DNA of 53,062 nucleotides from Desulfocapsa sp. (GTDB taxonomy: Bacteria > Desulfobacterota > Desulfobulbia > Desulfobulbales > Desulfocapsaceae). Shown one piece after another: positions 1 through 53,062 of the stretch (its first letter is position 1; every line of letters begins with the position of its first letter). The stretch is from the NCBI GenBank assembly GCA_013792135.1, contig VMSP01000112.1, positions 1 to 53,062 of the forward strand, in the 5' to 3' direction. The notes under the pieces were generated by a model that was given only the letters and a program-made list of their open reading frames with translations, made no database searches and was not told where the DNA came from. The position numbers and the translations under genes are program-made.

Positions 1-87
1 GCAAATGTGAGCAAGTGGAGCCCGAGCGGCGCCCTTAATGTCACCAAGGTTCGACTGGCTTATTACTACAACGGCTTTGACGCATAG
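1..87 (+). CDS. C-terminal fragment of an unidentified protein
   Basis: An open frame runs from the window edge to a TAG at 85-87 and encodes 28 residues ending YYYNGFDA. The start lies outside the window. The short tail shows no recognisable motif. The following 57 bases separate it from the DsrE-like gene, so the two could be co-transcribed. It could also be a chance open frame, but an upstream gene ending here fits the spacing. Confidence 0.45.
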   Translation, partial: ANVSKWSPSGALNVTKVRLAYYYNGFDA

Positions 88-144
88 AAATGTAATCGGG
101 AGGGCTTTTCCTCAGGTCTCCTATTGACAACGCTACCAATTATT

Positions 145-495
145 ATGCCAAAAAAGGTCTTGCTGGTCGCTTTTCAAGGGCAGCCCATGTGTTTTATTCA
201 TGTCCTGCTTAATGGTTTGGAACTGCAGGCAAATGGCCATCAGTGCAAGATAATTATTGAGGGTGAGGCCACTCGTCTGATTCCCGAGATCAGCCAGGAA
301 GGACATTTTTTGAACGCCTTATATTGTCAGATGCTGGAAAATGGGCTCCTTGAGGGAGTCTGTCGCGCCTGTTCCTCCAAGATGCAGGTGCTGGAAAACA
401 TTAAAAAAGAAGGCCTTCCCCTTCTGGATGATATGGCAGGGCATCCGGGGATGGCGAAATATATTGAACAGGGGTTTGAAATTATAAATTTTTGA
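145..495 (+). CDS. DsrE-like small cytoplasmic protein
   Basis: Small alpha/beta protein of 116 residues resembling the DsrE-like conserved cytoplasmic proteins of anaerobic Deltaproteobacteria. It opens with a hydrophobic strand (KKVLLVAFQG), followed by a helix with MCFIHVLLN and a second strand (KIIIEGEATRLIP). A VCRACSSKM motif supplies two closely spaced cysteines, and the C-terminus is GFEIINF. The start chosen is ATG 145, because family members begin just before KKVLLVAF; a TTG at 124 is possible and neither has a clear ribosome binding site. DsrE-fold proteins bind or relay sulfur or act as small regulators; the role here is unknown. The gene lies upstream of a flavodiiron protein in the same direction. 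Its TGA stop (493-495) is formed by the first bases of an inserted repeat element, so the gene end has been remodelled. Confidence 0.75.
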   Translation: MPKKVLLVAFQGQPMCFIHVLLNGLELQANGHQCKIIIEGEATRLIPEISQEGHFLNALYCQMLENGLLEGVCRACSSKMQVLENIKKEGLPLLDDMAGHPGMAKYIEQGFEIINF

Positions 496-697
496 TGGCC
501 TTGCAAAAAGTCCCAAATACTGCGTTGTCCCCCAAGGGCACTTCCTTCGGGGCGCACACATCCTCCGTCACTGCGGCGTACTTATTGTACGCCTCATTCC
601 TCAGGATTCGGAGTCTCGCAAGCTCGCTTACCTGCGCGTCTTGTCTTTGTGCCTTTTTGCTTAGCCATCCAATAAATGACTTTTTACGAAATTATAA
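493..697 (+). repeat. MITE-like element with inverted termini, flanked by a 16-bp direct repeat
   Basis: A non-coding block separates the DsrE-like and flavodiiron genes. Its left end, TGATGGCCTTGCAAAAAGTC, faces a right end containing GACTTTTTACGA (678-689). An inner pair, GATGGC near 494 and GCCATC at 664-669, is also inverted, and the interior has short hairpins such as GCGTACTTATTGTACGC. The 16-bp sequence GAAATTATAAATTTTT occurs exactly at 478-493 and again at 688-703, either as a long target-site duplication or as duplicated gene end. It encodes nothing recognisable and looks like a small non-autonomous mobile element. Its left terminus resembles that of the element at 14739-14909. Confidence 0.7.
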
Positions 698-720
698 ATT
701 TTTTACAGGAGGGCAGGACG

Positions 721-1914
721 TTGAATCCAATTAAGCTGGCAGAAAATATTTACTGGGTTGGGGCTGTTGACTGGGATGTGCGTGATTTTCACGGTTACTC
801 CACTAACAGGGGGACGACATATAATGCCTATTTGATCATGGATGAGAAAATTACCCTCATTGACACGGTCAAGAGTTCCATGAAGGCCGATCTGATCGCC
901 CGTATCAGTGAAATTGTTGATCCGAAGAAGATTGATTATATCGTGGTCAACCATGTGGAGATGGATCATTCCGGTGCTCTTCCTGATATGATTGAGCTGA
1001 TCAAGCCCGAGAAGATCATCTGCTCCACCATGGGTCAGAAGGCCCTGGTCCAGCATTTTCACCGGGAAGACTGGCCTTACGAGATTGCCACGCCGGGCAA
1101 GGATGTCAGCCTGGGTGCCAAGACCCTGTCATTCCTTGAGACCCGGATGCTGCACTGGCCGGACTCCATGTTCACCTATGTGAAAGAAGATAAAATCCTC
1201 TTCTCCAGTGACGCCTTCGGTATGCATCTGGCCACCAGTGAGCGTTTTGATGATCAGGTGGATCCGGCCATTCTCATGGATGAGCTGACCAAATATTACG
1301 CCAATATTCTTACCCTTTATTCACCTCTGGTAAAAAAACTGATCGCCAAGGTCAAAGAGATCGGGTTGGACATCGAGATGATCGCCCCTGATCATGGTGT
1401 GATCTGGCGGAGCAACCCTATGATGGCCATTGAGGCCTATGACCGCTGGAGCCGTAATGAGGGCAAGGGTAATGCCATGATCATTTATGATACCATGTGG
1501 CATTCCACCGAGAAAATGGCCAAAGAGGTGGCCAACGGCCTGCAGGATGAAGGGATTTCCGTGCAACTGTATAACCTGCGTTATAATCATCGTAGTGATG
1601 TTATGAAGGAGGCGCTTGATGCCAGTGCCATTATCCTGGGTTGTTCGACCCTGAATAATGGTCTGCTGCCGAGAATGGCTGGCTTCCTCATGTATATGCG
1701 CGGTCTGCGGCCCACCAATAAGATCGGCGCGGCCTTTGGTTCATTCGGCTGGTCTGGTGAAGCGGTAAAGCTGCTCAATGAGGCCATGACCGATATGAAA
1801 TTTGATATTGTTGATGACGGCATCAAGGTTAAATATGTCCCTGAAGCTGGAGACCTGGCGAACTGTGTTGAGCTGGGCCGAAAGGTCGGCCAGGCGTTGA
1901 AGGCAAAAAAATAA
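721..1914 (+). CDS. fprA: Flavodiiron protein (rubredoxin:oxygen oxidoreductase / FprA type)
   Basis: Cytoplasmic O2- and/or NO-reducing flavodiiron enzyme of 397 residues. The N-terminal metallo-beta-lactamase domain carries the diiron ligand signature H78-x-E80-x-D82-H83 (NHVEMDHSGALP), with further ligand regions HWPDSM, SSDAFGMH and APDHGVIW. The C-terminal flavodoxin domain has the FMN phosphate loop YDTMWHSTEKMA and the later GSFGWSGEA loop. There is no fused rubredoxin, so electrons must come from a separate carrier. The start is TTG 721, preceded at ideal distance by AGGAGGG (707-713), and the protein then begins MNPIKLAENIYWVG as family members do. An in-frame ATG at 676 would only add translated repeat sequence. 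Next downstream is a protein with a desulforedoxin-like iron site, a plausible redox partner. Such enzymes protect anaerobes during oxygen exposure. Confidence 0.95.
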   Translation: MNPIKLAENIYWVGAVDWDVRDFHGYSTNRGTTYNAYLIMDEKITLIDTVKSSMKADLIARISEIVDPKKIDYIVVNHVEMDHSGALPDMIELIKPEKIICSTMGQKALVQHFHREDWPYEIATPGKDVSLGAKTLSFLETRMLHWPDSMFTYVKEDKILFSSDAFGMHLATSERFDDQVDPAILMDELTKYYANILTLYSPLVKKLIAKVKEIGLDIEMIAPDHGVIWRSNPMMAIEAYDRWSRNEGKGNAMIIYDTMWHSTEKMAKEVANGLQDEGISVQLYNLRYNHRSDVMKEALDASAIILGCSTLNNGLLPRMAGFLMYMRGLRPTNKIGAAFGSFGWSGEAVKLLNEAMTDMKFDIVDDGIKVKYVPEAGDLANCVELGRKVGQALKAKK

Positions 1915-2018
1915 GGGAAACCGGGTTGAAACCCTGGCCTGCAAGGTGCTCGACAGGGCAAATGCAGCTGAGTGCAGGTAAGGGTTTAACCCGACGCAAT
2001 ATATTTCAAGGAGTGACC

Positions 2019-2342
2019 ATGAAAATACATATAGATAAGAATGTTGTTGAATTTCTGCCGGAGAATGAGCAGGAGACCGCATCCCTGGAGACCCTGTGGC
2101 GTGTTGTGGTCGATTGCGCCCATGAGAATAAGCATTTGACAGCCATTGGGGAATATATCCCGGTGAAACAGAATCTGGCCAGGTTTGTCATTGAGGGTAT
2201 CCTTGGTGCCACGACCTATAGCGAGGATAAGGTGGTCGAGGAGTGCACGGTGATCTGTACTACCTGCAATAAATACATGCACCTGAATGGTGGTGACGCG
2301 GTGCCGGTCTGTTGCGGTCGTCCCATGGAAACGGCTGACTGA
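2019..2342 (+). CDS. Small protein with C-terminal desulforedoxin-like Fe(Cys)4 motif
   Basis: Protein of 107 residues starting at ATG 2019 behind a good AAGGAG site. The first 75 residues match no family I know. The C-terminus has CTTC, 14 residues, then CCGRPM, which is the cysteine pattern of desulforedoxin and of the N-terminal domain of desulfoferrodoxin (CxxC, about 15 residues, CC followed by G-x-PM). This predicts a rubredoxin-like FeS4 centre, although zinc is an alternative. It follows the flavodiiron gene by about 100 bases in the same direction and precedes a Nudix gene by 16 bases. The flavodiiron protein has no rubredoxin domain and no rubredoxin gene is visible nearby, so this protein could be its electron donor. 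That is inference; the motif itself is directly visible. Confidence 0.85.
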   Translation: MKIHIDKNVVEFLPENEQETASLETLWRVVVDCAHENKHLTAIGEYIPVKQNLARFVIEGILGATTYSEDKVVEECTVICTTCNKYMHLNGGDAVPVCCGRPMETAD

Positions 2343-2358
2343 GCAATCAGGAACAAAT

Positions 2359-2850
2359 ATGTATTTGCCGGAGCAAGAGATGGTCCAGATCGTTGATCGG
2401 GACAACAGGGAGATAGAGATCCTGCCCCGTCATCTCATGCGCAGTCGAGGGCTGATCCATCGGGCGAGCTATATCCTGGTTTTCAATGCTGAGCAGGAGA
2501 TATTTGTCCAGAAACGAACCACCACCAAGGATATCTATCCCGGATACTGGGATGTGGCCGCTGGTGGTGTTGTGCTCGGTGATGAATCCTATGAACACTC
2601 CGCCTCCCGGGAGCTGGCCGAAGAACTTGGCGTCTCAGGAATTCCACTTGTCCCGTTGTTTGATCACTATTTTGAAGACGCACGCAACCGGGTCTGGGGG
2701 CGCGTCTTTCGTTGTACCCATGAAGGCCCTTTCACCCTGCAGCCGGAAGAGGTGGAATACGGGCGTTTCATGGCAATCCAGCAGATTCTGCAAGCCAGCC
2801 TGCAAGAACCCTTCACCCCTGACGGCATTCTCATCCTCCAGCAAATTTAA
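2359..2850 (+). CDS. Nudix hydrolase, YfcD-like
   Basis: Nudix-superfamily hydrolase of 163 residues. The Nudix box is complete: a glycine in GGVVLGDE, then the RELAEELG catalytic helix, matching G-x5-E-x7-REUXEEXGU. The strand before it, LVFNAEQEIFVQKRTTTKDIYPGYWD, and the overall length resemble E. coli YfcD and the isopentenyl-diphosphate isomerase-like Nudix proteins. Members act on nucleoside diphosphate-linked substrates; the true substrate cannot be told from sequence. ATG 2359 lies 16 bases after the desulforedoxin-like gene with a weak CAGGA site, consistent with one transcript from the flavodiiron gene onward. The longer upstream open frame is overlap with the preceding gene. Confidence 0.88.
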   Translation: MYLPEQEMVQIVDRDNREIEILPRHLMRSRGLIHRASYILVFNAEQEIFVQKRTTTKDIYPGYWDVAAGGVVLGDESYEHSASRELAEELGVSGIPLVPLFDHYFEDARNRVWGRVFRCTHEGPFTLQPEEVEYGRFMAIQQILQASLQEPFTPDGILILQQI

Positions 2851-2883
2851 GAGCTATTGCGAAAGAACCAGAACATTTCTGAC

Positions 2884-2908
2884 TATTTCGTAACGGTTCT
2901 TTATGCCG
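2884..2908 (+). repeat. Single arm of the GGAGCCGTTACGAAAT repeat family
   Basis: TATTTCGTAACGGTTCT followed by TTATGCCG is one arm of the dispersed palindrome also present at 6480-6546, 8227-8317, 40890-41013 and 48038-48092. Here it lies alone between the Nudix gene and the cytochrome gene. Its partner arm is degraded or absent; GAAAGAACCAGAACATTTC just upstream may be a decayed version. Confidence 0.6.
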
Positions 2909-2978
2909 AATATTTATATGTCCACGTCAGGCTTGATTGTGGACAGTGACTTATTTCTTTAATAAAAAGGAGGAGTAA

Positions 2979-4442
2979 ATGGTGAGTAAAATGAAGTTTG
3001 TCCTTGGCTTTGGAGGGGCTTCTGTGGCTGCACTTCTGGTGGCAGGCAGTGGATATACCATGGAAAAGCCTGATCCGAAGGAGTATCCATACGTGCCATC
3101 GCTCCTCCAGTATGAAAAAAGTGCTGCTGAGTTCACTCCCCCTGCAACCTGTGGCGAGTGCCATCCTCAGCAGTATGAGGAGTGGACCGGATCCCTGCAT
3201 GCCCTCGCCTTTAAAGATCCAATTTATCAGGGAGAGTTAAACAAGGCGGTGAAGGCCGTTGGTCACGATATCGCCAGACAGTGCGAAGGATGTCATACCC
3301 CGGCCGGGGTTGTGACCGGGGAAATTAAAGGCTCCGGCATAAGTGGCCTGAGTGATGTCGCCATAAACGGTGTTTCCTGTGATATGTGTCATTCGGTGAG
3401 TGGACATACCGGCTGGCAGACGCCCTACCATCAGCCCGAGAACGGTTCATTGATCCTGTCGCCGGGCAAGGATACTCCGACTGGACCGGTACTGACTAAA
3501 TTCGGCCCGTACAAGCCGAAAGATGGTTGTGGTGACGGCTTTCATGCATGCGTGGAACAGCCTCTGCATAAAAAAGCGGAGTTGTGCGCCAATTGCCATC
3601 AGGTGAATCATTATGAGACCCATACACCTATTGAATCCACCTACACAGAATGGAAGGATAGCCCCTACGGTGTGCATGGTATTGCCTGTCAGGATTGCCA
3701 TATGGTTGATTTTGATACTTTTCTCCGCTCGGCCGACACGATGAAGAAGCCGGAAAGGGGAGAGTATCGGCATTTTTTCAATGGCGCGAATTTCCTGATC
3801 TATTCCCTGACTGAACAGGCGGCAAAGAAAGCCGGGGATGCCGAACTTGCTGCTAATGTTCATAAAAAATACGAGATGGCCGTTGCTCGTCTGCAGGCGG
3901 CAGCTGACCTTGAGGTAAGTCCGGTGTATCGTGACAAAAAACTGGCGGAAATCAAGGTGCGGGTCAGGAATATCCGGGCAGGTCACAAACTTCCAACCTC
4001 CCTTACCAATATCCGGCAGATCTGGCTTGAGATGACGGTCAAGGATCTGGATGGGAAAGTAATTATGACCACCGGGACAGTAGATGCGAAGAGCGGCGCA
4101 CTTCCCGCTGAGGCCCGCCTGTTCAATTCTGACGGCATGGGAGAAGGATTCCATCTTTCCCATGATCCGTGGGAGATTGTCTCTTTCGGGCGGCAAGACG
4201 CCATTCCTCCCAAAGGATATAAAGAAGTCTATTACGGCGTGTCCGCCCCACAAGCGAAAGGACCGCTGGTGGTTGATATAAAACTTCGCTATCGTCAGGC
4301 AGAACAGGAAATCGCTCATACCCTGCTGGGTGCAGTGCCGAAAGATATGGATCTTGCGGCCATTTATGGCCTCACCTCCATGCCTGATCTGCCTATCGTT
4401 GATATGGTCAGCAAATCTGTAAAAATCAATCCTGCATTATAA
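2979..4442 (+). CDS. Pentaheme cytochrome c, c554-like
   Basis: Exported multiheme c-type cytochrome of 487 residues. An N-terminal signal segment (KMKFVLGFGGASVAALLVAGSG) directs it to the periplasm. Five CxxCH heme-binding motifs are visible, in order CGECH (C58), CEGCH, CDMCH, CANCH and CQDCH. All lie in the N-terminal half, which resembles cytochrome c554/NrfB-like scaffolds. The C-terminal half has no heme motif and contains the AGHKLPTS stretch typical of a beta-rich domain found after such heme domains, where the histidine may be a distal ligand. Start ATG 2979 is preceded by AAGGAGGAG. No partner membrane protein is adjacent, and a strong terminator follows at once, so it is probably monocistronic. 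The role is periplasmic electron transfer; the physiological substrate is unknown. Confidence 0.93.
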   Translation: MVSKMKFVLGFGGASVAALLVAGSGYTMEKPDPKEYPYVPSLLQYEKSAAEFTPPATCGECHPQQYEEWTGSLHALAFKDPIYQGELNKAVKAVGHDIARQCEGCHTPAGVVTGEIKGSGISGLSDVAINGVSCDMCHSVSGHTGWQTPYHQPENGSLILSPGKDTPTGPVLTKFGPYKPKDGCGDGFHACVEQPLHKKAELCANCHQVNHYETHTPIESTYTEWKDSPYGVHGIACQDCHMVDFDTFLRSADTMKKPERGEYRHFFNGANFLIYSLTEQAAKKAGDAELAANVHKKYEMAVARLQAAADLEVSPVYRDKKLAEIKVRVRNIRAGHKLPTSLTNIRQIWLEMTVKDLDGKVIMTTGTVDAKSGALPAEARLFNSDGMGEGFHLSHDPWEIVSFGRQDAIPPKGYKEVYYGVSAPQAKGPLVVDIKLRYRQAEQEIAHTLLGAVPKDMDLAAIYGLTSMPDLPIVDMVSKSVKINPAL

Positions 4443-4443
4443 A

Positions 4444-4482
4444 AATAAGGCCATGCCGGAAAGTTCCCGGTATGGCCTTATT
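4444..4482 (+). terminator. Strong intrinsic-type terminator after the cytochrome gene
   Basis: AATAAGGCCATGCCGG pairs with CCGGTATGGCCTTATT around a short loop, with one G-T wobble. The hairpin begins two bases after the cytochrome stop codon. The A-rich left foot and T-rich right end would make it work in both directions. Confidence 0.85.
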
Positions 4483-4871
4483 CTCAGCATGAAGCGTATT
4501 GAGATCGGTGTCGTCGGGCTTTATCAGTCCTTGAGGTTTGTTCTCTTTTTTGCTGTTTTCCTCCCATTGGCAGCGGAAGCTGTCCCGCTGAGCTCAAATC
4601 TTCATTGAAAAATATGCCATTATGGCTTGTGGTTGATCTTGATCAATTCCCTGGAGTGTGGGCTGCAGGAGCACATTCATGCCCTGTGAACTCTTATTTT
4701 TCCGCAATAATCTGGAGTTTGCCCTCTGGAAATGGTATAGTTACAACCTTTCGGGAAAAAATGTTGTTCAGGGTACAGGCTTTTTCCCTTGGATACCGAG
4801 GTGTTCTGGTTGGTCTTTGCCATCGGGGCGCCGGAATGATTAACCAATTTAACGTTATTGTAAGGAATTGA
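4483..4871 (+). other. Intergenic region with a 39-codon signal-peptide-like ORF
   Basis: No convincing gene fills these 389 bases. The one suggestive piece is ATG 4489 to TGA 4608, 39 residues containing a hydrophobic core (RFVLFFAVFLPLAAEAV) that looks like a signal peptide ending AEA. It has no ribosome binding site and stops soon afterwards. The rest is open in different frames for short stretches, as in a decayed exported-protein gene. The helicase ribosome binding site lies at the right end. Confidence 0.35.
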
Positions 4872-6443
4872 ATGATAAAAGCATTTCTCAAAAAGGCCGG
4901 AAACAAACTCAGAAATATTGCCAGTAGCGGCAAAAAAGAGCATGCAAAATCGGCTGTCGTGGCGGCGGCCCCCCAGTCTGCCGCCCATAAGGAATTGCAA
5001 CCAGCTCAGGCCCTGTCAGAGCAGCAGCACATTGAGTCTTCAGCCTCAGAAAATGTATCTAATTCGCATCGTCCTCGGCCCAAGCGAGAGCGGCAGAAGC
5101 CTGAGTGGGATCTTGCCCGGTTTCAGGTCGATCCGGTGGCGGATAAGACCCGCTTTCATGACCTTGATTTGCCCCTTGCCCTGATGCATGCCATTGCTGA
5201 TCTTGAATTTCAGTTCTGCACCCCTATTCAGTCTCAGGCCCTGCCGGATGCTCTTCTGGGCAAGGATATGATTGCTCGCGCCAGCACCGGCACGGGGAAG
5301 AGCGCAGTCTTTCTGATTGCTATTTTCACCAGATTATTGCAGGAGCAAGAACGGGGCAAAGCGACTCCGGTGGGTACACCGCGGGCCCTGATCATTGCTC
5401 CGACCAGGGAGCTTGTAATCCAGATTACAAAAGATGCCAAGGCCCTGGCCAAATATACCTCCTTGCGTATCGTTTCGGCCTATGGAGGCACTGATTATCG
5501 TAAACAGGAAAAAAATCTGACAGAGCAGGTGGTGGACGTGGTGGTGGCCACTCCCGGCCGTCTCCTTGATTATGAGAGTAAGAAGATCATCCATCTGAAT
5601 AAGGCCGCCATCATGGTCATTGATGAGGCCGACCGGATGCTCGATATGGGTTTTATCCCCGACGTGCGCCGGATTATCTACAAAACGCCCCCCAAGGAGC
5701 AGCGTCAGACCATGCTCTTTTCGGCCACCTTCACCCCGGAGGTCAGGCAACTCTCGGCCCAGTGGTGCAAAGATCCCGTTACCGTTGAGACCGAGGCTGA
5801 TCAGGTGGCAGTCGACACGGTGCAGCAGATTGTCTATCTGACGACTACTGCCGAGAAATTCACGGTGCTCTATAATCTTATCGCCAATACGGAGCATGAA
5901 CGGATCATGGTCTTCACCAATATGAAAAATGAGGCCAGAAGGCTCAGTGAACGACTGGAGCGTCACGGTGTCAAATGTACCCTGCTTTCCGGTGATGTCC
6001 CCCAGGAAAAAAGGACGGCGCGCCTTGAGGCCTTCCGCGAGGGGCGGGTCAAGGTGATGATTGCCACCGATGTGGCCGGGCGCGGCATTCATATTGCCGG
6101 CATCAGCCATGTGATCAACTACACCCTGCCCTACGAACCGGAAGACTATGTGCACCGGATCGGTCGCACCGGCCGGGCCGGTGTCTCAGGGATCTCCATC
6201 AGTTTCGCCTGCGAGGAGGACGCCTTTGTCCTGCCCGAGATTGAAGAGTATATCGGCGAGACCTTGCACTGTATCCAGCCCGATGAACTCCTTCTGGCAG
6301 CCGTACCCCCAGGTCAGGCCAGACCCAGTGGCGCGGGCGACAGGGATAGATCAGGAAGGAGTGGAGGCCAGGGACGGTCCAGTGGGGGAAGCAGGGGCGG
6401 ATCAGGCGCAAGGGGTGGATCATACAAAGGGAGAAGGAAATAA
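4872..6443 (+). CDS. rhlB: DEAD-box RNA helicase, RhlB-like
   Basis: ATP-dependent RNA helicase of 523 residues. All family motifs are present: Q motif CTPIQSQALP, motif I ASTGTGKSA, Ia PTRELV, II DEAD, III SAT, and VI HRIGRTGRAG. The core resembles pseudomonad RhlB (IAPTRELVIQI, GFIPDVRRII, LSGDVPQEKR, EEDAFVLPEIE). The first 75 residues are a poorly conserved basic extension. The last 50 are rich in Arg, Gly and Ser (GGSRGGSGARGGS), an RNA-binding tail. Start ATG 4872 has AAGGA seven bases upstream. RhlB works in RNA decay and ribosome handling. It precedes an ABC-F gene by 109 bases that contain a palindromic repeat. Confidence 0.93.
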   Translation: MIKAFLKKAGNKLRNIASSGKKEHAKSAVVAAAPQSAAHKELQPAQALSEQQHIESSASENVSNSHRPRPKRERQKPEWDLARFQVDPVADKTRFHDLDLPLALMHAIADLEFQFCTPIQSQALPDALLGKDMIARASTGTGKSAVFLIAIFTRLLQEQERGKATPVGTPRALIIAPTRELVIQITKDAKALAKYTSLRIVSAYGGTDYRKQEKNLTEQVVDVVVATPGRLLDYESKKIIHLNKAAIMVIDEADRMLDMGFIPDVRRIIYKTPPKEQRQTMLFSATFTPEVRQLSAQWCKDPVTVETEADQVAVDTVQQIVYLTTTAEKFTVLYNLIANTEHERIMVFTNMKNEARRLSERLERHGVKCTLLSGDVPQEKRTARLEAFREGRVKVMIATDVAGRGIHIAGISHVINYTLPYEPEDYVHRIGRTGRAGVSGISISFACEEDAFVLPEIEEYIGETLHCIQPDELLLAAVPPGQARPSGAGDRDRSGRSGGQGRSSGGSRGGSGARGGSYKGRRK

Positions 6444-6479
6444 GCCGTTGTAAATAAATAACAGGGCCAAATGGATAAT

Positions 6480-6546
6480 CGTTACGGCATAAGGAGCCGT
6501 AACGAAAAAGTCATATAAGGCCAGGTTATTTCGTAACGGCTCCTAA
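6480..6546 (+). repeat. Three-arm palindromic repeat between rhlB and ABC-F genes
   Basis: Arm A CGTTACGGC (6480-6488) pairs perfectly with arm B GCCGTAACG (6496-6504). Arm B, extended to AGGAGCCGTAACGAAA (6492-6507), also pairs with arm C, TTTCGTAACGGCTCCT (6529-6544), with one mismatch. The two hairpins are mutually exclusive. It belongs to the repeat family also present at 2884, 8227, 40890 and 48038. Confidence 0.85.
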
Positions 6547-6552
6547 GTATTC

Positions 6553-8181
6553 ATGATTCATCTGACCAATATTACCAAGCAGCATGGCTCCCAGCTACTT
6601 TTTCAGGACGCCAGTCTGCAGATCCTGGCCTCCAGCCGTGTCGGGCTAGTTGGCCCCAATGGCGCCGGTAAGTCAACGATATTCCGCCTGATTGTCAGAG
6701 AGGAAGAACCGGACAAGGGAGATATCTCCTGCGCCAAAAAGACAGTGATCGGCTATTTTTCCCAGGATGTAGGGGATATGGCCGGCCGTTCGGCACTCGA
6801 AGAGGTGATGGCGGCGGCCGCTGAGGTGACCCTGCTGGGCGAGCAGATGCGGAAGATGGAAGCGTCCATGTCCCTGCCTATGGATGATGAGGCCATGGCT
6901 GCCCTCTTGGAGCAGTACGGCAATGCGGTGGAAGAGTTCGAGCATCGTGGCGGCTATGATCTGGAGGCCAGGGCACAGGCCGTGCTGACCGGTCTCGGCA
7001 TTGGTCCGGATGCTTATCTGCGGCCGGTGGAGTCCTTCAGCGGCGGCTGGAAGATGCGCATTGCCCTGGCCCGGATTCTGACCATCAATCCGGATGTTCT
7101 GCTTCTGGACGAACCGACCAACCATCTGGATGTGGAGTCGATTGTCTGGCTGGAGGAATGGCTGGCCAGTGAGTTTAAAGGGGCGCTGCTCATGACCTGC
7201 CATGACCGCGATTTCATGAACCGAATTGTCACCCGGATCATTGAGGTAGCAGGCCAGACCGTGACCACTTACAGTGGCAATTACGATTTTTATCTGCGGG
7301 AACGCGAGATCAGGCGTGAGCAGTTGCTGGCCAGTTTCCGTCGGCAGCAGGAGATGCTGGCCAAGGAAGAGGATTTTATCGCCCGCTTCGCGGCTCGGGT
7401 CTCCCATGCCGCTCAGGTGCAGTCCCGGATCAAGAAGCTGGAGAAAATCGAGCGCATTCAGTTGCCCCCTGAACAGAAGGTTGTGCGCTTTGAGTTTGCG
7501 GAGCCGCCTCGCAGCGGCGATGATGTGGTCCGCATGGAAGATCTGTCCAAGATCTGGTTCCAAGAGGATGGTCAGGGAAAATCGGTCTTTGGCGGGGTGA
7601 CAGGGGTGATTCGCCGCCAGGAGAAAATTGCGGTGGTCGGGGTGAACGGTGCCGGGAAATCCACCTTTCTCAAGGTTTTGGCCGGTCAGGTCGAGCCAAC
7701 AAACGGCACGGTAAATATCGGTGCCAATATCCTGCCTGGGTATTTCAGCCAGCATTCCATGGAACTTCTCAATCCTGAATTCACCGTCTTTGAGACGGTC
7801 CAAGCGGTCATTCCCACCGGTCATATCGGGGTGATCCGTAACCTGTGTGCCGCCTTTCTCTTTCAAGGAGACGATGTGGATAAGCGTATTGCCCATCTCT
7901 CCGGCGGGGAGAAGAGCCGGGTGGTGCTTGCTACGCTCCTGGCCCAGCCCCTTAATTTCCTGATCCTGGATGAGCCGACCAATCATCTTGATATCCAGTC
8001 ACGAGAGGTGCTCCTTGAGGCCCTGCAGAAATTTACCGGCACCGTTATTCTGGTAAGTCATGACCGGCATTTTCTGCGCCTGCTGGTGGATCGGGTCTTT
8101 GCCATAGATCATGGCGCCATGCATACCTATGAGGGTGATTACGGCTATTATCTGAGAAAATCTGCCCAGGCTGAACTCTGA
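6553..8181 (+). CDS. ABC-F family ATPase (ribosome-associated)
   Basis: Soluble protein of 542 residues with two ABC ATPase domains and no membrane segment. Domain 1 has Walker A GPNGAGKST (about residues 34-42), signature FSGGWKMRIALARIL and Walker B LLLDEPTNHLD. Domain 2 has GVNGAGKST, LSGGEKSRVVLATLL and LILDEPTNHLD. Between them lies a charged helical linker (REQLLASFRRQQEMLAKEEDF), as in Uup and YheS-type ABC-F translation factors. Such proteins bind the ribosomal E site and modulate translation or rescue stalled ribosomes. ATG 6553 has no clear Shine-Dalgarno sequence because the upstream repeat occupies that place. Next to an RNA helicase, a role in RNA or ribosome handling is reasonable; the exact subgroup is not certain. 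Confidence 0.93.
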   Translation: MIHLTNITKQHGSQLLFQDASLQILASSRVGLVGPNGAGKSTIFRLIVREEEPDKGDISCAKKTVIGYFSQDVGDMAGRSALEEVMAAAAEVTLLGEQMRKMEASMSLPMDDEAMAALLEQYGNAVEEFEHRGGYDLEARAQAVLTGLGIGPDAYLRPVESFSGGWKMRIALARILTINPDVLLLDEPTNHLDVESIVWLEEWLASEFKGALLMTCHDRDFMNRIVTRIIEVAGQTVTTYSGNYDFYLREREIRREQLLASFRRQQEMLAKEEDFIARFAARVSHAAQVQSRIKKLEKIERIQLPPEQKVVRFEFAEPPRSGDDVVRMEDLSKIWFQEDGQGKSVFGGVTGVIRRQEKIAVVGVNGAGKSTFLKVLAGQVEPTNGTVNIGANILPGYFSQHSMELLNPEFTVFETVQAVIPTGHIGVIRNLCAAFLFQGDDVDKRIAHLSGGEKSRVVLATLLAQPLNFLILDEPTNHLDIQSREVLLEALQKFTGTVILVSHDRHFLRLLVDRVFAIDHGAMHTYEGDYGYYLRKSAQAEL

Positions 8182-8226
8182 GAACTGGTAATAATTGGAG
8201 AGTAGTTGTGCGGGGCCGTGCTGTTT

Positions 8227-8317
8227 AGGAGCCGTGACGAAATGACTGGACCATTCATTTCAAGCTATGTCGTTACGTAGGCCATGGATGGCGCAGGAGC
8301 GACCGGCTCTTATGCCG
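8227..8317 (+). repeat. Long copy of the GGAGCCGTTACGAAAT repeat, within a 323-base gap
   Basis: AGGAGCCGTGACGAAATGA (8227-8245) is followed by GTCGTTACG, then GGCCATGGATGGCGCAGGAG and CGACCGGCTCTTATGCCG (to 8317). It shares both ends and the GGCCATGGATGGC core with the copy at 40890-41013. The rest of the gap 8182-8504 contains no gene or clear promoter that I could identify. Confidence 0.65.
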
Positions 8318-8504
8318 AATTGTGATATTCAGATGGCCATGTTGTTTTTTACTGCGGCTTATTAGTTGAAAAAATATGCAGAGAAGGATAAATATGGTAG
8401 AGAAGAGGTTGGCTTCGTAGTTGAGAAGCCTTCTGACGTCGAGATGTCAGGGACAACAAGAAAAATATTTTTAATCATCAACCCCCTTTTTCACCAACAA
8501 TATC

Positions 8505-8930
8505 ATGGAAAAGTCTAGCCCCGGTGACAACACCGGCACTCCTGTCAGAAACTATCGAAACGTTCCCCATTATGAAATTCAGATCCTGTCCAGGTCGCCG
8601 GAATTGGAATTTATTGCCAGCACCATTGAGTCCGTCTTGTGTCGTCTGGGATTTTCAGGGCAGGATGAAGATTTTATGGATAAAGATGCTGCCAGGCTTC
8701 TCGAATTATTCATTGATCAATATCATTTCAAGGATCCGGAAGTGGAGTTTGCTGATAAGGTGCAGGAACAGGGGTATGCAGCTCTCAGCGAGGTGATTGA
8801 GGAGGATCTGTCAGATATCCCGAAGGAGGATCTGGTGCGGGTTATGGCTACCACCTATCGTGCCCTCCAGCGGAGAACCAAAGGCGGTGATGAGTATCTC
8901 CGCTTTATCAATGAATATGTCGGCGACTGA
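8505..8930 (+). CDS. Hypothetical acidic protein
   Basis: I do not recognise this 141-residue protein. It has no signal peptide, membrane segment or cysteine cluster. It is acidic and mostly helical in appearance. It has the central stretch EEDLSDIPKEDLVRVMATTY followed by RALQRRTKGGDEYLRFI near the C-terminus, which may form a helical regulatory or protein-binding module. The start ATG 8505 has no obvious ribosome binding site. The stop is only eight bases from the convergent EEP-family gene. The coding call rests on the uninterrupted frame and coherent composition. Confidence 0.65.
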   Translation: MEKSSPGDNTGTPVRNYRNVPHYEIQILSRSPELEFIASTIESVLCRLGFSGQDEDFMDKDAARLLELFIDQYHFKDPEVEFADKVQEQGYAALSEVIEEDLSDIPKEDLVRVMATTYRALQRRTKGGDEYLRFINEYVGD

Positions 8931-8938
8931 GCAGCGGC

Positions 8939-9691
8939 TCAAATCCCTTCATCTTTTCCTCTGTAGTTAAAATCACAGATCAGCGGGGCGTGGTCTGAGA
9001 GCCTGATGTCAGGGATGTGAAAACCCACGGCCTCAAGCTCCGGGCTGTGCAAAATAAAGTCGAGTTGCCGATGGGGGGCATGGCTGGGGTGCGAGGGATA
9101 GTGCATGGGGTTTGCATCCTCCAGGCCTGTGGCTGCCTTGAAGAGTTCCAACTCTCTGCCACCCCTGAAGGTGTTGAAATCCCCGGCCACGATTACTGGT
9201 TTGTCACTATTTTTAACCAGGCGGTGCAGGTGTTCAAGCTGTTGCTGCCGGTGCCTGTATTTCAGTGACAGGTGGACGATGAAGATGACAATTTTGGCCA
9301 GCTCCACCTCAATGACCAGTCGCTTAAACCCTTCCTCGAAATAATGAAATTGATGGGCGGTAATTTTCTCGCTGGTGAGCAGGGCATTGGATTGTGTGTT
9401 GAGTACCGGCACCCTGCAGGCCATTGAGTTTTTACCGTATTTTGTTTTGACGATATGAAATTGATGTAATTTTTGGGCAATGATATCGGCCTGGCAGCAT
9501 TTCTCAGAACGGTAAGAACCCGAATCCACCTCGATCAAGGCAATAATGTCCGGTTTGACTGATTCGATGAACTCAATGATTTGATTCAGTTTATTGGTGG
9601 TGTGTCTGAAAAAGCCGGAAAAGGGCAGTGGCAGATGGTAGCCCTTACCGTGACCGGTAGCGTAACGTATGTTGTAGAGGAGAAAGCGCAT
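8939..9691 (-). CDS. Endonuclease/exonuclease/phosphatase (EEP) family protein
   Basis: Metal-dependent phosphoesterase of 250 residues with the EEP signature residues. In order these are NIR near the N-terminus, the metal-binding glutamate in ALIEVD, the histidine in IVHLSL, GDFNT, RQLDFIL and the C-terminal catalytic SDHAPL. This is the DNase I / exonuclease III / sphingomyelinase fold. Without a signal peptide it should be cytoplasmic. The substrate could be DNA, RNA or a phospholipid and cannot be told. It is convergent with the upstream hypothetical gene and divergent from hemC, which starts 78 bases away. Confidence 0.85.
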   Translation of the reverse strand: MRFLLYNIRYATGHGKGYHLPLPFSGFFRHTTNKLNQIIEFIESVKPDIIALIEVDSGSYRSEKCCQADIIAQKLHQFHIVKTKYGKNSMACRVPVLNTQSNALLTSEKITAHQFHYFEEGFKRLVIEVELAKIVIFIVHLSLKYRHRQQQLEHLHRLVKNSDKPVIVAGDFNTFRGGRELELFKAATGLEDANPMHYPSHPSHAPHRQLDFILHSPELEAVGFHIPDIRLSDHAPLICDFNYRGKDEGI

Positions 9692-9769
9692 GAAGCATGA
9701 TACCGCTTTCTTGATGGTATGGCAATATTCAGAAATTGCTGACGAAAAAGTAAATCAACGGAAGAAATC

Positions 9770-10702
9770 ATGACCACCATAAAAATCGGATCACGGAAGA
9801 GTAAATTGGCCATGTGGCAGACAGAGACCGTTGCCCGCATGTTGAATGAACAGGGGATGGAGACGGTAATCAGCTCCATGGAGACCACGGGCGATAAGAT
9901 CCTGAATGTCTCCATTGCCAAGATCGGCAGTAAAGGGGTCTTCACCGAAGAGCTTGAAGTACAGTTGCAGAGCGGTGACACCGATATTGCCGTGCACAGC
10001 GCCAAGGATATGCAGTCAATCCTGCCACCGGGATTTGGCCTCATCGCTTTTACCGAAAGGGAAAAGGTCAACGATGTCCTGCTGGCCTTGGATACGAACT
10101 TGAATCTGGATGACCCGGCGCAAACGATTTGTATAGGCACTTCTTCGGTGCGGCGCATTGCCCTGTTGAAACACTATTATCCCCATGTACAGACCGTTGA
10201 GATGCGCGGCAACCTGCAGACCAGGATCCAGAAGATGCGGGACGGCGCTTGTGATGCCTTGATGCTGGCCTATGCCGGGGTCAAACGCATGGAGTATGAG
10301 GAGATGATCGTCAAGATCTTTTCCGAGAACGAGTTTGTGCCGCCGGTGGGTCAGGGCTGTATTGCCATTGAGTGCTCAGACGGGTTGGCTGCGGAGAAGA
10401 AGGCCATGGTTCGCAAGTGTCTGAACAACCCTGACAGCGAGGCCTGTCTCCTTGCCGAACGGGCCTATCTGCGTAAGCTGGAGGGCGGCTGCTCGATTCC
10501 GGCCTTTGGTCTGGCCGTCCTCGATAACGACGTCCTGACCCTGACCGTTGGTCTGGCCAGCCTCGATGGAACTACTATCCTCAGAAAGACGGAACAGGCT
10601 CCCCGTCAGGATGCGGAGCAGTTGGGAGCGCGACTGGGCAATTATATCCTGGACAATGGCGGCCGGGAAATGCTGGCGGAGATCCGTCGCTGTCAGGGGT
10701 AA
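9770..10702 (+). CDS. hemC: Porphobilinogen deaminase (hydroxymethylbilane synthase)
   Basis: Joins four porphobilinogen units into hydroxymethylbilane in tetrapyrrole synthesis, which supplies heme, siroheme and vitamin B12. The protein has 310 residues. It has the usual N-terminus IKIGSRKSKLAMWQTE, the catalytic aspartate region HSAKDM, the substrate-binding arginines in GTSSVRR and MRGNLQTR, and the dipyrromethane cofactor cysteine Cys241 in EGGCSIP. Start ATG 9770 has a weak GAAG site. No other heme gene is adjacent. A short CAGACT/AGTCTG stem downstream may act as a weak terminator. Confidence 0.96.
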   Translation: MTTIKIGSRKSKLAMWQTETVARMLNEQGMETVISSMETTGDKILNVSIAKIGSKGVFTEELEVQLQSGDTDIAVHSAKDMQSILPPGFGLIAFTEREKVNDVLLALDTNLNLDDPAQTICIGTSSVRRIALLKHYYPHVQTVEMRGNLQTRIQKMRDGACDALMLAYAGVKRMEYEEMIVKIFSENEFVPPVGQGCIAIECSDGLAAEKKAMVRKCLNNPDSEACLLAERAYLRKLEGGCSIPAFGLAVLDNDVLTLTVGLASLDGTTILRKTEQAPRQDAEQLGARLGNYILDNGGREMLAEIRRCQG

Positions 10703-10820
10703 TGGATTTATAACAGGTCGAGACAGCAGACTGATTTTTTCGTATTGCGAGTCTGTTACTCGGTATGGTGTGACTCTGGAGTTTCAATAATCTTATCCGG
10801 CTCGATACGGTTAGTACCCT

Positions 10821-13712
10821 ATGCCCCTTTCCTGGAATGAAATTCGCAGTCGAGCCTTGGCCTTTTCCCGGGAGTGGGCCGATGAGTCCTCCGAAGATGC
10901 TGAGGCCAAGAGCTTTTGGGATGGGTTTTTCAACATCTTCGGTGTCACCCGGCGGCGGGTTGCCTCTTTTGAGGCCCCGGTCAAAAAGGAAGATGGCAGG
11001 GGCGGATTTATTGACCTGTTATGGCGTGGCGTATTGCTGGTTGAGCATAAGTCTCGGGGCAAAGACCTGGACCGTGCCGTAAAACAGGCCCTTGATTATT
11101 TTCCCGGCCTCAAGGAACGGGATCTTCCCCGTTATGTGTTGGTCTCTGATTTCGTCCGCTTCCGGTTGCACGACCTCGACGAGGATAACTCCTGCGCTCG
11201 CTCCTCTGCCATCCCTGGCACCCGCGGCACTGGACCGTCCCTGTTCTGCGGTCGCTCCAGTGCCGTCCCTGGCACCCGCGACACTGGGCCATCCTTGGCC
11301 TGCGAGTTCACCCTGGCGGAACTGCATCAGAATATTCGTCTCTTCGGTTTTATTGCCGGTTATCAATCCCGTACTTTTGGCCAGGAAGATCCGGTCAATA
11401 TTCGTGCTGCCGAGCGGCTTGGCCGCCTCCACGATCTCCTCAAGGCCAGCGGTTTTGATGGTCACGCCTTGGAAGTCCTTCTTGTCCGCATCCTCTTTTG
11501 CCTCTTTGCCGAGGACACCGCTCTCTTTGAACGTCGCCAGTTTCAGGACTATCTGGAGATCCGCACCGGCGAAGATGGCTCTGATTGCGGTATGCATCTG
11601 GCCCAGTTTTTCCAGGTGCTCGATACCCCGCCCGCCAAACGTCACACCACCCTCGATGAAAGTCTTGCTGCCTTTCCCTACGTCAACGGTCAGTTGTTCA
11701 GCGAGGCGCTGCCCATCGCCGCCTTTGACAGCGCCATGCGCGAGGCCCTGCTTGACTGCTGCGCCCTTGACTGGAGCCGTATATCACCGGCGGTTTTCGG
11801 CTCGCTCTTTCAGTCCATCATGGATGCCAAGGCCCGCCGCGCCGCTGGCGCCCATTATACCAGTGAAACCAATATCCTCCGTCTCATCGGCCCGCTCTTC
11901 CTTGATGAGCTGTGGGCCGAGTTCGAGAAGATCAAAAATAACCGGCATCGGCTTGCTGATTTTCTTAAAAAACTCTCCCGCCTTAACTTCTTCGATCCGG
12001 CCTGTGGCTGCGGCAACTTCCTGGTCATTGCCTACCGGGAGCTCCGGCTGCTTGAGCTGGCGGCCATCCGCGCCGCCCGTAAATCCGGACAGATGGTGCT
12101 TGATGTCAGCCAGTTGATCGGGGTCAATGTCGATCAGTTTCACGGCATCGAGCTGGAGGAATGGCCGGCCCGCATTGCTGAAGTGGCCCTGTGGCTTACC
12201 GATCACCAGATGAATTTACTGGTCTCCGAAGAGTTTGGTCAGTACTTTGCCCGCCTGCCGCTGGTCAAGGCCCCGCATATTGTCCATGGCAATGCCCTGG
12301 CAATGGACTGGAACGAGGTGATCCCGGCGGAACGGTGCGATTTCGTCCTCGGCAATCCGCCCTTTCTCGGCAAGAATTATCAGAGCGAGGAACAGCGAGC
12401 CGATGTTGCCCGCATCTTTGCGGGGCTGCCGAGCAACATGCTCCTTGATTATGTGGCCTGCTGGTATCGCAAGACAGCGGAGTACATGGCAACCACCCCC
12501 CACCCCCTCCTTGAAAAGAAGGAGGGGGCTTTTAGCTCCCCTCCTGATTCAGGAGGGGTTGGGGGTGGTGGGAATATCCGGGCCGCCTTTGTCTCCACCA
12601 ACTCCATTACCCAGGGCGAGCAGGTCAGTGTCCTCTGGCCCGATCTGCTCAGGCGGGGTGTGAAGATCCACTTTGCCCATCGCACCTTCCAGTGGAGCAG
12701 CGAGGCGCAGGGCAAGGCGGCGGTGCATTGTGTCATTATCGGTTTTGGCCTGCAGGATATTGCCGAGAAATACATCTTTGACTATGAGACGATTCAGGGT
12801 GAACCCCATGCGCTGCAGGTTGCCAATATCAACCCCTATCTGGTGGATGGGCCGGATGTGGTGGTGGTGAAGCGGCGCAAGCCGCTGTGTGCCGTGCCCG
12901 AGATGATTTTCGGCAGCAAGCCAGCCGATGGGGGAAACTTGCTCTTATCCGATGCAGAGCGGGACCTCCTGCTGGCAGTCGAACCAGCCGCATCCATCTG
13001 GATACGGCCATTCATGGGCAGTGAGGAATTTATCAACAACGTCAGCCGCTGGTGTTTATGGCTCAAGGACTGTCCGCCGGTGGAACTGCGAAGGATGCCG
13101 GAGGTCCTGAAGCGGGTGGAAGCAGTGCGTCAGATGCGTCTGGCCAGTAAAAAGGCTGCTACCCGTGAATGGGCGAAACGTCCCTCTATTTTTACCGAAA
13201 TCCGGCAGCCAAACAGTGACTATCTGGCTGTGCCTAAAACTTCCTCGGAACGTCGGACGATAATGCCAATTGGCTGGCTCGCCAAGGAATGTATCGCCAG
13301 TACGGAAATTTTTACCATCCCCGATGCTACCCCCTACCATTTCGGCGTCCTCCAATCGACCATGCACATGGCCTGGATGCGGGCAGTTGCCGGACGGCTG
13401 AAAAGCGATTATCGCTATTCAGCCTCTATCGTCTACAATCCCTTCCCCTGGCCGGATTCCACCGACAAGCAGCATGTTGCCATCGAGATTGCCGCCCAAT
13501 CGGTACTTGATGCTCGCACCCGGTTCCCCGGAGCCACCCTCGCTGATCTCTACGACCAGCTCACCATGCCGCCTGTTTTACTCAAGGTCCATCAAACCCT
13601 GGACCGGGCTGTCGATTCCGCCTATCTCGCTCCCGGCAGCAAGGCGTTCAAATCCGAGGCTGAGCGAGTGGCCTTCCTGTTTGTTCGCTATCAGCACCTT
13701 ACCAATGTGTAA
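10821..13712 (+). CDS. MmeI-type restriction endonuclease-methyltransferase fusion (type IIG/IIL)
   Basis: Single-chain restriction-modification enzyme of 963 residues. The N-terminal PD-ExK nuclease has D65 in GFIDLLW and E75-x-K77 in VEHKSRG. A helical connector follows, then the adenine methyltransferase with motif I DPACGCGNF (392-400) and motif IV NPPF (512-515). The C-terminal third is the target-recognition region and ends with YNPFPWP-type sequence as in MmeI relatives. In such enzymes one recognition domain guides both cutting and hemimethylation. Two stretches are foreign to the family: residues 127-162 (two 18-residue repeats) and 558-583 (a translated palindrome). Both keep the frame. 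The start ATG 10821 lacks a clear ribosome binding site. No separate methylase or specificity gene is needed or seen. Whether the enzyme is still active is unknown. Confidence 0.92.
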   Translation: MPLSWNEIRSRALAFSREWADESSEDAEAKSFWDGFFNIFGVTRRRVASFEAPVKKEDGRGGFIDLLWRGVLLVEHKSRGKDLDRAVKQALDYFPGLKERDLPRYVLVSDFVRFRLHDLDEDNSCARSSAIPGTRGTGPSLFCGRSSAVPGTRDTGPSLACEFTLAELHQNIRLFGFIAGYQSRTFGQEDPVNIRAAERLGRLHDLLKASGFDGHALEVLLVRILFCLFAEDTALFERRQFQDYLEIRTGEDGSDCGMHLAQFFQVLDTPPAKRHTTLDESLAAFPYVNGQLFSEALPIAAFDSAMREALLDCCALDWSRISPAVFGSLFQSIMDAKARRAAGAHYTSETNILRLIGPLFLDELWAEFEKIKNNRHRLADFLKKLSRLNFFDPACGCGNFLVIAYRELRLLELAAIRAARKSGQMVLDVSQLIGVNVDQFHGIELEEWPARIAEVALWLTDHQMNLLVSEEFGQYFARLPLVKAPHIVHGNALAMDWNEVIPAERCDFVLGNPPFLGKNYQSEEQRADVARIFAGLPSNMLLDYVACWYRKTAEYMATTPHPLLEKKEGAFSSPPDSGGVGGGGNIRAAFVSTNSITQGEQVSVLWPDLLRRGVKIHFAHRTFQWSSEAQGKAAVHCVIIGFGLQDIAEKYIFDYETIQGEPHALQVANINPYLVDGPDVVVVKRRKPLCAVPEMIFGSKPADGGNLLLSDAERDLLLAVEPAASIWIRPFMGSEEFINNVSRWCLWLKDCPPVELRRMPEVLKRVEAVRQMRLASKKAATREWAKRPSIFTEIRQPNSDYLAVPKTSSERRTIMPIGWLAKECIASTEIFTIPDATPYHFGVLQSTMHMAWMRAVAGRLKSDYRYSASIVYNPFPWPDSTDKQHVAIEIAAQSVLDARTRFPGATLADLYDQLTMPPVLLKVHQTLDRAVDSAYLAPGSKAFKSEAERVAFLFVRYQHLTNV
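11199..11306 (+). repeat. Two 54-bp tandem units inside the MmeI-like gene
   Basis: Units 11199-11252 and 11253-11306 begin CGCTCC and encode 18 residues each, RSSAIPGTRGTGPSL then RSSAVPGTRDTGPSL, with variable ends. The sequence around CGCTCCTCTGCCATCCCTGG resembles the reverse complement of the intergenic repeat core at 8281-8305. The coding insertion therefore appears to derive from a dispersed repeat. Confidence 0.8.
12492..12569 (+). repeat. 78-bp ACCACCCCC/GGGGGTGGT palindrome inserted in frame
   Basis: The outer arms, ACCACCCCCCACCCCCTCCT at the left and AGGAGGGGTTGGGGGTGGT at the right, are inverted. Each arm also starts its own small hairpin (CTCCTTGAAAAGAAGGAG and CTCCTGATTCAGGAG). 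At 78 bp it adds 26 codons without shifting the frame. The protein continues after it with IRAAFVSTNS, the expected family sequence. Confidence 0.85.
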
Positions 13713-13742
13713 ACTGTAGACTTTATTCAAAGGAGGACTAAA

Positions 13743-14741
13743 ATGAAAAAGAAGGCTAAGATTATTCCATTTCCCAACGTCGTTGACAAGAGCTGCAAAG
13801 AAGGTGCTCAGGAAGAAATGGATTCCAACTCCATGCAGGCCTTGCATGATGAAATCGCCCAGTTTCTTGAAGGTGGGAACATTACTTCAATCAAAGATGT
13901 GAATATAAAGATAGCCGAACTGCAGAACCTACAGAATGATGGAGCCCTTGCCGAGTTTCATGGCCTCTCGCCCAGGCAGATGTACCGGTTTCTCTACTTT
14001 CCCTTTGAGTCAGAAGAGTTTGTTGTGTTCCCCGACACCTTGGAAAGCCCGCGGGTTACATCTCGAGCAGCTTTTCTCATCACCAGCCTTATGAACGGGA
14101 TCGGCGAGGGTGGACTGAAATTGACCGTCAAGGGGAATCTGCCGCGTAAATTTATCCAGGAGATTGCTCAAGGCTATTATCAGCAGTGGCCTGCGAGGTT
14201 TGAGCCGCTGAGTATTCGAACAGAAACGGACTTCCTTCCCCTGCACGTTGTTCATCTCGTTGTCCAGCTTGCCGGATTCATCCGGAAACAGAAAGGAAAA
14301 ATCTTCCTGACCGCCAAGGCCGGTAAGACCATGGCAACTGGCGGTATCAAAGTAATATATCCGCAGATTTTTAAAGCCTATATTGAAAAATTTGCTTGGA
14401 GCTATCAGGACGGGCATGATGAGTTGCCCTTTCTCCAGTCGACATTTCTCTTTAGCCTCTATCTGCTGCACCGCTATGGCCAGGAGTGGCGGCCGCATAG
14501 TTTTTACGAGGATGCTGTTGTCCAGGCCTTTCCCATGCTTATGGACGAGATTGTACCCAGACCCTGGCATGATAACCCGGAAGAGCCTTTGCGGCGTTGT
14601 TATTCCCTGCGTATGCTGGAACGCTTTGCTGGTTTCTTTGGTCTGGTTGATCTGGAAGAAAGCGGCCAGGATCCTTTGCGAGCCGAATGGCGGGTTCGGG
14701 CGACACCTCTTCTCTCTGAACTGGTGTGCTTTTCTGTTTGA
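13743..14741 (+). CDS. Conserved hypothetical protein
   Basis: Protein of 332 residues behind a strong AAAGGAGGA site, 30 bases after the MmeI-like gene, so probably co-transcribed with it. No catalytic motif is recognised. The N-terminus is basic (KKKAKIIPFP). The middle contains LSPRQMYRFLYFPF, the LPLHVVHLVVQLAGFIRKQKG segment and a SLYLLHRYGQEWR segment. These recur in uncharacterised bacterial proteins, some of them carrying SEC-C zinc motifs, but no SEC-C motif is present here. There is no signal peptide. Its last codon is followed by a TGA that forms the first three bases of the repeat element at 14739-14909, so the natural C-terminus may have been altered. A link to restriction is suggested only by position. 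Confidence 0.8.
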   Translation: MKKKAKIIPFPNVVDKSCKEGAQEEMDSNSMQALHDEIAQFLEGGNITSIKDVNIKIAELQNLQNDGALAEFHGLSPRQMYRFLYFPFESEEFVVFPDTLESPRVTSRAAFLITSLMNGIGEGGLKLTVKGNLPRKFIQEIAQGYYQQWPARFEPLSIRTETDFLPLHVVHLVVQLAGFIRKQKGKIFLTAKAGKTMATGGIKVIYPQIFKAYIEKFAWSYQDGHDELPFLQSTFLFSLYLLHRYGQEWRPHSFYEDAVVQAFPMLMDEIVPRPWHDNPEEPLRRCYSLRMLERFAGFFGLVDLEESGQDPLRAEWRVRATPLLSELVCFSV

Positions 14742-14909
14742 TGATCTTGTAAGAAGTCCCCAAAAATCTGTTATTTCGAGTGGATGCGAGAAATCTTGTT
14801 CCTCTTCACATGGGTATTATGAATATTTCTCACCTCGGAGTCTGGCAACAGGCTCGCTTATCTGGTCGAAATGCCCTTGTGATAAGCCGGACTTATTACG
14901 AGGTGATCA
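14739..14909 (+). repeat. TGAT-ended inverted-repeat element between convergent genes
   Basis: The 171-bp block begins TGATGATCTTGTAAGAAGTC. Its end, read on the other strand, is TGATCACCTCGTAATAAGTC. These 21-bp termini match at 17 positions. Inside, ATTTCGAGTGG pairs with GTCGAAAT and GAGAAAT pairs with ATTTCTC, giving a long imperfect hairpin. The left terminus supplies the TGA stop of the upstream gene, and the right terminus supplies the TAA stop of hypB on the other strand (14896-14898). It may also end both transcripts. Confidence 0.8.
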
Positions 14910-15642
14910 TATCCCCGCTAAGTTTCTCTAAATAATCAATCCAGGCCTCAAATCCCTCACCGCTGGTGGCGGAGAGGGCCATGACCTGCAGCCTCGGGTT
15001 GAGGTGCAGGGCATCGGCCTTGGCCTCGTCCACGGGAAAGTCAAAGTAGGGCAGCAGGTCGGTCTTGGTAATTATAAAGATCTGGGAGCTGATAAAGGCC
15101 TTGGGGTATTTGGCCGGTTTGTCTGGTCCTTCCGGCACCGAAACCAGCACCACCCGCTGATGTTCACCCAGGTCAAAGGTGGCCGGACAGACCAGATTTC
15201 CCACATTTTCAATAAAGAGCAGGTCCAGTTTGTCGCCGCCTGGCTCCTTCTCCAGCAGGTGCAGTCCTTTGTGAATCTGGGCTGCATCCAGATGACAGGC
15301 GCCGCCGGTGGTCAATTGGATAACCGGTACTCCTTTAGCCCTGATCCGCTGGGCGTCACGGTCGGTCTCGATATCGCCTTCAATCACCCCTATCCTGATT
15401 TTCCCCTTCAGCCGTTCAATGGTCTTCTCCAGCAGGGTGGTCTTGCCGGAACCCGGACTGGAGATCATATTGATGGCCACGACCCCCATGGCCTCAAAGT
15501 GAACTTTGTTCTGGGCGGCAATGGCATCATTGGCCGCCAGCAGGCTCTGGTGGACTTCGATGACGCGGGGGTCATGACCGTGATCATGATCATGGTTGTG
15601 GTTGGGGTTGTTTGTAAGATCGCATCCGCAGGAATCACACAT
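14896..15642 (-). CDS. hypB: Hydrogenase nickel incorporation GTPase HypB
   Basis: GTPase that loads nickel into the hydrogenase large subunit together with HypA. Of 248 residues, the N-terminus has the high-affinity nickel motif CDSCGC and a histidine-rich stretch (HNHDHDHGHD). The G domain has P-loop SSPGSGKT, EGDIETDRD switch region, and NKxD-like TKTD. It is the last gene of the hydrogenase operon. The final residues GDMITS and the TAA stop are read from the inverted end of a repeat element, so the original end has probably been replaced. A 104-base gap separates it from hypA, larger than elsewhere in the operon, and contains a CGCAGAGGCACGGAG short repeat. Confidence 0.97.
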   Translation of the reverse strand: MCDSCGCDLTNNPNHNHDHDHGHDPRVIEVHQSLLAANDAIAAQNKVHFEAMGVVAINMISSPGSGKTTLLEKTIERLKGKIRIGVIEGDIETDRDAQRIRAKGVPVIQLTTGGACHLDAAQIHKGLHLLEKEPGGDKLDLLFIENVGNLVCPATFDLGEHQRVVLVSVPEGPDKPAKYPKAFISSQIFIITKTDLLPYFDFPVDEAKADALHLNPRLQVMALSATSGEGFEAWIDYLEKLSGDMITS

Positions 15643-15697
15643 AGGGCACCTTTTGTTGAAGAGAGATTGTGGAACATAAAGAGTAAACTATTGGTAT

Positions 15698-15718
15698 CGC
15701 GCAGAGGCACGGAGAAAA
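15698..15718 (+). repeat. Short CGCAGAGGCACGGAG-type dispersed repeat
   Basis: CGCGCAGAGGCACGGAGAAA in the hypA-hypB gap closely resembles the arms of the imperfect inverted repeat at 29589-29732. No function is evident. Confidence 0.45.
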
Positions 15719-15746
15719 TCTTTTTTATCTGTCACCTCTACCCTGC

Positions 15747-16091
15747 TTATTCCATTTCCACCTGATTAAGGATGATGGTGTCTCCTCCCTCGGGAATGAG
15801 AAGGGTTTCGTTGCATTTTGGACAATGGTCCGGTCGAACGACTGCTGCTTGTTTGTATGCGCAGCGAATACATTGATAGCTTGCCGGTGGGTTTATTATA
15901 ATCAGTTTCGCCCCCTTGGTCAGGCTGCTTTCCGCCGAGAGGATATCAAAGCCAAACTGAAATGAGTCGATCACCACCCCGGAGAGTGGGCCGATATCCA
16001 AGGTTACGGTGATCACACGTTTCTTGTCATGTTCGGCGGCCAGGCTTGCCAGTTGTGCGAGCAGGGCCTGAACGAGCGACATCTCATGCAT
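15747..16091 (-). CDS. hypA: Hydrogenase maturation nickel chaperone HypA
   Basis: Nickel metallochaperone of 114 residues that hands nickel to the hydrogenase with HypB. It starts MHEMSL, where His2 is the nickel ligand. Its zinc site is CIRC about residue 75 and CPKC about residue 92, the usual paired CxxC motif. It overlaps the maturation protease gene by eight bases, implying translational coupling in the hydrogenase operon. Confidence 0.97.
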   Translation of the reverse strand: MHEMSLVQALLAQLASLAAEHDKKRVITVTLDIGPLSGVVIDSFQFGFDILSAESSLTKGAKLIIINPPASYQCIRCAYKQAAVVRPDHCPKCNETLLIPEGGDTIILNQVEME

Positions 16092-16608
16092 GGTGCACGA
16101 CCTTAGCTGTTGCCTGGATCTTTGCAGTAATGGTGTGACCGGCCTTGCGCAGCTGGTCTACGATCTGTTCGGCAATCTCTTTGACTCGTGGGGACACCTG
16201 GGGTGACAGCTCCATGGAGGTCTGCAGGTCAGCGGGCACGACACAGAAAAACTCTACGGTCTCAGGTTGGCAGTCGCGGAATTTACAGATCTCCAGCATC
16301 TCCAACAGACCCAGCTGGTGTGGGGACATTTTTCTGGGTATTGTACCAGCGCCGATATCTTTTCTGTTGAAACAATGAACGGATCCTGGTTTGGCGTCCA
16401 TGTCAATCACATCAATGACCAGTATCGGGTCACATTCCTCGAGAAAAGGGGCCATGTAGATACCGGCGGTGCCGGCATCGTTGAGCCGGATTGTTTCCGG
16501 AAAGGTATAATTTTGCTCCAAATAATGGATCGTATGGATACCAAAACCTTCGTCCGAGAGCAGCAGATTGCCAATCCCGAGAATCCCCGCTTTTTTTTGT
16601 TCTGTCAT
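16084..16608 (-). CDS. hyaD: Hydrogenase maturation protease (HyaD/HupD family)
   Basis: Endopeptidase that trims the C-terminal peptide of the large subunit after nickel insertion. The fold signature GIGNLLLSDEGFG is at the N-terminus, with the nickel-sensing glutamate in DEG; the conserved aspartate is in VIDVIDM and the histidine in SPHQLGL. The start chosen is ATG 16608, giving MTEQKKAGILGIGN with GAGG about ten bases upstream. ATG 16617 and 16647 are in frame but one sits too close to the ribosome site and the other lies inside hypE. The substrate is most likely the adjacent large subunit, whose tail would be cut after His551. Confidence 0.94.
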   Translation of the reverse strand: MTEQKKAGILGIGNLLLSDEGFGIHTIHYLEQNYTFPETIRLNDAGTAGIYMAPFLEECDPILVIDVIDMDAKPGSVHCFNRKDIGAGTIPRKMSPHQLGLLEMLEICKFRDCQPETVEFFCVVPADLQTSMELSPQVSPRVKEIAEQIVDQLRKAGHTITAKIQATAKVVHHA

Positions 16609-16621
16609 TTCTTGCATGTCC

Positions 16622-17650
16622 TCAGCAGATTCGTGGCAGGGGGGCACCGTGCAGGGGTGTTATCACCCTTGTTCCCCCAATAGTTGTTTTGAGTACGACT
16701 CGGCCGGCGGCGCCGGATGTGACGGTGCCGATAATGGCGGCCTCTGTGCCCTCCGGACAGGACTGCATAAGAGCCAGAGCTTGGTCAGCGATGTCAGGAG
16801 CGACCAGGGCCAGGCATTTTCCTTCATTGGCCAGATAGAGCGGGTCAAGACCCAGGATCTCACAGGCGGCACGCACCTCCACCCGCACCGGGATGCGGGA
16901 TTCTTCGATTTCAATCATCAGGCCGGAGCTTCCGGCAATCTCGCAGAGGGTAGTGGCGACGCCGCCCCGGGTCGGGTCGCGCAGGGTGTGGATGCTGTCT
17001 GGAGGCAGACCGGCAAGCAGGTTCCGGACCATTGTGTGCAGGGCCATGGAGTCGCTGCGCAGATCTCCAGCCAAGGCAATGCCGGCCCGGCGGGTCATGA
17101 TAGTGATTCCATGGTCGCCCATGGAGCCGGACAGGATGATCTTGTCTCCTGCTTTGGCCCTGGTGGCAGAGATTTCCACCTCTTCGGCCACCATACCGAT
17201 CCCGGAGGTGTTGATAAAGATCTTGTCGGCCTTGCCCCTGGGCACAACCTTGGTGTCGCCGGTGACAATGGGTACACCGCTGTTTTGCGAGGCGTCCCGG
17301 ATCGAGATGATGATCCGCTCCAGGTCAGCGAGCGGCAGCCCCTCTTCCAGGATAAGCCCCAGGCTCAGGCAAAGCGGTCTGGCACCGCGCATGGCCAGGT
17401 CGTTGATGGTGCCGTGTACGGCGAGCGTACCGATATCGCCGCCGGGAAAGAAGATGGGATCGACCACATAGCTGTCGGTGGTGAAGGCCAGCCGTCCCGG
17501 CTGGTTTTCCATGACAGCGCTGTCTTCCAGGGCCGACAGGACCTTGTTGCCCAGGTGCTTCAGGAAAAGATTGCTGATCAGCTCCTGGCTGGCCAAGCCG
17601 CCACTGCCGTGGTCAAGGAGGATGGTTTTTTGCGAGAGATCGTTTTTCAT
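16622..17650 (-). CDS. hypE: Hydrogenase maturation protein HypE
   Basis: ATP-dependent dehydratase that converts the thiocarboxamide on its own C-terminal cysteine to thiocyanate, the cyanide source for the Fe(CN)2CO centre. Of 342 residues, it has DHGSGG near the N-terminus, the PurM-like ATP-binding segments (TTDSYVVDP, HGTINDLAMRGA), and RDPTRGGVATTL. It ends with PRIC, the invariant functional terminus. It overlaps hypD by four bases (ATGA) and adjoins the protease gene. Confidence 0.98.
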   Translation of the reverse strand: MKNDLSQKTILLDHGSGGLASQELISNLFLKHLGNKVLSALEDSAVMENQPGRLAFTTDSYVVDPIFFPGGDIGTLAVHGTINDLAMRGARPLCLSLGLILEEGLPLADLERIIISIRDASQNSGVPIVTGDTKVVPRGKADKIFINTSGIGMVAEEVEISATRAKAGDKIILSGSMGDHGITIMTRRAGIALAGDLRSDSMALHTMVRNLLAGLPPDSIHTLRDPTRGGVATTLCEIAGSSGLMIEIEESRIPVRVEVRAACEILGLDPLYLANEGKCLALVAPDIADQALALMQSCPEGTEAAIIGTVTSGAAGRVVLKTTIGGTRVITPLHGAPLPRIC

Positions 17651-18765
17651 ATCGTGTTTAATCCCAGGTTATTCTCTGAGTAATTTCCATAAGTAAACCA
17701 AGCGCTACAGGTCCCTTCGCTTGAGACCATGCAAGGGCCAATCGGGGTGCCCGGGGTGCAGCGTCTGCCAAACAGCGGGCAGACTGGAGGCGTGGTCATT
17801 CCTTTAAGGATCTGTCCGCAGAGACAGCCCGGTGGTTCTTTGGACTCAGGTACCGTGATCGACAGACGTGACTGGGCGTCAAACTGCGTATATTCCTCTC
17901 TGATAGCAAGCCCGCTTCCTTTAATCAGACCCAGTCCCCGCCATTCCATGTCCACGGGCTCGAAGATCTTTGCAACCATTGTCCTGGCTCGGGCGTTGCC
18001 TTCCCAGGTGACTGCCCGAGTGTAGGCGTTTTCCACTTCAGCCCGGCCTTCACTGATCTGTCTGGCCATGAGGATCAGGGCCTGGAGGATATCGGTGGGT
18101 TCAAAACCGCCGACCACGCAGGAAAGGTGGTTCTCCTCCGCCAGAGGCTGGTAGGCAGCCGCGCCGATGATACTGCTCACATGGCCGGGGCAGAGAAGGC
18201 CGTCAATTGCCAAGGCCGGGTCACCGAGCAGGGCCATGAGTGGTGGGAGCATGGTCTTATGGGTTGAGAAGACCATGAAGTTGTCAATATTCTGCTGCCT
18301 GGCGGCGAGGATGGTGGCGGCAATGCCCGGGGTGGTGGTCTCAAATCCGATGCCGGGAAAGATCACCTGTTCAGCTGGATTCTGGCGTGCCAGCTCCAGG
18401 CCATCCATGGGTGAATAGACTACATCAATCTTCGCGCCCCGGGCGCGGGCATGGGCAAGCGTTGTGCCATTGCTGCCCGGTACCCGGAACAGATCACCAA
18501 AGACGGCAAGCTGTGTTCCCGGCAGCTCGGCCATCTGCAGGAAGGCGTCAATGTGGGAGGCCGAGGTGACACAGACCGGGCATCCTGGGCCGGAAATGAG
18601 TTCAATATCCGGCGGCAGCATGGCGCGCAGGCCGCTACGAAAGATGGCCATGGTATGGGTACCGCACACCTCCATGACCCGGAACGGCTTGGTGGTTGCA
18701 GCGGTCAGTTCGTGCAGCAGCTGCGTAGTCAGTTCAGGATTCCGGAATTCGTCAACATATTTCAT
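17647..18765 (-). CDS. hypD: Hydrogenase maturation protein HypD
   Basis: Iron-sulfur scaffold on which the Fe(CN)2CO unit is built with HypC. Of 372 residues, it carries EVCGTHT, GPGCPVC and the C-terminal cysteine set in CLCGQI, CPLFGRRC and GTCSAW that hold the [4Fe-4S] cluster. The start ATG lies three bases after the stop of a nucleotidyltransferase remnant, so its upstream region is not the original operon sequence. Unlike the usual hypC-hypD arrangement, this remnant separates the two. Confidence 0.98.
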   Translation of the reverse strand: MKYVDEFRNPELTTQLLHELTAATTKPFRVMEVCGTHTMAIFRSGLRAMLPPDIELISGPGCPVCVTSASHIDAFLQMAELPGTQLAVFGDLFRVPGSNGTTLAHARARGAKIDVVYSPMDGLELARQNPAEQVIFPGIGFETTTPGIAATILAARQQNIDNFMVFSTHKTMLPPLMALLGDPALAIDGLLCPGHVSSIIGAAAYQPLAEENHLSCVVGGFEPTDILQALILMARQISEGRAEVENAYTRAVTWEGNARARTMVAKIFEPVDMEWRGLGLIKGSGLAIREEYTQFDAQSRLSITVPESKEPPGCLCGQILKGMTTPPVCPLFGRRCTPGTPIGPCMVSSEGTCSAWFTYGNYSENNLGLNTI

Positions 18766-18768
18766 GGA

Positions 18769-18927
18769 TTATTTCTCGCAGGATGTCTTGTTTAATGCTT
18801 GCCCACCTTTTTCATAAAAAGTGATACCTGCGCGCTGGATATGCTCAACCACATCGGAATCACTAATATGGTTGAAAATTGACAGGTCAAACGTGTAGGG
18901 CAGTAGCAGATCATTAATTTCATCCAT
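18769..18927 (-). pseudogene. C-terminal remnant of a minimal nucleotidyltransferase (MNT domain)
   Basis: A 52-codon frame from ATG 18927 to TAA 18769 encodes MDEINDLLLPYTFDLSIFNH, then SDSDVVEHIQRAGITFYEKG. This is the C-terminal part of MNT-type nucleotidyltransferases, which usually end with LPY-x-VDLS and EHI-x-RVG-x-FY. The catalytic GSR and DxD part is absent and there is no room for it before hypC. It is thus a 5'-truncated relic inside the hydrogenase operon. Intact homologues act with HEPN proteins as toxin-antitoxin pairs. As a separate short peptide it has no predicted activity, but it is translated in line with hypD. Confidence 0.75.
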
Positions 18928-18962
18928 AAATAATTAGGGACACTCCCCAATATTTATAATAT

Positions 18963-19232
18963 TTATTGTTCTGTGCCATCTGTCCGGGAAAGCCCGTCGG
19001 CCATTTCCCGCATCAGTTTCAGGTTGATCTTCGCCTCGTCAGGGTCAAGGGTGTGGATGGCAAAGCCGGCGTGGATGATGAGATAGTCGCCAACCTGCGG
19101 CCAGCGGTCAACGATATCGAGACGGGTTTCCCGGCGGATGCCGTCGGCATCCACCACGGCGATCTGTTCGCTGAGAAAATCATCGGCGTCACCTCTAATT
19201 TCAATGACCTGCATGGGTATTGCCAGACACAT
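18963..19232 (-). CDS. hypC: Hydrogenase assembly chaperone HypC
   Basis: Small chaperone of 89 residues that carries the iron-cyanide-CO group from HypD to the large subunit. It starts MCLAIPMQV with the essential Cys2. The middle contains GDYLIIHAGFAI, the family hallmark. It overlaps the end of hypF by 32 bases, which strongly couples translation. Confidence 0.97.
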   Translation of the reverse strand: MCLAIPMQVIEIRGDADDFLSEQIAVVDADGIRRETRLDIVDRWPQVGDYLIIHAGFAIHTLDPDEAKINLKLMREMADGLSRTDGTEQ

Positions 19233-21579
19233 ATCGTAATCCTCCTATAACTGCCTGTCCCAGAGAGATTCCTCCGTCATTCACCGGTACTTCCTGACCA
19301 GTGAAGACCTGAAAATCGTCCTGTTCCAGGGCCTGAAAAAGACCTTCCATGATAATTCTGTTCTGCAGGCAGCCCCCGGAGAGGACAACGGTACGGATAC
19401 CGCTGCTGACTGCAAGTTCTCTGATTGTGACTACAAGGCTGTCGATCAGCCAGGAGTGAAACCCCATAGCCAGTTCGGCAATTGATTTCCCGGCTTCCAG
19501 GTCATGGAGCATTCTGCGGATAAACAGGCCGCTGTCGATGATGAAGAGTCCGTTCTCTTCCACTGGTTCCTCTAATCTTTCTCTGTGTTCTTCTGGTCTC
19601 GGCCATTGCCGGGCGATGGCCTCCACTTCCATGGCGGCCTGACCCTCAAAATCGGAGTCCAGGCGGATGCCAAGCAGGGCGGCGATCGCGTCAAACAAAC
19701 GCCCGCCACTTGAGGTGAGCGGGCTGTTGAATCCGCTCTGTATCATGGCGAGGACGGCTGTCCTTTTTTCTTCGGCTACACCAAGAAGTGCGGTCGGCAG
19801 TCGTGACTCTTTCAAACCTTCTTCGCCAAAGCTGTGATACAGGGCCGCAAGGCCCATGCGCCATGGTTGCTCGGCGGCGGCATCTCCACCAGGCAGGGGC
19901 AGGGGTGCCAGATAGCCGCGCCGGATAAAATCGGTGCGCGTCACCTCCAGGATCTCTCCGCCCCAGATGGTGCCATCAGGGCCAAGTCCTGTGCCGTCAA
20001 GGATAATGGCCAGAACTGAATCCTTCAGGCCATGTTCGGCCATCACGGCCACGGCATGGGCATGGTGATGCTGGACCAGGAGGCGCGGTATTCCCAGCTC
20101 CCATGCCAGTTCCTGCCCATGACGGCTGCTTAGATAATCAGGATGGAGGTCGCAGACCACCAGTTGTGGCCGGGTCTCCAGAAGCTCCTGCAAATGATAG
20201 ATGCTTTCTTGGAAAAAAGCCAGTGATTCCATATTGGCAAGATCGCCGATATGCTGGCTGATAAAGGCCATATCGTCCCGCACCAGACAAAAAGTGTTCT
20301 TTAGACCGCTACCGCAGGCAAGCAGAGGTGGCAGAGATTGGGTAAGCGGAATAGGGTTCGGCACATAACCCCGGGCGCGGCGCAGCAGTCTGGGACGGCC
20401 CTGCATGATGCGGATAACCGAGTCATCAATTCTGGTCACAATCTCACGGTTATGGAGGAGAAAGAAATCGGCAATATCGCCAAGGCGGGATACTGCTTCC
20501 TTATTGCCGGTGCATAGGGGTTCCCCGTTGCGGTTGCCGCTGGTCATGACCAGGGCCTGCGGGCAGCCGGGGGTGGCGAACAGCAGGTGGTGAAGTGGGG
20601 TGTACGGCAGCATGATCCCGATCTCTCCCATACCCGGCGCCAGATTGACGGCAAGAGAGACCGTCTCCTTTCTGGGTACAAGGACAATAGGGTGGGCGGG
20701 GCTGGCAAGGGTCTGGCTGGCAACGGCAGAGAGGTGACAGATCAAGCCTGCGGCCTCAAGGTCGGCGACCATGATGGCCAGGGGTTTGCTCTGCCTTTGT
20801 TTTCGCTTGCGGAGAAGTGCCACTGCAGGTTCAGATCCGGCATCAACCACCAGATGAAAACCACCCATCCCGCGAATGGCGACAATAGAGCCATCGTTAA
20901 GGCCCTGGATAGTTTCAGTTATGGGGTCATGGCAGGGAAGTTGTTCACCCGTGGATGCGTGCCAGCTGATGTGTGGTCCGCATTCGGGACAGGCATTGGG
21001 CTGGGCATGAAAACGCCTGTTGTCAGGATCATCATATTCGGCCTGACAGTTCCTGCACATGGGGAAGGAGTGCATGGAGGTTCCAAGGCGATCATAGGGG
21101 ATGGAGCTGACGATGGTAAAACGTGGGCCGCAGTTGGTGCAGTTGATAAAGGGGTAGCGATAGCGTCGATCTGCCGGGTCCAGGAGCTCCTTTCGGCAAT
21201 CGTCGCAGAGGGCAATGTCGGCCGGGATTATTGTCTTGGTGGTGTTGTGCTCGCTGCTGCTTTTAAGAATAGTGAAGGCTTGTCTGTCTGTTATCGGGAG
21301 TCTTTTTTGGCTGATCGAGGAGATGCGGGCCAGAGGCGGGGCCTCCTCGCTCAGGGCTTGCAGAAAATTATCAAGATCTACGGTGAGTCCCTCCGCCTGA
21401 ATCACTACTCCCTGACTGGTGTTGGCAATGGTTCCGCCTATCTTAAAGTCTCTGGCCAGACGATAAACAAAAGGGCGGAACCCTACTCCCTGAACGGTGC
21501 CTTGAACGGTGAGCTCCACCCCTTTTCTTTCCTGTGAAAGAGAATTCGGCTCTGTCTCGAGGCAGGACAAAGTTGTCAT
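19201..21579 (-). CDS. hypF: Carbamoyltransferase HypF
   Basis: Makes the cyanide ligands from carbamoyl phosphate by carbamoylating HypE. Of 792 residues, the domains are acylphosphatase-like (VQGTVQGVGFRPFVYRLA), two zinc-finger segments (CDDCRKELL, CTNCGPRFT, CRNCQAEY, CPECGP), a YrdC-like carbamoyladenylate domain, and a C-terminal Kae1-like domain with HHHAHAVAV and LDGTGLGPDGTIWGGE. All are intact. The gene overlaps the cytochrome b gene by four bases. Confidence 0.98.
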   Translation of the reverse strand: MTTLSCLETEPNSLSQERKGVELTVQGTVQGVGFRPFVYRLARDFKIGGTIANTSQGVVIQAEGLTVDLDNFLQALSEEAPPLARISSISQKRLPITDRQAFTILKSSSEHNTTKTIIPADIALCDDCRKELLDPADRRYRYPFINCTNCGPRFTIVSSIPYDRLGTSMHSFPMCRNCQAEYDDPDNRRFHAQPNACPECGPHISWHASTGEQLPCHDPITETIQGLNDGSIVAIRGMGGFHLVVDAGSEPAVALLRKRKQRQSKPLAIMVADLEAAGLICHLSAVASQTLASPAHPIVLVPRKETVSLAVNLAPGMGEIGIMLPYTPLHHLLFATPGCPQALVMTSGNRNGEPLCTGNKEAVSRLGDIADFFLLHNREIVTRIDDSVIRIMQGRPRLLRRARGYVPNPIPLTQSLPPLLACGSGLKNTFCLVRDDMAFISQHIGDLANMESLAFFQESIYHLQELLETRPQLVVCDLHPDYLSSRHGQELAWELGIPRLLVQHHHAHAVAVMAEHGLKDSVLAIILDGTGLGPDGTIWGGEILEVTRTDFIRRGYLAPLPLPGGDAAAEQPWRMGLAALYHSFGEEGLKESRLPTALLGVAEEKRTAVLAMIQSGFNSPLTSSGGRLFDAIAALLGIRLDSDFEGQAAMEVEAIARQWPRPEEHRERLEEPVEENGLFIIDSGLFIRRMLHDLEAGKSIAELAMGFHSWLIDSLVVTIRELAVSSGIRTVVLSGGCLQNRIIMEGLFQALEQDDFQVFTGQEVPVNDGGISLGQAVIGGLRYVSGNTHAGH

Positions 21580-22226
21580 TTTAGCTTGCGTAGCCTGAAT
21601 TTATTGCCGCTCAGGATGGAGGAGATGAGCCCGTCCCTGTGCTTCAGTTCATTCCATATCACCAGATAAAGATGGACAACGGTAAAGATGATGAAATACC
21701 ACATTAAAAGGTGATGGATAAAGCGGGCATATTGTTGGTTACCAAAGAACGTGACACCCCAGTTCTGCCAGAATGTGTTTTCAGGAAGACGGAGGTAAAA
21801 ACCGCTTGTTATTTGGAAAAGGGCAATTATAAAGGTTAAGATATAGGATGTTCCGGCCAAGATGTTGTGGCCCAGCCTGACTTCCGTGTAGTCGTCGTGC
21901 ATGTAGAGGTACGCGCGGACTGCGTTGATCATATTCCTGAAATTGCGCCTGGTAAGAGGCAGCATGCTCATGATTCGCTCCTGGCGATTGCCAAAGAGCA
22001 GGAGGAATAGTCTGGCCAGGATGGCTGCGGTAAACAGATAGCCCGCGAGTCCATGAATATTGCGCATGGTCTGTACGGGATAGAGGCCGGTGCCTTCCAG
22101 AGTGGTCTGGGTCCAGGGAGCGTTGATGTAGAATCCGGTGACCGTAAGCGCGATCAAGGCGATAACAAGAGACCAGTGGTACAGACGAAGCAATATGCTC
22201 CATACGTGTTTTTCCTCATAGATCAT
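21576..22226 (-). CDS. hyaC: [NiFe] hydrogenase cytochrome b subunit (HyaC/HupC type)
   Basis: Membrane diheme cytochrome b of 216 residues that anchors the periplasmic hydrogenase and passes electrons to the quinone pool. Four hydrophobic segments are visible, starting near LYHWSLVIALIALTVTGFYI, GLAGYLFTAAILARLFLLLF, ILAGTSYILTFIIALFQIT and LLMWYFIIFTVVHLYLVIW. Heme-ligand histidines occur in LYHWS, NIHGL, RFIHHLLMW and VVHLYL. The gene follows the large subunit after 137 bases that hold a small hairpin. Confidence 0.95.
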   Translation of the reverse strand: MIYEEKHVWSILLRLYHWSLVIALIALTVTGFYINAPWTQTTLEGTGLYPVQTMRNIHGLAGYLFTAAILARLFLLLFGNRQERIMSMLPLTRRNFRNMINAVRAYLYMHDDYTEVRLGHNILAGTSYILTFIIALFQITSGFYLRLPENTFWQNWGVTFFGNQQYARFIHHLLMWYFIIFTVVHLYLVIWNELKHRDGLISSILSGNKFRLRKLK

Positions 22227-22269
22227 GATTTACTCCTCTCCAGGACGACACCGGAAGTGGTGATTTATT

Positions 22270-22292
22270 ATAGCTGTAAAACAGACAGCTAT
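22270..22292 (-). other. Small hairpin between large subunit and cytochrome b genes
   Basis: ATAGCTGT and ACAGCTAT form an 8-bp stem with a seven-base loop in the 137-base gap. There is no T-run, so it more likely sets mRNA processing or stability, allowing more structural subunit than cytochrome, than full termination. This role is inferred. Confidence 0.45.
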
Positions 22293-22363
22293 CATTATCG
22301 AAAACAGGTAGATTTATGGTGCTGCCACATCTGACTTGACCTGTGTTACTGCTGAAACCGTCC

Positions 22364-24064
22364 TTACAGAGCCTTGACCTTGATTGTTTCCCGTCCTTGC
22401 GGATCAAGCATATGAACGGCGCAGGCGATACAGGGATCAAAGGAGTGGATGGTGCGCAAGACTTCCAGTGGTTGTTTAGCGTCGGCAATGGGGTTGCCGA
22501 CAAGCGATGCCTCATAGGGGCCGGGCAGACCTTCCTTGTCCCGGGGGCCGGCGTTCCAGGTAGATGGTACCACGCACTGGTAGTTCTTGATTTTGCCATC
22601 CTGGATGACAATCCAGTGAGAGAGAGCGCCGCGTGGGGCTTCATGAATCCCAACACCTCGTTGCTCGCCTTTAGGAAAAACTGGTTTATTGAAGATAGTA
22701 AGATCACCCCTGCCGATATTATCCACCAGCAGTCCCCAGTGCTTCAATGCCAGATCGGCGAGCATGGAGGCTCGTACCGCTCGTGCCACATGGCGGCCCA
22801 GGGTGGAGTGCAGAACCTCAGGGCCAACGGTGACTCCGGCCACGGAACTGACCAGCCCCAGGGCATTGTTCACATTTTTGATGATCTCTTGATGTCCCTG
22901 GGCGTAACCGACCAACAACTGGGCCAGGGGTCCAACCTGCATGGGTTGTCCGGCAAAACGCGGGGCCTTGAGCCAGGTATATTTACCATCATCCTGGAAC
23001 TCGGTGTACTCGGGGACGGTCTCTTCTTCGTAGGGGTGCTTGCTCCAGTCACCTTTATACCAGGCATGGGAGATGTTTTCGACCACGTTGTCCTGAAAGT
23101 AGGGGTCGTTAAAGCTGCTGATCGGTTTTACGGTGCTCAGATCGCCACCCATGATGGTGCCGCCGGGCAGGTCAAATTTGGTGGCCTTGGTGTCCAGCAC
23201 CAAGTCAGGCACGGAAAGGTAGTTAGTGACCCCGGCGCCATAGGGAAGCCAGTCTTTATAAAGGCCACCGATGGCCGCCACATCAGGAAGATACACCTGC
23301 TGGATGAACCCCCGCACCTCTTCAATCAGTTGTTTGATCCAGTAAAGCCGTTCCATGTTGAGGGCGGAATCACTGTCCGGGTTAAGGGCTGTGGTGACGC
23401 CACCAACAGAAAGATTCTGGATGTGGGGGTTTTTGCCGGAAATGATGCCGAGGGCCTGGGTTGCCTTACGCTGATAATCAAGGGCCTCAAGATAATGGGC
23501 AACTGCCATCAGATTGGCCTCCGGTGGTAGTTTCATGGCAGGATGTCCCCAGTAGCCGTTGGCAAAGGGGCCAAGCTGACCGCTGTCAACGATACCCTGC
23601 AACTTTTCCTGGACCGCCTTGAAGCGTTTGGCGCTGTTGTTCGGCCAGGAAGAAATACTCCCGGCCAGGGCCGCGGTCTTTGCGGGATCAGCTGATAGCG
23701 CCGAGACTACGTCCACCCAGTCGAGGGCGGAGAGGACATAAAAATGGACAATGTGATCCTGCAGGGCATGGATCGCCATGACAATATTGCGGATGTACTG
23801 GGCGTTGAGGGGAATTTCCAGTTGCAGGGCGTTTTCAACGGCTCGCACCGAGGCCAGGGCATGGACAGTGGTGCAGACTCCGCAGATGCGCTGAGTGAAG
23901 AGCCAGGCATCCCGAGGGTCGCGCCCCTGAAGAATGACTTCAATCCCTCGCCACATCTGGCCTGAAGACCAGGCCTTGGTAACTTTTCCGCCATCAACTT
24001 CGGCATCTATGCGTAAGTGACCCTCAATTCTGGTAATGGGGTCTATAGTAATTCGTTCAGCCAT
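22364..24064 (-). CDS. hyaB: [NiFe] hydrogenase large subunit, group 1
   Basis: Catalytic subunit of an uptake hydrogenase, 566 residues. The nickel ligands are in L1 RICGVC (59-64) and L2 DPCIACAVH (543-551). The 15 residues after His551 are the peptide expected to be removed by the maturation protease encoded downstream. It has no export signal and travels with the Tat-signalled small subunit. H2 oxidation in the periplasm would feed electrons through cytochrome b to quinone. The order small, large, cytochrome b matches membrane-bound group 1 enzymes. Confidence 0.98.
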   Translation of the reverse strand: MAERITIDPITRIEGHLRIDAEVDGGKVTKAWSSGQMWRGIEVILQGRDPRDAWLFTQRICGVCTTVHALASVRAVENALQLEIPLNAQYIRNIVMAIHALQDHIVHFYVLSALDWVDVVSALSADPAKTAALAGSISSWPNNSAKRFKAVQEKLQGIVDSGQLGPFANGYWGHPAMKLPPEANLMAVAHYLEALDYQRKATQALGIISGKNPHIQNLSVGGVTTALNPDSDSALNMERLYWIKQLIEEVRGFIQQVYLPDVAAIGGLYKDWLPYGAGVTNYLSVPDLVLDTKATKFDLPGGTIMGGDLSTVKPISSFNDPYFQDNVVENISHAWYKGDWSKHPYEEETVPEYTEFQDDGKYTWLKAPRFAGQPMQVGPLAQLLVGYAQGHQEIIKNVNNALGLVSSVAGVTVGPEVLHSTLGRHVARAVRASMLADLALKHWGLLVDNIGRGDLTIFNKPVFPKGEQRGVGIHEAPRGALSHWIVIQDGKIKNYQCVVPSTWNAGPRDKEGLPGPYEASLVGNPIADAKQPLEVLRTIHSFDPCIACAVHMLDPQGRETIKVKAL

Positions 24065-24108
24065 GGGTGCATCCTCCTTCTATGATTTCAGTTCAGCATT
24101 AAAGCTGA

Positions 24109-25206
24109 TCAGCTCTCTTTAGTTTCGTTCTTGCAGCCGCAGCCTTTGATTACTTTCTTGCCGATACCGATCGCGGCATGAATGCCGACGGCAGCTGCGG
24201 CAACGCCCAGAATTGTTTTACCGGCGCTGTCAATGTCGGTAACCGTACCGATTCCGGGGATCTTGACATTTGGCAGTCGTTCATAGAAGGGAGTCATGGT
24301 GTCCCAGAAATTGGGTTCTGTGCAGCCTATGCAGCCGTGGCCAACACTGACCGGCCAGACGTCCACATCATTAAAGCGGGCGGAAGGACAGTTGGAGAAA
24401 GTCTCCGGCCCTTTGCAACCTACCTTGTAGAGACAGTAGCCGTTCCGGTGGCCAAAATCACCAAATTCTTCGGCGAAACGGCCCTCATCAAAGTGAGCCC
24501 GGCGTTCGCAATGGTCATGAATCCGCCGGCCATAGGCAAAAAGAGGTCGGCCCAGGTTGTCGGTTACAGGCAGTCGGTTGAAAGTCAGATAGTGGAGGAC
24601 GGTGCCCATGAATGAAATGGGATTTGGTGGACAGCCGGGGATGTTGATTACCGGTGTCCCTGAGACTAGATCCTGTACCCCCTTGGCACCGGTGGGATTG
24701 GGCTCTGCCGCCTGAATGCCCCCATAGGTGGCACAGGAACCGATGGCGATAATGGCCGCGGCCTTGGGTGCGACCTCTGCCAGGATGTCAACGGCGGTGC
24801 GTCCCGCGATCTTGCAGTAGATGCCTTTGTCTTTGGTGGGAATTGCGCCCTCTACCACGCAGAGGAATTTCCCCGCATATTTATCAAGGGTATCATGGAG
24901 GCTCTTTTCTGCCTGGTGTCCGGCTGCCGCCATCACTGTTTCGTGATAATCAAGGGAGATGATATCGAGAATCAGGCGGCCGATATCGGGATGCGAGGCT
25001 CGCAGCAGGCTCTCGGTACAGCCTGTGCATTCTTGAAAGTGCAGCCAGATCACAGGCGGCCTTTGCGCGGAAGTAGCTGCTTCGACCAGTTTTGGAATCA
25101 TGGCCTCAGAGATGCCAAGTGCCGCTGCAACCATGGTACAGCCTTTGAGGAAGCCGCGTCGATCAACCTGTAACTTCAGATCTGTGCTTTGTGCTGTGTC
25201 TGTCAT
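24109..25206 (-). CDS. hyaA: [NiFe] hydrogenase small subunit with Tat signal
   Basis: Iron-sulfur subunit of 365 residues. The Tat motif RRGFLK (16-21) leads a signal ending near residue 45. The proximal cluster motif is C60-T-G-C63-TES. The distal site includes HDHC and the later CLYKVGC; the medial cluster has SNCPS and HGCIGC. The C-terminus has a hydrophobic anchor (TILGVAAAAVGIHAAIGIG) as in membrane-bound enzymes. The proximal motif has glycine where O2-tolerant enzymes carry a supernumerary cysteine, so this is the standard oxygen-sensitive type. It is first in the operon; ATG 25206 has an AGGAG site. Confidence 0.98.
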   Translation of the reverse strand: MTDTAQSTDLKLQVDRRGFLKGCTMVAAALGISEAMIPKLVEAATSAQRPPVIWLHFQECTGCTESLLRASHPDIGRLILDIISLDYHETVMAAAGHQAEKSLHDTLDKYAGKFLCVVEGAIPTKDKGIYCKIAGRTAVDILAEVAPKAAAIIAIGSCATYGGIQAAEPNPTGAKGVQDLVSGTPVINIPGCPPNPISFMGTVLHYLTFNRLPVTDNLGRPLFAYGRRIHDHCERRAHFDEGRFAEEFGDFGHRNGYCLYKVGCKGPETFSNCPSARFNDVDVWPVSVGHGCIGCTEPNFWDTMTPFYERLPNVKIPGIGTVTDIDSAGKTILGVAAAAVGIHAAIGIGKKVIKGCGCKNETKES

Positions 25207-25309
25207 ATTATTCTCCTGATGCCGTTTTTAACATCCAAATGACCGCTTTGTTTTTTTTTTTTTCAGCGGTGCATGGAAACCGGATAACTAAAATCAATCA
25301 ATAATATTG

Positions 25310-25339
25310 ATGATATTTGATAATAGATACCTTTGTCAA
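25310..25339 (-). promoter_or_regulatory. Candidate sigma-70 promoter of the hydrogenase operon
   Basis: On the minus strand, TTGACA (25339-25334) and TATCAT (25315-25310) are 18 bases apart, about 100 bases before the small-subunit gene. A copy of TAATATTGAT (25302-25311) touches the -10, suggesting control there. No sigma-54 signature was found. A 13-T tract within an ACCGCT/AGCGGT hairpin lies in the leader. Confidence 0.4.
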
Positions 25340-25499
25340 GGAGCATTTTGGAACATTTGGAGATATTTTACAGTAATGTCCGGCCAGGGGTTGCGTGCAG
25401 TATTTTGCTGATTTGTCAAGAAAAAAATACATTATTTTTTAAAATTTCGGGGTTAACTGACGCCAATCTTCTAACCGGGCATTACTGGGTATTTTAGGT

Positions 25500-25597
25500 T
25501 TATTGATCAGTAATATTGATAACCCAATTCGAATTGATCGTTTGCTTGGGCTTATTGATCAGTAATATTGATAACTATGTTCGAATTGATCGTTTGC
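25500..25597 (+). repeat. Two direct repeats of period 52 containing TAATATTGAT
   Basis: Copies 25500-25551 and 25552-25597 share TTATTGATCAGTAATATTGA and later TTCGAATTGATCGTTTGC, differing mainly in the middle and spacer. Each contains near-palindromic TTATTGAT/ATATTGATAA. They lie in the 427-base gap between pcnB and the hydrogenase operon. The remainder of that gap shows only AT-rich sequence and the promoter candidate. They could be regulator sites for the hydrogenase. Confidence 0.75.
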
Positions 25598-25633
25598 AGA
25601 GGAGAGTGAAACAGGGACGGAGAAAACGAGAGA

Positions 25634-27040
25634 TTATGACTTGTTGTTTTTCCCTTTGGCAGGGGAATTTTTCTTAAAGCCGAAGATACCGCCGGGGGCA
25701 TCAGAGGAAAAAGCTGGCCCGGTAATGCCGGGGCGGGAAGAACGTTTTCCGTTGGAGGTGGAACGTGGTTTTGGTTCTGGCACTGGCAGAGGAACAATGT
25801 TCAGCAGGCTATCGGAAACAGGTAGGCCACCTGTGGACTCCAGATAAAAATGATAGAAAAGAAGACTGTTTTTAAAATAGCTTTTTCGGGTCAACCATTG
25901 TGGCCATGAGTCTTTGTCTTGATGCTGGAGGAAAATAGGCAGGCTGCTGATGAGGCTTATCATCTCTTGACGGGTGGCGCGGGGCAGATTCAATTGGGTG
26001 CCGATTTCCAGATCGAGATTGGCCCGCAGTTGTTTGCTGAACTGATAGGCCGCAGAACCTTTCAGCTCCTCTTTGATGAAGTTAAATTTAATAATGGCCC
26101 AGGGCAGCAGAACCAAAGCGAGCAGAAATTCATTTGGCAGCCGTTGCCCGAGCTGTTCTTCCGTCATTTTAGTGCTGACGCGATCGACAACGGTAAACAA
26201 GTTGATCAGTAGCTCTTTGCAGGAGGGGTCTGAGGCCAGGATTTCCTTGTATGGAGCCAGGATACTGACAAACAGGCCTGAGTCACTCGCGAGGTGAAAC
26301 CAGTTCAGGAGTGAACCGCTGTGCAGGTCTTTGAAGAGTTCGTCCCGTAAGCGGGATGGAGGGCAAAGGGTGAGCTCCTGGTGATGTCTGCAGATGGCCT
26401 GCCAGCTCTCTTCCTCGATGGTGAAGTTGATGCGGGCGGCGTGGCGGATGGCCCGAAGCATGCGCACCGGGTCGCGGCTGATTCGCTTGTCCGGATCACC
26501 GATAATGCGAACGATGGCGTTGTTCAGGTCTGCTATGCCTCCCACGTAATCGAGAATGGTATTATCTTCAACTTCATAGAAGAGAGAGTTGATAGTCAGG
26601 TCCCGTCGCTGGGCATCTTCTTCCAGGCTGCCAAAGGTATTATTGGGGGCAAGTACGGTTTCGGGACCATCGAGATCGTATTCACTGAGAGAACGGAGGG
26701 TAGAGACCTCGATGGTCTTGCCATTACGAAAGAAAATTTGAACCAGCCGGAAACGGCGGCCGATGGTCATGCTGTTGCGGAAGATCTTGCGGATCTGGCC
26801 GGGGTGGGCGTTGGTGCTGATATCGAAATCTTTAGGGACCTTGCCAATGTAGAGATCCCGAACCCCGCCGCCAACCAGATATGCGGAAAATCCGGCGTCA
26901 TGCAGTTTGCGCAGCACCAAGAGGGCGTCTGCGTCAAGCATTGCACGGGTGATCGGATGTCCTCCAGGCGTGATCACGTGAGGTGCTGCAGGAGAAGGAG
27001 CAGGTTTTTTTTTGGCAGCTTTTTTTTCAGGATTGGACAT
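25634..27040 (-). CDS. pcnB: Poly(A) polymerase I family protein
   Basis: Nucleotidyltransferase of 468 residues that adds A tails to RNA to promote decay. Its head domain has LVGGGVRDLYIG followed by KDFDIST, the metal-binding DxD. The next segments, GRRFRLVQI, RRDLTINSLFY and DPVRMLRAIRHAARINF, are typical of PcnB rather than CCA-adding enzymes. The N-terminal 25 residues and the C-terminus (SNGKRSSRPG, AKGKNNKS) are basic tails for RNA binding. A CCA-adding role cannot be fully excluded. It lies 19 bases after the nitronate monooxygenase-like gene on the same strand. Confidence 0.92.
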   Translation of the reverse strand: MSNPEKKAAKKKPAPSPAAPHVITPGGHPITRAMLDADALLVLRKLHDAGFSAYLVGGGVRDLYIGKVPKDFDISTNAHPGQIRKIFRNSMTIGRRFRLVQIFFRNGKTIEVSTLRSLSEYDLDGPETVLAPNNTFGSLEEDAQRRDLTINSLFYEVEDNTILDYVGGIADLNNAIVRIIGDPDKRISRDPVRMLRAIRHAARINFTIEEESWQAICRHHQELTLCPPSRLRDELFKDLHSGSLLNWFHLASDSGLFVSILAPYKEILASDPSCKELLINLFTVVDRVSTKMTEEQLGQRLPNEFLLALVLLPWAIIKFNFIKEELKGSAAYQFSKQLRANLDLEIGTQLNLPRATRQEMISLISSLPIFLQHQDKDSWPQWLTRKSYFKNSLLFYHFYLESTGGLPVSDSLLNIVPLPVPEPKPRSTSNGKRSSRPGITGPAFSSDAPGGIFGFKKNSPAKGKNNKS

Positions 27041-27059
27041 ATAATATTTTGGGGATGCC

Positions 27060-28046
27060 TCAGGTCGCAGGAGCGAAGCCGTGCCCTTCCTTATAGACGG
27101 ATTCAGCCTGGGTCACAAATTGCCGGAATATTTCAGCAACGGGCAGGATCTCTTTCATCTTGTAGGTATTGGCACCGGAGAAGACCAACCCTTCCTGGAC
27201 ATTTCCAGTTTTGGACATCATGAGCCGTTCGTTGATGCAGTAATGGTGGTCACATTTTTTCAGGCACGTGTAATCGCATTTTTTGGTAGAGACGTCCTCG
27301 CCTCTGGCCATAGCCTGAATAAAGGGGGTGTTGATCGCCCGGCCGGGCATGCCGACAGGAGACGAAGTGAGGACAATGTCCTCCTTCTTGGCATTAAGAA
27401 AGGTCTGCTTGAAGCTGTCGGCCACATCGCATTCCTCGCTCAAAACAAAACGGGAGGCGATCTGGATGCCGTCAGCACCATATTTATCCATCATCTCTGC
27501 CATCTCGTAGCCATTGGTGATGCCGCCTGCGGCAATAAGTGGCACCTTGGTAATTACATCACGGATCGGGGGAAAAATTTCGCGTAAAGGGCGATCTGTA
27601 CCCAGATGCCCACCTGCCTCGCAGGCCTCGACCACGATGGCGCTGGCCCCTAATTTTTCCGCCAGTTTGGCGATCCCGGGCGTGGAGACGATCATGACAA
27701 TGGGGATGTTGTGCGCGCGGCCAATCTTGAAGATATCTCGGGAAAATCCGGCGCCGGTGAAGATCATGTCAACTCCGGCCTCGATGGAACCCATCACCAG
27801 ATTGTAAAAATCCTTCATGGCGTACATAATGTTGACGGCCACAATGCCGTCAGTATTGGCCTTGGCTTTGCGAATATCGGCCTGCAACTCCTCAACAGGG
27901 ATGGCCGAGCCGCCGATAATACCGATACCGCCGCAATTAGCAACGGGGATGGCCAAAGCGGAGGTGGAAACACGGATAGACATACCGCCCTGTATCAAAG
28001 GAACTCGGGCAGTGAAATTTGCAATTTTTAATGGCGGTAGCTTCAT
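27060..28046 (-). CDS. Nitronate monooxygenase / FabK-like FMN oxidoreductase
   Basis: FMN-dependent TIM-barrel enzyme of 328 residues, in the 2-nitropropane dioxygenase family. It has IQGGMSIRVS, the FMN phosphate site in AAGGITNGYEMAEMM and the GADGIQIASRF strand, and the GGHLGTDRP loop. Start ATG 28046 is chosen because MKLPPLKIANFTARVPLIQGG begins as the family does and AGGAG lies upstream; a longer frame from 28112 is unlikely. A cysteine-rich insert (KCDYTCLKKCDHHYC) near residue 265 is found in the anaerobe subgroup and may bind metal. It could act on nitronates or as an enoyl-ACP reductase. It is divergent from hisS. Confidence 0.88.
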   Translation of the reverse strand: MKLPPLKIANFTARVPLIQGGMSIRVSTSALAIPVANCGGIGIIGGSAIPVEELQADIRKAKANTDGIVAVNIMYAMKDFYNLVMGSIEAGVDMIFTGAGFSRDIFKIGRAHNIPIVMIVSTPGIAKLAEKLGASAIVVEACEAGGHLGTDRPLREIFPPIRDVITKVPLIAAGGITNGYEMAEMMDKYGADGIQIASRFVLSEECDVADSFKQTFLNAKKEDIVLTSSPVGMPGRAINTPFIQAMARGEDVSTKKCDYTCLKKCDHHYCINERLMMSKTGNVQEGLVFSGANTYKMKEILPVAEIFRQFVTQAESVYKEGHGFAPAT

Positions 28047-28234
28047 GTGTCTAAAAAACTCCTGTAACAAATGGTCTGATAATTTGAAAAAATATAATGC
28101 ACTGCTTACCACGTTTTGTCAAGCATCGCCGCTGTAAATTGCAGGAAAGAGAGAGGTGAGTGGGATTAAGACAGATTATTCTCTTCTGCCTGTCACTAAA
28201 AAGGCTGAATTTTTCCGTGTCCGCCGCGCCATCC

Positions 28235-28264
28235 TTGACTTTTTCCCGGAATTGCAGTTAATTT
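28235..28264 (+). promoter_or_regulatory. Candidate hisS promoter
   Basis: TTGACT (28235-28240) and TAATTT (28259-28264) are 18 bases apart, in the gap between the divergent flavoprotein gene and hisS. A T-rich tract follows. Support is sequence resemblance only. Confidence 0.35.
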
Positions 28265-28324
28265 TATTTTTTTTTTTTAATAAGATGATTTGGTAATCGG
28301 TGATGAATTTGGGAGGATCTGACT

Positions 28325-29587
28325 GTGAATATAAAAGCCTTAAATGGCTTTAAAGACCTACTTCCAGGAGAGGTGGAATTGTGGCAGCGGCTGGAGGCCC
28401 TGGCCCGTGATATCTTTGCCCGTTTTAACTTTTCTGAGATCAGACTGCCCATCCTGGAGAAGACCGATCTTTTTTCCCGTGCCATTGGTGAGTCAACGGA
28501 TATCGTCGAGAAAGAGATGTACACCTTTGTCGACAAGCAGGTCACCATGCGACCGGAAGCCACGGCCTCACTACTGCGGGCCTATATCGAACATGGCCTG
28601 CATGTGCAGAAACCGGTGCAGCGTCTCTTTACCATTGGCCCCATGTTCCGCCATGAGCGACCGCAGAAGGGTCGGCTTCGTCAATTTCATCAGATGGATG
28701 CCGAGGTGCTGGGATCAGCCAATCCGCGCGTTGATGCCGAGATGATGGCCATGGGTGCCATGTTGCTGGGCGAGCTGGGGCTGTCGGTGAGCCTGGAGAT
28801 GAACTCTCTTGGCTGTCCGGTCTGCCGTCCCGGGTTCCGTACCAGCCTTCTGGCTTTCCTTGATGATCGTCACCAGGCGCTTTGTGATGACTGCAAAAGA
28901 CGCAGTTCCACCAATCCTTTGCGAGTTCTTGATTGTAAAAATCCCAAATGCCGGGAACAGGTACTGGACGCGCCGTCTCTTCTGGAGCATCTCTGTGCTG
29001 ATTGTGCTGACCATTTGAGCGGCGTGCAGGAGGGGCTTGAACAACTTGGCGTGCAGTACAGCCTGAATAAATTCATGGTGCGTGGCCTTGATTATTATAC
29101 CCGTACCACCTTTGAATTCATCACCGGTGATCTCGGTGCCCAAGCAGCAGTTGGGGCTGGTGGGCGTTATGATGGCCTGATCGAACAACTGGGCGGGCCG
29201 CGGGGGGTACCTGGGATTGGTTTTGCCCTCGGCATGGAACGTCTTGTTTTACTGTTGCAGCAAAAAGAAGCGGAGCTTGCAGCTTCAGGGGTGGATCTCT
29301 TGGTGGCCGGCCTTGGCGAACAATCGTCACGCTATGGTTTTGGTTTAACCCATGCCTTGCGTACAGGTGGAATGCGGGTCGTCATGGATCTTGAGGGCCG
29401 GAGTCTGAAGAGTCAGATGAAACAGGCGGGAAAGCTTGGCGTACCTTATGTTCTGATCCTGGGAGAGAATGAACTGGCCGAAGGCAAGGCTGTACTCAGG
29501 AACATGGCTACCCAGGAGCAGCAGGAGATCCTGTTGCAGGACGAGGCAACGACAGTGGCAACCCTGATGCTTCAGGTGAACAGATAG
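28325..29587 (+). CDS. hisS: Histidyl-tRNA synthetase
   Basis: Charges tRNA-His. Of 420 residues, it has class II motif 2 (GPMFRHERPQKGRLRQFHQMD), the RPEATASLLRAY segment, and the histidine-specific GLDYYTRTTFEF followed by AVGAGGRYDGL. The C-terminal anticodon-binding domain is present. The start is GTG 28325 with GGGAGGA seven bases upstream. Next in the same direction is aspS, a common adjacency. Confidence 0.97.
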   Translation: MNIKALNGFKDLLPGEVELWQRLEALARDIFARFNFSEIRLPILEKTDLFSRAIGESTDIVEKEMYTFVDKQVTMRPEATASLLRAYIEHGLHVQKPVQRLFTIGPMFRHERPQKGRLRQFHQMDAEVLGSANPRVDAEMMAMGAMLLGELGLSVSLEMNSLGCPVCRPGFRTSLLAFLDDRHQALCDDCKRRSSTNPLRVLDCKNPKCREQVLDAPSLLEHLCADCADHLSGVQEGLEQLGVQYSLNKFMVRGLDYYTRTTFEFITGDLGAQAAVGAGGRYDGLIEQLGGPRGVPGIGFALGMERLVLLLQQKEAELAASGVDLLVAGLGEQSSRYGFGLTHALRTGGMRVVMDLEGRSLKSQMKQAGKLGVPYVLILGENELAEGKAVLRNMATQEQQEILLQDEATTVATLMLQVNR

Positions 29588-29588
29588 G

Positions 29589-29732
29589 TCTCGCGCAGAG
29601 ACACAGAAATGTGATGTAAACTTAGCTGCTTTTTGAGTTTCAGTGTAGACTGGATGAGATTTATCGTTACCTGTTGTATGAATGATTTTGAACAATGTTT
29701 TTCTCTGTTTCTCCGTGCCTCTGTGGAAGAGA
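29589..29732 (+). repeat. Imperfect inverted repeat in the hisS-aspS gap
   Basis: TCTCGCGCAGAGACACAG at the left faces CGTGCCTCTGTGGAAGAGA at the right, inverted and imperfect. A single related copy lies at 15698. The 203-base gap holds no gene. Confidence 0.5.
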
Positions 29733-29790
29733 AGAATTTTGTAATTATACTTAAACACTCTTAAAAATTTTACCTCTAGTTTAAAACCTC

Positions 29791-31575
29791 ATGGAATCAA
29801 TGGGAAAATTATGCAGGACACACTTCTGCAACGATCTTGGTAAGGGAAATGTCGGTGAGGAAGTTGTGCTCATGGGCTGGGTTTTACGTCGCCGTGATCA
29901 TGGCGGCGTTATCTTTATTGATCTGCGTGATCGCTATGGCTTGACCCAGGTGGTCTTTAATCCGGAGATCAATTCCGAGGTCCATGCCAAGGCGCATCAG
30001 TTACGCAGTGAGTGGGTGATTGCCTTGCGTGGCAGGGTTGTGGCCCGGCTTGATGGCATGGAAAATTCCAAGCTTGCGACCGGTGCAATCGAGATCATCG
30101 TCGATGAATTGCGGATTCTCAATACCAGCGAGACGCCGCCCTTTCCACTTGATGAGGAATCTGAGGTCTCTGAGACCCTGCGTCTGCAATATCGGTATCT
30201 GGATCTCAGACGTCCAGCCATGGCCAACAAACTGATTATGCGGCATAAGGCGGTACAGGCCATCCGCACCTATCTCAATGATAATGCCTTTCTTGAGGTT
30301 GAGACCCCCATGCTCACCCGCTCCACCCCTGAAGGGGCGCGAGATTATCTGGTGCCCAGCCGGGTCAATGCCGGCAAGTTCTATGCCCTGCCCCAGTCGC
30401 CGCAGCTCTTCAAGCAGTTGTTGATGGTGGCGGGCATGGATCGCTATTACCAGATCGTCAAGTGCTTCCGTGATGAAGACCTGCGGGCTGACCGCCAGCC
30501 GGAATTTACCCAGATCGATATGGAGCTCTCATTTGTTGATGAGGAGCAGATTATTAAGATCACCGAGGGGATGATTGCCAAACTCTTCAAGGAGACCCTT
30601 GACCTTGATGTGGCCCCGCCCTTCGGCCGGATTACCTATGACGAGGCGGTCAGCCGTTTTGGTACGGATCGCCCTGACACCCGTTTTGGCTTTGAACTGA
30701 CCGATCTGACTGAAATCGCCAGAACCTGTGGCTTTAAGGTCTTCCGCGCCATTGCTGATGAAGGCGGAACCGTACGGGCCATTAACGCTAAGGGTTGCGC
30801 TACCTTTTCCCGCAAGGATCTCGATGATCTGACCGAATACGTGGCTCAGTACGGGGCCAAGGGACTGGCCTGGGTGAAGATGAAGGCTGATGGTGAGTGG
30901 CAGTCGCCCATTGCCAAGTTCTTCAGCGATGAAGAGCGGGCGGCCATGAGTCTGGTGCTTGATGCCGAGGAAGGCGATCTCCTTTTCTTTGGCGCCGATA
31001 AAAAGGCGGTAGTCCTGCAGGTGCTGTCGGAACTACGTCTGGAGCTGGCAAGGCGTCTGGGTCTATTGAAAACAGGTGTTTTCAACTTTGTCTGGGTTAC
31101 AGATTTTCCTCTCGTTGAGTATGATGCGCGGGAAAAACGATATCAGGCCCTGCATCATCCCTTCACCGCCCCTAAGGAAGAAGATGAGGATAAGCTGGAG
31201 ACCGATCCGGGTGCGGTGTACAGCCGGGCCTATGATCTGGTGTTAAATGGCACGGAAATCGGCGGCGGCTCCATCCGTATCCATCAGCGGGCCATGCAGA
31301 GCCGGGTGCTCTCTGTGCTCGGTATCACCGAAGAAGAGGCTCAGGATAAATTCGGCTTCCTCCTCCGGGCTCTTGAGCTTGGGGCTCCACCTCATGGGGG
31401 CTTGGCCTTTGGCCTTGATCGCTTGATGATGCTGATTACCGGCAGCGACTCCATTCGTGATGTCATCGCTTTTCCCAAGACGCAGAAGGCAACGTGTCCA
31501 CTCACCGATGCCCCGGCTTCTGTTGCCAGGAAACAGTTGACGGAGCTCTATCTTCGTCCGGACTGGAAAGAATAA
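29791..31575 (+). CDS. aspS: Aspartyl-tRNA synthetase
   Basis: Charges tRNA-Asp. It has 594 residues, the normal bacterial length including the GAD insertion domain. The N-terminal OB domain has [19 protein letters not shown]. The catalytic class II motifs are [20 protein letters not shown] and [11 protein letters not shown] with [12 protein letters not shown]. The start ATG 29791 has no strong ribosome site; an ATG at 29800 is also possible. A terminator follows the gene directly. Confidence 0.97.
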
Positions 31576-31587
31576 GAAAGGAAGTAC

Positions 31588-31631
31588 CTGTTCAGTACGG
31601 TAAGCGGAGTCCCGAGTGCCGTACTGAACAG
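31588..31631 (+). terminator. Terminator hairpin after aspS
   Basis: CTGTTCAGTACGG and CCGTACTGAACAG form a perfect 13-bp stem with an 18-base loop, 12 bases after the aspS stop. No long T-run follows. Confidence 0.75.
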
Positions 31632-31664
31632 TTTCAGTGAAGGGGAGAAAATTATTTTTCCTTG

Positions 31665-31696
31665 CTAATCATATCCTAACAATCCCGTGCTATAGT
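31665..31696 (+). promoter_or_regulatory. Pho-box promoter of phoR
   Basis: Two CTAA-type repeats, CTAATC (31665) and CTAACA (31676), are 11 bp apart. The second is followed by exactly ten bases and a TATAGT -10 hexamer (31691-31696). The same layout occurs before pstS and the porin gene. The repeats replace a -35 element, as PhoB-activated promoters do. Confidence 0.75.
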
Positions 31697-31742
31697 GCTG
31701 AAGTTTGTTGTTTTCTGACTTCAACCGAGAAAGGGGATTCCC

Positions 31743-33527
31743 ATGCATCACAAACGGCTTATCTGGCAGCTATATCCTAGTCAGCTTCTGATTACCCTCG
31801 CAGCTTTGCTGGCCTTTACTTGGTACGGCACATCTTCTATCCGTTCTTCTCAATTAAACGAGACTGCTGCCAGCCTTGAGGCCCGGGCCCATCTGGTGGC
31901 CGGCACTGTTCTTGGCTTTTTGGGACATGACGACAGGGCAGGTCTTGAAGACTTTTGTCGTCAGGCGGGGAAAGCATCGGCTACCAGGTTGACGGTGATT
32001 GCCCTTGACGGCAAGGTCCTTGCCGACTCGGACGAAGATCCGCTCCGGATGGAAAATCATAATGACCGTCCTGAGATTATCGGTGCCTTTGCGGGGAAGA
32101 TTGTTCCTTCCCTGCGTTTTAGTCAGACTTTACAGCAAAATCTCATGTATGTGGCCATCCCTCTCCATAATGAGGGGAAGAGGATAGGCGTGCTCCGCAC
32201 GGCTATCCCTGTGACCGCTATAGACCTAGCGCTTTCAGCAATTTATCAGAAAATTGTCTGGGGCTGTCTTGTCGTGGCAGTGATTGCGGCCCTTGTTGCC
32301 TGGTTTATCGCCCGCCGTATCAGCAAGCCGCTGGAGCAGATGAGATCTGGGGCTGAACGGTTTGCCCGGGGTGATTTTGCCGTGAGATTGCGGGAAGAAG
32401 GTGCGGAAGAGGTGGCAATTCTTGCCCGTGCCCTGAACGAAATGGCAACCCAGCTTGATATTCGCATCCAAACCATTGTCCGCCAGCACAGCCAATTACA
32501 GGCGGTTTTTTCCAGTATGGTTGAGGGTGTGATCACGGTGGATACCGAGGAGCGGATTCTTGATGTGAATCAGTCCGGCGCCCAACTGCTCAATGTCGAT
32601 CCTGAAAAAATTAAGGGAAAAAGTATCCTGCTGGCCGTACGCAATACCCATCTGCAGAATTTTGTTAAAAATTCACTGGCCTGTGCCTCTCCCATTGAAG
32701 GTGAATTCACCAGCCGGATGAGTGCGGATGGCCAGGAAAAATATTTTTATGCTCATGGCACTCGCTTGCAGGACCGCCAAGGCCATATTGCCGGCGCCCT
32801 TATCGTTCTCAATGATGTGACCAAGCTGCGGAGGCTGGAATCCATTCGCCGTGATTTTGTAGCCAATGTCTCCCATGAACTGAAAACGCCGATCACCTCC
32901 ATTGAGGGCTTTGCCGAAACCCTGCTTGATGGCGCTCTGGACGAGCCGGAAGATGCCCGTCGTTTTGTAGAAATTATCGGCAAACAGGCCTCACGCCTGC
33001 ACGCCATTGTTGAGGATCTGCTGGCCCTTTCCCGGGTTGAACAGGAGGCCAGACGGGAAGAAATTGTCCTGCAGGAGCTACCGGTGGCGGAGATACTGCA
33101 ATCGGCGATTCAGAGCTGCAGTTCCAGGGTGGAAGAGGAAGATATGACGATCAGTCTTGTCTGTGCGGAAGAGATCACTGCCAGAATCAATCCCGCTCTG
33201 CTGGAACAGGCCGTGGTCAATCTGCTGGATAACGCGGTTAAATACAGCGGCAAAGGCAGTGAGATCAGAGTTGAGGCCGAAAAGAATGCGAACGAAGTGT
33301 TAATCAGAATCAGTGACAACGGGGTTGGAATTGCCCCGCAGGATATCCCCCGGATCTTTGAACGTTTTTACCGTGTTGACAAAGCGCGCAGTGCCAAGCT
33401 GGGGGGGACTGGCTTAGGACTTTCCATTGTCAAACATATCGTTGCGGCCCATCATGGTCACATCACCGTGGAGAGCAGTCCGGGCAAGGGCAGCATCTTT
33501 ACCATTAATCTTCCGGGCAGCGTTTAA
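31743..33527 (+). CDS. phoR: Phosphate-regulon sensor histidine kinase PhoR
   Basis: Membrane histidine kinase of 594 residues. There is a first membrane helix (LLITLAALLAFTWYG) and an external region of about 130 residues. A second helix (GCLVVAVIAALVAWFIA) is followed by HAMP (RISKPLEQMRSG), a PAS domain (residues about 250-360), HisKA with phosphoacceptor His378 in NVSHELKTP, and HATPase with NLLDNAVKYS, DNGVGI and GTGLGLSIV. Similarity to PhoR, the CTAA-box promoter in front, and the absence of another kinase near phoB support assigning it to PhoB, which lies 16 kb away. In most bacteria phoB and phoR are neighbours. Confidence 0.9.
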   Translation: MHHKRLIWQLYPSQLLITLAALLAFTWYGTSSIRSSQLNETAASLEARAHLVAGTVLGFLGHDDRAGLEDFCRQAGKASATRLTVIALDGKVLADSDEDPLRMENHNDRPEIIGAFAGKIVPSLRFSQTLQQNLMYVAIPLHNEGKRIGVLRTAIPVTAIDLALSAIYQKIVWGCLVVAVIAALVAWFIARRISKPLEQMRSGAERFARGDFAVRLREEGAEEVAILARALNEMATQLDIRIQTIVRQHSQLQAVFSSMVEGVITVDTEERILDVNQSGAQLLNVDPEKIKGKSILLAVRNTHLQNFVKNSLACASPIEGEFTSRMSADGQEKYFYAHGTRLQDRQGHIAGALIVLNDVTKLRRLESIRRDFVANVSHELKTPITSIEGFAETLLDGALDEPEDARRFVEIIGKQASRLHAIVEDLLALSRVEQEARREEIVLQELPVAEILQSAIQSCSSRVEEEDMTISLVCAEEITARINPALLEQAVVNLLDNAVKYSGKGSEIRVEAEKNANEVLIRISDNGVGIAPQDIPRIFERFYRVDKARSAKLGGTGLGLSIVKHIVAAHHGHITVESSPGKGSIFTINLPGSV

Positions 33528-33647
33528 GGGGGATGTCGAGATGATATGGTGGATGCATGTTTGGCATCAGGGGCTGGGTCCGGAAGGGTGTCACTCACCA
33601 ATAAATGTCTGAGGGCTATTTTACTGAATGACGATGAGTGACTGGAT

Positions 33648-34862
33648 TTAGGGATAGGTAAGCGCTTTTGCAAATTCCACGGATTGCAGATAGAGTTCAT
33701 TGACATCTTTTATGCCAACACCAATTGCTTCTAAGGCTTGGACACATTCATTGGCTTCCCTTCTTTCATGAGTGATGACGGCATTTAGATAGGGCATCCA
33801 TGGGCCGCTTTGTTTGATCAGGGCTTGCTTTATCAGATCATCAATGGGCAGTTCTTTCAGCAGATCTTCTATCGGTGTATCCAGCATTGCATCTAGCAGG
33901 GAGAAAAGTCCCAGTAAAAATAAATTATTTTCTTTTCCGAACCTGCCGCTTGCCGTGGCCAGCAGCTCACAGAATTTTGCTCGCACAATGGCAAGGCGAA
34001 CCAGTTCTTGTGGTTTGTTGGTGGTCATCTCCGAGATAATCATCAGCATGAGAAAGCGTTTGAGCTCACGTTCGCCAAGAAAGGCGATGGCCTGGTTGAT
34101 AGATTTGACTTTTTCCAGTCGGTAAAACCAGGCAGAGTTGAGAAAGCGTAACAACTTGTAACTGATGGCTACATCGCGGGATATGATCTGGTCTAAGCGG
34201 GAAAAGGATGTGTCTTTTGCAGTAACTTCGGCCAGAAGATGCAAGAGGTTGATCTTGGCCGTCGTCAATTCCTTGATTGTGAGAATCTCCGGTTGGCTGA
34301 AGAAAAAGCCCTGAAAATAAGTAAATCCCAGTTTCAGGGCCTGCTCAAATTCCTGACGTGTTTCCACCTTTTCGGCCAGTAATTTTATCTTTTTATGACG
34401 GGAAAGGTTGTAGAGGGTTCTGCGGATGGTGTCGAGTGGTGTGGCTATGATGTCAATTTTGATAATATCAGCCAGTTCAATGAGCGGTTCGAGTGTTCGA
34501 GCATAGACAAAGTCATCCAGGGCAATAGTATACCCCTGTTGGGATAATTCTCGACAGACGCTTACAACCTCAGCACTTGGTTTCACATCTTCGAGTATCT
34601 CAATAACAATCTTACTACTGGGAAAAGACGCTGGAATATTCTTGAGCAGCAGTTTAGTGGTGAAGTTAATAAAGCATGGTTTAAATCCAGATATTCGATC
34701 AATGCCCTCAGTGAGAAAGGTGGCAGACAAGAGACTGGTGGTTGCCCGATCCCCCTCTAATTGATCGATATTATGTCCTTCTGTTCCGCGAAAAAGCAGT
34801 TCATAGGCAAAGAGCTTCTGGTTGGAATTAAAAATGGGTTGTCTGGCAATCAAAAAATCCAT
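33648..34862 (-). CDS. EAL-HDOD signalling protein (degenerate EAL)
   Basis: Cytoplasmic regulator of 404 residues in the YuxH-like family: an N-terminal EAL-fold domain and a C-terminal HDOD domain. The EAL signature is replaced by YELLFRG, and the later catalytic pieces are only partly kept (LDDFVYA, DIIKIDI, AEKVETR, YFQGFFF), so cyclic-di-GMP hydrolysis is unlikely. The HDOD half begins near LHLLAEVTAKDT with ISYKLLRFLNSAWF and AIAFLGERELKRFLML. Such proteins act as c-di-GMP-responsive or protein-binding regulators. It is convergent with phoR. Confidence 0.88.
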   Translation of the reverse strand: MDFLIARQPIFNSNQKLFAYELLFRGTEGHNIDQLEGDRATTSLLSATFLTEGIDRISGFKPCFINFTTKLLLKNIPASFPSSKIVIEILEDVKPSAEVVSVCRELSQQGYTIALDDFVYARTLEPLIELADIIKIDIIATPLDTIRRTLYNLSRHKKIKLLAEKVETRQEFEQALKLGFTYFQGFFFSQPEILTIKELTTAKINLLHLLAEVTAKDTSFSRLDQIISRDVAISYKLLRFLNSAWFYRLEKVKSINQAIAFLGERELKRFLMLMIISEMTTNKPQELVRLAIVRAKFCELLATASGRFGKENNLFLLGLFSLLDAMLDTPIEDLLKELPIDDLIKQALIKQSGPWMPYLNAVITHERREANECVQALEAIGVGIKDVNELYLQSVEFAKALTYP

Positions 34863-34922
34863 GGAGATTGTTAGATGGGAGCTGAAGAACAGGTTAAAGG
34901 AGTGCGCGTATCTTTACAACGC

Positions 34923-35822
34923 TCATTTGGCGAATGCCGCTTTAATTTTTTTGGCCATAACTTCCAGATTGGTGATCACATCTTCGGCCAGGGGGTCAAG
35001 GGGTATAACCTCACCGCCAATGGCATCGGCTATGGCTGCGGCGTTTTTGGGATCAAACTGGGGTTGGACGAAGATAACGTGTGCCTTGTTTGCTCTGGCC
35101 TGGGTAATCAGGGCAGAGAGCTGTCTCGGGGTTGGGGATTTACCGCCGGTTTCTATGGCTTCCTGTCGCAGGTGATAGGTATGGGCAAAGTAGCCAAAGG
35201 CCGGGTGAAAGACATAAAAGGACGCGCCTTGAAAAGAAGCCAGTTCGTCTTTGATCTTTTGATGCAGCTGGTCAAGAATCCCGTTTACCTTCAACAGATT
35301 TTTTTCATAACTGGATTTATTGGCAGGATCGTAGTTAATCATAGCCTTGGCCATATCTGCAGCCATGATTTTCAGGTTCAGGGGTGAGAGCCAGACATGG
35401 GGATCAAGGCCTTCATGGTGATGGTGCCCCTCGTTTGTGCTGCCATGATCGTTCTGCTCAGCTTCGGATATGGCAATCTTAGGAATGGCATCTGCCGTAT
35501 CAATCATGTGCAGGCCGGGGACTGTTTTTTCAAGTCGGGGAATGATCTGTCCTTCAAAATCAAGATCAAGGGTAAAATAGATCTTTGCCTGGCACAGGGC
35601 TGTCATCTGTTTCGGAGTGGGTTCATAGGTGTGAGGGTCCTGCCCTTTGTCAACCAGAACATGAGTGGTTACGAGCGGTCCTCCTATCTGGTCACTGAGC
35701 CATTTTTGTGGGGGGATGGAGACAAAGACATCCATGGGGGCAGAAAACGCCAGGGACGCGAGACAGAATAATGTGGAGAGGATGATTGATCCTGTAATAA
35801 ATTTTTTTTTCATCTGCTTCAT
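34923..35822 (-). CDS. znuA: Zinc-type metal ABC transporter substrate-binding protein
   Basis: Periplasmic cluster A-I binding protein of 299 residues with a signal peptide (KKKFITGSIILSTLFCLASLAFS). Metal-ligand histidines are in DPHTYEPTP, GLDPHVWLSP and FHPAFGYFA, with a late aspartate in QPQFDPKNA. A His-rich loop (NDHGSTNEGHHHHEG) precedes HVWLSP, typical of ZnuA rather than manganese proteins. No permease, ATPase or zinc-responsive Zur gene is next to it, so it is an orphan in this window. Confidence 0.9.
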   Translation of the reverse strand: MKQMKKKFITGSIILSTLFCLASLAFSAPMDVFVSIPPQKWLSDQIGGPLVTTHVLVDKGQDPHTYEPTPKQMTALCQAKIYFTLDLDFEGQIIPRLEKTVPGLHMIDTADAIPKIAISEAEQNDHGSTNEGHHHHEGLDPHVWLSPLNLKIMAADMAKAMINYDPANKSSYEKNLLKVNGILDQLHQKIKDELASFQGASFYVFHPAFGYFAHTYHLRQEAIETGGKSPTPRQLSALITQARANKAHVIFVQPQFDPKNAAAIADAIGGEVIPLDPLAEDVITNLEVMAKKIKAAFAK

Positions 35823-36048
35823 GTACCATGTTTTCTGTAAATTTGTATCAAACTTCGAAAGAGCAGGACAAAACCTATCCTTGTAGATTCCAAATAATCA
35901 CAACCATCCAAAAGGAAATATCAATAAACCTGCACGGGGGGGCAGGCACTCCATTTCATCATGCTATGGCAAGGTCATTGCGTGAGTGAACGGAAGCCGT
36001 GTGAGGAATGTTTCAGTGCTGTTTTTTATCAAATTCTCATGCCTGATG

Positions 36049-37479
36049 CTACTCGTTACCCTGCTGTTCTGTCTTGGGAAGCGGCAGAATAAAATAGAAG
36101 TTATTGCCCTCCTCTGTTGCCTCACAGCCGACTCTGCCGCCATGAACCTCAATAACTCGGCGGATAAAGTTCAGGCCATGACCGGAACCCTCAATCTCCT
36201 GGCTGCTTTTTGCCCGGGTGCCTTCTTCAAAGATTTTCTGTCGTTCAGATGCAGGCAAGGCTGGTCCGGTAGTAAAGACATTAAATTTGATTCCCCGGTG
36301 CCCGGAGTCAGGAAAATCATTAATCACTTCAGCACCATAAGCCAATGCTTTGCGTGGTTGTCCCTGGTGATTGATAATCTCTCCGGTGTAATTGACCGCA
36401 TTGGCAAAGAGGTTGGCGTAGACCTGGGAAAGGAGGCCAATGTCCACCATCAGCGGAAACTCCTGGGTGTGGAGGTTGCTGGGTTTATCAATGGTGATGC
36501 CATGCCGCTCAAGTTTTTTCAGATAGAGATCAAGCTGGGGCAGGATGATATCCCGCTCAACAAAACAGCTGGTCGGCTGGAGGACGAGATGGCCTTCGCT
36601 GAAATGTTGTTTCCTGAACAGGCTTTCCTGGAACAGGGTGATCTGGTTGTGATGTTTGAGTAGATCGCGGTGCGTTTGTTCCAGTGCTTGTCGCGTTTCC
36701 CGGCAGCCGTCAAGGAAGGTGACGTATTCCCTGGTGCTGGCATCGTTGACGTCCAGGGCTTCTGCGCTCTGTTCTGTCTCTTTGAGAGCCACTATCTGTT
36801 TCTTCATCTGCCCCAGCAGATATTTAAGGTACATGTTGGGGATAATGATATTATGACCGATATCTCTCCCCAGATCATTGATAAATTTCAGGTGCTCCAG
36901 GTGGCGCTTGGCAATGAGGCGGTTGTTGAGTTTGTTGCCGATCCAGCGGCTGAGAATGTGGAAAAATTCTTTGTCCTCGTCGCTGATCTTCGCCAGTGGC
37001 GAGACAGCATAGAGGCCCAGCAGCGAGTGGCTGGCAAAATAGGGATCCGGATCATATATCTCCTGACCTCCATGCCAAGCCTGGCCTTCCTGTTGTATGG
37101 TCTCGGTATGGGGGGAAAGAGGGTAAAAAAGCTGACCTTCATATTCCTGAACTTCATGGCTGACAGATGGCAGGTCGGAACTGGCAGGTCGAGGAGGTTC
37201 CAGTAGGCCGTTTTCACTGTCACAAACACAGAGGAACTGATCCGTTTTCTTCTCATAAAGATAGAAGCGGGCCTGTAATCCTCCTAACAACAGGGGCATG
37301 GTGACGCTGATCTGGAATAAGCGCTTGAGTGATTGATCATCGTGGACGATGTCGACAAAGGCCTTGAGCAGGGAATCCCTGTGAAAATCAAACCGGATCT
37401 GTTCATACAGTTGTATGGAACGCTGCAAGGCTTCTGAAAAGGGTCGTAGTGTCTCAGGTATCCGAACTTCCTGTTCCAT
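36049..37479 (-). CDS. GAF-like sensor histidine kinase with atypical motifs
   Basis: Soluble protein of 476 residues. Residues about 20-190 look like a GAF sensor domain (LLKAFVDIVHDD, RFYLYEKKTD). A helical region with INDLGRDIGHNIIIPNMYL follows and could be a phosphoacceptor H-box, where HN-x3-P replaces the usual HE-x2-TP. The C-terminal HATPase has NLFANAVNYT (N-box) and EGSGHGLNFIRRVIEVHGG (G2-box). The G1-box, usually DNGxGI, reads FTTGPALP and lacks the key aspartate. No response regulator is adjacent. It could be a kinase with altered nucleotide binding or a phosphatase-like regulator. It is upstream of the IS scar. Confidence 0.8.
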   Translation of the reverse strand: MEQEVRIPETLRPFSEALQRSIQLYEQIRFDFHRDSLLKAFVDIVHDDQSLKRLFQISVTMPLLLGGLQARFYLYEKKTDQFLCVCDSENGLLEPPRPASSDLPSVSHEVQEYEGQLFYPLSPHTETIQQEGQAWHGGQEIYDPDPYFASHSLLGLYAVSPLAKISDEDKEFFHILSRWIGNKLNNRLIAKRHLEHLKFINDLGRDIGHNIIIPNMYLKYLLGQMKKQIVALKETEQSAEALDVNDASTREYVTFLDGCRETRQALEQTHRDLLKHHNQITLFQESLFRKQHFSEGHLVLQPTSCFVERDIILPQLDLYLKKLERHGITIDKPSNLHTQEFPLMVDIGLLSQVYANLFANAVNYTGEIINHQGQPRKALAYGAEVINDFPDSGHRGIKFNVFTTGPALPASERQKIFEEGTRAKSSQEIEGSGHGLNFIRRVIEVHGGRVGCEATEEGNNFYFILPLPKTEQQGNE

Positions 37480-37745
37480 TAAAGGGGTTTCTGGTTAAAG
37501 GTGGACGGTGATGATATCATTAGCGGATGTTATTAATAATATAAGCCATTATAAAATGGATTACAATACGGTAGGTTGGGAGTCAACATCTTTCACCCTA
37601 TCTCAATGACATCCTCAGTTCAGGAGGTTCCAAAAGAAAGATCTGTCGAAAACAGACAGGTTGGCAAAGATAAGGTAGTCGGTCCTGAAAAAATACATAT
37701 AGCGCAGTAATTACAGGTAAAAGTTTGTGTTTTATTTTATAAGAA

Positions 37746-37784
37746 TTGCAAGAAACCCCGTGTTATAGATCAATTTTCTTGCAA
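37746..37784 (+). repeat. Hairpin TTGCAAGAAA/TTTCTTGCAA before the IS5-type transposase
   Basis: TTGCAAGAAA (37746-37755) and TTTCTTGCAA (37775-37784) form a 10-bp stem ten bases before the transposase ATG. It could be part of the left IS end or limit read-in from outside. The rest of the 37480-37793 gap shows no gene. Confidence 0.5.
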
Positions 37785-37793
37785 ATTTTGCCC

Positions 37794-38264
37794 ATGAAAC
37801 CAAAAAAATCACCACAACAAAATAGTCAATATGATCTGTTTCGATTAGAGCTTGTGAACATGATCAATACCAGTCATCCCCTGGTCAAGTTGTCGATGGT
37901 AGTAGACTGGAAGAGATTGGATGAAACTTTTGGAGCTTCTTTTTGTTCCGATAATGGTCGACCGGCAATCAGTACCCGCTTGATGGTTGCCCTGCATTAT
38001 CTCAAATATTCCTGCAATCTCAGTGATGAAGAGGTTGTGAGTGGCTGGGTAGAGAATCCCTATTGGCAATATCTGAGCGGGATGAAATTTTTCGAGCATC
38101 AACTACCGATTCACCCCTCCAGCATGACCAGATGGTGTAAGCGAATCGGTGAAGCAGGCGCGGAAGAATTATTGAAAGAGACCCTTGAGGCTGGTCTGCG
38201 CCTGAAAGCGGTCAAGACGAGTCAGCTCAAGCGGATCAATGTTGATACGACTGTTCAGGAATTC
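37794..38264 (+). pseudogene. N-terminal fragment of an IS5-family transposase
   Basis: From ATG 37794 the frame reads KPKKSPQQNSQYDLF, LSMVVDWKRLDETFG, GRPAISTRLMVALHYLKY, ENPYWQYLSG and ends at VDTTVQE. This is the N-terminal half of an IS5-type (DDE) transposase, including the first catalytic aspartate region INVDTTV. The match stops at the GAATTC at 38259-38264, and the remaining codons to TAG 38294 come from another element in antisense. About half of the protein, with the other catalytic residues, is missing, so it is inactive. Confidence 0.85.
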
Positions 38265-38363
38265 AATAAACGTAGGAACGGAACGAATTGGTAGTGCCTG
38301 TACAATGAATGTGATACATTCAGACAGAGTGCTGGGGATATTGCCGTATCCCTTGTTATCCAT
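38259..38363 (-). pseudogene. N-terminal fragment of a second transposase, opposite strand
   Basis: ATG 38363, behind a GGAGG site, starts MDNKGYGNIPSTLSECITFI and reaches RSVPTFIEF at the GAATTC junction. It resembles the N-terminus of a large DDE transposase family that continues FIELL-x-GAML. The frame then runs into the antisense of the IS5-type gene. Only 35 residues remain. I am less sure of the exact IS family than of the fact that it is a truncated transposase. Confidence 0.65.
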
Positions 38364-38405
38364 GGCGGCCTCCAGAAGATTAGGTGAAAATTTATCCTCT
38401 GGCAG

Positions 38406-38474
38406 GCCGTTTTCTCAGCCGAATTGAGGACTGTTTAGATTTACTGTTTGCCTCAATTCGGCTGAGAAAACGGC
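38406..38474 (+). repeat. 24-bp perfect inverted repeat near the truncated transposase
   Basis: Arms 38406-38429 (beginning GCCGTTTTCTCAGCC) and 38451-38474 (ending GGCTGAGAAAACGGC) are exact reverse complements around 21 bases. It lies 40 bases upstream of the minus-strand transposase start, so it may be the terminal region of that IS or two IS ends brought together. It could also fold into a strong hairpin. The following 200 bases to 38690 have no recognisable feature. Confidence 0.85.
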
Positions 38475-38690
38475 ACAATTTCTGACCACTATGGCAATAG
38501 TTTTTTAGCAAATTTTTTAATTTTTTAGACGTATGATTTCGGCCATACTGTTGGCTGAAACTCCAAACTCCAGATTTGTTAAAACTACACAGAAATTAAC
38601 TGTAACCACCAGGGAGTGTCAAAAATTTATATTGTTAAATCAATATGATGCGTTAGTCAACGTGCAACTTTTCATTGTCGTTGCATAACT

Positions 38691-40547
38691 CTAAACCCGA
38701 CAGGCTCCTAGAGATGGTAACTCTGCTTGCGCTGTCATTCTTCTATTGCTGACAATGGCTGATCCATGTAACTTTTTGGCAGCTTGTTTAACTCCCGTGG
38801 CAAGATATGCTAATTCTGCGTAGGAATTCACCGCACAATCTTCTGTGCTGACGATCCCAATCGATAATGAAAGGAGAGAAAAACAACGAACTTTTCCCTG
38901 TCGGTCCATGGCTTGGTAACATCCATTCTCAAATTCCTTTTCACCATGAAAATTTGGCAACAATTGTTGCAGCCTGTTAATAATCTGTTCACAGAGCGAT
39001 AAGGAGGCGTGCGGCCGACTGATGACTATAAAATCATCGCCGCCGATATGGCCGACAAAGCGGAATTGATCGTTATGGCCGTCCGGTTGCACCACATCCA
39101 CAATAAGCTGGGCAATTCCTTTGATGGCCATGTCACCTTTTTCAAAGCCGTAGTAGTCGTTGTAGGGCTTGAAATCATCGATGTCGATATAACAAACATC
39201 AAAGGTCACCCTTTGTTCGATAAGACGGACCACCGTGCGTTGGATAAATTCATTGCCGGGTAGACCAGTAAGTGGACTTGCCCCTTTAGCCAACTGGATG
39301 CTTTTTTGGGTAATGGCATCGAGCAAGGCCGCAATGGCGACTGTACCTATATATTTGCCATGTTTACTCACACAGAGATCATCATACAAAGAGACTCCGC
39401 GCCGTCCCTGGATCAGGCGAACAACCTCTTCCACCGGAGTTGAGGCCTCCACCAGCAGAAAATCTGGTTCCTGTACGTCCTTGATCATCCGGTGCTGGCA
39501 GAGGGCATAGCCAAAGCCGTGCGGTCCGATCAAATGTTGTTCCAGAAAACGCATGCGGGGCAACATGCCCATCACCCGCTCTTCTGCGACTACGGCTATT
39601 CCCTGCAGATTGGTGTTGTCATGAAAACGTTTGAATGCCGCCATCACCGAGGCTGTAGGCGCCAGGGGTTCCACATAGCGGCAGATACTGCCGATCACGC
39701 AGGAGGAGACTACTGAATCGGTGCACTCATAGACATCATTCTGCTTACCTGGGATATCGACACTGGCATCCGACAACCCTGGTCCTGGACGCTCAAGATA
39801 ATAGCCCTGAAACAGTTCAATGCCAAAACGGGAAACGATCTCCATCTCTTCCCGGCGCTCAATTCCCTCGGCAATAACCATGATACCAAGCTTATGGCAG
39901 ACTGTGGCCATGGCATCCACCAGATTATATTTAAAGGGAAAACGATCGAGCTCATCAATGAAATGGCGGTCAATCTTGACATAGTCAGGTTGAACAATGG
40001 AGAGCATCTTCAGTCCGCCGTAGCCAACGCCGAAATCGTCAATGGCAATCTTGTAGCCACGCTTGCGGTAATGATCAATGGACCGTTGGAACAGATCATA
40101 GTTCTTGATGGCCTCCTGCTCGGTGATCTCCAGGACAATCCTGTCTTTGGGAATACCGCAGTCCTCGGCCAGACGATCGGTAACCCCTCCCCTGTGGTCT
40201 GAGTGGATTAGAGTGCCGGGGCAGATGTTTACATAGAGATAGGCGTTTTTTTGTATGAATCCCAATTCTGCCGCCCGGCAAAAGGCATTTTCCCGGCATT
40301 GCATGTCCAGACTGGCAATAATGCCTTCAGCCTGGGCCTTGGCAAACAGTTTGGAGATATCAAAATGGGGAACACCGCCTTCCCGAACTCTGGTTAGGGC
40401 TTCATAACCGTATATCACACCGTTCTGCCGGGAAAATATTGGTTGAAACCAGGAGGTAAGGTTATTGGTATCCAGAAGATGGAGCAGCAACTCCCGCGAC
40501 ACCGTTGTCTGCACATTTTTTTCAAGAATAGATGATTCTAAGAACAT
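38691..40547 (-). CDS. EAL-CBS-GGDEF cyclic-di-GMP signalling protein
   Basis: Cytoplasmic protein of 618 residues. The EAL phosphodiesterase domain is intact: YGYEALTRV, VNICPG, LEITEQEA, DDFGVGYGG, VKIDRHF, AEGIE and FQGYYLERP. A central region of about 130 residues with LAPTASVMAAFKRFHDN and STPVEEVVRLIQGRRG looks like paired CBS domains. The C-terminal cyclase domain has GLPGNEFI and an IGGDDF signature, where aspartate replaces glutamate, a change compatible with activity. The start ATG 40547 has AAGAGG upstream; a longer frame from 40607 lacks a ribosome site. It probably balances synthesis and breakdown of c-di-GMP. Confidence 0.9.
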   Translation of the reverse strand: MFLESSILEKNVQTTVSRELLLHLLDTNNLTSWFQPIFSRQNGVIYGYEALTRVREGGVPHFDISKLFAKAQAEGIIASLDMQCRENAFCRAAELGFIQKNAYLYVNICPGTLIHSDHRGGVTDRLAEDCGIPKDRIVLEITEQEAIKNYDLFQRSIDHYRKRGYKIAIDDFGVGYGGLKMLSIVQPDYVKIDRHFIDELDRFPFKYNLVDAMATVCHKLGIMVIAEGIERREEMEIVSRFGIELFQGYYLERPGPGLSDASVDIPGKQNDVYECTDSVVSSCVIGSICRYVEPLAPTASVMAAFKRFHDNTNLQGIAVVAEERVMGMLPRMRFLEQHLIGPHGFGYALCQHRMIKDVQEPDFLLVEASTPVEEVVRLIQGRRGVSLYDDLCVSKHGKYIGTVAIAALLDAITQKSIQLAKGASPLTGLPGNEFIQRTVVRLIEQRVTFDVCYIDIDDFKPYNDYYGFEKGDMAIKGIAQLIVDVVQPDGHNDQFRFVGHIGGDDFIVISRPHASLSLCEQIINRLQQLLPNFHGEKEFENGCYQAMDRQGKVRCFSLLSLSIGIVSTEDCAVNSYAELAYLATGVKQAAKKLHGSAIVSNRRMTAQAELPSLGACRV

Positions 40548-40635
40548 CGTTTTATACCTCTTGCAATCTTCAAGATTACTCGAAAGAACAGGGGATAGAG
40601 ATCGCACAACAGAGAAGACAAGTGTATCCGTCCTG

Positions 40636-40863
40636 CTAACGACACTGAGCCAGAGCTATAATTTCCAACTCCGGGCTGAAATATTCATCATGCAGAGGCG
40701 GAAGAGACTGCACAAATGCAGGACAATGCTTATCTCTGCTGGCCTTACAGTACTTTTCCAGCTCCTGCACGCTTGGGATATAGGGTGTTCCCTTGAACGA
40801 ACAACTGGCTACAGACCAGGTATTGTCGGCAGGGGTATAACAAGAGAGATATTGACAGTGCAT
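40636..40863 (-). CDS. Small cysteine-rich protein
   Basis: ATG 40863 has GGAGG seven bases upstream and gives 75 residues. A longer frame extends to 41058 but its extra part is translated repeat. Cysteines are at MHCQYLSC, VASCSF, KYCKAS and KHCPAF, with TPYIPSVQELEKYC between. Small proteins with this spacing are known from Deltaproteobacteria without a function. The layout suggests a metal or iron-sulfur site. It is next to the EAL/CBS/GGDEF gene on the same strand and could be translated with it. Confidence 0.7.
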   Translation of the reverse strand: MHCQYLSCYTPADNTWSVASCSFKGTPYIPSVQELEKYCKASRDKHCPAFVQSLPPLHDEYFSPELEIIALAQCR

Positions 40864-40889
40864 ACTCTTTCCTCCATGAGTCGAATTGT

Positions 40890-41013
40890 AGGAGCCGTTA
40901 CGCAATAACCATTCCCTTTTTACAGGCCATGGATGGCCAAGTGATCTCCAGCTCCACGGATGGATGGCGAGTGTATGACCTGACATTTCGTAACGGCTCT
41001 TTATGCGGTTACG
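40890..41013 (+). repeat. Longest copy of the GGAGCCGTTACGAAAT repeat family
   Basis: It starts AGGAGCCGTTACGCAAT (40890-40906) and ends ATTTCGTAACGGCTCT, then TTATGCGGTTACG (to 41013), which is inverted relative to the start. Between them are GGCCATGGATGGCC and GGATGGATGGCG. It is the same organisation as at 8227-8317 with a longer interior. Confidence 0.75.
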
Positions 41014-41274
41014 TTGCTCCAATGTTTTCAGTTGTTTTGAACAATTGTGTGATTGCATGTTTATGAAAAAGAAATGTAGCAGTTCTGTATTAGAGTGAGA
41101 TTAGAAAGGAGTTATTTTTCAATCATGTGAACAGAAGGGACTTGAAATTTGAATAAAAACAAAGCAGTGCGGTCTCTTTAATCTTGGCGTAATAACAACT
41201 GGATTTTTTTTTGTTTCACTTGGAAGGAAAATAATCAGGTTTGTATATCGGGGCACGTACTTACAGTTTTGTGT

Positions 41275-41310
41275 GAGAGGGGTGAGAATTGAACTCATCT
41301 CACCCCTCTC
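41275..41310 (-). terminator. Terminator hairpin of the porin gene
   Basis: GAGAGGGGTGAGA and TCTCACCCCTCTC form a perfect 13-bp stem with a ten-base loop, 27 bases after the porin stop. No long T-run follows on the minus strand. The preceding 41014-41274 region has no gene. Confidence 0.75.
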
Positions 41311-41337
41311 GATATGTATCAGGAGAAGAAGTACTGA

Positions 41338-42675
41338 TTAAAACTTGTAGCTGACGTCGATCTGATAGATGCTGACCTGATCTTCCTTGGCCGATGCATA
41401 GTCTTCAAGGCGCTCGTAGTTGAGATAGGTAAAATCAGTGGACCAGTTTTTGCTGAGGCTATAGCCAAGCTGAACCCTGTGTCCTTTTTTATTTGTTTTG
41501 GAGAGACCATCGCCAAAATCAGAATCTGAGAGGTAACCGAAAAGGGAGTCGGCTTCGACTATGGAGTAGGCATAGCCCACTTTGAAGTCATTGATCTTGG
41601 CTTCTGTACCAAGAACCCAACCTAAGTCATTATCTCCAGGGGTCTGGGTAAAGCTGTGGCCGGCCTGGCTCTGGCCAATCAGACCATCAGCGCCAAAGTT
41701 CATCCAGGTCTGACCATAGAGTTTGACTTTTGCCGGTCCGGCAGGAAAGCTTATATCGCCATAGATATCACCGATATTCAGGTCATAGACGTTAGGATCT
41801 ATGCTATCAAGTTTAAAATCAGCAGCTGCAGCATCGTCAAAGAGTTTATTGTCATAGGCCTGATAGCCGGCAGCAACCGTGAATTTGCCTTTTTCGCCGA
41901 ACGTGCCATTGTATCCGGCCTGTCCCATATAGAGCATGGCCGTGTCATCGTCCTGTACCAGTTTGGCACCATAGGCGCCGCCCGTGGCAAAGACGCCTTC
42001 TTTCTGGCCATAGGCCAGGGTCATACCGGCAAGACGGACATCGCCATCCCAAAAAACCCAGGAGGATTTATAGGGATTTTCGGATTGACCCAGGGTCATG
42101 CTGAAATCATTCCATGTATGTTTTGCATAGGCATAATCAAGATTGATATTGCCGGTTTCAAAGGGCTTGTTCTCACTCCAGGTGTCATTGGTGCTGGTTG
42201 GATCATCACCACCGGTGGCAAGACCTGCGCCCACCTGCCAGTTTTCTTCCTTATTGTCCCAGACTCCTCCCAGACGAAAACGGGTACGAAAGCGCTCGCG
42301 GGTAATATCAGTCCCCTTGCCTTCCTTGTATTCCTTGTCGCGCATCTCATAGCGAACGCGCATATCACCCTTGAGTGTAATCTGGTCGATGAGCTTATTG
42401 TCGGCCATGACAAAGCCTTTTTTCGCTTCAATCGCATCAATATGTTCCTGCTGGGCAGTAACCTTGTTCTTCAGATATTCCATGTCTTCAGCAGGAGCGG
42501 TACTTTTCTGCTCTTTGAGCATATCGATCTCCGCCTGTTGGGATGAAACGATTGACCGTAAGTCCTGAAGTTCCCGTAAAATTTCATCATTGGTTTGGCT
42601 TCCGCCGGCCAGGGCGGCTCCGGGCAGATACAGGCAGAGGCCGAGGGCGGCTGCCGTTGATAATACCTTTTTCAT
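41338..42675 (-). CDS. Outer-membrane porin, probably phosphate-starvation induced
   Basis: Beta-barrel protein of 445 residues. A signal peptide (KKVLSTAAALGLCLYLPGAALA) is followed by a short coiled coil (ILRELQDLRSIVSSQQAEIDML). A barrel of alternating strands follows, from ITLKGDMRVRYEMRD onward, and ends in the aromatic DVSYKF needed for outer-membrane insertion. It fits the putative-porin group seen in Deltaproteobacteria. Four CTAA-type repeats with 11-bp period and a TATTGT -10 precede it, as before pstS, so it probably lets phosphate or phosphorylated compounds in. That substrate is inferred from promoter and position alone. Confidence 0.88.
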   Translation of the reverse strand: MKKVLSTAAALGLCLYLPGAALAGGSQTNDEILRELQDLRSIVSSQQAEIDMLKEQKSTAPAEDMEYLKNKVTAQQEHIDAIEAKKGFVMADNKLIDQITLKGDMRVRYEMRDKEYKEGKGTDITRERFRTRFRLGGVWDNKEENWQVGAGLATGGDDPTSTNDTWSENKPFETGNINLDYAYAKHTWNDFSMTLGQSENPYKSSWVFWDGDVRLAGMTLAYGQKEGVFATGGAYGAKLVQDDDTAMLYMGQAGYNGTFGEKGKFTVAAGYQAYDNKLFDDAAAADFKLDSIDPNVYDLNIGDIYGDISFPAGPAKVKLYGQTWMNFGADGLIGQSQAGHSFTQTPGDNDLGWVLGTEAKINDFKVGYAYSIVEADSLFGYLSDSDFGDGLSKTNKKGHRVQLGYSLSKNWSTDFTYLNYERLEDYASAKEDQVSIYQIDVSYKF

Positions 42676-42804
42676 TTTCTCTCCTTCCTTCGTAAAATTG
42701 TGTGTTTACTTCATTAATTTTCATCACTTACCATCTTTACCCCCGTCGGGCGTTCTGTAACGAACTTGATATCCATTCATTTTTTGACGATGAATGATGC
42801 CGTG

Positions 42805-42858
42805 ACAATAGCGGAGCAGTTTTAGGATAGGGTTATCGTTATGTTAGAAAATCGTTAA
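42805..42858 (-). promoter_or_regulatory. Pho-box promoter of the porin gene
   Basis: On the minus strand TTAAC, CTAAC, ATAAC and CTAAA begin exactly 11 bp apart (plus-strand positions 42854, 42843, 42832, 42821). The last, within CCTAAA, is followed by ten bases and TATTGT (42810-42805). It is back to back with the pstS promoter, separated by 65 bases. The gap 42676-43042 holds only these two promoters. Confidence 0.8.
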
Positions 42859-42923
42859 TTGTTGGTTCGAGTGATCATCTTGAAAATTGAGACTGAAAAT
42901 ATCCACTGAAACCTTGTTCATCT

Positions 42924-42967
42924 CCTAATGAGATCCTAATCATATCCTAACAAGAGGGGGGCATTGT
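42924..42967 (+). promoter_or_regulatory. Pho-box promoter of pstS
   Basis: CCTAAT, CCTAAT and CCTAAC begin at 42924, 42935 and 42946, exactly 11 bp apart. Ten bases after the third is CATTGT (42962-42967) as a -10. PhoB binds tandem direct repeats of 11-bp period, so this is the expected place and form, with a repeat unit different from the E. coli TGTCA. Confidence 0.85.
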
Positions 42968-43042
42968 AGGCAGCATCACTTACCGGTGAATTATCTGTCC
43001 CGCGGGTATAAGCCATAAAAATTTTTGTTAAGGAGATTCATG

Positions 43043-44038
43043 ATGAAAATGCATAAAAGTTTGATCGGAAAGGCAGTGAAGAAGGCAATGGTGGTAAGCT
43101 GTCTGGTGGCAGTAACTACTTCCGGTGCTTTGGCCGCAGTCGATGTTGACCCCAAAATTGCCCCGTACCAGAAGACCAGTGGTGTGTCCGGTAATGTGGA
43201 CAGTATCGGTTCTGATACCTTGAACAATCTGATGACCTTCTGGGCGGAGTCATTTCGCAAGGAGTATCCCAATGTTCGTATCCAGATCGAAGGCAAAGGC
43301 TCAAGCACTGCGCCGCCGGCTCTGATCGCCGGAACCGCTCAGTTAGGCCCCATGTCCCGGACCATGAAGAACGAGGAAGAAGATGCTTTTGTCAGCAAGT
43401 ATGGCTACAAACCAACCCGTATTGGTGTGGCCCTGGACTCTCTGGCTGTTTTTGTCAACAAGGACAACCCTCTCAAGTCTCTCTCCCTGCCCCAGGTTGA
43501 TGCCATTTTCTCCAAGACCCATAAGGGTGGAATCGCACAGGATTATGTGACCTGGGGACAGTTGGGCCTGACCGGTGAATGGGAGAATTTGCCTCTCAGT
43601 CTGTTTGGTCGTAACTCTGCTTCCGGCACCTATGGTTTCTTTAAGGAACATGCCCTGTCCAAAGGTGACTATAAGGATACCGTCAAAGAACAGCCAGGTT
43701 CCGCTTCTGTGGTTATGGGCGTGACTGAGAATCGTTCTGGTATCGGCTATTCCGGTATTGGCTATAAAACCTCCGGAGTGAAGGCAATCGCCTTGAGCGC
43801 CAAAGAGGGTGAAGCTGCTGCCGAGCCGAATTATGAGAATGTTCTGTCCGGAAAGTATCCCCTGTCACGGACCCTGTATATCTATGTTGGCAAGGAGCCC
43901 AATAAGCCTTTACCGGCAGTGACTGCTGAATTTCTCAAGTTTGTCCTCTCCAAAGAGGGTCAGGAGATTGTGGTGAAAGATGGATATCTGCCGCTGCCCT
44001 CTGAAGTTGTTGAAAAAGAGCTGGCGAAACTCAATTAA
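43043..44038 (+). CDS. pstS: Phosphate-binding protein PstS
   Basis: Periplasmic phosphate receptor of 331 residues. The signal peptide includes [19 protein letters not shown]. Phosphate-binding segments are [28 protein letters not shown] and [14 protein letters not shown]. The start ATG 43043 lies seven bases after AAGGAG; ATG 43040 and 43049 are also in frame. It is the first gene of the pst operon, and a hairpin after it may make pstS message more abundant than the permease genes. Confidence 0.97.
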
Positions 44039-44043
44039 TTGAA

Positions 44044-44120
44044 AAAGGAACAGGGAAAGGGCAAGGTGATGAAATGGTTTTTGTTGAACCTCCCTTCCTG
44101 AGCTCTCTTCCTGTTCCTTT
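44044..44120 (+). terminator. Partial terminator/processing hairpin between pstS and pstC
   Basis: AAAGGAACAGG (44044-44054) and CCTGTTCCTTT (44110-44120) pair around a purine-rich/pyrimidine-rich interior that can also pair in part. It lies in the 118-base gap after pstS. Such a hairpin would attenuate downstream expression or protect the pstS mRNA end. Confidence 0.65.
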
Positions 44121-44156
44121 ATTCAGTCATGTTCGTGCCAATGAAACGAGAATTCC

Positions 44157-46385
44157 ATGCAGAAACTTGATACACAGTTCATTCAAAAAGTCCGTCTTCA
44201 GGATCGTATTGCCACCCGGATCATTACCTTTGGTGGCCTGTTGGTTATAGCCAGTGTTATTGCCATTCTGGTCCTGATCGTCCGCGTGACTATCCCTCTC
44301 TTTCAGCCAGCCAGGACCAATATTATCTTTCAGTTTCCTCTCTCTTCCGGGTCTGAATCCCTGCTGGCTATGGGAGTTGATAATTACCAGGAGACAGCTT
44401 TTACCTTGAATGACAGGGGTGTTTTTACCTTTTACAACCTGGCCAAGGGGGCATCATTTTTGAGTTTGGAGAGTGGTGCCGACAAGAACGTTCCTCTGAA
44501 ATCTATCGAGTTACATAAGAATAACCAGTACAGCATGCTATGGGCCGATAACAGTGTCAGCATGACCGAGGTTGCTTTCCGCTTTCACTTTGATAAGGAT
44601 GGAAAACGTACCATCAAGCCTGAGATCAAGACCATTGCTGAATTTCCTGCTGAGACGGGAGCCATTGAAATCCTGCGTGTAGCTGTCCGCAAGACAGAAG
44701 ATGGCCGGCTTACCAAAGTAGTACTTCTCGACGACAACAGTTTTCGGGTAGCGCGTGAAGTGATGAGCACCGACCTTTTTGGCAATGAAAAAAAAGAGGT
44801 TGTCTCTTTCCCTGTGCACGAAGATATTCCCGGAAAAATTACGGATTTTACCCTTGATGAAAAGGGAGATACCCTTTTTGTGGGCACGGACTCAGGGAGT
44901 CTCTTGCGTTGGGATGTAAGCGGCAACAAGGAGGGACTGCGCACAGATAATGTGCTGGCTGTTCCCAATGGAGATGCCATTACGGCCTTGACCATGGTCT
45001 TTGGTGATATCTCGGTGGCAGTTGGTGACGCCAAGGGTGGGCTTGCAACCTGGAGCCCTATCTGGACCGGGGATGGAGATCAAAGGATAACCAAACTTCG
45101 GAAAATCCATGAACTTACTGCGCACAAGGCCGCTGTTTCAACTATTGTGGCCTCACGCCGTACCAAAGCCTTAGTCAGTTTCGGAGCTGACGGCAAGGTC
45201 CATTATGATCATATGACCAGTGAAAACCACCTGCTTGATATTGAGCATAATTTGACCAATTTTGCCCTTGCCGGGAGTGATAGCAGCCTGATCGGTCTTG
45301 ACCGGAGCAACAATCTAATTGTCTGGAATATTGACAATCCACATCCTGAAGTGAGTTTGAAGACCCTTTTTGGCAAGGTGTGGTACGAAAGCTACAATCA
45401 ACCGGAGTATGTGTGGCAATCGTCTGGCGGCAGTGATGATTTTGAGTCGAAATTCAGCATTATTCCCCTTTTATTCGGAACGATTAAAGGCACGCTCTAT
45501 GCCATGATCTTTGCGATCCCGCTTTCCATCTTTGGCGCTGTTTATACCAGTCAGTTTACCAGCTATGGCTTTAAAAAGAATATCAAACCCCTGATTGAGA
45601 TCATGGCCTCAGTGCCATCGGTGGTCATTGGTTTTCTCATCGCTTTATGGCTGGGTCCCATTATTGAAAAATTCATCGTCGAGGTTCTCCTCTTCAGTAT
45701 GCTGTTGCCGCTTGTTCTGGTTATCATGATGACGATTATGCAGCCCTATTACAAAACCCCTACCCTGCAGAACAGGTGTAACGGCTATGAATTTCTGCTG
45801 CTGGTGCCGGTCATCTTGTCCACAGTGGGTTTTTCGGTATGGCTGGCCCCGGGAGTGGAAAAAGCGTTTTTCAGCGGTAATTTTCTGCAATGGCTCTACA
45901 GCGATCTGGGCGTTCGTTATGATCAGCGTAATAGTATTATTATTGCCTTTGGTCTTGGCATTGCCGTCATTCCCATTATTTTTTCCATTACCGAAGATGC
46001 CATCTCCAATATTCCGTCCAGTTTGACTGGTGCCTCCCTGGCCCTTGGTGCCAGCCGCTGGCAGACCATCTGGCGAGTGGTGCTCCCCTCTGCCAGTCCC
46101 GGAATCTTTGCGGCCATCATGATCGGTTTCGGCCGGGCCGTGGGAGAGACCATGATTGTCCTTATGGCAACCGGCAATACCCCTATTATGGACTGGTCGA
46201 TCTTTAACGGCATGCGAACCTTATCGGCCAATATTGCGGTGGAAATTCCGGAAGCACCTTTGAATGGAACCTTGTATCGGGTGCTTTTTCTTTGCGCCAC
46301 TCTTCTTTTTGCCCTGACCTTTATTTTAAATACCGGGGCAGAACTGATCAGAGAGCGGCTGCGGAAAAAATATGGCCGCTACTAA
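44157..46385 (+). CDS. pstC: Phosphate ABC transporter permease PstC, with large N-terminal domain
   Basis: Inner-membrane permease of 742 residues, over twice the classic PstC length. A first membrane helix (IITFGGLLVIASVIAILVLI) is followed by about 380 residues outside the membrane. Repeats such as FTLNDRGVFTFYNL, TLFVGTDSGSLLRWD and SFGADGKVHYD look like a beta-propeller. The usual permease domain starts near residue 430 with IIPLLFGTIKGTLYAMIFAI, and its EAA-type loop is LTGASLALGASRWQT. Extended PstC proteins are known in some gamma- and deltaproteobacteria. The extra domain probably contacts PstS or PhoR, which is not shown. Confidence 0.95.
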   Translation: MQKLDTQFIQKVRLQDRIATRIITFGGLLVIASVIAILVLIVRVTIPLFQPARTNIIFQFPLSSGSESLLAMGVDNYQETAFTLNDRGVFTFYNLAKGASFLSLESGADKNVPLKSIELHKNNQYSMLWADNSVSMTEVAFRFHFDKDGKRTIKPEIKTIAEFPAETGAIEILRVAVRKTEDGRLTKVVLLDDNSFRVAREVMSTDLFGNEKKEVVSFPVHEDIPGKITDFTLDEKGDTLFVGTDSGSLLRWDVSGNKEGLRTDNVLAVPNGDAITALTMVFGDISVAVGDAKGGLATWSPIWTGDGDQRITKLRKIHELTAHKAAVSTIVASRRTKALVSFGADGKVHYDHMTSENHLLDIEHNLTNFALAGSDSSLIGLDRSNNLIVWNIDNPHPEVSLKTLFGKVWYESYNQPEYVWQSSGGSDDFESKFSIIPLLFGTIKGTLYAMIFAIPLSIFGAVYTSQFTSYGFKKNIKPLIEIMASVPSVVIGFLIALWLGPIIEKFIVEVLLFSMLLPLVLVIMMTIMQPYYKTPTLQNRCNGYEFLLLVPVILSTVGFSVWLAPGVEKAFFSGNFLQWLYSDLGVRYDQRNSIIIAFGLGIAVIPIIFSITEDAISNIPSSLTGASLALGASRWQTIWRVVLPSASPGIFAAIMIGFGRAVGETMIVLMATGNTPIMDWSIFNGMRTLSANIAVEIPEAPLNGTLYRVLFLCATLLFALTFILNTGAELIRERLRKKYGRY

Positions 46386-46396
46386 CAGGAGCAATC

Positions 46397-48004
46397 ATGG
46401 CGACAAAGAAATCAACAACTAAATTCTGGCGGCAAGGAGAACCGTTTGTGTGGGGCACAGCTCTGGCGCTCACGTTGGTCCTATGTATGACCTTGCTTCT
46501 CTTTTATGTGGTGCTGGCTAACGGAATAACCGTTTTCTGGCCCAAAAATGTGACCTTGGCTACTTTGAACAATGGTGGATATGCACTGGGAGAGGTAGTT
46601 AAAGATGAAGAAAATCCTGGAACCGGTAAAAAAAGATTTCAATTCAAGATTGGCAACCGTGATTTGTATGGCCTTGATTTCAAATGGATTGACGCCGAGG
46701 AGATTACAAATTTCAGCACTCCGCCCGATATCTATGTCTTGGAACGGCAGGAGAATGGAAACTTCTACGGTTCCTTGAAGGAGTTGAAAACCCCCGGCTT
46801 GGTCCTGCCTGTAGAGAAGAATGAAAGTCTGCAGGCAGCCCTTGATTCCATTGAGCCGCAACGACTTGAGGTCGAAAAAATTGACCGTCAGATTGCTGCC
46901 CTCAATGACAAGGTTGAACAGAACAATAACAAGCTTCTCAAGTTACGGTACAAGAAGGAAGAGCACACAGCGGCTGCCGTTGCCTTGCACGAGAAGGTAA
47001 GCACTATTAAGGCGGAGTTTGAACAACTTGTTGTGGTACTTGGCAGCAAGCAGGCGATAGTAGCAGCTAATGAGGCCGTTTTCGTCGATGCCAATGGTCA
47101 GGAGAAAACGATCCGCCTGGCCGATATCGTCCGCTTTTATCAACCCAACTCCATGTCATGGGTGCAGAAATGGAGTTATTACGGGAAACGGTTGAAGGAG
47201 TTATTGTTTGCCGAGCCCCGGGAATCCAATACCGAAGGAGGATTATTTCCGGCGATCTTCGGCACGATCATGCTGATTTTCATGATGAGCATTCTTTCTT
47301 TTCCCTTGGGTGTTCTTGCCGGGATTTATCTGCGTGAATATGCCAGGGAAGGATATCTGGTCAAGATGGTGCGTATTGCCGTTAATAATCTGGCTGGTAT
47401 CCCTTCCATTGTCTACGGTATTTTTGGACTTGGTTTTTTTGTGTACGGGATCGGCAGTCAGATTGATCTGCTTTTTTTCCCGGAAAAATTGCCCACCCCC
47501 ACCTTTGGTACGGGCGGAATTCTCTGGGCCAGCATGACTCTGGGCCTTCTGACCGTGCCCGTGGTCATTGTTGCCACTGAAGAGGCTCTGGGGGCGATTC
47601 CACCTGGTATTCGGGAAGGGTCACAGGCCCTGGCGGCGACTAAATTTCAGACCCTTACCAGGATTCTGTTGCCTATGGCCTCCCCTGGTATTTTGACCGG
47701 CTTTATTCTGGCCATGGCCAGGGCCGCAGGCGAGGTGGCTCCCCTGATGATTACCGGTGTGGTCAAACTGGCACCGGCGCTGCCCCTTGATGGCAGCTTC
47801 CCATATCTGCACCTGGACCGTAAGTTTATGCATCTGGGTTTTCATATCTATGATATCGGTTTTCAATCGCCCAATGTCGAGGCTGCAAAACCCATGGTCT
47901 ATGTCACCACTTTGTTGTTGATCCTGATCGTACTCATCATGACAAGCACGGCAATCTATCTCCGCAATAGAATGCGAGAGCGCTTTTCCGTCGCTGACCT
48001 TTAA
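46397..48004 (+). CDS. pstA: Phosphate ABC transporter permease PstA, with extracytoplasmic coiled-coil insert
   Basis: Inner-membrane permease of 535 residues. Start ATG 46397 has CAGGAG upstream, 12 bases after pstC; the longer open frame is overlap. Helix 1 (LALTLVLCMTLLLFYVVLA) is followed by about 240 residues with a coiled coil at 155-215 (VEKIDRQIAALNDKVEQNNN, KLLKLRYKKEEH). The usual permease part begins near residue 280, with EEALGAIPPGIREGSQALAAT as EAA loop. The extension mirrors that of PstC, so the two periplasmic parts may work together. Confidence 0.95.
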   Translation: MATKKSTTKFWRQGEPFVWGTALALTLVLCMTLLLFYVVLANGITVFWPKNVTLATLNNGGYALGEVVKDEENPGTGKKRFQFKIGNRDLYGLDFKWIDAEEITNFSTPPDIYVLERQENGNFYGSLKELKTPGLVLPVEKNESLQAALDSIEPQRLEVEKIDRQIAALNDKVEQNNNKLLKLRYKKEEHTAAAVALHEKVSTIKAEFEQLVVVLGSKQAIVAANEAVFVDANGQEKTIRLADIVRFYQPNSMSWVQKWSYYGKRLKELLFAEPRESNTEGGLFPAIFGTIMLIFMMSILSFPLGVLAGIYLREYAREGYLVKMVRIAVNNLAGIPSIVYGIFGLGFFVYGIGSQIDLLFFPEKLPTPTFGTGGILWASMTLGLLTVPVVIVATEEALGAIPPGIREGSQALAATKFQTLTRILLPMASPGILTGFILAMARAAGEVAPLMITGVVKLAPALPLDGSFPYLHLDRKFMHLGFHIYDIGFQSPNVEAAKPMVYVTTLLLILIVLIMTSTAIYLRNRMRERFSVADL

Positions 48005-48037
48005 GCTGTCATGCAAAATTAATCATAACATTGGAAT

Positions 48038-48092
48038 GCCGTAAACGGCATAAGGAGCCGTAACGAAATGGTTATTTCGTTACGGCTCCTAA
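48038..48092 (+). repeat. Perfect palindrome of the GGAGCCGTTACGAAAT family between pstA and pstB
   Basis: AGGAGCCGTAACGAAAT (48053-48069) and ATTTCGTTACGGCTCCT (48074-48090) are exact inverse copies around GGTT. It is preceded by GCCGTAAACGGC (48038-48049), which can pair with itself or compete. It ends 12 bases before pstB. Confidence 0.9.
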
Positions 48093-48104
48093 GAAGGATA
48101 TATT

Positions 48105-48893
48105 ATGTCACACTCCGCTACTGCCATCATGTCTATTGAGAAACCACAGGTTGAGGTTGAGCACCTGAATCTCTTTTATGGTAACAGCCAGGCGCTCACG
48201 GACATGAGCTTTGGGATTCCCGCAAGTCAGGTGACGGCCTTGATCGGTCCTTCCGGTTGCGGTAAGTCGACTTTTCTTCGTTGTATCAACCGGATGAATG
48301 ATCTGGTCGAGGGGCTGCGGATCGAAGGGTTAATTTCCATTGATGGTGAAAATATCAATGATCCTTCCCTTGATGTCATTGAACTTCGACGCAAGGTGGG
48401 TATGGTCTTCCAGAAGTGGAATCCTTTTCCTAAATCTATTTATGAAAATGTCATCTATGGCCTGCGAATTGCCGGGATCAAGGATAGGAATGTGCTGGAT
48501 CAGGCCGTGGAGCAAAGTCTGAAACGAGCGGCCCTCTGGGATGAGGTCAAAGACCGCTTGCAGCAATCGGCCATGGGCCTTTCCGGGGGGCAGATGCAGC
48601 GTCTTTGTATTGCCAGGGCAGTGGCGGTCAATCCTGAGATTATTCTCATGGATGAACCCTGCTCCGCCCTTGATCCCCGGTCAACGTCCCGGATTGAGGA
48701 GCTTATTCGGGAGCTGCGCGGAGAATATACAATTATTATTGTGACCCATAATATGCAGCAGGCCGCCCGCATCTCTGATTATACCGCCTACATGTATCTG
48801 GGTGAACTGATTGAATACGGACCGACCCAAAAACTGTTTACCGTTCCTGAACGGAAGGAAACCGAGGACTATATCACCGGCCGGTTTGGTTGA
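48105..48893 (+). CDS. pstB: Phosphate ABC transporter ATP-binding protein PstB
   Basis: ATPase of 262 residues that drives phosphate import. Walker A is GPSGCGKST, the signature LSGGQMQRL, Walker [14 protein letters not shown], and the switch histidine is in VTHNMQQA. The start ATG 48105 has AAGGA upstream; ATG 48129 is possible and closer to the usual N-terminus. The palindrome just before it could lower or separate its expression from pstA. Confidence 0.97.
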
Positions 48894-49000
48894 AAATCGC
48901 GGCTGCCCCGAAGGAATTGTTCTTGGGGTTTAGAGGTGACGTATTCGTCTTGTTTGTTGTTGATTGATAATGTTTCTGAAAGGGAAGAAGGAGTACCTTG

Positions 49001-49681
49001 ATGGCACCAAATATCCAGACTGAAATTGCGACCTTGAAAGGCCATATTGTGTATCTTGGCACCGTTGTTGAAGAGAATTTGCAATGTGCGATCAAGGCCT
49101 TGCTTGAGAAAAATTCTGAACTGGCCTATCAGGTCATGCAGACAGATAGGGTTGAGGTTGACGCTCTCGAGATCGATGTGGAAGAGGCATGTCTGCGTAT
49201 CATGGCCTTGCATCAGCCGGTTGCCAGTGACTTACGTTTTCTGGTCACGGTCTTGAAAGTGAATAGTGATCTTGAACGCATTGGCGATCTGGTGGCTAAG
49301 ATTGCCGATAAGGTTCTCTTGCTTTATAAATTGGATCCGGTGAAATTCCTGAGCGATTCGATGCAGGTGCCGGAAATGTTCAATGGGATGTTTGAGAAAA
49401 CTCTGTGCATGTTCAGACAGGCCATGGAGGCCTTTATCAACGAGGATACGGATCTTGCCTACAAGGTCTGTCTGGCCGATGATGAAGTGGATAAGGCGAA
49501 GCGTACCATTTCCGATGAGCTGGAAGAGATTATCATGACGACTCCTGCCCAGCATATCTATCTGGCCAAGTTGCTCAGTGTGGCCAGAAGCACGGAACGT
49601 ATTGCCGATCACTGTACCAATATCTGTGAAGACATCATTTACATGCAACAAGGCAAGATTATCCGCCATAAAAAGGTTTAG
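49001..49681 (+). CDS. phoU: Phosphate signalling protein PhoU
   Basis: Helical regulator of 226 residues that conveys the Pst state to PhoR. The two repeated three-helix halves include the metal-binding motifs EIDVEEACLRIMALHQPVASDLR and ARSTERIADHCTNICED. The start ATG 49001 follows AAGGAG by seven bases. It lies 107 bases after pstB in the same operon. Confidence 0.97.
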   Translation: MAPNIQTEIATLKGHIVYLGTVVEENLQCAIKALLEKNSELAYQVMQTDRVEVDALEIDVEEACLRIMALHQPVASDLRFLVTVLKVNSDLERIGDLVAKIADKVLLLYKLDPVKFLSDSMQVPEMFNGMFEKTLCMFRQAMEAFINEDTDLAYKVCLADDEVDKAKRTISDELEEIIMTTPAQHIYLAKLLSVARSTERIADHCTNICEDIIYMQQGKIIRHKKV

Positions 49682-49818
49682 TGAACCCTATGGTAGAATA
49701 CTATTTTTCAGATTTGGGTCGGTCCGTCTCTCTGAAGGATCCATTCAAACCCTCTTCTTTGTATTCAAGGGGCTCAGGCTGTGATATGCTGAAAATTATT
49801 ATGCACAAGGAGTAACGA

Positions 49819-50520
49819 GTGGTAAGAGAAACTATCCTAATTGTAGAAGATGACGAAAATATCCAGCAGCTGGTTGGCTATAACCTCGCTAAAGCTGGAT
49901 TTAATGTCCTCTACGCCGATAATGGCGAGCAGGCTCTGGCGAGCGTAAAACGTGAGCTGCCGGACCTGATGGTGCTGGATATCATGCTGCCCAGCCTCAA
50001 TGGTTTTGAGGTGTGCAAGATTCTGCGCAAGGACCCGCAGACCAGAACCATGCCCATTATCATGCTGACTGCCAAGAGTGAGGAAAATGATGTGACCGCC
50101 GGTCTGGATCTGGGTGCAGATGATTATATCACCAAGCCGTTCAGCCCCAAGATCCTTGTTTCCCGAATCAAATCGATCTTGCGCAGGCGGGAGGAATTGT
50201 CCGGTGAAGACGGAAGGGAAGCAAAAGATGGACTGCTCAAGGTCCATGATATTGTCATTGATCCGAAACGGTACGAAGTAGTGGTGGCGGGCAGCCCTGT
50301 CTCTCTGACGGTTACTGAGTTCAGCATCCTTGATCTTCTGGCGCGGCGTCCAGGCTGGGTCTTCAGCCGCCAGCAGATTATTGACGGAGTGCGAGGCTAT
50401 GACTATGTCATTACTCCACGGGCCGTGGACGTTCAGGTCTTCGGCCTTAGAAAGAAGCTGGGGGCCTCCGGAGAATGTATTGAGACCGTGCGCGGGATCG
50501 GCTACCGGATGAAGGGATGA
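49819..50520 (+). CDS. phoB: Phosphate-regulon response regulator PhoB
   Basis: DNA-binding response regulator of 233 residues. The receiver has the acidic pair in VEDDEN, phosphoacceptor Asp54 in MVLDIMLP, and the lysine in GADDYITKPF. The C-terminal OmpR-type winged helix has LTVTEFSILDLLARRPGWVF and ends VRGIGYRMKG. The start is GTG 49819 behind AAGGAG. It most likely binds the CTAA boxes before pstS, phoR and the porin gene. There is no kinase gene next to it; phoR is about 16 kb upstream. Confidence 0.95.
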   Translation: MVRETILIVEDDENIQQLVGYNLAKAGFNVLYADNGEQALASVKRELPDLMVLDIMLPSLNGFEVCKILRKDPQTRTMPIIMLTAKSEENDVTAGLDLGADDYITKPFSPKILVSRIKSILRRREELSGEDGREAKDGLLKVHDIVIDPKRYEVVVAGSPVSLTVTEFSILDLLARRPGWVFSRQQIIDGVRGYDYVITPRAVDVQVFGLRKKLGASGECIETVRGIGYRMKG

Positions 50521-50568
50521 ATGAGGAATCTGGAGAGCAGGCATCCCCATGCATATGGTTTCGTCTGT

Positions 50569-52578
50569 TCAAGTCTTGAACGTGATGAGGACATCACCGG
50601 TTTCCACGGCCACTCCCGTTTTGGTTCTGATCGATTCGATAATGCCGTCGCAGGGAGAGGAAACTCCGCTCTCCATTTTCATCGATTCGATAATGACCAG
50701 ATCCTGGCCCCGGTAGACGCGCTCACCCTGATTGATCAGAACTCCGACCACCATGCCGGGAAGCGGTGAGGTCAGCTCATTGCTGTGCATGCTGGTTTTC
50801 TCTTTGGGCATGTAGTGGGCAAGCTCCCATTCCCGGGGGGTGTAGATTTCGAAGATTCGGCTGATCCCGCAGAAGGCCGCCCAGATGAAATTTTGTCGGT
50901 ATTGCAGTCGGAAATACTGGCTCTCGTTGTTGATCTCAAGCCGCAGGCGGCGGCGGAAAAACTCAAATTCCGGAGAGCTCACGCGGTATGCAGTGCCGTC
51001 AATACGAAAATCCCATAATCCTGTTGCTGCATCCCCCTGGAATTCAACTGTGAAGATATCTGATTCCCCTTTGACCGTATAGCGGTGTTCTCCCTTTGAT
51101 TTAGGAGAGGATCCGACTTTGGCGGTCATGGGTTTCAGTGATTCCCGCATCAGGTTATCACGGTTATGATAGACCATGGTGACGGCAATGACCATGGCCT
51201 CAAGCTGCTCGCGGGGCGGGGTCAGCCGGGATACCCCTTCATCGAAATGTTCCTCGATGAACCCGGTGGTCATCCGGCCTTCAATGAAGGCAGGGTGATT
51301 GAGAATGGCGTTGGCAAAATCAACATTGGTGATAACTCCTTCAACGTGATAGCGGTTCAAGGCCTGAACCAGGGATTTGCGGGCCTCCTCCCTCGTCTGA
51401 CCCCAAGCGGCTACTTTGGCCAGCAGGGAGTCGTAAAAGACGCTGACAATGCTGCCGGCCTCAATGCCGCTGTCAAGCCGGACATTATCGCCGCGGAGTC
51501 TGGCGTATCTGGTGACCAGACCAGTCGAGGGCAGAAAGCTGCGGCATGGATCTTCGGCGCAGATCCGGGCCTCGATGGCCCAACCGTTCAGCTTCACTTC
51601 CTCCTGAGTGAGAGGCAGAGGTTCACCTGCTGCCACCCGTAATTGCAGTTCGACAAGGTCAAGGCCGGTTACCATTTCGGTGACCGGGTGTTCGACCTGC
51701 AGGCGAGTATTCATCTCCATGAAGAAAAAATCACCCCGCTGGTCGAGTATAAACTCCACGGTTCCAGCATTGGTATAACCAGACTCTGTCGCAAGGGAGC
51801 AGGCCATGTCACCCAGTTGCCGTCGCAGGACGGTGTCTACAGCCGGCGAGGGTGACTCTTCGATGACTTTTTGATAGCGTCTCTGGATGGAACACTCCCG
51901 CTCGCCCAGTGAGATCACCCGGCCGTGCTGGTCGGCCATGATCTGAACCTCGATATGACGGGGATTTTCGATAAAACGTTCGAGGAAGATACGGTCATCA
52001 CCAAAGGCTTTGCGGGTTTCGTCCTGGGCCGCCTGGAGGGCGGATGCCAATTGATCTGGACTGTGAACAATACGCATGCCCCGGCCACCTCCACCGGCAG
52101 CCGGCTTGAACAGTATTGGATAGCCGATCTCTGCCGCCTTCTCGGTGATAACTCCCATGTCAGACAAGGCCTGGTTATATCCCGGAACGACCGGCACTCC
52201 GGCCCTGATCGCCATGTTTTTGGCGGCTATTTTATCGCCCATGGTGGCGACCACTTGTGCAGAGGGACCGATGAACACCAGACCTGCAGCAACCACCTCG
52301 GCTGCAAAACTTGCGCTCTCGGACAGAAACCCGTAGCCTGGGTGAATGGCTTGGCACTGATGTGCCAGGGCGGCCTCGATAAGTTTACTCTTGACCAGGT
52401 ATGAGGCTGATGAAGCCGATGGGCCCAGATGCACGGCCTCGTCAGCTTCCCGGATGTGCAGAGAGCGGGAGTCAATGTCTGAATAGACGGCAACGGTCTT
52501 GATGCCGAGTTTTTTACAGGTTTGGATAATGCGGATGGCAATTTCACCGCGGTTGGCAATGAGAATTTTTTCAAACAT
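50569..52578 (-). CDS. Biotin carboxylase with C-terminal biotin carrier domain
   Basis: Alpha-type subunit of a biotin-dependent carboxylase, 669 residues. Biotin carboxylase domains come first: MFEKILIANRGEIAIRII, the glycine-rich ATP loop KPAAGGGGRGMRIV, and EMNTRLQVEHPVTEM. A less conserved middle region follows. The C-terminal biotinyl domain has Lys634 in ESMKMES. This is the layout of acetyl-, propionyl- or methylcrotonyl-CoA carboxylase alpha subunits. The carboxyltransferase subunit is not in the window, so the acyl substrate is unknown. In propionate-metabolising anaerobes a propionyl-CoA role would fit. It is convergent with phoB. Confidence 0.93.
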   Translation of the reverse strand: MFEKILIANRGEIAIRIIQTCKKLGIKTVAVYSDIDSRSLHIREADEAVHLGPSASSASYLVKSKLIEAALAHQCQAIHPGYGFLSESASFAAEVVAAGLVFIGPSAQVVATMGDKIAAKNMAIRAGVPVVPGYNQALSDMGVITEKAAEIGYPILFKPAAGGGGRGMRIVHSPDQLASALQAAQDETRKAFGDDRIFLERFIENPRHIEVQIMADQHGRVISLGERECSIQRRYQKVIEESPSPAVDTVLRRQLGDMACSLATESGYTNAGTVEFILDQRGDFFFMEMNTRLQVEHPVTEMVTGLDLVELQLRVAAGEPLPLTQEEVKLNGWAIEARICAEDPCRSFLPSTGLVTRYARLRGDNVRLDSGIEAGSIVSVFYDSLLAKVAAWGQTREEARKSLVQALNRYHVEGVITNVDFANAILNHPAFIEGRMTTGFIEEHFDEGVSRLTPPREQLEAMVIAVTMVYHNRDNLMRESLKPMTAKVGSSPKSKGEHRYTVKGESDIFTVEFQGDAATGLWDFRIDGTAYRVSSPEFEFFRRRLRLEINNESQYFRLQYRQNFIWAAFCGISRIFEIYTPREWELAHYMPKEKTSMHSNELTSPLPGMVVGVLINQGERVYRGQDLVIIESMKMESGVSSPCDGIIESIRTKTGVAVETGDVLITFKT

Positions 52579-52815
52579 AGTTGTCCTGTTTTTCTGGTTG
52601 GTTATTGACTCGTGCAGTCAGTTTGTCTCAACTTCAAAAATTGAACATTAAGGGAACCGTCCGAGTCGTTGAGCTTCTCGCGATCAGGTTATGATGACCA
52701 TTGTGCTGGACAATTTTTGGTTACAATATAAATCCCTGAGAGGTTTTGTTCTCTGATTTTTCATTTTCTGCTATCAGGAAATCGATAATTTTTTTTGGCA
52801 AATTTTCAATATGTG

Positions 52816-52842
52816 GGTATGCACTTGACTCAAGCGCATACC
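52816..52842 (-). repeat. 12-bp stem hairpin next to the IS1595-type gene
   Basis: GGTATGCACTTG and CAAGCGCATACC pair with one mismatch around ACT. It starts 20 bases after the transposase stop on the minus strand. It could be the transposase terminator or lie in the IS end. The gap between carboxylase and IS has no other recognised feature. Confidence 0.65.
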
Positions 52843-52861
52843 ATATGTTGTGTGGTCACCA

Positions 52862-53062
52862 TTAGCCGAATATTGCAGCCTGGCTGGCTTTTCGCCCATG
52901 GATTTCTTGTATCGTTACGGGGGGCCGTACCTCAGCTGCCTGTTGAAGCAAACGGTAGAACAATTTTCCGCGGGAGCGTGATGTCCGACGGTTAAAGCGA
53001 AAGGTATATTCATCAAGGTAGTAATCCAAATGCACAGGCAGTACAGCCCCTTGATATGTTCC
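52862..53062 (-). CDS. C-terminal part of an IS1595-family transposase (cut by window edge)
   Basis: Minus-strand frame from the window edge to TAA 52862, 66 residues. It contains VHLDYYLDEYTFRFNRR, then TSRSRGKLFYRLLQQA, the well-known end of IS1595/ISXO2-type DDE transposases. The final KASQAAIFG follows. The N-terminus and the left IS end are beyond the window, so it cannot be told whether the copy is whole. Confidence 0.85.
   Translation of the reverse strand, partial: GTYQGAVLPVHLDYYLDEYTFRFNRRTSRSRGKLFYRLLQQAAEVRPPVTIQEIHGRKASQAAIFG

Follow-up and report, generated by a model that had tools for sequence, protein, structure and literature searches.

Direct repeats of a CTAA-type unit precede phoR, pstS and a porin gene in the DNA of Desulfocapsa sp., and this locus raises the question whether such repeats are Pho boxes, although their spelling differs from that of Escherichia coli, and how this spelling is connected with the regulator PhoB. 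The window, i.e. the whole stretch of 53,062 nucleotides that was analysed (contig VMSP01000112.1, assembly GCA_013792135.1), contains the following genes:

31743..33527, plus strand: phoR/pnpS-type sensor kinase (NCBIfam PnpS, 406.9 bits, cut-off 400)
38691..40607, minus strand: EAL-CBS-GGDEF protein (Pfam EAL, CBS and GGDEF)
40639..40863, minus strand: 75-amino-acid Cys-rich small protein, upstream of the EAL gene on the same strand
41338..42675, minus strand: porin (Pfam Porin_5, 72.2 bits, cut-off 22)
43025..44038, plus strand: pstS, phosphate-binding protein (NCBIfam ptsS_2, 256.1 bits, cut-off 206.6)
49819..50517, plus strand: phoB (recognition helix ITPRAVDVQVFGLRKKL at 50410-50460)

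Against the phoR_proteo model, the sensor kinase scores 311.5, which is below the cut-off of 334.2. pstS is the first gene of pstSCAB-phoU-phoB. The best NCBIfam family for the PhoB of the window is TIGR02154 (236.4 bits, yet under the cut-off of 296.2), and the protein carries Gln at the position of E. coli His198 and Gly at the position of Arg201. The Cys-rich protein has no Pfam match at E 0.01, and its gene is probably co-transcribed with the EAL-CBS-GGDEF gene, judging from strand and spacing. Four promoters are predicted in front of these genes:

31664..31696, plus strand: predicted phoR Pho promoter (GCTAAT 31664-31669, CCTAAC 31675-31680, N10, TATAGT 31691-31696)
41073..41116, minus strand: predicted fourth Pho promoter (AATAAC, TCTAAT, TCTAAT, N10, TACATT)
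42805..42859, minus strand: predicted porin Pho promoter (ATTAAC, TCTAAC, GATAAC and CCTAAA from 42859 down to 42821, N10, TATTGT 42810-42805)
42913..42967, plus strand: predicted pstS Pho promoter (CCTAAT 42924, CCTAAT 42935, CCTAAC 42946-42951, N10, CATTGT 42962-42967)

Read from the sequence, the units at phoR, pstS and the porin gene follow each other in steps of 11 bp, as the preliminary description had reported, and 10 nt separate the end of the array from TATAGT, CATTGT and TATTGT at all three genes. The copy numbers given there (2, 3 and 4) also hold, although two of the porin units read TTAA and ATAA and not CTAA. The fourth promoter, located upstream of the genes for the Cys-rich and the EAL-CBS-GGDEF protein, had been overlooked. 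At pstS, an additional degenerate unit is present further upstream and is conserved, reading CTTGTT in the window and CCTGTT in most relatives. The TGTCAY core of the E. coli type is absent from all four promoters, which have CTAA-type or TTAA/ATAA units and no TGTCA. Other hallmarks of a Pho box are present: the 11-bp tandem period, the position at phosphate genes, and PhoB together with PhoR in one genome. In terms of geometry, with the -10 elements assigned by eye, the last unit lies 10 nt upstream of the -10 element, in place of a -35 element.

Based on the observed anatomy, conservation and phosphate-gene position of the boxes and on their correlation with the PhoB type, the window promoters are very probably PhoB-dependent phosphate-starvation promoters with a YCTAAY box and a changed PhoB recognition helix. 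Phosphorylated PhoB would bind the 11-bp units head to tail, thereby covering the -35 region, and would recruit sigma-70 polymerase to the -10 element 10 nt downstream. The unit of this lineage would be YCTAAY in place of TGTCAY, and the recognition helix would have changed alongside it, from Arg201 to Gly, Ala or Ser and from His198 nearly always to Gln. Binding and activation by PhoB at these promoters are deduced from sequence, and the predicted regulon of the window comprises phoR, pstSCAB-phoU-phoB, the porin gene and the genes for the 75-amino-acid and the EAL-GGDEF protein. As the pst operon ends with phoB, phoB would be autoregulated.

The promoters are conserved. An array with a -10 element at N10 is found in 13 of 16 regions upstream of phoR within the genus (including the window), in 17 of the 24 porin loci examined under a looser unit rule, and, with the -10 read as TA...T, in all 15 rows for the fourth promoter, two of which are pieces of one gene and one of which is the window; in these three counts the -10 element helped to choose the array, which biases them towards our reading. 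Three of the seven remaining porin loci are without the porin N-terminus, and several relatives have five units at the porin promoter. Upstream of pstS, the array was recognized by eye in 14 of 15 regions of the genus and by exact match in the remaining one (G073). One genome of the genus, G079, has no close pstS.

The spacing is equally distinct in a broader sample. CTAA pairs in 80 pstS upstream regions occur at lag 11 in 20 regions and at lag 22 in 11, and every other lag from 5 to 24 is seen at most twice; three-copy repeats of any unit in 78 regions give 29.6 votes for lag 11 and 9.6 for the runner-up. In 29 of 38 regions, the offset between the array and a downstream -10-like hexamer is exactly 10 nt, compared with at most four regions for each other offset from 0 to 21, and here the -10 was not used for choosing the array and six genomes found through the CTAA pattern were dropped. 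The scan of related genomes proposed earlier gave the expected enrichment: 37 of 46 exact matches in 257 genomes of the order precede phosphate genes (pstS/pst, phoR, the phoB operon or a phosphonate-type transporter). The box occurs in Desulfobulbales, Desulfuromonadales and a few metagenome-assembled genomes labelled Nitrospinaceae, Nitrospina and Gemmatimonadetes, and the term lineage-specific used in the preliminary description is thus too narrow. Three-unit arrays also stand alongside two PPK2 paralogs and a CHAD gene (L035 and L040), which is suggestive; they have no -10 element at N10 and are oriented away from PPK2.

The spelling of the box correlates with one residue of PhoB. In the PhoB-DNA crystal structure, as described in the available part of PMC3973317, Arg201 bonds a guanine, and the contacts of Thr194 and Val197 are with thymines; these contacts are taken from that report, and a PDB search with PhoB (E up to 1e-30) listed no PhoB-DNA entry. 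By alignment, the 29 counted genomes with C at the second base of the box all have Gly, Ala or Ser as residue 201, and 10 of the 11 genomes with G at this base have Arg. The eleventh, G270, was retained as an exception: it has a G box and Asn as residue 201, although its best-matching regulator, with an identity of only 38%, may not be a PhoB. The six genomes found through the CTAA pattern were left out of these counts as well. Outside the genus of the window, 21 of 68 loci were picked for the PhoB look-up, nearly all for a visible lag-11 array of any spelling and with their PhoB not known at that time, while 16 genomes of the phylum were the best PstS matches and were picked blind to their boxes; an array was missing from six of the 46 training genomes.

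A prediction fixed beforehand was then applied to 26 test genomes (24 with R201, two with A201). Boxes were G-only in 13 of 14 R201 genomes and C in none, with G585 scored as mixed; an array directly upstream of pstS was missing in 10 of the 24 R201 genomes and in both A201 genomes. In an extension outside the original plan, the region upstream of the gene preceding pstS was inspected in nine of these 12 array-less genomes (G566, G571 and G581 were left unscored), and seven of the nine had an array: G in five of five R201 genomes with an array, out of seven, and C in two of two A201 genomes. By eye, G571 and G581 show CGTAAC, TGTAGC, N10 and TATAGT.

The strongest competing explanation accepts the Pho boxes as genuine and attributes the link with residue 201 to shared ancestry, with other residues or DNA shape setting the preference; we give it a little less than an even chance. 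The non-Arg201 PhoBs form a single clade save for one doubtful row (41 of 42 rows, support 100/99), and the correlation between residue and base therefore amounts to about one event. Residues 198, 200 and mostly 194 change jointly with 201, and the residue at the His198 position is nearly always Gln in the non-Arg201 PhoBs. Moreover, R201 does not force G, since G277 has R201 in a 39% identical regulator together with a CTTAA-type array, and cyanobacterial SphR, said in the available part of PMC1906773 to retain the PhoB contact residues of E. coli, binds CTTAACCT. On the other hand, a single phylum contains both R201 and non-R201 PhoBs, with boxes that match the PhoB type; the altered residue is the very one reported to bond guanine; and PmrA, which has Asn at the equivalent position, binds half-sites that, as given in the available part of PMC3973317, also have no G there. 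The change at residue 201 may be the cause of the new spelling. It is in our view an even call whether the DNA code of PhoB changed once, deep in bacterial history, through loss of the guanine-reading arginine, with promoters keeping their architecture and swapping G for C throughout the regulon, and whether the new protein-DNA pair subsequently reached Desulfobulbales, Desulfuromonadales and members of other phyla. G302, which has P201 with CTTAA-type repeats and sits at the base of the non-Arg201 clade, may be an intermediate.

It is quite improbable that another OmpR-family regulator of the PmrA/QseB type, and not PhoB, binds the CTAA repeats. The PmrA box CTTAAT/CCTAAG, with half-sites five bp apart (PMC3973317, available part), is similar to the window box in spelling and period, and six of the 46 exact matches found in the order are located upstream of PepSY or PepSY-DUF347 loci, which are not phosphate genes. 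These matches were treated as a separate class, in which a similar box is probably recognized by a second regulator. Most matches, however, are located upstream of pst and pho genes, the box is present at the very operon whose last gene is phoB, and the spelling tracks the PhoB type.

The units are short, which could favour chance or low-complexity AT-rich repeats. The pattern CTAA-N7-CTAA-N11-YATWGT with at most two mismatches has six matches in the window versus 0.46 expected, a number reached by none of 100 shuffled windows; four are the described promoters and two (33631 and 38488) are not. In the whole 4.2-Mb genome, at most one mismatch leaves three matches, all among the described promoters. 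Genome-wide counts by themselves were rejected as evidence, because the reversed control pattern gives comparable or higher raw numbers (7 versus 3 forward in the genome, 499 versus 94 for the three-unit pattern, 25 versus 46 in the 257 genomes), and it is thus position and conservation that carry the evidence. With boxes conserved across the genus and beyond, and arrays of at least three [GC]TNAY units in 25 of 52 pstS regions compared with 0.1% of shuffles, chance has a negligible probability and is already refuted by conservation.

Under the preferred reading, YCTAAY would be the predicted Pho-box consensus of a large group of anaerobic sulfur and metal bacteria; in the open-licence literature we found no earlier published consensus for this group. 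How a global transcription factor can come to recognize a different site and still keep its regulon intact is a long-standing question, and PhoB would offer a natural case in which a small number of helix residues and one or two bases are at issue. The predicted phosphate regulon would also gain a small Cys-rich protein and a c-di-GMP enzyme.

The claim that the fixed geometry defines a new Pho box has to be abandoned, because the E. coli phoA, pstS and phoB promoters, read from sequence, have the same 11-bp step and TGTCAY followed by N10 and the -10 element; the 10-bp position of the Pho box relative to the -10 element had been published already (PMC1906773, available part). New is the link between PhoB residue 201 and the spelling of the box, while the geometry was known. 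Both systems share the 11-bp direct repeats, the N10 spacing, the types of genes and the PhoB-PhoR pair, and they differ in the unit, which in equal register changes from TGTCAY to YCTAAY, and in the PhoB helix, which changes from VEDRTVDVHIRRLRKA in E. coli to ITPRAVDVQVFGLRKK in the window type. The Bacillus PhoP box TTAACA is A-rich and has an 11-bp period like the window box, but its spelling differs. The SphR box also consists of direct repeats (8 bp plus a 3-bp linker) of an A-rich unit, with T and not C as second base (PMC1906773, available part). The PmrA half-site is nearly that of the window, whereas regulator and genes differ (PMC3973317, available part). According to the accessible text of PMC3333781, the PhoB box of Desulfovibrio vulgaris, another sulfate reducer, is (c/t)GT(n)AC, which fits the register of the window box with G still at the second base, and its targets include pst, phoU and HD/EAL phosphodiesterase genes.

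The three arrays that the preliminary description placed before phoR, pstS and the porin gene were recovered in a check of the sequence at the same positions, with the copy numbers, the step of 11 bp and the gap of 10 nt as described, and arrays in the window exceed the chance expectation. The following genes and a fourth promoter of like build accompany them:

Start 31743: phoR; the product matches PnpS above the curated cut-off
40639-40863, minus strand: 75-aa protein with conserved cysteines (MHCxxLxxY...TWSVASC...PYxPS...C...CPA)
41116-41073, minus strand: fourth promoter (AATAAC TCTAAT TCTAAT N10 TACATT), upstream of the 75-aa ORF and an EAL-CBS-GGDEF gene
Divergent to pstS: porin gene (Porin_5)
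From 43025: pstS-pstC-pstA-pstB-phoU, with phoB at the end of the series (49819)

The pstS box would also drive phoB, if the genes from pstS to phoB form one operon. A Pfam search with the 75-aa protein gave no match. PstC (742 aa) and PstA (570 aa), together encoded at 44157-48004 on the plus strand, far exceed the usual length: permease-family similarity is best in the C-terminal part of each, which leaves long N-terminal regions unexplained. The nucleotides that separate the pstS box from CATTGT (42952-42961, plus strand) form a G-run, AAGAGGGGGG; most members of the genus have a G-rich spacer here, and so does another family. Elsewhere, the ORF at 37746-38294 (plus strand) resembles, as judged by eye, a truncated IS5/IS1182-type transposase, and a long inverted repeat lies beside it near 38400-38480.

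Among the best 80 of 135 relatives of the pstS locus, the closest named ones are MAGs with PstS identities of up to 98%; several have Desulfobulbaceae or Desulfocapsaceae in their titles. The pstS array is visible by eye in 14 of 15 same-genus loci and by exact match in the fifteenth genome; a sixteenth genome of the genus (G079) is without a close pstS. Of 16 phoR loci, 13 have the box and its -10. The porin box is present at 17 of the 24 loci examined, and three of the other seven are without a porin start. At least three units with TA...T at N10 stand before the 75-aa gene in 15/15 rows listed. In these three counts the -10 helped to choose the arrays, so they lean towards the Pho reading. 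In two further families within the order, the 75-aa gene is divergent to pstS, and one genome (locus L078) carries it in three copies, each preceded by its own box.

With at most one mismatch, the pattern matched three times across the 4.2-Mb genome, exclusively at the phoR, pstS and porin promoters; since a reversed control pattern matched seven times, the number of matches alone proves nothing. The genes behind the matches are more telling. The exact pattern had 46 matches in 39 of 257 Desulfobulbales genomes, and the enrichment for phosphate genes that the preliminary description proposed to look for was borne out: sorted by hand, 37 of the 46 precede phosphate-type genes, namely pstS-type or pst genes, phoR, a phoB operon (genome G246) and a phosphonate-type ABC transporter (G006). 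Six matches precede a PepSY or PepSY-DUF347 locus, and three are unexplained or lie within genes (G069, G169, G174). In several genera the same architecture, CTAA-N7-CTAA-N11-TAT[AT]GT, recurs before genes of the PepSY and DUF347 families (loci L109 and L110, where the families were tested, and L112, L120, L264 and L265, assigned by eye), which suggests that another OmpR-family regulon uses a nearly identical box. In the window's own genome, three-unit CTAA-type arrays (C173, L035:1277-1302; C87, L040:1501-1526) adjoin two polyphosphate kinase 2 paralogs, and at C173 also a CHAD-domain gene; these arrays have no -10 at N10 and face away from the kinase genes.

The geometry is not confined to this group. 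With the pstS protein as sole bait, 80 loci from many phyla (the best 80 of 135 relatives) showed CTAA pairs at lag 11 in 20 regions and lag 22 in 11, with at most two at any other lag from 5 to 24; a unit-free analysis likewise gave 11 as the best three-copy repeat lag (29.6 of 78 votes). A -10-like hexamer lies exactly 10 nt downstream in 29 of 38 regions (at most four at any other offset) and in 10 of 12 of a test set. Of the 52 pstS regions used for the PhoB comparison below, 25 hold at least three [GC]TNAY units, versus 0.1% of shuffled regions, and 46 hold at least two, versus 6.7%. In E. coli, phoA (TGTCAC, 10 nt, TATAGT), pstS (TGTCAC, 10 nt, TATTTT) and phoB (TGTCAT, 10 nt, CATAAT) read alike, and the E. 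coli site is described as 10 bp upstream of the -10 (PMC1906773, available part). Such a geometry is thus ordinary, and it sets the register in which TGTCAY lines up with YCTAAY.

This register allows the second base of the unit to be compared with PhoB, whose DNA-reading helix is ITPRAVDVQVFGLRKK in the window versus VEDRTVDVHIRRLRKA in E. coli. According to the available part of PMC3973317, the PhoB-DNA crystal has guanine bonded by Arg201 and thymines touched by Thr194 and Val197. For the 52 genomes that yielded a PhoB hit as well as a pstS region, residue 201 was set against the second base; six of them, found via the CTAA pattern, were excluded. The remaining 46 comprise 29 with Gly, Ser or Ala and C (22 when the window's genus is counted once), ten with Arg and G, one with Asn and G (a doubtful PhoB) and six with no array. 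The prediction that Arg201 goes with G was noted before it was tested on 26 new genomes found by PstS only: the 24 with Arg201 had G only in 13, a mixed array in one and no array before pstS in ten, and neither Ala201 genome had one there. In nine of these 12 array-less genomes, the region before the preceding gene, often porin-like by eye, was examined afterwards, giving G in five and none in two with Arg201, and C in both with Ala201. In one locus (L371, genome G598), a G-type array (TGTAAC, TGTCAT) lies upstream of an ORF from 188 that is ACR3-type permease-like by eye, near pst genes.

The non-Arg201 PhoBs form a single clade (41 of 42 rows, support 100/99), and the many agreements therefore count as roughly a single change. 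Where residue 201 changes, so do 198 and 200, and mostly 194. Arg201 does not oblige G: genome G277 and, in the available part of the literature, cyanobacterial SphR pair it with CTTAA units. The PhoB of genome G302 (L272, L294), with His198 and Pro201, branches at the base of the clade without Arg201, and the pstS of this genome is preceded by the T-type array TTTAAC CTTTAT CTTCAT CTTAAC.

Among the matches listed from the open-licence PMC literature, we found neither a Pho box of CTAA type for this group nor a link between box spelling and Arg201. In their available parts, PMC5193443 lacks the terms 'pho box' and 'motif' (term counts) and PMC4117788 holds nothing on Arg201. Known systems, as far as the available parts of the sources go, vary in spelling: the PhoB of D. 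vulgaris recognises (c/t)GT(n)AC and has HD/EAL genes among its targets (PMC3333781), SphR binds CTTAACCT (PMC1906773), and the consensus differs between species along with the regulator's contacts (PMC4415409). The fixed geometry had been taken to define a lineage-specific Pho box; the difference from the E. coli box lies in the unit itself, with C instead of G at the second base and A instead of C at the fourth. Read from sequence, the predicted Pho boxes thus combine an ordinary architecture and a new spelling with a matched change in the regulator.
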